The position numbers and the translations under genes are program-made. Shown here piece after piece: positions 1 to 23,003 of a stretch of 23,003 bases of DNA. Origin of the DNA: a virus. The DNA lies in IMG/VR virus record IMGVR_UViG_3300046535_000809, positions 1 through 23,003 of that record, one strand, 5' to 3'. The notes beneath the pieces were generated by a model. The model made no database searches. It was not told the origin of the DNA and saw only the letters and a list, made by a program, of their open reading frames with translations. Numbering within the stretch: position 1 is the stretch's first letter; each line of letters opens with the position of its first letter.

Positions 1-2
1 TC

Positions 3-554
3 TTAGTAGCTGTCGGTTTCATCGTTCTGACCCTCTCCAAGTAATCGCTTGGCGACACGATCCGGCGTATCGATCTCCCACTGCACCAAATCCCCGATGG
101 TGATGTGACGGCCTGTGCGCGCCGGATTCGGATGCGGCACCTGTTGTCCCTTGGTGAACATCGCCAATGCTGTTTCCGCAGTTTGCACGGCAGTGACTAA
201 CTGTGCCTTCTGTGAAATCAACTCAGGCGTCCACGGCTGATACGCGGTTTCATACGTGGAGAGCTTGACGATCTTGCCCGCGTGATCTTTCGCCAACACA
301 GCCTGCCGCCGACTGGCTTTGTGAATGCCAATGAGCGTAAAGTTCTGGCCGCTCTCACCGCCTACGTCGATGGCGACTTTGCGGCGCTTGGGTTTGTTCT
401 TGAAGGTTTGATCGAGGAAGGTTCGAAGTGCTGATAGTGTATTACGTCGCACCTCCTGTTTACGATAGATGGCCATGAACATGCCGTCATCGTCGAGCAT
501 GATGTCGTAACGCTTCAGACCATCGGGTGTGGTGTATTCGCTGTGCTTGATCAT
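3..554 (-). CDS. hypothetical protein, 183 aa, C-terminal RLL motif
   Basis: I do not recognise this protein. It is complete, ending in TAA just inside the left window edge, and it is the last visible gene of a leftward operon. Its ATG overlaps the stop of the upstream 551..787 gene (ATGA), and GAGGAG-like purines precede it. The N-terminal half looks like a compact beta-rich domain (DGLKRYDIMLDDDGMFMAIY) followed by a basic stretch with KNKPKRRK near residues 53-60. The middle is helical (ISQKAQLVTAVQTAETALAMF). Near the C-terminus, residues 166-175 read RVAKRLLGEG, the motif shared by seven other small proteins in this window. No membrane segment or signal peptide is seen. Function unknown; a phage accessory or early protein is an inference from context. 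Confidence 0.8.
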   Translation of the reverse strand: MIKHSEYTTPDGLKRYDIMLDDDGMFMAIYRKQEVRRNTLSALRTFLDQTFKNKPKRRKVAIDVGGESGQNFTLIGIHKASRRQAVLAKDHAGKIVKLSTYETAYQPWTPELISQKAQLVTAVQTAETALAMFTKGQQVPHPNPARTGRHITIGDLVQWEIDTPDRVAKRLLGEGQNDETDSY

Positions 555-787
555 CGGACAACTCTCCTCTTGTTGGAATAGCGCGCAGTGTAATTGTAGC
601 CAGAGTGATAATGATGGATATGCTGCGGTTGAAGTAACTTCCCCTTCAGCCCGACTGGCTCGTTCAGGAGAATTTTTGCTATCCGCTTAACGGCGTTGCT
701 GGTCATACCGCTTGATGACTCTGCAATATCGTCGCCGTCATCGCGCCGCTCGATATCATCGGGTTCGTCGATCGAGAAACGCATCAT
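551..787 (-). CDS. hypothetical protein, 78 aa, acidic N-terminus, RLL-like motif
   Basis: Small unknown protein. A longer open frame reaches position 823, but I place the start at 787, where GGAGGACG precedes ATGATG and the codons overlap the TGA of the upstream 784..936 gene. The protein begins MMRFSIDEPDDIERRDDG, a strongly acidic stretch. Residues 35-43 are RIAKILLNE, a variant of the recurring (V/I)AxRLLxE motif, followed by a His/Tyr-rich tail (HIHHYHSGYNY) and a basic C-terminus (NKRRVVR). The acidic head and basic tail could suit a small binding protein, but no family is recognised. It is translationally coupled to both neighbours through four-base overlaps. Confidence 0.7.
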   Translation of the reverse strand: MMRFSIDEPDDIERRDDGDDIAESSSGMTSNAVKRIAKILLNEPVGLKGKLLQPQHIHHYHSGYNYTARYSNKRRVVR

Positions 788-936
788 CGTCCTCCACCCA
801 AGTTGACACGTTTCGTAGACCAAAGAAATGGCACGGTCAACGGACGTTTGACTTGACCGAGCAACCGATTCGCCACGGTTTGAGCATGCCGACGTGCGGC
901 AAGGCGTTTGCGGCGTTTACGTTCGCGCCGGTTCAT
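784..936 (-). CDS. small basic hypothetical protein, 50 aa
   Basis: A short frame that fills the space between two coupled genes. Its ATG at 936 is preceded by TTAGGAGTGAAG, a good ribosome binding site, and its first base is shared with the stop of the upstream gene. Its TGA at 784-786 overlaps the ATG of the next gene, so start and stop both fit the operon pattern. The N-terminus is extremely basic (MNRRERKRRKRLAARRHAQ), which would allow nucleic-acid binding. Residues 21-28 are VANRLLGQ, the recurring motif. The DNA encoding this motif shares 17 identical bases with the neighbouring 936..1085 gene. No family recognised. Confidence 0.7.
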   Translation of the reverse strand: MNRRERKRRKRLAARRHAQTVANRLLGQVKRPLTVPFLWSTKRVNLGGGR

Positions 937-1033
937 CACTTCACTCCTAACTGCAAGTAGCGTTTACACCACATGCAGGCACACCCTTGTGTATAGTCAG
1001 TAAATGCGTAGCGATTACCGAGCAACCGATTCG
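856..1033. repeat. 17-base direct repeat in two adjacent small genes
   Basis: The sequence ACCGAGCAACCGATTCG occurs at 856-872 and again at 1017-1033. On the minus strand both copies encode the NRLLG part of the recurring motif, in the 784..936 and 936..1085 genes. The identity does not extend far on either side. This fits a local duplication or recombination between motif-encoding segments; other motif copies in the window use different codons. Confidence 0.8.
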
Positions 1034-1085
1034 TGATCATCATCAGGCGAAAGCGTTTCCACTTGCGAATCTTGCGCCCGCTCAT
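936..1085 (-). CDS. small basic, Cys-containing hypothetical protein, 49 aa
   Basis: Unknown small protein. The frame is open from 1118, but the preferred start is 1085: GAGAGG lies upstream and the ATG overlaps the TGA of the 1082..1342 gene. It begins MSGRKIRKWKRFRLMM, a basic amphipathic stretch. Residues 16-24 are MITNRLLGN, the recurring motif. The C-terminal half carries three cysteines in GCACMWCKRY (CxCxxC), a spacing compatible with metal binding or disulfides but too short to assign. It ends in TGA that shares a base with the next start. Function unknown. Confidence 0.7.
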   Translation of the reverse strand: MSGRKIRKWKRFRLMMITNRLLGNRYAFTDYTQGCACMWCKRYLQLGVK

Positions 1086-1342
1086 CGCGTCATCCTCTCT
1101 GCGATACGCTCGCTCCACTGGAGAATGCGGTAAAGGTCCGTGGCAACATGCACCTCATCTAGATCCTCCCCCGGGTGTCTCTCCATGAACACCTGTGCGG
1201 CCTCCAAGATCGGGAAGTAGCGCGTGGCCGCTGAGAAGGTGCCCTTTGCCCGCTCGATGGTATAGAGATCGATCAACTCCAACACATCTGACTGCTTGAT
1301 GTATTTCAACTGCAAATCGATTGCGAAGTTGCTCATGGTCAT
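1082..1342 (-). CDS. hypothetical protein, 86 aa, first gene of leftward operon
   Basis: Unknown, predicted mostly helical protein beginning MTMSNFAIDLQLKYIKQSDV. It contains acidic helices (SDVLELIDLYTIERAKG, EDLDEVHVATDLYRILQW) and ends WSERIAERMTR, which only loosely recalls the RLL motif of its neighbours. Two start codons (ATGACC ATG) lie close together, and no strong ribosome binding site precedes them. A possible 11-codon upstream frame (1339..1374) with AAGGGA in front ends in TGA overlapping this ATG, so translation may be coupled. It is the first sizeable gene of the leftward group; a promoter should lie in 1343-1800. Confidence 0.7.
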   Translation of the reverse strand: MTMSNFAIDLQLKYIKQSDVLELIDLYTIERAKGTFSAATRYFPILEAAQVFMERHPGEDLDEVHVATDLYRILQWSERIAERMTR

Positions 1343-1370
1343 CTACTCTGCAATTCGTAAGCCAACTGTT

Positions 1371-1398
1371 CCATATGACATCCCTTACCATATGACAG
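1371..1398. repeat. tandem CCATATGACA repeat
   Basis: The 10-mer CCATATGACA occurs at 1371-1380 and 1389-1398, 18 bases apart from start to start, about 30-55 bases upstream of the leftward operon. Each copy contains the palindrome CATATG. Its position suits paired binding sites for a regulator of the leftward genes, but this is inference. Confidence 0.5.
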
Positions 1399-1486
1399 CC
1401 CGTTGAAACCCGCAGGGCCATGCAAGGCCCATGCCATGTGGGCAGGCGCGGAGCGACGAGCGTAGCGCCGGTGATCCGAATTGTGC

Positions 1487-1504
1487 TTGTGAAAACTTTC
1501 ACAA
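1487..1504. promoter_or_regulatory. perfect 8+8 palindrome, operator-like
   Basis: TTGTGAAAACTTTCACAA is an inverted repeat of TTGTGAAA and TTTCACAA around a two-base centre. Outer arms ATCCG (1475-1479) and CGGAT (1506-1510) form a second, imperfect symmetry. The AT-rich core, the two-fold symmetry and the location between divergent operons suit a dimeric repressor or activator site. No such regulator gene is visible in the window. Confidence 0.5.
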
Positions 1505-1549
1505 TCGGATAGGCGAGGACTTGGCATGCTTCTTGATCAGACACGATCC

Positions 1550-1572
1550 GTGCCAGTGTCACTTTTTGGCAC
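1550..1572. promoter_or_regulatory. inverted repeat GTGCCA/TGGCAC
   Basis: GTGCCA (1550-1555) and TGGCAC (1567-1572) form a 6-base stem around an 11-base loop that contains a run of T. It lies 46 bases right of the stronger palindrome at 1487-1504. It could be a weak terminator or a binding site; evidence is limited to the symmetry. Confidence 0.3.
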
Positions 1573-1689
1573 ATGTGCCGATCGCACAAAGTAGGACACG
1601 GCTTTTCGCGGTTTTGGAACACTCACAGATTCGTAAGCGCAAAACACGCCACAATCACGCGGTATCTTACGGCATGCGCCATGCAGTTG

Positions 1690-1719
1690 TTGTCAGTGGC
1701 CACCGGGCCACTTTGACAA
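1690..1719. promoter_or_regulatory. long inverted repeat with TTGTCA/TGACAA arms
   Basis: TTGTCA then GTGGCC (1690-1701), a 4-base loop ACCG, then GGCCAC (1706-1711), an extra TT, and TGACAA (1714-1719). The inner stem is perfect and the whole pairs with only a two-base bulge, so it could act as a DNA operator or an RNA hairpin. The right arm includes a TTGACA hexamer (1713-1718), but no good -10 element follows at the usual distance. Confidence 0.45.
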
Positions 1720-2001
1720 CCGAAGCGGATGGCGGGCAAGCCGATTACGCCACTCCCAAATAGCCAGACGGACGGGGATCCTGATAGCCACTAGCGCGAA
1801 CCATCCTGAGTGCATGGAGAACCAACTGGAAGCGGTTCAGATACTGACGAACCGGCAAGCCGTGTAGACGCTCACCAGTTGACCAACCCGACAACGCATG
1901 ATGACGGACCAATAGCGCGGCAATTCACAAGATCACCGAAGGCAAGCATTTCCGTTTGGCACAACCATTCGACCAACCAACAACAACCCGAAGGAGGAGA
2001 C

Positions 2002-3030
2002 ATGTCGATCACGATGACGCCTACTCAGCTTTTCGATTTTCTTGTGGAGATGATCACGGCCAAACAACCGACACTGATTCAGGGTGCACCCGGTATCGGC
2101 AAGTCGGATGTTGTTGGGCAGGCTGCCGATTCGATCGGCGCGGATTTGATCCTCTCGCATCCGGCTGTTGAGGATCCGACCGATACATCAGGCTTTCCGT
2201 GCTTGATCAACGGCGCAATGGCGTTTGCTCCCGCTCCCGCGATGCTTCGCGCGATGAACGCCACGAAACCTACCGTTTGGTTTCTGGATGATCTTGGACA
2301 AGCCAGTCCGGCCGTGCAGGCTGCAAAGATGCAGCTTCTACTTGCGCGCGAGATACAGGGACACAAGATCAGTGATCAGGTAACGTTCGTCGCGGCCACC
2401 AATCGGCGCACCGATCGCGCTGGTGTCTCCGGCATTTTGGAACCCGTCAAGTCGCGGTTCTGTTCGATCGTGGAGCTTGCACCCGACCTTGATAGTTGGT
2501 GCAATTGGGCGATCGATCGCAACGTTCACCCACTGTTGATCGCGTTCCTGCGGTTCAAACCGGAATTGCTCTGCAACTTCACGGCGACGAACGATCTGGT
2601 GAATTCGCCCGTCCCGCGCACGTGGAATCATGTCAACAAGCTACTTGCCATGAAGTTGTCGCCTTCGCTACTGTCGATCGCGATCGCCGGTGCAGTGGGC
2701 GAAGGAGCAGCTACGGAATTCATGGCGTTCATGAAGCTGTATGAGCAGCTTCCCAACATCGACCAGATCTTGATCGATCCCAAGTCGGTGGCGATTCCGA
2801 CCAATCCCGCCGTGCTCTATTCGCTGGCTGGCGCGTTAGCCATGAAAGCGAATTCGACCACGTTCAACGCGATCACGTCCTACGTGAATCGGCTTGTCGC
2901 GGCCGATCACGCTGAATTCGGCGTGCTCTGCGTTCGTGATTGTCTGCGGCGTGATAACTCGCTGCGTCACTCGCAAGCGTTCGTCAAAATGGCCAGTGGC
3001 GAGATCGGCAAGCTGATCTCCGGAGTCTAG
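2002..3030 (+). CDS. AAA+ ATPase, MoxR/CobS-like
   Basis: A 342-residue AAA+ ATPase, probably a chaperone-type motor acting with the VWA protein encoded downstream, as in MoxR-VWA and CobS-CobT pairs. Walker A is GAPGIGKS at residues 28-35; Walker B is VWFLDDLGQA around 92-101, with D96 and D97 as the metal and catalytic acidic pair; sensor 1 is VAATNRRTDRAGV with N134; an arginine-finger-like LEPVKSRF follows at 146-153. The rest is a helical lid. The open frame extends upstream to 1810, but the start at 2002 is chosen because AAGGAGGAG lies just before it and the upstream residues are low-complexity. It leads a rightward operon. Its phage substrate is unknown; the ATPase assignment itself is firm. 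Confidence 0.93.
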   Translation: MSITMTPTQLFDFLVEMITAKQPTLIQGAPGIGKSDVVGQAADSIGADLILSHPAVEDPTDTSGFPCLINGAMAFAPAPAMLRAMNATKPTVWFLDDLGQASPAVQAAKMQLLLAREIQGHKISDQVTFVAATNRRTDRAGVSGILEPVKSRFCSIVELAPDLDSWCNWAIDRNVHPLLIAFLRFKPELLCNFTATNDLVNSPVPRTWNHVNKLLAMKLSPSLLSIAIAGAVGEGAATEFMAFMKLYEQLPNIDQILIDPKSVAIPTNPAVLYSLAGALAMKANSTTFNAITSYVNRLVAADHAEFGVLCVRDCLRRDNSLRHSQAFVKMASGEIGKLISGV

Positions 3031-3034
3031 CAAC

Positions 3035-3244
3035 ATGGCGATCAACGTCGATCGCTTGCGGAAGGATCTGCGGCTTGCCGTCGATGCTGAACGAACGGCA
3101 TTTGGACGTGCAAGCCGATGGCAACGTATCTACATGAAACGCTTTGAACGTCGATACGCACTACAACATCGGTTGTTTGCGATCGAAGCTGAGGCGGATC
3201 GTGTCGCAACCCGTTTACTCGGAAAGGATCACAACAATGGCTGA
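3035..3244 (+). CDS. small basic helical protein, 69 aa, RLL motif
   Basis: Unknown protein, highly charged and predicted helical throughout (VDRLRKDLRLAVDAERTA, YMKRFERRYALQHRLFAIEA). Residues 56-64 are RVATRLLGK, matching the motif found in the flanking leftward small proteins, here at the C-terminus. GGAG at the end of the previous gene can serve as its ribosome binding site. Its last eight bases overlap the start of the DUF3150-like gene, so it is embedded in the ATPase/VWA cassette and probably co-translated with it. A link between the motif proteins and this cassette is an inference from this placement. Confidence 0.75.
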   Translation: MAINVDRLRKDLRLAVDAERTAFGRASRWQRIYMKRFERRYALQHRLFAIEAEADRVATRLLGKDHNNG

Positions 3245-4106
3245 CACAAACGTCCACACCCGCGCGTTACTCGTTTGGCTTCAGATTCGATCATGGTCGG
3301 CAAGGAAGTATGACCGTGCGGTATCGGAGAAAACGAACCGCGATCACGGCGCATCAAGTGGATCCTCGCGCACCAACAAAGCGCTGTTGAGCAAGCACGA
3401 TCGTTCATACTCGGCGCTGATGACGTTGATCGGTTCGCTCCGAACGTGGCACTACGGCGAAACGCTGGCATGGTCGGATGCTGGCGACCGACTGCTGACG
3501 ACCGACAACTTCATGCATTACGCCGATACGTTGCGCGTCAAGATCAACGAGATCAACAACGCGATCGATGCGTTCGCTTGCGACTATCCGACATTGCGGT
3601 TGGAAGCATCGCAGCGTCTAGGCGGTATGTATAACTCGGCAGACTATCCGGACGCTGCCGACATTCGGAACCGCTTCGGCGTGACAGTCGCATACAAGCC
3701 GGTTCCTGCCGAGGGCGATATCCGCGTGGATCTCGCAGCCGATCAAGTCGAGGCGATCAAAGCATCGATCGCAGCGTCCAACAGCGCCAGCGTGGAACAT
3801 GCGATGCACGATGCATGGTCAAGACTTCATGACGTTGTGCAGTCGGCGGCGATCAAGCTCGCGGATCCTTCCGCCATTTTCCGCGATTCGTTGATCAACA
3901 ACGTGTCGGAGATCTGCGGCGTGCTTGAACGGCTGAACGTCACCGGCGATGCGGATCTTGATGCGATGCGCGTGGAAGCGCTGAACAAGATCGCGCACCT
4001 GAACCCGGACACGATCCGGGGTTCGAAGCTGTTGCGAGAACAGACGGCCAACGACGCTGCCGATATCCTCGCAAAGATGTCTCAATTCTTTCAGCCTGCC
4101 GCATGA
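3237..4106 (+). CDS. DUF3150-like protein
   Basis: A 289-residue soluble, largely helical protein. The central stretch ACDYPTLRLEASQRLGGMY followed by DYPDAADIRNRFGVTVAYKPVP and DIRVDL resembles, from memory, the conserved core of DUF3150, a family often encoded in phages between a CobS-like ATPase and a CobT-like VWA protein, exactly the arrangement here. The start at 3237 follows GGAAAGGATCACAACA and overlaps the previous gene by eight bases; an upstream ATG at 3144 in the same frame is less likely because it lies deep inside that gene. The remainder is helices rich in Ala, Asp and Ile. Its biochemical role is unknown; it may be an adaptor between the ATPase and the VWA protein. Confidence 0.7.
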   Translation: MADTNVHTRALLVWLQIRSWSARKYDRAVSEKTNRDHGASSGSSRTNKALLSKHDRSYSALMTLIGSLRTWHYGETLAWSDAGDRLLTTDNFMHYADTLRVKINEINNAIDAFACDYPTLRLEASQRLGGMYNSADYPDAADIRNRFGVTVAYKPVPAEGDIRVDLAADQVEAIKASIAASNSASVEHAMHDAWSRLHDVVQSAAIKLADPSAIFRDSLINNVSEICGVLERLNVTGDADLDAMRVEALNKIAHLNPDTIRGSKLLREQTANDAADILAKMSQFFQPAA

Positions 4107-4119
4107 AGGAGGAACGAAC

Positions 4120-5223
4120 ATGGCTATGAGCGAAACACTCAAAAGGATCCAGCGTGCGCGCACGATCCTTTTGATTGATCAGCCGTTTTTCGGCGTGCTT
4201 GCACTCCAGCTGGAGATCATCGAGAGCACGATCAACGATACGGCTTGGACGGATGGAAAGCGGCTTGGTTTCAATCCGGCGTTTGTTGCCAAGCTATCGC
4301 AGGATGAATTGATCGGAGTAGTGGCGCATGAAGTAATGCATCCTGCCTGCGGTCATCCGTGGCGCGAAGGAGGGCGAGAGCATAAGCGCTGGAACGCTGC
4401 CGCAGACTACGCGATCAACCCGATTATCAAGGGTGCAGGGTTGAAGCTCCCGGCTGGATGCTTGGATGATCCGCAATATCACGGCAAGTCGGCCGAATGG
4501 ATCTACGATCGCTTGCCACCATCACAGGAGTCTGATGGCTGCGGCATTGGAGAAACGAAACCCGGTGACGGTGAACCGGGCGAAGGCGATACACCAGTGA
4601 CGGAGGCCGACTGGCAACAACTCGCCAAGCAAGCCATGCAGGCCGCCAAGATTCAAGGCAAGCTCCCGGCGAACATGGCACGCGAGTTAGAACGTGCCAC
4701 TAAGCCGATCGTCGATTGGCGCACACTGCTGCGGAAATATCTACAGCAGATCACAACGGCCGACTACACGTGGACAAGGCCCAACAAGCGTTACCTCTCG
4801 CACGGGATCATCCTGCCAAGCCTGCGGTCACTGGCATGCGGCAAAATCGCCATTGCGGTTGATACGTCTGGCAGTATCGATCAAGTAACACTCGCGCAAT
4901 TCGCTGGCGAGATGCAGAGCATCATTGACGATATGTCGCCTTCGTCCACCGAAGTCGTCTACTGTGACGCTGCGGTTCACCGTGTCGATACGTTCGAACG
5001 TGGCGATGTTCTGAAGTTGAATGCGGTTGGTGGCGGAGGCACGAATTTCTCGCCAGTGTTTGATCACTTCGCAACGGCTGACACTGAACCGCCCGTTGTG
5101 CTGATCTACTTCACCGACATGTATGGGAGCTTTCCCGCATCGTCCGATTATCCGGTCATTTGGGCAAGCACTAGCGGCATCGATACCGCGCCGTTTGGTG
5201 ACGTGGTTCCACTCGCACAGTAA
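4120..5223 (+). CDS. metallopeptidase-like plus VWA domain protein (DUF2201/CobT-like)
   Basis: A 367-residue two-domain protein. The N-terminal domain carries HEVMH (H70, E71, H74), the HExxH zinc-binding and catalytic signature, followed by the family-typical WNAAADYAIN at 91-100. A Gly/Pro/Glu-rich linker (about 138-162) leads to a VWA domain: beta strand KIAIAVDTSGS with the MIDAS DxSxS at 248-252, the MIDAS threonine in GGGGTNF (T308), and FTDMYG with D333. All key MIDAS residues seem intact, so metal-dependent partner binding is likely. GAAGGAGGAACGAAC gives a strong ribosome binding site. VWA partners of MoxR/CobS-type ATPases are well known, so it probably works with the 2002..3030 ATPase. 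Whether the HExxH domain is an active protease is not shown. Confidence 0.88.
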   Translation: MAMSETLKRIQRARTILLIDQPFFGVLALQLEIIESTINDTAWTDGKRLGFNPAFVAKLSQDELIGVVAHEVMHPACGHPWREGGREHKRWNAAADYAINPIIKGAGLKLPAGCLDDPQYHGKSAEWIYDRLPPSQESDGCGIGETKPGDGEPGEGDTPVTEADWQQLAKQAMQAAKIQGKLPANMARELERATKPIVDWRTLLRKYLQQITTADYTWTRPNKRYLSHGIILPSLRSLACGKIAIAVDTSGSIDQVTLAQFAGEMQSIIDDMSPSSTEVVYCDAAVHRVDTFERGDVLKLNAVGGGGTNFSPVFDHFATADTEPPVVLIYFTDMYGSFPASSDYPVIWASTSGIDTAPFGDVVPLAQ

Positions 5224-5275
5224 ACAATCATCGTGGTCGGCTGGACTGCAACAGCCGATCACATTGGAGAGCATC

Positions 5276-5524
5276 ATGGTGTTCGAAGTGAATACGACCG
5301 ATGAACTATTCGCCCTCTTGTGGGAGTGTCGCGCGGTTATCGAGGACATGACAGATTCGCGCGATATTGATGATCAGAACGACAACGCTCTGTTGCTCGA
5401 CAAATTGCGCGCGGTCACTGACGCCCGCGTTCAGATGGCGCAAGCATTGAAACTCCGTGTCACTGGCGATGCATCGCGCGATACGCTGGTGAGCGAGCGG
5501 ATCAACCTACGCGCCGCCGACTGA
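5276..5524 (+). CDS. hypothetical protein, 82 aa
   Basis: Unknown small acidic, helical protein beginning MVFEVNTTDELFALLWECR. The same frame is open from 5123, but TTGGAGAGCATC before the ATG at 5276 decides the start. It contains a helix (DNALLLDKLRAVTDARVQMAQALKL) and no recognisable catalytic motif; the RLL motif of other small proteins is absent. It is the last gene of the rightward ATPase/VWA group, about 50 bases after it, and faces the leftward operon that ends at 5881. Confidence 0.7.
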   Translation: MVFEVNTTDELFALLWECRAVIEDMTDSRDIDDQNDNALLLDKLRAVTDARVQMAQALKLRVTGDASRDTLVSERINLRAAD

Positions 5525-5572
5525 TCTCTTACACCAACATGGGCGATCGTGGCCACCACTGCGATCGTCCAT

Positions 5573-5620
5573 CATTCGATCCGCCAGTTAGTTAGCACTG
5601 CTAAGCATTCGATCCGCCAG
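5573..5620. repeat. 15-base direct repeat CATTCGATCCGCCAG
   Basis: CATTCGATCCGCCAG occurs at 5573-5587 and 5606-5620, 33 bases apart from start to start. Between them lies the hairpin TTAGC-ACT-GCTAA (5592-5604). It resembles a pair of protein-binding sites; function unknown. Confidence 0.6.
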
Positions 5621-5730
5621 CTGTGAGAACCGCGCACCGCCTTGCAACCTTCCACGCATCCAACAAACCAACAAGCAACGTATGACATCGCGGCGTGCAT
5701 GAGGCGCGTTACGCATGATCACGTAACGAC

Positions 5731-5810
5731 GCTTTACACTGTAGAGTGCTTTGACATCTGGTGTTATTTTTATAACATCAAAGTGCTCTATGACATAAAG
5801 CGCTTTGACA
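5731..5810. promoter_or_regulatory. AT-rich palindromic island with repeated GCTTTGACA
   Basis: GCTTTGACA occurs at 5748-5756 and 5802-5810, with degenerate copies GCTTTACA (5731-5738) and GCTCTATGACA (5785-5795). Between them is the hairpin TGTTAT-TTTT-ATAACA (5762-5777), bracketed by CTTTGA (5749-5754) and TCAAAG (5778-5783). TTGACA at 5751-5756 with TAACAT at 5773-5778 (16-base spacing) is a plausible sigma70-type promoter pointing right, antisense to the leftward operon. Iteron-like binding or an origin is an alternative reading. Confidence 0.4.
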
Positions 5811-5880
5811 GCTTGGGGTGGGGGACCCCCTCAGCGGACGCTCGCGGCCGGGGTGCGAAGCGTGCCACCGCAAAAATTTT

Positions 5881-6072
5881 TTACGGCTCAAACACGCTGC
5901 TAAGCATAGGGGCTGTGTTGATGGCGCTGACGAGGCCGTCTTCGAATACCTCTTTCATGATCTGGTCGAGCGCGATGTGGAAATGGACGGGTAGAACGCG
6001 CAGAAGGTCTTCATCCAGTAGGCGTTGCGAGACGCGGAGGGTCTGGATGGTCTTGGCGTGAATGGATGTCAT
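5881..6072 (-). CDS. hypothetical protein, 63 aa, RLL motif
   Basis: Unknown small protein, last gene of the second leftward operon. The start at 6072 overlaps the stop of the upstream gene (ATGA); an in-frame ATG at 6120 would overlap that gene by about 50 bases and is less likely. It starts MTSIHAKTIQTLRVSQRLL: residues 13-22 are RVSQRLLDED, the recurring motif near the N-terminus. The rest is a helix with alternating hydrophobic residues (ALDQIMKEVFEDGLVSAI). It ends in TAA within the AAAAATTTTT palindrome. No family recognised. Confidence 0.68.
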   Translation of the reverse strand: MTSIHAKTIQTLRVSQRLLDEDLLRVLPVHFHIALDQIMKEVFEDGLVSAINTAPMLSSVFEP

Positions 6073-6314
6073 GGCTTGTCCCACTGTCGGCCGCGATAAT
6101 AGTCGGCGGTGATGCCCCACATCTTGCGCTCGTTGTCCGTGTCGAAGAGATCGGGAGGGGTGTCCGGTATTTCATTGAGCAAGCGCGCGGCAACGTGTTG
6201 GGCGTGTTCGGCTTCGGTGATGGGGCCATACTTCCGACCATATATCACATTCCATTCCCTCTCCCACCTGTCGGGGTTGGTGACGACGATCGGGCCGTCC
6301 TTATACTTCGGCAT
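6069..6314 (-). CDS. hypothetical protein, 81 aa, RLL motif
   Basis: Unknown small protein beginning MPKYKDGPIVVTNPDRWERE, with a Trp/Tyr-rich N-terminal segment and the motif HVAARLLNE at residues 40-48, followed by IPDTPPDLFD. The frame is open from 6350; the start at 6314 gives a smaller overlap (14 bases) with the upstream gene and a more natural N-terminus, with ACGAG upstream. The combination RLLNE, proline, then an acidic or hydrophobic stretch recurs in the 6301..6636 protein, so these two may share a slightly longer module. Function unknown. Confidence 0.68.
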   Translation of the reverse strand: MPKYKDGPIVVTNPDRWEREWNVIYGRKYGPITEAEHAQHVAARLLNEIPDTPPDLFDTDNERKMWGITADYYRGRQWDKP

Positions 6315-6636
6315 CGGTAACTCGTGCGTCCGCAGCAAGTAAGGCCGCATACGCCTTGGCGGTTTTGTGGGACATGATCATGCGCATGATGGGTTGTTTG
6401 GCGACAATGGATTCCGTTGCCCGCTTCAGCATATCGACCGTAAGTGCTGGCCCTTCATTGAGTAAGCGGCAGGCGACTGCTTCAGCGACATCCTCGGGTG
6501 TAAGGCGGGCGTTGTGGAGGTTGCCATTGACATCAATGCCGATGACATGGGTGTCAGGAGTGTGTGCGTTGATGAAGATCGGAATGCCGTTGAAGATCAT
6601 AGACTTAGCCGACCAATCGGATGCGGAGACGTTCAT
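6301..6636 (-). CDS. hypothetical protein, 111 aa, RLL motif
   Basis: Unknown protein. I take the ATG at 6636, which overlaps the TGA of the upstream gene, over the in-frame ATG at 6678 that encodes a Gly/Ala-rich extension inside that gene. The first half looks like a small beta domain (MIFNGIPIFINAHTPDTHVI, GIDVNGNLHNARL). Residues 53-62 are AVACRLLNEG, the recurring motif, followed by PALTVDMLKRATES and a helical, Ala-rich C-terminus. It has no visible catalytic signature. Confidence 0.7.
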   Translation of the reverse strand: MNVSASDWSAKSMIFNGIPIFINAHTPDTHVIGIDVNGNLHNARLTPEDVAEAVACRLLNEGPALTVDMLKRATESIVAKQPIMRMIMSHKTAKAYAALLAADARVTDAEV

Positions 6637-6863
6637 GGGCGCTCGGCCTGCGGCCCTCGCGCCACAACCGCCTCCCACGGGGACAGGGATTGGGGAACCG
6701 GCGTGGCCGTGACGGTTTCGCTCACGACCATACCGTTATGACGATCGTGTTCGTGGGCGGCGATGCTCGTAGCGATCTGGAGTGCGTGGTGCTTATCTTT
6801 GGCGTCGAACACCACACGGATGTCGCGCACGATGGTTTCGCGGATGAGGATGGCGAATTTCAT
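6633..6863 (-). CDS. hypothetical protein, 76 aa, small alpha/beta domain
   Basis: Unknown protein. The ATG at 6863 follows GAAGGAGAAG, the clearest ribosome binding site in this operon. MKFAILIRETIVRDIRVVFD reads as two beta strands, then AKDKHHALQIATSIAAHEH as a helix and MVVSETVTATPV as a third strand; small phage proteins with this strand-strand-helix pattern are common, but no function is known to me. The RLL motif is absent. It overlaps its neighbours at both ends by one to four bases. Confidence 0.72.
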   Translation of the reverse strand: MKFAILIRETIVRDIRVVFDAKDKHHALQIATSIAAHEHDRHNGMVVSETVTATPVPQSLSPWEAVVARGPQAERP

Positions 6864-7078
6864 CAGTATAACTTCTCCTTCTTGCCAACCATCGCCAGCG
6901 ATTTCCTCAACCGCTTCAACACCTTCGGCGTGTTGGCGTGCTCGCGGGAATGCTGGCTGCGCGGCTTCTCCACGAGGTTCATCGGGTCGTTGTTGTCCTT
7001 GTTCTCGTCGGCATGATGCCGGATGTTACCCGGAGCGACCGGCTTCTTCATGTGTGCGTCGGATTTGCGATCTCTCAT
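6863..7078 (-). CDS. small basic hypothetical protein, 71 aa
   Basis: Unknown, very basic and hydrophilic protein (MRDRKSDAHMKKPVAPGN at the start; TPKVLKRLRKSLAMVGKKEKLY at the end), probably partly disordered. The ATG at 7078 overlaps the stop of the upstream gene (ATGA) and its own TGA shares a base with the next ATG. The charge would allow nucleic-acid binding. An alternative start at an internal Met (residue 10) is possible. The RLL motif is not present, although VLKRLRKSL is loosely similar. Confidence 0.65.
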   Translation of the reverse strand: MRDRKSDAHMKKPVAPGNIRHHADENKDNNDPMNLVEKPRSQHSREHANTPKVLKRLRKSLAMVGKKEKLY

Positions 7079-7365
7079 ACCTTCACTTCCTTCTTCCCAT
7101 CGTTGATCAACACGCGGGCCTTCGGGGGTTCCGGATCTTCGGGCACGCGCTTAACTTCTTTGTAGAGAATGTATTTGGGGAAGTTCCCCGCGACGGCTAC
7201 TTCAGGAATCATGCCACCCGCACCATCGGAGACATTCTGGAACTTCATGGGGATTTGGTCAGTGGCCTTGAAGATCATATGGCCGATGATGCGGCGCATT
7301 CCGGCGTTTCGACCGCTCAAGATGTGGACGACGATACGCTTCTCTTTGTCCTGTAACTCTGTCAT
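7075..7365 (-). CDS. hypothetical protein, 96 aa, first gene of leftward operon
   Basis: Unknown protein, probably beta-rich: KRIVVHILSGRNAGMRRIIG, MIFKATDQIPMKFQNV and ARVLINDGKKEVKV. ACTGAGGCCAC before the ATG at 7365 is an acceptable ribosome binding site. It heads the six-gene leftward operon and starts only 58 bases from the GTG of the rightward terminase block, so the two operons diverge from a very short promoter region. No recognisable catalytic motif. Confidence 0.72.
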   Translation of the reverse strand: MTELQDKEKRIVVHILSGRNAGMRRIIGHMIFKATDQIPMKFQNVSDGAGGMIPEVAVAGNFPKYILYKEVKRVPEDPEPPKARVLINDGKKEVKV

Positions 7366-7375
7366 GTGGCCTCAG

Positions 7376-7412
7376 TTGTAGCGGTGCAAGTATTGTGCCA
7401 TACTTACGGGCA
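7376..7412 (+). promoter_or_regulatory. phage promoter candidate, copy A, before terminase block
   Basis: TTGTAG (7376-7381) as a weak -35, 17-base spacing, then an extended -10 TGC-CATACT (7396-7404) with CGGGCA at 7407-7412. From 7386 to 7412 it matches copy B at 13050-13076 in 23 of 27 positions, with the core GTGCCATACT identical. Both copies point right and sit in front of structural operons, which supports a real shared promoter or transcription-factor site. Confidence 0.65.
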
Positions 7413-7423
7413 AGGGGGATTCT

Positions 7424-8074
7424 GTGGCTGTGTTTGGCAAAAAGCGTTGGCCGCGTCCAAATGGACGCCCTAAGCGCCTTGGTGCTGACCCGCCTGTTAG
7501 CGTGCTGTCCCCTTCTCCAGCACCCGCTGACGGCACGTCACAGGATCCCCCTTCTACGACCGCCAGAAATGTAAGACGAAACGGTAAGTCGCACGTCGCC
7601 AAGGGGAAGCCGAGTTGGTATCTGCCACCCGACAGCAAGGTTCGGGCCGTCGCCATGACGATCATGGCCATGCGGGCGGCGGGACGGGATGATGACGACA
7701 TTGCGAAGGAGCTAAGCATCGGGCGTGCCAGCATTTCGAGCTACGTGTATCGGGCGGCGAAGAACAACTGGATCACCGCTGATACGCCCGCCGATCGCGT
7801 CAAGGTCGAATTGCTTCACAAAACGGTTGATCGGATTAAGGAAGGGCTGGACGATTCAACCCGCCACAACACGAGCGGCATGATGGTGCGGACGGCAGTG
7901 GCGATGGATCTGGCGAAGGGCACGATCTTCAAGGAGTTCGAAGCCGGGGATGCAAAGAGCGTGCCAAATACGATTGTCGCAGTTCAGGTGGTCATGCCCG
8001 ATGGTGCGCCGCAGATCATGCGCGAGGATACCGCAGGCGGGCGACCCAACTACATCGAAGGGGACGTGAAGTGA
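7424..8074 (+). CDS. putative small terminase subunit (TerS-like, HTH)
   Basis: A 216-residue protein two small genes upstream of the large terminase. The start is GTG at 7424 after CAAGGGGG. The first 60 residues are basic and Pro/Ser/Arg-rich, probably flexible. Residues about 72-115 form a helix-turn-helix region (AMRAAGRDDDDIAKELSIG then RASISSYVYRAAKNNWI), as in TerS proteins and other DNA-binding factors. A helical middle part (VKVELLHKTVDRIKEGLDD) could support oligomerisation. In phages the TerS binds packaging sites on DNA and activates the TerL motor. The position and HTH support this role, but a transcription factor is an alternative. Confidence 0.65.
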   Translation: MAVFGKKRWPRPNGRPKRLGADPPVSVLSPSPAPADGTSQDPPSTTARNVRRNGKSHVAKGKPSWYLPPDSKVRAVAMTIMAMRAAGRDDDDIAKELSIGRASISSYVYRAAKNNWITADTPADRVKVELLHKTVDRIKEGLDDSTRHNTSGMMVRTAVAMDLAKGTIFKEFEAGDAKSVPNTIVAVQVVMPDGAPQIMREDTAGGRPNYIEGDVK

Positions 8075-8253
8075 TCGAGGATGTCGATGCGCGGCCAAGC
8101 TGCCTGCCCATGCGGGTGATCGACAACAAGAAGACGCTGGTGTTCCGGATGGACGTGCTTGGCGAAGGCACGATGGAAATGGTCGTCGAGAGCGAGAAGT
8201 TTACAGGCCGGTTGATCTACAGAGGAATGCGTATATGCCTTACAACGAAGTGA
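8071..8253 (+). CDS. hypothetical protein, 60 aa
   Basis: Unknown small protein with a GTG start overlapping the stop of the TerS-like gene (GTGA). It looks like a small beta-sheet domain: MRVIDNKKTLVFRMDVLGEG, TMEMVVESEKFTGRLIYRGM. It overlaps the following gene by 19 bases. The existence of the gene is supported by coupling and by filling the space between two terminase-block genes, but it has no family that I recognise. Confidence 0.6.
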   Translation: MIEDVDARPSCLPMRVIDNKKTLVFRMDVLGEGTMEMVVESEKFTGRLIYRGMRICLTTK

Positions 8254-8435
8254 TGCCCAAGTTTGGTAAGGGGAACCTGCACAGCGGCAGCAAGGGCGGG
8301 CCGGTGGTCAAGAACCCAAAGCAGGCCGTTGCGATCATGTATAGCGAGAAGGGCGAGGCCAAGAAGGGCAAGAAGGAATACCAGCCCAAGGGCAAGGCCA
8401 GTCTGGCTGGAATCAAGAACGCGGTGAATGGCTAA
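8235..8435 (+). CDS. small Lys/Gly-rich protein, DUF6496-like
   Basis: A 66-residue, highly basic protein: VMPKFGKGNLHSGSKGGPVV then KNPKQAVAIMYSEKGEAKKGKK. From memory this matches the pattern of DUF6496 proteins (HSGSKxGPxVxxxKQAVAIAxSE), short proteins common in phages and some bacteria with no known function. GAGGAATGCGTAT precedes the ATG. It ends with a second helix (ASLAGIKNAV). It overlaps the terminase gene by eight bases. The small protein at 20301..20483 is of a similar Lys/Ala-rich type. Confidence 0.7.
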   Translation: MPYNEVMPKFGKGNLHSGSKGGPVVKNPKQAVAIMYSEKGEAKKGKKEYQPKGKASLAGIKNAVNG

Positions 8436-10062
8436 CGTCCGACTACCTCCGGGGTGTGGCGACAATCTCCACGAGCCATATCTCTACAATCCCTACCTGC
8501 ATGACCCGACGAAGGGCTTCTTCGCCGCGTTGCGGATGCGGGTGTGTCTGAAGTGCAAGCAGTCGGGGTATCGCAATGCAAACGGCTCTTTTGACTGCAC
8601 TCGGTGTGGCACTCATCATACAGACGCTGACTCTGCCCCACGGGCCTACGATAACTTTCTACTGTTATCAGGCAGGCAAGGCGGTAAGACGTTGGGCGGC
8701 GCGCATGCGGTCAGGGAAGAACTGACGATCCCCAACAGTCATTGGTGGGTGTTGGGTCCGACCTACAAGATTCTATGGGACAGCACCATTCCCACGCTGG
8801 TCAAGCTGCTCAATCCGGACTGGATCAAGCGGTGGGACAGTGATCGTGAAGAGATCGATTTCGTCAATGGAAGCAAAGTATCTTTTCGTTCATTGGAAGA
8901 CCCTGAGCGCGCTCGTGGTCCGCAGGGGCTTAAGGGCGGATGGTTTGACGAGGCGGCACAATGTCCTGAACGCGGTTTTCAGGTTTTTAAGCCGACGTTG
9001 CTGAAGTCATCGGGCATCATCATCGCTACCACCACGGTCCTTGGGTTCGATTGGACCTACGACGAGATTGAGAAGCAGGCGGCAGTTTACAAGAACCCCG
9101 GCTATTGGTATGCGCGATGGTGGACAGAAGAGAACCCGTTGTTCCGCTCCAGCCCGCAGATCATGGAGAAGCTGGCGCGGGCGAAGGCGCAGGCCGAGGC
9201 AAACGGTGGGCAGGCATTGGCCTTCTACGAGCAGGAGTATCGAGGAGAGAGGAAGAATGCGTCTGGACTTATCTACGATTACTCGCTGATCGAGAAGCAG
9301 ACGCTCTTGACGGACGATGAGATCAAGAAGTTGTTACCGGAGTGGCCCGCGATTCATCCTGACCGCACGGTTCTTGTTGGCTTGGATAGTGGTGTTGACC
9401 ATCCTTTTGGCGCGGTTCTTATTGTGGTTACGCCCAAGGGTCTGATCGTCGTTGATGAATATTTGGAGCGGCGGAAGGCGATCAGTCAGCATCTCGATCC
9501 GATCGCCACGCAGTTCAAAGTTCGTGGACGCGGCGACGTGAAGTGGGCGGCGAACAAGAACGAGGCGAACCTGCGGCTGGAGTTTGGTCTACGTGGGGTG
9601 GGCGTGATGCCCGCTGAAAATAAGCACCAGATCGGCATTCAGCGCGTGCAAAGTTGGCTGTATGCGAACCAGCTGTATTTCGCCTACACCGTGCCGCGCA
9701 CGCTGGAGCAGATGCGCGCGTATCGCAATGCCGATAACACGAAGCCTTCGACCGGCGAGAAGCGACCACTGGAGAACGTCTTCAAGTTTAAGGACGAACT
9801 GCCCGATGCCATTCGTTACGCGATTATGGCGTGGCCCGAATTGCCCGAAGACATCGATCGCGGAAAGAGCGAGGAGGATCGTGCGCGCGAGAAGAAGCGG
9901 TGGGATGCGTTGAGTGAGCGGGAACAGCAGGAGATCTTGCGGCTGCGTGAGTATGCGAAGGAGCAGGAGCACAATCCGGACGAACTACCCGCCGATGATG
10001 CCGCCTATCCGATGGGCAATTTCTTTGGCGATCCCAATGAGACGCAATCGTGGTTGTCCTGA
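8428..10062 (+). CDS. terL: terminase large subunit with N-terminal zinc ribbon
   Basis: The 544-residue DNA-packaging motor and nuclease. Residues 40-60 hold a zinc ribbon CxxC...CxxC (C40, C43, C57, C60) ahead of the ATPase, which is unusual for TerL. ATPase: Walker A SGRQGGKT at 81-88, Walker B GGWFDEAA with D174/E175, and the coupling region IIIATTTVLGF. C-terminal RNase H-like nuclease: D320 in VLVGLDSG, the acidic pair D343/E344 in VVDEYLERR, and the Asp in ELPDAIRYA near 457-460. All key acidic residues seem present, so ATPase and nuclease are likely active. TerL docks on the portal encoded downstream. The start overlaps the previous gene by eight bases with only a weak GGTGA in front. 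Confidence 0.95.
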   Translation: MANVRLPPGCGDNLHEPYLYNPYLHDPTKGFFAALRMRVCLKCKQSGYRNANGSFDCTRCGTHHTDADSAPRAYDNFLLLSGRQGGKTLGGAHAVREELTIPNSHWWVLGPTYKILWDSTIPTLVKLLNPDWIKRWDSDREEIDFVNGSKVSFRSLEDPERARGPQGLKGGWFDEAAQCPERGFQVFKPTLLKSSGIIIATTTVLGFDWTYDEIEKQAAVYKNPGYWYARWWTEENPLFRSSPQIMEKLARAKAQAEANGGQALAFYEQEYRGERKNASGLIYDYSLIEKQTLLTDDEIKKLLPEWPAIHPDRTVLVGLDSGVDHPFGAVLIVVTPKGLIVVDEYLERRKAISQHLDPIATQFKVRGRGDVKWAANKNEANLRLEFGLRGVGVMPAENKHQIGIQRVQSWLYANQLYFAYTVPRTLEQMRAYRNADNTKPSTGEKRPLENVFKFKDELPDAIRYAIMAWPELPEDIDRGKSEEDRAREKKRWDALSEREQQEILRLREYAKEQEHNPDELPADDAAYPMGNFFGDPNETQSWLS

Positions 10063-10157
10063 AGTGTGAATGGGCGCAATGTCCCGGGTTTGCGGGAAAG
10101 GTTGCGGTAACACAAACGTTACCATGCGACTGTGGAAGGGCACCGAAGAAGGGGTGA
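10050..10157 (+). CDS. candidate 35-aa four-cysteine miniprotein
   Basis: A short frame from GTG at 10050 (inside the terL end, another frame) to TGA at 10155-10157, just before the next start. It reads MVVLKCEWAQC, then PGFAGKVAVTQTLPCDCGRAPKKG: C6, C11, C26 and C28, with turn residues CG and PG, like a small zinc-binding knuckle. It fills the otherwise empty gap between terL and the 10161 gene. Weaknesses: a GTG start, only a weak GAGA ribosome binding site, and short length. The gap DNA can also form hairpins (10082-10097 and 10106-10123), which may be a by-product of coding. Confidence 0.45.
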   Translation: MVVLKCEWAQCPGFAGKVAVTQTLPCDCGRAPKKG

Positions 10158-10160
10158 GTC

Positions 10161-10517
10161 ATGTGGATCAGTAGTGAAGCGTTTGAACGGTTGTTGAAAG
10201 ACGCGGGGAAGGCGGAAGGACGCGCGCAGGCGTTGGAGATTCGTGCGGCAGCGCAGGAAGCCTCGATGGATTGGATGAAGGCGCGGTTGACGCAGTTGGA
10301 GTATGAACGGGCGCAGTTGATCAAGAACTACATGGGCGTGACGATTCCGGTGGCAGAGTTTCAGAAGCCGGAAGAGACGTTCGAACGCAGCAGTGAGTCC
10401 TTGCTCGGCGCGGCCGTCAGCTACGAGGACGTGGGCGACGAAGAAGCGAAGCGGCAAGGGCTGGATTGGGACGGACAGGGCCGTTTGATGCGGCACGGTA
10501 AATTGGTTCAGGAGTAG
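10161..10517 (+). CDS. hypothetical coiled-coil protein between terminase and portal
   Basis: A 118-residue protein beginning MWISSEAFERLLKDAGKAEG. Residues about 5-58 form a long charged helix with heptad-like hydrophobics (ALEIRAAAQEASMDWMKARL, LEYERAQLIKNY), suggesting a coiled coil and oligomerisation. The C-terminal half is acidic and probably less ordered (YEDVGDEEAKRQGLDWDGQG). GGGGTGAG precedes the ATG. Lying between terL and portal it may be a packaging or head accessory protein; I do not recognise a family. The RLLKDAG near the N-terminus only weakly recalls the RLL motif of the non-structural genes. Confidence 0.75.
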   Translation: MWISSEAFERLLKDAGKAEGRAQALEIRAAAQEASMDWMKARLTQLEYERAQLIKNYMGVTIPVAEFQKPEETFERSSESLLGAAVSYEDVGDEEAKRQGLDWDGQGRLMRHGKLVQE

Positions 10518-10519
10518 TC

Positions 10520-13042
10520 ATGTCACTCACGACGCCGAAAGATACAGCAAATGTGGACCCGTCACCCAAGAACGACGGCACGTCGAAAGAGAATCCGCAG
10601 ACCGGTGGGTTTGACGACGATTCGTTGATCGGGTTGTGGGAAGTGATGAAGCACGAGTGTTACGACTCGCGCTGGATCTTCGAACGCCAGTGGCAGCGCA
10701 ATATCTGGTATGTGCTCGGGCGGCAGTGGATCGAGTATCAGAGCAAGTATGGCGGGTGGCGCGACAAGCGCATGGCCGCATGGATCCCACGGCCCGTGAC
10801 GAACAAGTGCAAGGAAGCCGTGCAGGCCATTCGTGCGATGTTCACCAGTATCAATCTGACGGTGAATGTCAGGCCGAATGGCACGGACCCGGCCAATGTG
10901 TCGGCTGCGGCGACTGCCGATAGCATGGCTCCGCTACTGCATGAAGTGCATCTCATGGATCAGGCGATGAGCGAGTTCGACTTCTGGTTGCTCGTGGCCG
11001 GGAATGCCTTCCTGCACAGCTACGTGGACTACGATGTCAAGCACGGCACCATCACCGACAACGTGATGCAGTGCGCGCAGTGCGGAGCGCAGACACCAGA
11101 GAGCAAGTTGGTGGGCGCGCCGCCGACCTGTCCGGAATGTGGCGCATCGGACCTTCAGCCTGCGGTGGATGAGACGGGCGCACCGGCCAGCAACACGCTG
11201 ACCAAGGGTATGCCTGCCACGATGGTGCTGTCGCCGCTGGAGATTGCATTTCCGAATAGCTACACACGCTTTGACGACGTGCCATACGTGGTGCGGGCGC
11301 GTTGGAGAACCAAGCGGTATTACGAGAGTCAGCCCGATCCGGAAATGCAGCGGCTGGCGCAGACGATCACGTGGACGAAGAGTCCGCAGGATCACAGCAT
11401 GGCCCTCTTCACCAGCTTGGTGCAGACCAATGATTTGGGCATCACGCCGATCTACTGGTCGGAAGGCAGCGGACGTGGCGGTCAGAATGATGAAGGCGTC
11501 ACCGAATATGAAGTGTGGATGAAGCCGACCGCACAATATCCGGATGGCCTTGTGTTTCGACTGGTGGATGATTCGACCAGCCCGAAGATCGTGCATATGG
11601 AGCAGTCGGAGAGCATCCCCGGGCCGCTACCCTACACCGATGCCGATGGCAAACCGATCTTCACCTTCGCGCATGCATCGTTCGAACACGTCGGCGGTCG
11701 AATCTTGGGCAGCGGTGCCCTCGACCAGATCATTCAGAAGCAGGATCAGCTGAACCAGCTGGACAGCCAGATCATGCTCTGCTTGCAGCGCATGGCCAAC
11801 CCGGTGTGGCTGGAGCCAAAGGGTGCCGAAATTCAGAAGCTGACCGGCATGCCCGGATTGGTGATCAAGTGGAACCCGCTCACGGTGGGTGGGCAGGCCA
11901 AGCCGGAGCGCATCGCGGGTGTGCCGATCGATGCCTCGTTGATGGCGCTTCGTGAGCAGTATCTGAAGGACATCGAGGAGTTGTCGGGAACGTTCGACAT
12001 CATGAAGGGGCAACGACCGGCAGGCGTCGAAGCCTTTTCGGCCATTCAAGCGCTGATCGAGCGCAGTCAGGCACGATTCAGCAGCGTCTTCAAGTCCCGC
12101 GGCAACGCCTACAAGAACTGGTTCAAGTTCGCCATCGAATTGGAGCGGTCATTCGGTCCCGATCAGCGCGTTCGTCAGACGATGACGCCCGCAAGGACGT
12201 GGACGTATGAAATCTTCAAGAACGCGCAGCTTCAGGGCAGCGTGAATGTGGTGATCGAGGACGGTAGCCAGCAGCCGAAGACGAGCTTGGGCATGCGGGC
12301 GGCCGTTGAGCACGCCAGTTCGCTCAAACTGCTCAATATGGCTGACCCGGAGGTGCAATATGAGGCATTGAAGCTGTTTGGGCTGACAAATATGGTGCCG
12401 TCGATGGACATTGCCGTCCAATCGGCCCTCCAGAAGCAGCAGGCGTTCGAAGACTGGATGAACAACCCACAAGCGCAGCAGATGTTCATGCAGACCTTGC
12501 AGCAGCAGCAGACTCAGTTCCAACAGCAGTTGGAAATGGCTCAGTCGAAGTTCAAAGTGGATGCCGCGCATGCCCACGTGGACGAAACCGCGCCAATTCC
12601 GCAGTTCCAGCCGCCCCAAATGCCCAATATGCTGGATTCTACGCCACTCAAGTGGATGCCGTGGTGGAATGCGCCCATTCATCTCAAGGAATTCATCAAA
12701 TGGACGAACGATGACCACATCAAGGCCATTCTGGCAAAGAACCAGTTGGCGTTCGCCCTGTTGAGCGCGCATATGCAAGAACTGAACCAGAATATGCCGC
12801 AAGCGCCGTCCGAACCGCCGAAGGTCAACTTCTCCTTCGCTGAAGACGCCATGCAGGATCCGGAAGTGCGGAGTTACTTCGAAAAGACGACCGGAACGCC
12901 CCCAAGCGCCCCACCGCCCAAACCGGCTGCAAAACCGGACGGGAAGGGTGTTGCCGGGGCGGCTCGGGCCATGAAGAACTCGAATGACAACAGCGCTCCA
13001 GCGGGCAACAAGCCGCAGAAGCCGCAAGGACAGGGGGCTTGA
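10520..13042 (+). CDS. portal protein (P22-like size) with zinc-ribbon insertion
   Basis: An 840-residue portal, the dodecameric ring at the capsid vertex through which DNA enters and leaves. Portal-type features: N-terminal LWEVMKHECYDSRWIFERQW and YVLGRQWIEY, a long mixed alpha/beta clip and wing, ILGSGALDQIIQKQDQLNQL, and the stem-crown helices EELSGTFDIMKGQRPAGVEA and AIQALIERSQARFSSVFKSR. Residues 185-207 contain a zinc ribbon (C185, C188, C204, C207), an unusual insertion. Residues about 650-690 are Gln-rich and helical (TLQQQQTQFQQQLEMAQSKF), like the barrel of long portals. The tail (about 800-840) is Pro/Lys/Gly-rich and probably disordered. It follows AGGAG two bases after the previous stop. 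The length suits podovirus portals. Confidence 0.93.
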   Translation: MSLTTPKDTANVDPSPKNDGTSKENPQTGGFDDDSLIGLWEVMKHECYDSRWIFERQWQRNIWYVLGRQWIEYQSKYGGWRDKRMAAWIPRPVTNKCKEAVQAIRAMFTSINLTVNVRPNGTDPANVSAAATADSMAPLLHEVHLMDQAMSEFDFWLLVAGNAFLHSYVDYDVKHGTITDNVMQCAQCGAQTPESKLVGAPPTCPECGASDLQPAVDETGAPASNTLTKGMPATMVLSPLEIAFPNSYTRFDDVPYVVRARWRTKRYYESQPDPEMQRLAQTITWTKSPQDHSMALFTSLVQTNDLGITPIYWSEGSGRGGQNDEGVTEYEVWMKPTAQYPDGLVFRLVDDSTSPKIVHMEQSESIPGPLPYTDADGKPIFTFAHASFEHVGGRILGSGALDQIIQKQDQLNQLDSQIMLCLQRMANPVWLEPKGAEIQKLTGMPGLVIKWNPLTVGGQAKPERIAGVPIDASLMALREQYLKDIEELSGTFDIMKGQRPAGVEAFSAIQALIERSQARFSSVFKSRGNAYKNWFKFAIELERSFGPDQRVRQTMTPARTWTYEIFKNAQLQGSVNVVIEDGSQQPKTSLGMRAAVEHASSLKLLNMADPEVQYEALKLFGLTNMVPSMDIAVQSALQKQQAFEDWMNNPQAQQMFMQTLQQQQTQFQQQLEMAQSKFKVDAAHAHVDETAPIPQFQPPQMPNMLDSTPLKWMPWWNAPIHLKEFIKWTNDDHIKAILAKNQLAFALLSAHMQELNQNMPQAPSEPPKVNFSFAEDAMQDPEVRSYFEKTTGTPPSAPPPKPAAKPDGKGVAGAARAMKNSNDNSAPAGNKPQKPQGQGA

Positions 13043-13076
13043 TACCATCGCAAGTTTCGTGCCATACTATCGGGCA
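13039..13076 (+). promoter_or_regulatory. phage promoter candidate, copy B, before scaffold/capsid
   Basis: TTGATA (13039-13044) as a near-consensus -35, 18-base spacing, extended -10 TGC-CATACT (13060-13068) and CGGGCA (13071-13076). It begins at the portal stop codon and precedes the scaffold and capsid genes. It matches copy A at 7386-7412 in 23 of 27 positions. It would allow extra transcription of the genes needed in highest amount. Confidence 0.65.
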
Positions 13077-13100
13077 GAAGGGTTACGCAAGACGCGTGCC

Positions 13101-13126
13101 AATCGTTCCCACGCTCCGTGGGTATG
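13101..13126 (+). promoter_or_regulatory. hairpin in the leader of the scaffold gene, REP-like
   Basis: CCCACG-CTC-CGTGGG (13108-13122) forms a perfect 6-base stem, embedded in AATCGTTCCCACGCTCCGTG. From memory this is close to a dispersed palindromic element of many proteobacterial genomes (TCGTTCCCACGCTC...CGTGGGAATG). It sits between the promoter copy B and the TAAGGAG ribosome binding site of the scaffold, so it may stabilise the leader mRNA. The REP comparison is from memory only. Confidence 0.4.
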
Positions 13127-13144
13127 TTCTTTAAGGAGTAGACG

Positions 13145-14026
13145 ATGAGGCTCATTGATATCGTTGGACGTTTGAACTTCGAAACACCGGGCGATGCCGG
13201 TGGTGGTGGTTCGGACAGTGGAAATGTCGGTGCGTCAGCCAACGAAGGCGCAAAACCGGCAGCAGCAGGTGGACAGGGAACAGGCGCAACAGGCTCGACT
13301 ACCGCCCCAAGCGGTTCGAATCCTTGGGATGCCGAAAAGCGCGGAATCCTTGGCGACCTTCAGAAAGAACGAACGGCGCGTCAACGTTACGAACGCGAGT
13401 ATGCGACCGCACAGGCGGAACTTGCTTCAGAACGTCGGCGTGTGCAAGCGCTAGCGGGAGTGAATCCCCGGTCGGAACAGGAAGTTCTGGACGATCAGGT
13501 ATCGGCACGACTCAGACAGTTGAATGTGCCGAGATCGGAAAAGTTAGCGAACCTCTCGGACGAACAGATTGATCGGTTGCTCCGCGTTGCCGACAACGCC
13601 GACAACTTCGAAGCGACGATCAACCAGCAGTGGAAGTCCTTGGCGACTCGGATGATGGACAGTGCCGTCACCGAGATGTCCAAAGTGATGGGCGGCGATT
13701 TGACGGAACGTCAGCAGACCAAGTTGAAGACGGCGTATTACAACGCGGCTGCGAGCGATCCGAATTTTCTGGCGCGTCACGAAGCGGGCGACCCGAAGCT
13801 GGTGCAAGAGTTCGTCAAGGAGTTCGTGGAGGACTTCGTGGAACCCGGTCGGCGGAAAGCGCTCTCAGACGAACAAAACCGGATGCGTCGAGTGCCTTCC
13901 AGCCGTGACCGAAGTGTTGTCGGGAACAGCGGGAAGAAAGTCGATCTATCCAAAGACGACGAGTTCGCAGATGCCGCAGCCGCAGCGTTCAAGGCGCACG
14001 GTGGGGCATTTGGCGGGCGCGACTAA
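13145..14026 (+). CDS. putative capsid scaffolding protein
   Basis: A 293-residue protein immediately before the major capsid gene. After a Gly/Ala/Ser-rich disordered N-terminus (about 15-58) comes a long coiled coil (DLQKERTARQRYEREYATAQ, ELASERRRVQALAG), then helical segments (SDEQIDRLLRVADNADNFEA, KLKTAYYNAAASDPNF) and an acidic-to-basic C-terminus with VEDFVEPGRRKALSDEQNR and a final Lys/Ala-rich helix. This composition and position are typical of scaffolds, which bind capsid subunits and template the procapsid shell. No protease domain is visible. TAAGGAGTAGACG gives a strong ribosome binding site. Confidence 0.8.
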   Translation: MRLIDIVGRLNFETPGDAGGGGSDSGNVGASANEGAKPAAAGGQGTGATGSTTAPSGSNPWDAEKRGILGDLQKERTARQRYEREYATAQAELASERRRVQALAGVNPRSEQEVLDDQVSARLRQLNVPRSEKLANLSDEQIDRLLRVADNADNFEATINQQWKSLATRMMDSAVTEMSKVMGGDLTERQQTKLKTAYYNAAASDPNFLARHEAGDPKLVQEFVKEFVEDFVEPGRRKALSDEQNRMRRVPSSRDRSVVGNSGKKVDLSKDDEFADAAAAAFKAHGGAFGGRD

Positions 14027-14035
14027 CGAGGCAGC

Positions 14036-15382
14036 ATGAAAGCGTATTTGTTTACACAGGCAATCGCCCTGTCGGTGGACAACGGACTGATGTTCGTTGG
14101 CGCTGACACCACGGCCCTCTCGGGCTTGGCGAAAGATGTGTTCGAACCCGGCGTGTCGGAAGGCGTGAACAACATGTTCCCGCTGAAGGACGAGTTCCCG
14201 GTCGAACAGGTCGAGTGGAAAGGTGGGCTTGGCACCAAGTTCACGCATCACTTCGGACGTAATACCTCGCCGTTCTTCTCCGGTGAGGACTCTGCGTATC
14301 CGGTTGCTGGCAACCAGACCCACGCGCAGGGACGCATCGACATGAAGAAGCTCATGGCCCGCATCCGCATGACGGAAGAGGCGATGGACGATCTGGTGTC
14401 GAGCGAAGCGAGCTTCAAGAACGGCATGACCGATGAAAAGACCCGGCTGGTCGATGACATCGCGCGCCGTGAAGAGCACGCGCTTGGTATGGACGGACGT
14501 GGTGTTCTCGCTCTGGTGAATGCCAGCGGCGCGACCACGACTCTGACCGGACCCGGCAACATCGCGGGAGCCTCCTTCGGCAACCGCTTCATCGACATCG
14601 GGATGTTCCTCGGTGCGATCAATCCGGCGAGTGGTGCCCTCCGCACCAACGTCAAACAGGTCACTGCGGTGTCCAGCGATGGCACGTCAGTCACCTTCGC
14701 GGCCGATCCGACGTGGACGGCAAGCGATCAGGTGGTCATGGCGGCGAGCACGTCGGTCACGGACATTCAGGACACTTCTTACGAGAAGGCGTTTTGGGGC
14801 CTCCCGGCGCTCATCGACGATGGCACCAACCGCGACAACTACTTCGGGATCACCCGCAGCGTGACGCCTTCGCTCCAGTCGTTCGTGACTGCCAGCGTTG
14901 GTGCTCTGTCACTCGATGTGGCGCAGCGCACGTGCGACGTGGTTTACGAAAAGTTGGGCGGCGTCATCAACCTCATCCTGATGCATCACTCGGTGCGCCG
15001 GGAATACATCAAGCTGCTCGATGCCGATCGCCGCTACTCCGGTGCTGACCTTCAGTCGCCGGATGGTGGGACGAAAGCCATGAAGCAGGGCGATCTGACC
15101 ATCGGAGAGATTCCGATCAAGGCCATCAGAACGATCGGTCTTGCTCAGGTCTACTTCCTCGATACCAAGAAGTCTGGTTTCAAGCGCTACGTCGCGGAAC
15201 CCGGCAAGTTCATGGATCGGGACGGTCTGGTGTGGATTCGTGACGGTTCGGGCGCGAACGCTCGGCACGCCTACGAGGCTACCTACTTCTGCCGCAAGCA
15301 GTATTTCGCCAAGAACCCCGGCCTCAACGCGCGTTGGGACGGAGTGACGGGCCAGACGCTCGTGGTCGTGAAGGATCTGTAA
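14036..15382 (+). CDS. major capsid protein (HK97-like fold expected)
   Basis: A 448-residue protein following the scaffold by nine bases. It starts MKAYLFTQAIALSVDNGLMF, an N-terminal arm, then EFPVEQVEWKGGLGTKFTHH and the extended E-loop-like GRNTSPFFSGEDSAYPVAGN. The helix-rich part MKKLMARIRMTEEAMDDLVS and KTRLVDDIARREEHALGMDG matches the spine-helix region of HK97-type capsids. A later domain (LGGVINLILMHHSVRREYIK, DLTIGEIPIKAIRTIGLAQV) looks like the A-domain. No delta-domain protease or decoration fusion is seen. Position between scaffold and head-completion genes, length and composition support the call. A hairpin terminator follows its stop. Confidence 0.88.
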   Translation: MKAYLFTQAIALSVDNGLMFVGADTTALSGLAKDVFEPGVSEGVNNMFPLKDEFPVEQVEWKGGLGTKFTHHFGRNTSPFFSGEDSAYPVAGNQTHAQGRIDMKKLMARIRMTEEAMDDLVSSEASFKNGMTDEKTRLVDDIARREEHALGMDGRGVLALVNASGATTTLTGPGNIAGASFGNRFIDIGMFLGAINPASGALRTNVKQVTAVSSDGTSVTFAADPTWTASDQVVMAASTSVTDIQDTSYEKAFWGLPALIDDGTNRDNYFGITRSVTPSLQSFVTASVGALSLDVAQRTCDVVYEKLGGVINLILMHHSVRREYIKLLDADRRYSGADLQSPDGGTKAMKQGDLTIGEIPIKAIRTIGLAQVYFLDTKKSGFKRYVAEPGKFMDRDGLVWIRDGSGANARHAYEATYFCRKQYFAKNPGLNARWDGVTGQTLVVVKDL

Positions 15383-15389
15383 ACCGCTC

Positions 15390-15426
15390 GGGGTGGATGG
15401 TCATCGTGGCCATCCACTCCACTTTT
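15390..15426 (+). terminator. hairpin plus T-run after the capsid gene
   Basis: An 11-base stem with one G-T wobble (15390-15400 with 15410-15420; core GTGGATGG/CCATCCAC) and a 9-base loop, followed by ACTTTT at 15421-15426. The T-run is short, so partial termination is more likely than complete. Such a site would raise capsid mRNA relative to downstream genes. Confidence 0.55.
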
Positions 15427-15436
15427 GGAGGGTGTC

Positions 15437-15571
15437 ATGGGCAATATCTTTCTTCAGGCGTTTCTGAGCTACATCGAGAAGAACCCGCAGGTTGTCGAAC
15501 AGCTTGTGGCCAAGTTGGTTCCGTCGATCATCGACGCGATCATCTCGCACAACAGCAAGCCCGCAGCGTAA
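15437..15571 (+). CDS. 44-aa hydrophobic/amphipathic small protein
   Basis: A short frame with a good ribosome binding site (TTTTGGAGGGTGTC before ATG at 15437), ending in TAA at 15571. It starts MGNIFLQAFLSYIEKNPQVV and continues EQLVAKLVPSIIDAIISHNS, two helices with strong hydrophobic faces, and a short KPAA tail. It sits between the capsid terminator and the next gene in an otherwise unused stretch. It may be a small capsid-associated or membrane-associated peptide; no family is recognised. The clear ribosome binding site and start/stop placement make it likely to be real. Confidence 0.65.
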   Translation: MGNIFLQAFLSYIEKNPQVVEQLVAKLVPSIIDAIISHNSKPAA

Positions 15572-15596
15572 ATTCGGAGAGAAGGGGAGAATACAT

Positions 15597-16034
15597 ATGA
15601 GTCGCGGAGTCTTTCAGGATATGGTGCCGGTGGTCAACCGTGCGCCCATCCCGCTTACCGTCACCTTTGACGGGCAGACATCGATTATCAAACCGGGACC
15701 GGGGGCGTTGCCCTCAACGACCATTCGCTACGCGAAGAACCAGAATCCGATCATGGGGAGCGTGGACCCCAACAACCCGTCCATCAGTGGCGGGCAGTAT
15801 TTGATCGGGGAAATCGGCAAGGACGACTGTGAACCGCTGACGCCCGCTGAGTGGAATGCTCATTGTGAAGCGATCAGCCGAGTGGATCTGAAGACCCTCA
15901 TGGAAGACGAGCTTGGACCGGGCGAGCGCGTCGAAGTGCGGGGCAGAGGGCGCAAGACAATGGCACGCAATGCCAGCGATAGCGGCGTGCGCGCGTCGTT
16001 GAATCGACCGGGCATGACGGATCGGTTGGAATAG
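15597..16034 (+). CDS. conserved-looking phage head protein, 145 aa
   Basis: Unknown protein after the capsid gene. The ATG at 15597 follows GAAGGGGAGAATACAT; an earlier in-frame start lies in the previous gene. The N-terminal half is beta-rich (PIPLTVTFDGQTSIIKPGPG then RYAKNQNPIMG), a pattern I have seen in phage proteins next to capsid genes. The C-terminal third is charged and basic (GERVEVRGRGRKTMARNAS), probably flexible. A role in the capsid, perhaps head completion or decoration, is inferred from position only. It ends one base before the next gene starts. Confidence 0.7.
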   Translation: MSRGVFQDMVPVVNRAPIPLTVTFDGQTSIIKPGPGALPSTTIRYAKNQNPIMGSVDPNNPSISGGQYLIGEIGKDDCEPLTPAEWNAHCEAISRVDLKTLMEDELGPGERVEVRGRGRKTMARNASDSGVRASLNRPGMTDRLE

Positions 16035-16035
16035 C

Positions 16036-16605
16036 ATGAATCGCATGGTCGGCATCAACTACTACCCGGAAGGCATGCCTCACATGGCTGTGCCGCCCGC
16101 GTTCTGGCTGCAACGACTGTTCGATTACGACGCGGAGTTAGTGGTATTCCCCTCACGGCACGTGCCGTATGGGTATGTGTTGGCGCGGCGACGACGCACA
16201 CCAACACCGTCGATGGATAAGGCACTGGAACAGACCATCTCGCAACCCGACACTAAATTGTGTCTCCAGCGTGGACTGGTTCCAGTGACTTTGATTCTTC
16301 GGCACTCGCAGACGGCATGGTCGATCGATAACATCATCGCCAGCCTGCAAGCGAGAGATATTTGGACGCATGGCGGCGGCGAGGCGTATGCGGACCAGAT
16401 GGATGCGGCGGATGCGAATGAGGAAAAGCGGGCGAAGGCTCGGATTCGTGATGACTTTTCACAGCGTGCCGATCTCGCATGGGATCTCTACAAGCGGCGA
16501 ACCGGGCAACGGATTTCAAGCTCGGGTGTGGCTACATCGAGGGTGCCACTATCCAAGAAACCTTCTGGACGCACGGGCGGATCCGGCATCGTCATAACAG
16601 GATGA
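16036..16605 (+). CDS. hypothetical phage protein, 189 aa
   Basis: Unknown protein beginning MNRMVGINYYPEGMPHMAVP. It contains PAFWLQRLFDYDAELVVFPS and YGYVLARRRR, suggesting an aromatic-rich folded N-terminal domain, and a charged helix later (ADANEEKRAKARIRDDFSQR then ADLAWDLYKRRTGQRISS). The C-terminus is Ser/Gly/Lys-rich. GGAA precedes the ATG. Its position after the capsid gene suggests a virion or morphogenesis protein. No enzyme motif is visible. Confidence 0.75.
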   Translation: MNRMVGINYYPEGMPHMAVPPAFWLQRLFDYDAELVVFPSRHVPYGYVLARRRRTPTPSMDKALEQTISQPDTKLCLQRGLVPVTLILRHSQTAWSIDNIIASLQARDIWTHGGGEAYADQMDAADANEEKRAKARIRDDFSQRADLAWDLYKRRTGQRISSSGVATSRVPLSKKPSGRTGGSGIVITG

Positions 16606-16639
16606 CGAGCGAGCGACCGCACGGCGAAGGATAACGACA

Positions 16640-17143
16640 ATGGCGGCACTTACAACTCAGTCGGGCAATCTGGTGTGGCAGAAGGTCAAGAACTATCTGT
16701 CCAACGTCAACATCGCAAGCAAGGGTGTCAACCCCGTCTCGCAGGAGGCGTTCCTCGGCCTCAAGAAGTACCTCGCGCAGAACAAGCGCAATCCGGATCT
16801 CCAGTTCTCGCCCATCGATGGGACGCTGGCGGCATCGGATGGCGGCAACACCGTGAGCAACGTGCTCATTTCTAGCGCATGCACCCTCTTCGCCATCTAT
16901 CTGGTGAAAAAGGGTTCGGTCGAGACGATCTTCAAGCTGTCGAACAACGCCACCACGGCGGCTGGCGACGGCACGCAGGATCTCGCCATCGCGCAGACGG
17001 TAGCGGGCGACGTGGTTGAAATCTATCCGGATGGGCGCGCACTGTCGGCTGGTGCGACCTTCACGGAGCAGACGACTCGCACGACGACCACGCAGACGCT
17101 TCTGGCGAATCAGCAGTCCGGTTTCGCAATCTTCGGCGCGTAA
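16640..17143 (+). CDS. putative virion protein, 167 aa
   Basis: Unknown protein. N-terminal MAALTTQSGNLVWQKVKNYL with charged helices (EAFLGLKKYLAQNKRNPDLQ), then a beta-rich Thr/Ala/Gly domain (TVSNVLISSACTLFAIYLVK, TIFKLSNNATTAAGDG, VVEIYPDGRALSAGATFTEQ) ending in QQSGFAIFGA. The C-terminal composition is typical of head decoration or fibre-like proteins. AAGGATAACGACA precedes the ATG. It is the first of four consecutive Thr/Gly/Ala-rich genes (16640-18949). Confidence 0.7.
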   Translation: MAALTTQSGNLVWQKVKNYLSNVNIASKGVNPVSQEAFLGLKKYLAQNKRNPDLQFSPIDGTLAASDGGNTVSNVLISSACTLFAIYLVKKGSVETIFKLSNNATTAAGDGTQDLAIAQTVAGDVVEIYPDGRALSAGATFTEQTTRTTTTQTLLANQQSGFAIFGA

Positions 17144-17190
17144 TTCGGGAAAGTCTGATGCGGGATTCTTCAGCACTCTAATGGCCACAT

Positions 17191-17217
17191 GGACGGCGGG
17201 CGCATCCCCGCCGATCC
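17191..17217 (+). terminator. intergenic hairpin upstream of a structural gene
   Basis: CGGCGGG-CGCATC-CCCGCCG (17194-17213) is a perfect 7-base stem, with further pairing GGA/TCC outside a bulge. No T-run follows; the ribosome binding site TAAGGAG starts soon after at 17220. It may be an mRNA-stabilising or attenuating element rather than a terminator. Confidence 0.35.
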
Positions 17218-17233
17218 AGCTAAGGAGTTTCAC

Positions 17234-17824
17234 ATGTCTGGCATTCGTTCAATTCATCGTGGACCGTCCCAAAAGGGACCGGCCACCGCAGCGTCCGCGC
17301 CGATTCGCGTGGATGACACCAACAATACGCTGGTTTACAACCCTTTCGGTAGCGGCAGCACAGAAGTTGCCGTGCAGGGCAACGCACAAGTTTCGGTGAC
17401 GGCGAACCTCGCGCTGACGTCAGCGGCGAATGGTAATTACGCGACCTTCGTGCTCAATCAGGCGACTGGTGGGGCCACCGTAACGCTTCCCCCGGCGACC
17501 GGCAGCGGCGCGCAGTATTCGTTCTACGTCGGCACGGCGCTTGGTTCGGGTAGCTATATCGTCAAGGTTGCGAACGCGCAGGACTTCATGCGCGGTGTGG
17601 CATGGACGACTCAGGACGGCGGCGACACGGCTCTGTCGTTCGATACGGCGGATACGGGCACCGTGGCGAGTGAGACGGATACGATCACGCTGAACGGCGG
17701 CACCACGGGTGGTGTTGTTGGTTCGGTCATCACGGTCCGCGATATCATTGCGAACACGTGGTTCGTCGAGTTGCAGAACAAGGCGACTGGCTCCGAAGCG
17801 ACTCCGTTCTCGGTGGGCGTCTAA
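17234..17824 (+). CDS. putative decoration/structural protein, 196 aa
   Basis: A beta-rich protein starting MSGIRSIHRGPSQKGPATAA at 17234, after TAAGGAGTTTCAC; the same frame is open from 17189. The segment GGATVTLPPATGSGAQYSFY then VGTALGSGSYIVKVANAQDF and later TDTITLNGGTTGGVVGSVIT, VRDIIANTWFVELQNKATGS recalls a repeated beta domain seen in many phage virion proteins of unknown detail. No metal or catalytic site is visible. Probably on the capsid surface or near the neck, judging from its position. Confidence 0.72.
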   Translation: MSGIRSIHRGPSQKGPATAASAPIRVDDTNNTLVYNPFGSGSTEVAVQGNAQVSVTANLALTSAANGNYATFVLNQATGGATVTLPPATGSGAQYSFYVGTALGSGSYIVKVANAQDFMRGVAWTTQDGGDTALSFDTADTGTVASETDTITLNGGTTGGVVGSVITVRDIIANTWFVELQNKATGSEATPFSVGV

Positions 17825-17830
17825 CATGTG

Positions 17831-17854
17831 AATGGGGGGAGCAATCCCCCTATT
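17831..17854 (+). terminator. GNRA-loop hairpin between structural genes
   Basis: AATGGGGGGA-GCAA-TCCCCCTATT: a 10-base stem with one G-T wobble, closed by a GCAA tetraloop (GNRA type, very stable in RNA). It starts seven bases after the previous stop and ends just before the CAGGAG ribosome binding site. The following TATTCCCTAA is not a clean T-run, so it may be an mRNA-stability element or partial terminator. Confidence 0.45.
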
Positions 17855-17873
17855 CCCTAACAGGAGAATTCAC

Positions 17874-18323
17874 ATGGCAGATCGGCATACAAACGGTTGG
17901 GTGACTGGCGCGGATCCAGTTGCAGAGGAAGTGGGCGGCACGCCTAAAAATCGTGCAGGCATCATCTTCCCGTCTCAATCACGCACGAATGGCACGTATA
18001 ACTCGGCGGCGCTCTACAACCCGAATGCCAAGGGCGTTCGTCTCACGGTGGCGAATGATGCGGCAGGCGGCAGCACGGCGACGGCGAAGATTCAGGTGCT
18101 CAATCCAGCGGACGGGGTAACGTGGGTGGATTTGGCCGGTGCAACATCGGCGGCTGTGGGATCCAGCACGGGCACGATCACGACGATCTATCCCGGTCTG
18201 ACTGGCATTGCGGACGCTGCGGGCGTCACCATCAACCAGCATCTCGGCAGCGTCTGGCGCGTTGTGCTGACCACGACGGTCGGCGCGGCGGTGGCATCAG
18301 TCGGCGCGGATTACCTGCTTTAA
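17874..18323 (+). CDS. putative virion protein, 149 aa
   Basis: Unknown beta-rich protein starting MADRHTNGWVTGADPVAEEV at 17874, after CAGGAGAATTCAC. It contains YNSAALYNPNAKGVRLTVAN, ATAKIQVLNPADGVTWVDLA and GSVWRVVLTTTVGAAVASVG, alternating strands with Thr/Ala/Gly turns, like Ig-like or decoration domains. It ends in YLL right before the next ribosome binding site. A structural role is inferred from composition and gene order. Confidence 0.7.
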   Translation: MADRHTNGWVTGADPVAEEVGGTPKNRAGIIFPSQSRTNGTYNSAALYNPNAKGVRLTVANDAAGGSTATAKIQVLNPADGVTWVDLAGATSAAVGSSTGTITTIYPGLTGIADAAGVTINQHLGSVWRVVLTTTVGAAVASVGADYLL

Positions 18324-18331
18324 GGAGCATC

Positions 18332-18949
18332 ATGGCTAAATCATTTCTCGATCTCGTCAATGATGCGCTCCGGGGGAATTCGCAAGTGTCCTTCTCGGAT
18401 CTCGTCATGGATCACTTGGTGCGCGGCGTGTGGCCGGAACCGGGGATCAACAACTTCAGTGTTCCGTCATCTCCACAGGCATTCGGAGCGGGCGTCAATA
18501 CCTACGTCAGTGGTTCGTCCATTGGCATCCCTGCGGGTGGTGTCAAGGTTGGGACTGTCTTCACGTGGGTGCTGAATCTTACGAAGGACGCCAACGGTGT
18601 GGCGTCCAGCGCGTTCACGGTGGTGTTTGGAAAGGCTAAGAGCACCAGCGATCCCGTCATCATCACCTTTACCAAACCGGGCGGATCGGCCGCAGCGGAC
18701 AAAGGACAGGTTACGATCACGTGCGTTGTGCAATCGGTGAGTGCAACCGGTGTGATCGTCGGCAACTTCCAGATGACACACAATCTGGCGGCGACTGGCC
18801 ACATGACGATCCCGTGCGCGGTGCTGAATGTGGCATCGAGCGGGTTCGACAACACAGTGGCGGGTTCGTTCGTCGGCCTGTGCTTGCAGACAGGCGCGGC
18901 GGATAACGTCACGTGCGAACTGTGCATCGCCAACAGCTACGGATACTAG
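18332..18949 (+). CDS. putative virion protein, 205 aa
   Basis: Begins MAKSFLDLVNDALRGNSQVS at 18332 after TTTAAGGAGCATC; the frame continues upstream inside the previous gene but that part is out of character. A short helical N-terminus (DLVMDHLVRGVWPEPG) leads into a long beta-rich domain (GVKVGTVFTWVLNLTKDANG, AFTVVFGKAKSTSDPVIITF, GQVTITCVVQSVSATG, TGHMTIPCAVLNVASSGFDN), ending in CELCIANSYGY. This looks like a jelly-roll or Ig-like virion protein. Function unknown. Confidence 0.72.
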   Translation: MAKSFLDLVNDALRGNSQVSFSDLVMDHLVRGVWPEPGINNFSVPSSPQAFGAGVNTYVSGSSIGIPAGGVKVGTVFTWVLNLTKDANGVASSAFTVVFGKAKSTSDPVIITFTKPGGSAAADKGQVTITCVVQSVSATGVIVGNFQMTHNLAATGHMTIPCAVLNVASSGFDNTVAGSFVGLCLQTGAADNVTCELCIANSYGY

Positions 18950-18957
18950 GAGTCATC

Positions 18958-19194
18958 ATGGGCACCCTTCGTTCAAAGATTCTCGCAGCGTTTCTCGCAG
19001 GCATGCTTTGCACGGTGGGTGCCTTGATCGTCCGTGAATGGGTTCAGCTAGTCAATCTCAAGCTGGACGCCATCGAGAACTATCTGACTTCACATCCGAT
19101 TCCCCAATTGGTCCTGCCTGAAGGTGCGCCGCAAAGTCACCGTGAGCGCGGCCACAAGGGGGAGATTTCAAAGCCCGATCAGTGGAAGGTGTAA
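18958..19194 (+). CDS. small membrane protein, 78 aa, one N-terminal transmembrane helix
   Basis: Starts MGTLRSKILAAFLAGMLCTV at 18958 after TAGGAGTCATC. Residues about 7-25 (KILAAFLAGMLCTVGALIV) form one hydrophobic segment, with positive residues on the N-terminal side, followed by a helix (REWVQLVNLKLDAIENYL) and a polar, charged tail ending DQWKV. A holin-like, spanin-like or inner-membrane protein of the lysis or DNA-ejection machinery is possible, but there is no lysis gene nearby, so the role is uncertain. Confidence 0.68.
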   Translation: MGTLRSKILAAFLAGMLCTVGALIVREWVQLVNLKLDAIENYLTSHPIPQLVLPEGAPQSHRERGHKGEISKPDQWKV

Positions 19195-19197
19195 AAC

Positions 19198-20301
19198 ATG
19201 GCCACCACGATGGCGAGTCTTCGGCAGCAGGCGAGAGATCGTCTGGTCGAGACGCTTGCACTGACACGACCGGCCGCACCATTGGTGTCGCAACAGGGGA
19301 CGCCAGCAGCCAGCACGATCAGCTACGCGATTGTCGCAGTGAACAACGCGGGAACGTCGAATGCCAGTCAGGCGACGACGATCACCAATGCCGCAGCGAC
19401 GTTGAGCGGCGTGAACTTCGTGCTGTTGAATTGGCAGGCGGTTCCGAATGCGGCGAGCTACAAAATCTATCGGACGGCTACCAATGGCGTAAGTCCGGTT
19501 ACGGTTGGGTTAATTGGGACTTCCACAACCCCGACGTTCAGTGATACCGGGTTGGCAGGCGATAGCTCGATCGCACCCACGGTCAACACCAGTGGAGTCA
19601 ACAACCCCTTCTGGACGGAAGACGAGTTACATCAGCATCTGGTGAACGGTTGTCGTGACCTGTGGAAGTCGATCGTTGATCTCCACCAAGGCCACTTCGT
19701 CACCATCAGTGACCCGGCCAGTGGCGGCACCGTCATCTACCCGGCAGGCACCAGCGGCCTGACGACCAACTTCACCGGAGTGCCGGTCGATTGCTTCCGT
19801 ATCTTGATGGTCGAACCACAGGATTTGGGCGCGTCTGGCAGTTCGGCTACGTTCGTGCGGCGATTTCGTCCCAAGCAGTTCTGGTCACGGACATTCCAAG
19901 ATGCCCGATCGATGACCGTGCAGGACAGCACCTCGTGGATCGAAGTCTACTACGACATCCTCAACGCGGGCGCACCAGTTGGAGCGCCTGTGCTGGTGGG
20001 GGCACCACCAGTGTCAGCCGCTGTGCCCATTCGCCTCACCTACGTGAACACGCTACCCGCGTTGGTCGATACGAGCACCAATCCCATTCCCGGTGAATCG
20101 GACAATGCGTTGATCGCGTGGTGTGTCGCTTACGCCAAGTCGAAGGAGCAGGATACGGTCAATCGTGTCCCCGATCCCGGTTGGCTGGCGATCTACGCCA
20201 CGGAGAAGCAGGGTCTGTTGGTTGCGCTCACTCCACGTCAGGAACAAGAGGAAGAAATCGTCGAAGGACTCTTCGACGGTGATATGGGGAGTAACTGGTA
20301 A
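19198..20301 (+). CDS. putative head-tail adaptor with inserted Fn3-like domain
   Basis: A 367-residue protein. It begins MATTMASLRQQARDRLVETL, the first helix of many phage adaptor (connector) proteins, but the expected second helix NPFWTEDELHQHLVNGCRDL appears only at residues 136-155. Between them, residues 26-128 form a fibronectin III or Ig-like domain (ISYAIVAVNNAGTSNASQAT, LLNWQAVPNAASYKIYRTAT, PTFSDTG). The C-terminal half continues as a mixed alpha/beta domain with EVYYDILNAG, VPIRLTYVNTLPAL and ALIAWCVAYAKSKEQDTVNR and ends in an acidic tail. Such adaptors bind the portal and form the neck. The ATG follows GGAAGGTGTAAAAC. The inserted domain is the odd feature. Confidence 0.72.
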   Translation: MATTMASLRQQARDRLVETLALTRPAAPLVSQQGTPAASTISYAIVAVNNAGTSNASQATTITNAAATLSGVNFVLLNWQAVPNAASYKIYRTATNGVSPVTVGLIGTSTTPTFSDTGLAGDSSIAPTVNTSGVNNPFWTEDELHQHLVNGCRDLWKSIVDLHQGHFVTISDPASGGTVIYPAGTSGLTTNFTGVPVDCFRILMVEPQDLGASGSSATFVRRFRPKQFWSRTFQDARSMTVQDSTSWIEVYYDILNAGAPVGAPVLVGAPPVSAAVPIRLTYVNTLPALVDTSTNPIPGESDNALIAWCVAYAKSKEQDTVNRVPDPGWLAIYATEKQGLLVALTPRQEQEEEIVEGLFDGDMGSNW

Positions 20302-20483
20302 TGGCAAAGAACTGGATTGCCGGTGCGATCAAGCATCCCGGCGCGATGACGGCGAGTGCGAAACGCGAGGGCGTCAGCAACTCGGAATATGAGCAGGAGC
20401 ACAAGCACGACAGCGGCAAGTCTGGCTCGCGTGCGCGACTGGCGCTTTCGCTCAAGGGCATTCAGAGCGCGATCAAAAAGTAA
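20301..20483 (+). CDS. small Lys/Ala/Ser-rich phage protein, 60 aa
   Basis: Starts MAKNWIAGAIKHPGAMTASA, with its ATG overlapping the previous stop (TAATG). The N-terminal KNWIAGAIKHPGAMT resembles the KPGAL-type start of short basic proteins common in environmental phages (from memory). It continues with a charged middle (SEYEQEHKHDSGKSGSRARL) and ends in LKGIQSAIKK. It recalls the 8235..8435 protein in length and charge but is not clearly homologous. Function unknown. Confidence 0.68.
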   Translation: MAKNWIAGAIKHPGAMTASAKREGVSNSEYEQEHKHDSGKSGSRARLALSLKGIQSAIKK

Positions 20484-20758
20484 TGTCTACGAAACTCAGC
20501 GTTCGATCGTTCGGCGTCGGTGGCGTCAATGTGGATAAGGACGCGCTGGATCTGGATGTCGATGAACTCTCGCAGGCGCAGAACTGGATCAGCGATCCGG
20601 CGAAAGGTCAGGATGCTATTCGCAAGCGTCCCGGCCTCATCGCCTTCAACGTCGTTAGTCTGGTTGCGCCGATCTTGGGTGGTTCGCCACTCCCGGGTGT
20701 CAACTTGAGTAGCGGTGGCAACGTGACCATCTACATTGGTCGAGGACCGAGTAGCTAA
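20483..20758 (+). CDS. short tail-accessory N-terminal domain protein, 91 aa
   Basis: Starts with FGVGGVNVDKDALDLDVDEL and has DAIRKRPGLIAF at residues 44-55. The pattern GGxN, hydrophobic/acidic stretch, then RKRPG is found at the start of larger phage tail-stabilisation proteins (P22 gp10-like) as I remember them; here it stands alone, ending in GGNVTIYIGRGPSS. Its ATG overlaps the previous stop, and its TAA overlaps the next ATG (TAATG). Whether it is a natural short protein or one part of a split larger one cannot be settled here. Confidence 0.6.
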   Translation: MSTKLSVRSFGVGGVNVDKDALDLDVDELSQAQNWISDPAKGQDAIRKRPGLIAFNVVSLVAPILGGSPLPGVNLSSGGNVTIYIGRGPSS

Positions 20759-23003
20759 TGGCTTCTGTCTACACATCGAACTACTACATCTTCCTGACGG
20801 ATCCCACGACCTATACGAGTGCCATCGCACAATGGCCGAATGGGATCACCGGGCTGACGCCTGTTCAAGTAGCGAACGGATATGGAAATATCCCAATCAC
20901 CAACAGCTATGTCGGTCCGTGCGTGTGGATGGGTGGGTTGGATACCAACACGGCAGGACTGACGACGGCGGTTGCAAGTGTGGCCATTCCGGCAGGACAG
21001 GTGCCCAATGACCGCAACAATCTCACGCCGCTGACAGTTGCTCCCGGTGGCACGCTCAGTTGGGTTGGATTGTTCCTCTTCCGTGGCACCGCAGGCGTGA
21101 GCACGAAGGAAGCGCTGCGGAACGTGCGATGGCTCGTCGGTTTCGAGCGCATGAGTCAGGAAGTCGCAGGTGCTTCACTAGCCACACGCACCTGTCGTGA
21201 TGCCTCTCGCACGCTCGACGGCTTGGGCCTTGCGATGCGAAGTGCCGGAGCGGCCGTCGCCACACAGACCATGATGACCACGGGAAGCGGGTTCCCGACG
21301 ACAGCTTCATGGGAGCGCATGTATGTGCGGTTGCGAACGTATCCAACCGCGAACGAAGGATTTTGGGGCGTCAATGGATCGGCCGAAGGTGGTGGGCCAG
21401 CGGCATACGCGGCCGTGACGCCACAGGGCCAGATCGCGCTTTACAATCAGGGAAATCAGGTAGCCCCCGGCACACTGGTGGTGACGGGTGGTAATCTCCC
21501 GCGTAATCAGTGGGTGCGGCTGGATTTCATCATCAACTTCAAAACCACGACGACGGGCAGTCTGTTGGTGTATGTCAACGGCGTGCTGGCGATCTCCATG
21601 ACCACGGGTGGTGGTGCGGGTGGATTGCTCAACACGGTGGAGAACCATTCCGCGAGCTTCGTCGGTGGGAACGCCGCATCGAGCGGATTGGAAATCGACA
21701 TCGATGACTGGAGCAATCGCACGGTGCCGGTGCTGTATACCGGCGACGATTGGACGCACGGCAGTCATATTCAGGCGATCAACGCGACGGGCTTTGGGCC
21801 GAATCATACCGGCGCGGGCGCATGGACGGGAGACTTCCGCGAAGTCGATGGCTCACCCACGTTCAATACTCCCGGCACCGATGCGATGGTCACGACGACA
21901 GCCAACGCCATTCTGGAGTTGACGACGGATTATGTGGACCGGCAATTAGGCTGCACGGCGATCCAGTTCAGTGGATATACGCAAACGGCCAGCAATACGC
22001 AGGAGTCATTGGGGTATGGGTTGAATGGTGGGGCTGCGGTGCTCTTGCCCATCCTGACCAGCAACGCTGCGTATATGCTGCCGTTCACGCTCACGGACGC
22101 GCGGCAAGTGTTGTATCAGGCTGGAGGCAATCAAACGCCGCCTGCGATTTCTGCGCTGGTCATTCAGTATAAGCGTGACAACACGGCGAACAGCCGCGAC
22201 GTGCGGGGTGTATCGGCGTCTGCGGAGTATCTTGGCACGTGGGGCGCAGAGGACATCAATCCGAGTGTCAGTCCGACGCCATCGTTTCCGGTGCATCAGT
22301 CGTCGCACAACGCGCCCTACTTCGATACCTCGGCAGCGACGACGGCGTTCGGCGGGAGCGGTGCGGTTGAGACGTTCGGTGGCCAATATACCGGGAACGG
22401 GACTGGTCAGGACATCACGCTGAGTATGCCCGCGCACTTCATCTGGATCCGGCCGCTGACGGGTGGTAGCGGTGGATGCCGGTGGTTCTCCTCGATGCTT
22501 GCGGGGCATGATGCGTTGACGGAACCGCCGACGAAGCTGCTCATCAGGCCGTTCGTCGTGCTCGTGAATGGCGTGCCGACGTATAAGTTCCGAGTCGCGG
22601 GCACCAATACGAACAACAACGCGAACGGTGTTGTGTATCAGTGGACGGCGTTCAGCGATGTCTTCTCGCGCTACTGCTTCAATGACTCCTACCTGACGCT
22701 CTCGGCTACCGCGAGCTTTGTGCGGAATTTGTATGACCCGGCATTCGCGCCGACTGCGGGCTTCATCATTCCGGAGTTGAATAGCTCGACCAGCACGGCG
22801 GGCGTGTATTTCAAAGGACCGGGCAGTGCGGCAACCGGCGCAACGCTGATGAACGACGTGGCCGAGACGGCTGCGGTCGTGGCGTTTGGCTCAGGCACGG
22901 TCACACCGAAAACGATTGTCAACTTGGCCTCGGCACAGACCGCGATGAGTTTGTGGCGGAAGACGGATGGCGCGGGACGCTCGGGCGTCATCGATATCCT
23001 GAC
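20758..23003 (+). CDS. large tail/fibre-like protein with LamG-like domain, 3' partial
   Basis: An open frame from ATG at 20758 to the window edge, with no stop over 748 codons; the real end lies outside. It begins MASVYTSNYYIFLTDPTTYT. Residues about 184-320 look like a concanavalin A-like (LamG) beta-sandwich: WERMYVRLRTYPTANEGFWG, GQIALYNQGNQV, NQWVRLDFIINFKTTTTGSL, LVYVNGVLAISM and LEIDIDDWSN. The remainder is beta-rich and Thr/Gly/Ala-heavy with few charged helices (LPFTLTDARQVLYQAGGNQT, FVVLVNGVPTYKFRVAGTNT). This fits a tail fibre or receptor-binding structural protein that may bind glycans on the host surface. It is coupled to the previous gene by TAATG. Confidence 0.8.
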   Translation, partial: MASVYTSNYYIFLTDPTTYTSAIAQWPNGITGLTPVQVANGYGNIPITNSYVGPCVWMGGLDTNTAGLTTAVASVAIPAGQVPNDRNNLTPLTVAPGGTLSWVGLFLFRGTAGVSTKEALRNVRWLVGFERMSQEVAGASLATRTCRDASRTLDGLGLAMRSAGAAVATQTMMTTGSGFPTTASWERMYVRLRTYPTANEGFWGVNGSAEGGGPAAYAAVTPQGQIALYNQGNQVAPGTLVVTGGNLPRNQWVRLDFIINFKTTTTGSLLVYVNGVLAISMTTGGGAGGLLNTVENHSASFVGGNAASSGLEIDIDDWSNRTVPVLYTGDDWTHGSHIQAINATGFGPNHTGAGAWTGDFREVDGSPTFNTPGTDAMVTTTANAILELTTDYVDRQLGCTAIQFSGYTQTASNTQESLGYGLNGGAAVLLPILTSNAAYMLPFTLTDARQVLYQAGGNQTPPAISALVIQYKRDNTANSRDVRGVSASAEYLGTWGAEDINPSVSPTPSFPVHQSSHNAPYFDTSAATTAFGGSGAVETFGGQYTGNGTGQDITLSMPAHFIWIRPLTGGSGGCRWFSSMLAGHDALTEPPTKLLIRPFVVLVNGVPTYKFRVAGTNTNNNANGVVYQWTAFSDVFSRYCFNDSYLTLSATASFVRNLYDPAFAPTAGFIIPELNSSTSTAGVYFKGPGSAATGATLMNDVAETAAVVAFGSGTVTPKTIVNLASAQTAMSLWRKTDGAGRSGVIDIL

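Follow-up and report, generated by a model that had tools for sequence, protein, structure and literature searches.

Tagged small genes in the window

The stretch of DNA analysed here, referred to as the window, comprises positions 1 to 23,003 of the virus record IMGVR_UViG_3300046535_000809 (G000), a tailed-phage fragment of 23 kb. Its small genes form tightly overlapping strings on the minus strand, at 3 to 1342 and 5881 to 7365. Eight small proteins were originally predicted to share a short peptide, which we call the tag. The proteins and the copies that they carry are as follows, in window coordinates.

g1 (183 aa, 3 to 554): VAKRLLG at 36 to 56, minus strand, C-terminal
g2 (78 aa, 551 to 787): IAKILLN at 662 to 682, minus strand, weak copy without Arg
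g3 (50 aa, 784 to 936): VANRLLG at 856 to 876, minus strand
g4 (49 aa, 936 to 1085): ITNRLLG at 1017 to 1037, minus strand
g9 (69 aa, 3035 to 3244): VATRLLG at 3203 to 3223, plus strand, C-terminal
g13 (63 aa, 5881 to 6072): VSQRLLD at 6013 to 6033, minus strand
g14 (81 aa, 6069 to 6314): VAARLLN at 6174 to 6194, minus strand
g15 (111 aa, 6301 to 6636): VACRLLN at 6457 to 6477, minus strand

All eight peptides are present in the ORFs for which they had been claimed, and seven fit [VI][AST]xRLL[GND]. The eighth, RIAKILLNE of g2, is a weak variant without Arg (DNA-model E 0.5) and, judged by its residues, only a probable member. The copy in g4, predicted as MITNRLLGN, is unusual at the first positions, yet it and the neighbouring copy in g3 (starting at 1017 and 856, respectively) are identical over 17 nt. 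The place of the tag within the protein varies, as had been proposed, with several copies C-terminal and most internal.

Most of the tagged minus-strand ORFs are chained by 4-nt overlaps of stop and start codons (551/554, 784/787, 1082/1085, 6069/6072 and 6633/6636), as in real operons. The plus-strand exception is g9, which lies, as the original prediction had it, inside an ATPase/VWA cassette, flanked by the AAA+ gene and the next gene of the cassette. The cassette (1810 to 5223) encodes an AAA_5 ATPase, a 288-aa protein of no assigned family and a DUF2201 metallopeptidase-VWA protein. It has relatives in other viral contigs (L020-L039) and is absent from the closest relatives of the window phage. 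One of these contigs, L020, has a short repeat (one strand reads VWVASSVRGYPFH) at least six times along the locus at 5551-12467, perhaps a repeated regulatory element. Searches of Pfam with the tagged small proteins gave no match above the curated cut-offs, and PADLOC gave none for two tagged small proteins and the AAA+/VWA cassette. A terminase search of genome contigs for the host likewise found no match.

Recurrence above chance

The nearest relative found of the window phage is G001 (IMGVR_UViG_3300043377_000006; 39,952 bp), whose terminase and capsid protein are 82% and 92% identical to those of the window phage. For counting, the strict pattern [VI][AST].RLL[GND] was searched in every start-to-stop ORF with 30 aa or more, and shuffling of residues within each ORF served as the null. 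The window holds seven strict matches against a shuffle mean of 0.055 (Poisson tail ~3e-13) and G001 six against 0.11 expected; seven other related phages and further contigs (~820,000 aa of ORFs) together gave one match against ~2.2 expected. Chance was thus rejected both by the shuffles and by the related phages used as controls, and the recurrence of the motif in unrelated proteins is far above it.

The two phages also recover each other's copies. A matrix built from the eight window sites and run on G001 ranked three of the six sites first, where chance would give none, and the remaining three within the top seven, while the matrix from the G001 sites, run on the window, returned six window sites as its top six. 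When all 6-of-7 patterns were enumerated blind in a reduced alphabet, VA.[RK]LLG came out as the most frequent in both (6 ORFs each). The shuffle maxima were 4 in the window and 4-6 in G001, and the G001 result, tying with its maximum, is support that would not be decisive alone. The same enumeration in other relatives produced no comparable lineage-specific tag, and scans with g1, g18 and g15/h109 for further carriers recovered G001 alone. Among the phages examined, the tag is limited to these two sister phages, where over twelve proteins, in other respects unrelated, bear the same ~VAxRLLG peptide.

Conservation of the peptide

Over 14 copies, pairwise identity is 64% at first, 80% at second and 28% at third codon positions, and the third positions agree no better than random. 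The difference between third and second positions shows a maintained peptide whose synonymous sites have reached saturation. What is conserved is the peptide rather than the DNA, in agreement with the original prediction. A DNA profile of the copies recovered the known copies only, all in frame (the next match had E 1.3), and found none in other frames or outside genes.

Several pairs are nevertheless alike in DNA. The g1 and g9 copies (20-64 and 3195-3239) match over 45 nt at 80% identity; the matching stretch reaches the next gene's start codon and hence includes a ribosome-binding region common to both. Besides the g3/g4 pair, the g14 and g15 copies show DNA similarity over 24 nt. Descent by DNA copying is visible in some tag pairs, so that the copies are not all independent. 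A rare-codon or TTA signal in the tag was also considered and dropped, because TTA is common in the remaining small early genes too, where it encodes 8 of 71 Leu.

Gain of the tag in conserved proteins

The genes of G001 that enter the comparison are the following, all on the minus strand.

h126: L002, 470-850, minus strand
h109: L002, 873-1202, minus strand
h70: L002, 1186-1398, minus strand
h114: L002, 1395-1739, minus strand
h127, a conserved early protein: L040, 16884-17267, minus strand
h110: L040, 17122-17454, minus strand
DNA polymerase A: L040, 17427-19814, minus strand
Dam methylase: L041, 2551-3114, minus strand

Three G001 proteins with orthologues elsewhere have the motif where the orthologues have nothing. 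The tail of h127 reads PAERVAKRLLGGHHGD, with an exact VAKRLLG; its seven orthologues stop at PGEK, PGGK or similar plus a few residues (PGEK-GDD-type). The DNA polymerase A (Pfam DNA_pol_A, E 9e-23) carries in its exonuclease domain an insert of 16-18 residues, SSVAARLLGQDDNGTHLGKP, which is missing in the ten relatives aligned, eight of them having zero residues at the site and two having two extra. The insert includes VAARLLGQDDNG and stands immediately before the KD...KPR region of the domain. In the model of this domain (mean pLDDT 86), the insert (residues 141-157) is the only stretch below 50. Like most docking motifs, it is therefore likely to be flexible and exposed. The exonuclease domain of another DNA polymerase (L051, from G008) has, at about column 206 of alignment A1, a lineage-specific insert that differs from this one and has its four cysteines arranged as CxxC pairs (CRMCDGQG...CVRCDGAG).

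The Dam methylase of G001 has a 16-residue insert with QRVAARLGHG, absent from four relatives. This copy is shortened and degenerate, with one Leu missing and a matrix score that alone is no better than chance, and on its own it would not be convincing. As read from these alignments, the gain in conserved proteins is the strongest new evidence for the tag. The carriers come from two genomes, one of them the partial 23-kb fragment, and independent gains are hard to count.

The motif is also kept in both likely orthologues of tagged small proteins that could be found. The likely counterpart of g13 is h70 (E 0.007), with VSQRLLG, and that of g15 is h109, with VADRLLG; for g1-g4, g9 and g14 there were none in the data examined. 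In a low-confidence model of h109 (pLDDT 61) the motif ends a helix, and in this protein it may be built into the fold instead of being a free tag. A fold search with the same model returned no match.

Capsid-like segments beside the packaging genes

Five small proteins adjoining the packaging genes (g13 and g15 of the window; h70, h109 and h126 of G001) contain segments of 30-50 residues that resemble the phage's own major capsid protein. The lowest of their capsid-profile scores is 9.3 bits and the highest 17.6 bits, whereas the best-scoring of 2300 shuffles reached 4.1. Three different parts of the capsid protein are represented (profile positions 12-45, 89-125 and 282-332). In the window the relevant features are these.

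5887 to 5976, minus strand: capsid-like segment of g13 (capsid positions 16-45), 9.3 bits against a shuffle best of 4.1 (n=2300)
6105 to 6152, minus strand: possible capsid-like segment of g14 (capsid positions 237-252), 0.6 bits, not significant and inside the shuffle range
6307 to 6447, minus strand: capsid-like segment of g15 (capsid positions 284-332), 9.6 bits; taken together with h109, profile-profile E 2.7e-7
14036 to 15382, plus strand: major capsid protein (PHROG 14242 major head protein, E 1.8e-23), with Arthrobacter phage capsid homologues

In a search of the ORFs of at least 40 aa from all loci, the best non-capsid matches were three G001 proteins (h70, h109 and h126), and when 45 phage protein families were compared with 132 early ORFs, the capsid protein alone gave clear matches. 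The segments follow each other along the operon in another order than in the capsid gene, so mere breakage of that gene does not account for them. The tag is upstream of the capsid-like segment in four of the five proteins, h126 being without it. The carriers were originally described as unrelated, and this has to be softened, because g13, g15 and perhaps g14 have capsid-like segments, each a different one. A permuted capsid segment in the N-terminal half of g15/h109 was considered and is unsupported (E 0.16). The same neighbourhood includes an HNH_3 endonuclease gene (6863 to 7078 of the window), which is conserved beside the packaging genes in most relatives.

A docking motif and its alternatives

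We lean, at somewhat better than even odds, towards the tag being a lineage-specific docking motif (V/I-A-x-R-L-L-G/N) for one shared putative partner. From the sequences we infer binding as its function, a single partner, a short, amphipathic, Gly/Asn-capped helix as the bound form, and what recruitment would achieve. Selection would keep the peptide, not the DNA. Many early proteins would have acquired the tag, some through local duplication and others through in-frame insertions or lengthened tails at sites that are exposed and flexible, namely loops, tails and the joints between segments. V/I and the two Leu would lie on one face of a short helix with the conserved Arg and a Gly/Asn/Asp cap, and the tagged replication and host-takeover proteins would bind one common partner, which could be a protein of the host or a phage protein encoded outside the window part; both fit. 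The core of the original prediction, a shared docking motif, is supported by the motif being kept at the peptide level, by its variable position and by its gain by the G001 polymerase and early protein. It need not always be a helix: the polymerase copy lies in a loop predicted to be disordered, and the h127 tail too is read as exposed or disordered, but the h109 copy ends a helix in the low-confidence model. The partners proposed originally (host polymerase, a phage assembly factor or the AAA+/VWA system) find no support, and the AAA+/VWA system is not the common partner, because G001 has the tag without the cassette.

Other explanations would do without a dedicated partner. The residues of the tag are common helix formers, and a product of chance or of general helix composition might be suspected; the composition-preserving shuffles and the related phages as controls leave this hardly credible. 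Alternatively, a mobile or duplicating DNA micro-element, similar to the Rickettsia palindromic elements, could have inserted in frame with the peptide as its passenger. In-frame insertion into unrelated, conserved genes is indeed observed, and some copies are alike in DNA (g1/g9, g3/g4). However, synonymous positions are random overall, out-of-frame or intergenic copies and palindromic or terminal repeats at the copies were not found, and the g1/g9 match is in part a common ribosome-binding region. A DNA element as the basis of the tag is therefore very unlikely.

Two further alternatives are the main rivals. In the first, a general chaperone or protease of the host, for example of the DnaK type, which recognizes hydrophobic LL beside a basic residue, would use the tag as its handle for folding or timed turnover. 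RLL with basic or polar flanks resembles the well-known DnaK-binding peptide NRLLLTG (a sequence resemblance only), and several copies are C-terminal. Most proteins, however, contain such sites by chance, neither the conserved V/I, A and G/N nor the exact insertion into a loop or tail would be needed, and the related phages, presumably facing similar chaperones, are without the motif; we regard this explanation as unlikely. That VAxRLLG helices bind each other and cluster the tagged proteins, with the capsid-like carriers tying the cluster to capsid assembly, would account for the same peptide on the polymerase and on small capsid-like proteins without any further partner. Seven residues are short for stable self-association, though, and the predicted structures of the polymerase domain and h109 give it no support, which makes it decidedly unlikely.

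The docking reading extends to a broader one that we put forward as speculative and rather improbable. In this modular address-tag system, polymerase, methylase and small early proteins would be marked for a common hub, and the subset of tagged mini-proteins with capsid segments would act as decoys for capsid-sensing defences, as assembly modulators or as adaptors bringing tagged cargo to the capsid. Because capsid-sensing defences such as CapRel exist (PMC9712102), the segments are of interest as possible decoys. They also raise the separate idea of capsid mimics encoded outside the capsid gene. If the tag is a docking motif, a single peptide would open access to many phage proteins without assigned function at once, the shared partner would place a dozen orphan genes in one pathway, and a phage could redirect a conserved enzyme, DNA polymerase for example, through the insertion of a short peptide.

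Comparison with known systems

In a search of the open-access literature we found no description of a phage-wide peptide tag of this kind. The beta-clamp binding motif is of the QLxLF type, and its Q-L-x-L-F/L core is in no tag copy. The thioredoxin-binding insertion of T7 DNA polymerase is a long stretch of the thumb, found in the polymerase alone. Like it, the insert of G001 is lineage-specific, belongs to a phage polymerase of family A and could bring in a host factor, but it is a much shorter loop of the exonuclease domain, with a peptide common to other proteins. The cargo-loading peptides of encapsulins and the capsid-targeting sequence of T4 sit at one terminus. They too are short peptides on unrelated cargo proteins, linked to an HK97-type shell; the phage tag differs in sequence and may stand at any position, most copies being internal.

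In phage nucleus import through PicA (PMC11087766), many phage proteins are sorted by a shared signal, but no linear motif was found there, and the tagged phages are of ~40-50 kb. Short linear motifs, as surveyed in prokaryotes (PMC3896991), are comparable in having fewer than 10 residues, unrelated carriers and a presumed binding function. The tag, in contrast, matched no known motif class or partner, and it recurs across many proteins encoded by one phage lineage itself. The Rickettsia palindromic elements are DNA repeats of ~150 bp (PMC10969869), whereas the phage tag has ~7 residues, random synonymous sites and no repeat or palindromic structure. In pattern they are nevertheless the closest parallel, with a conserved peptide, apparently inserted, in frame within many unrelated proteins of one lineage (PMC10969869).
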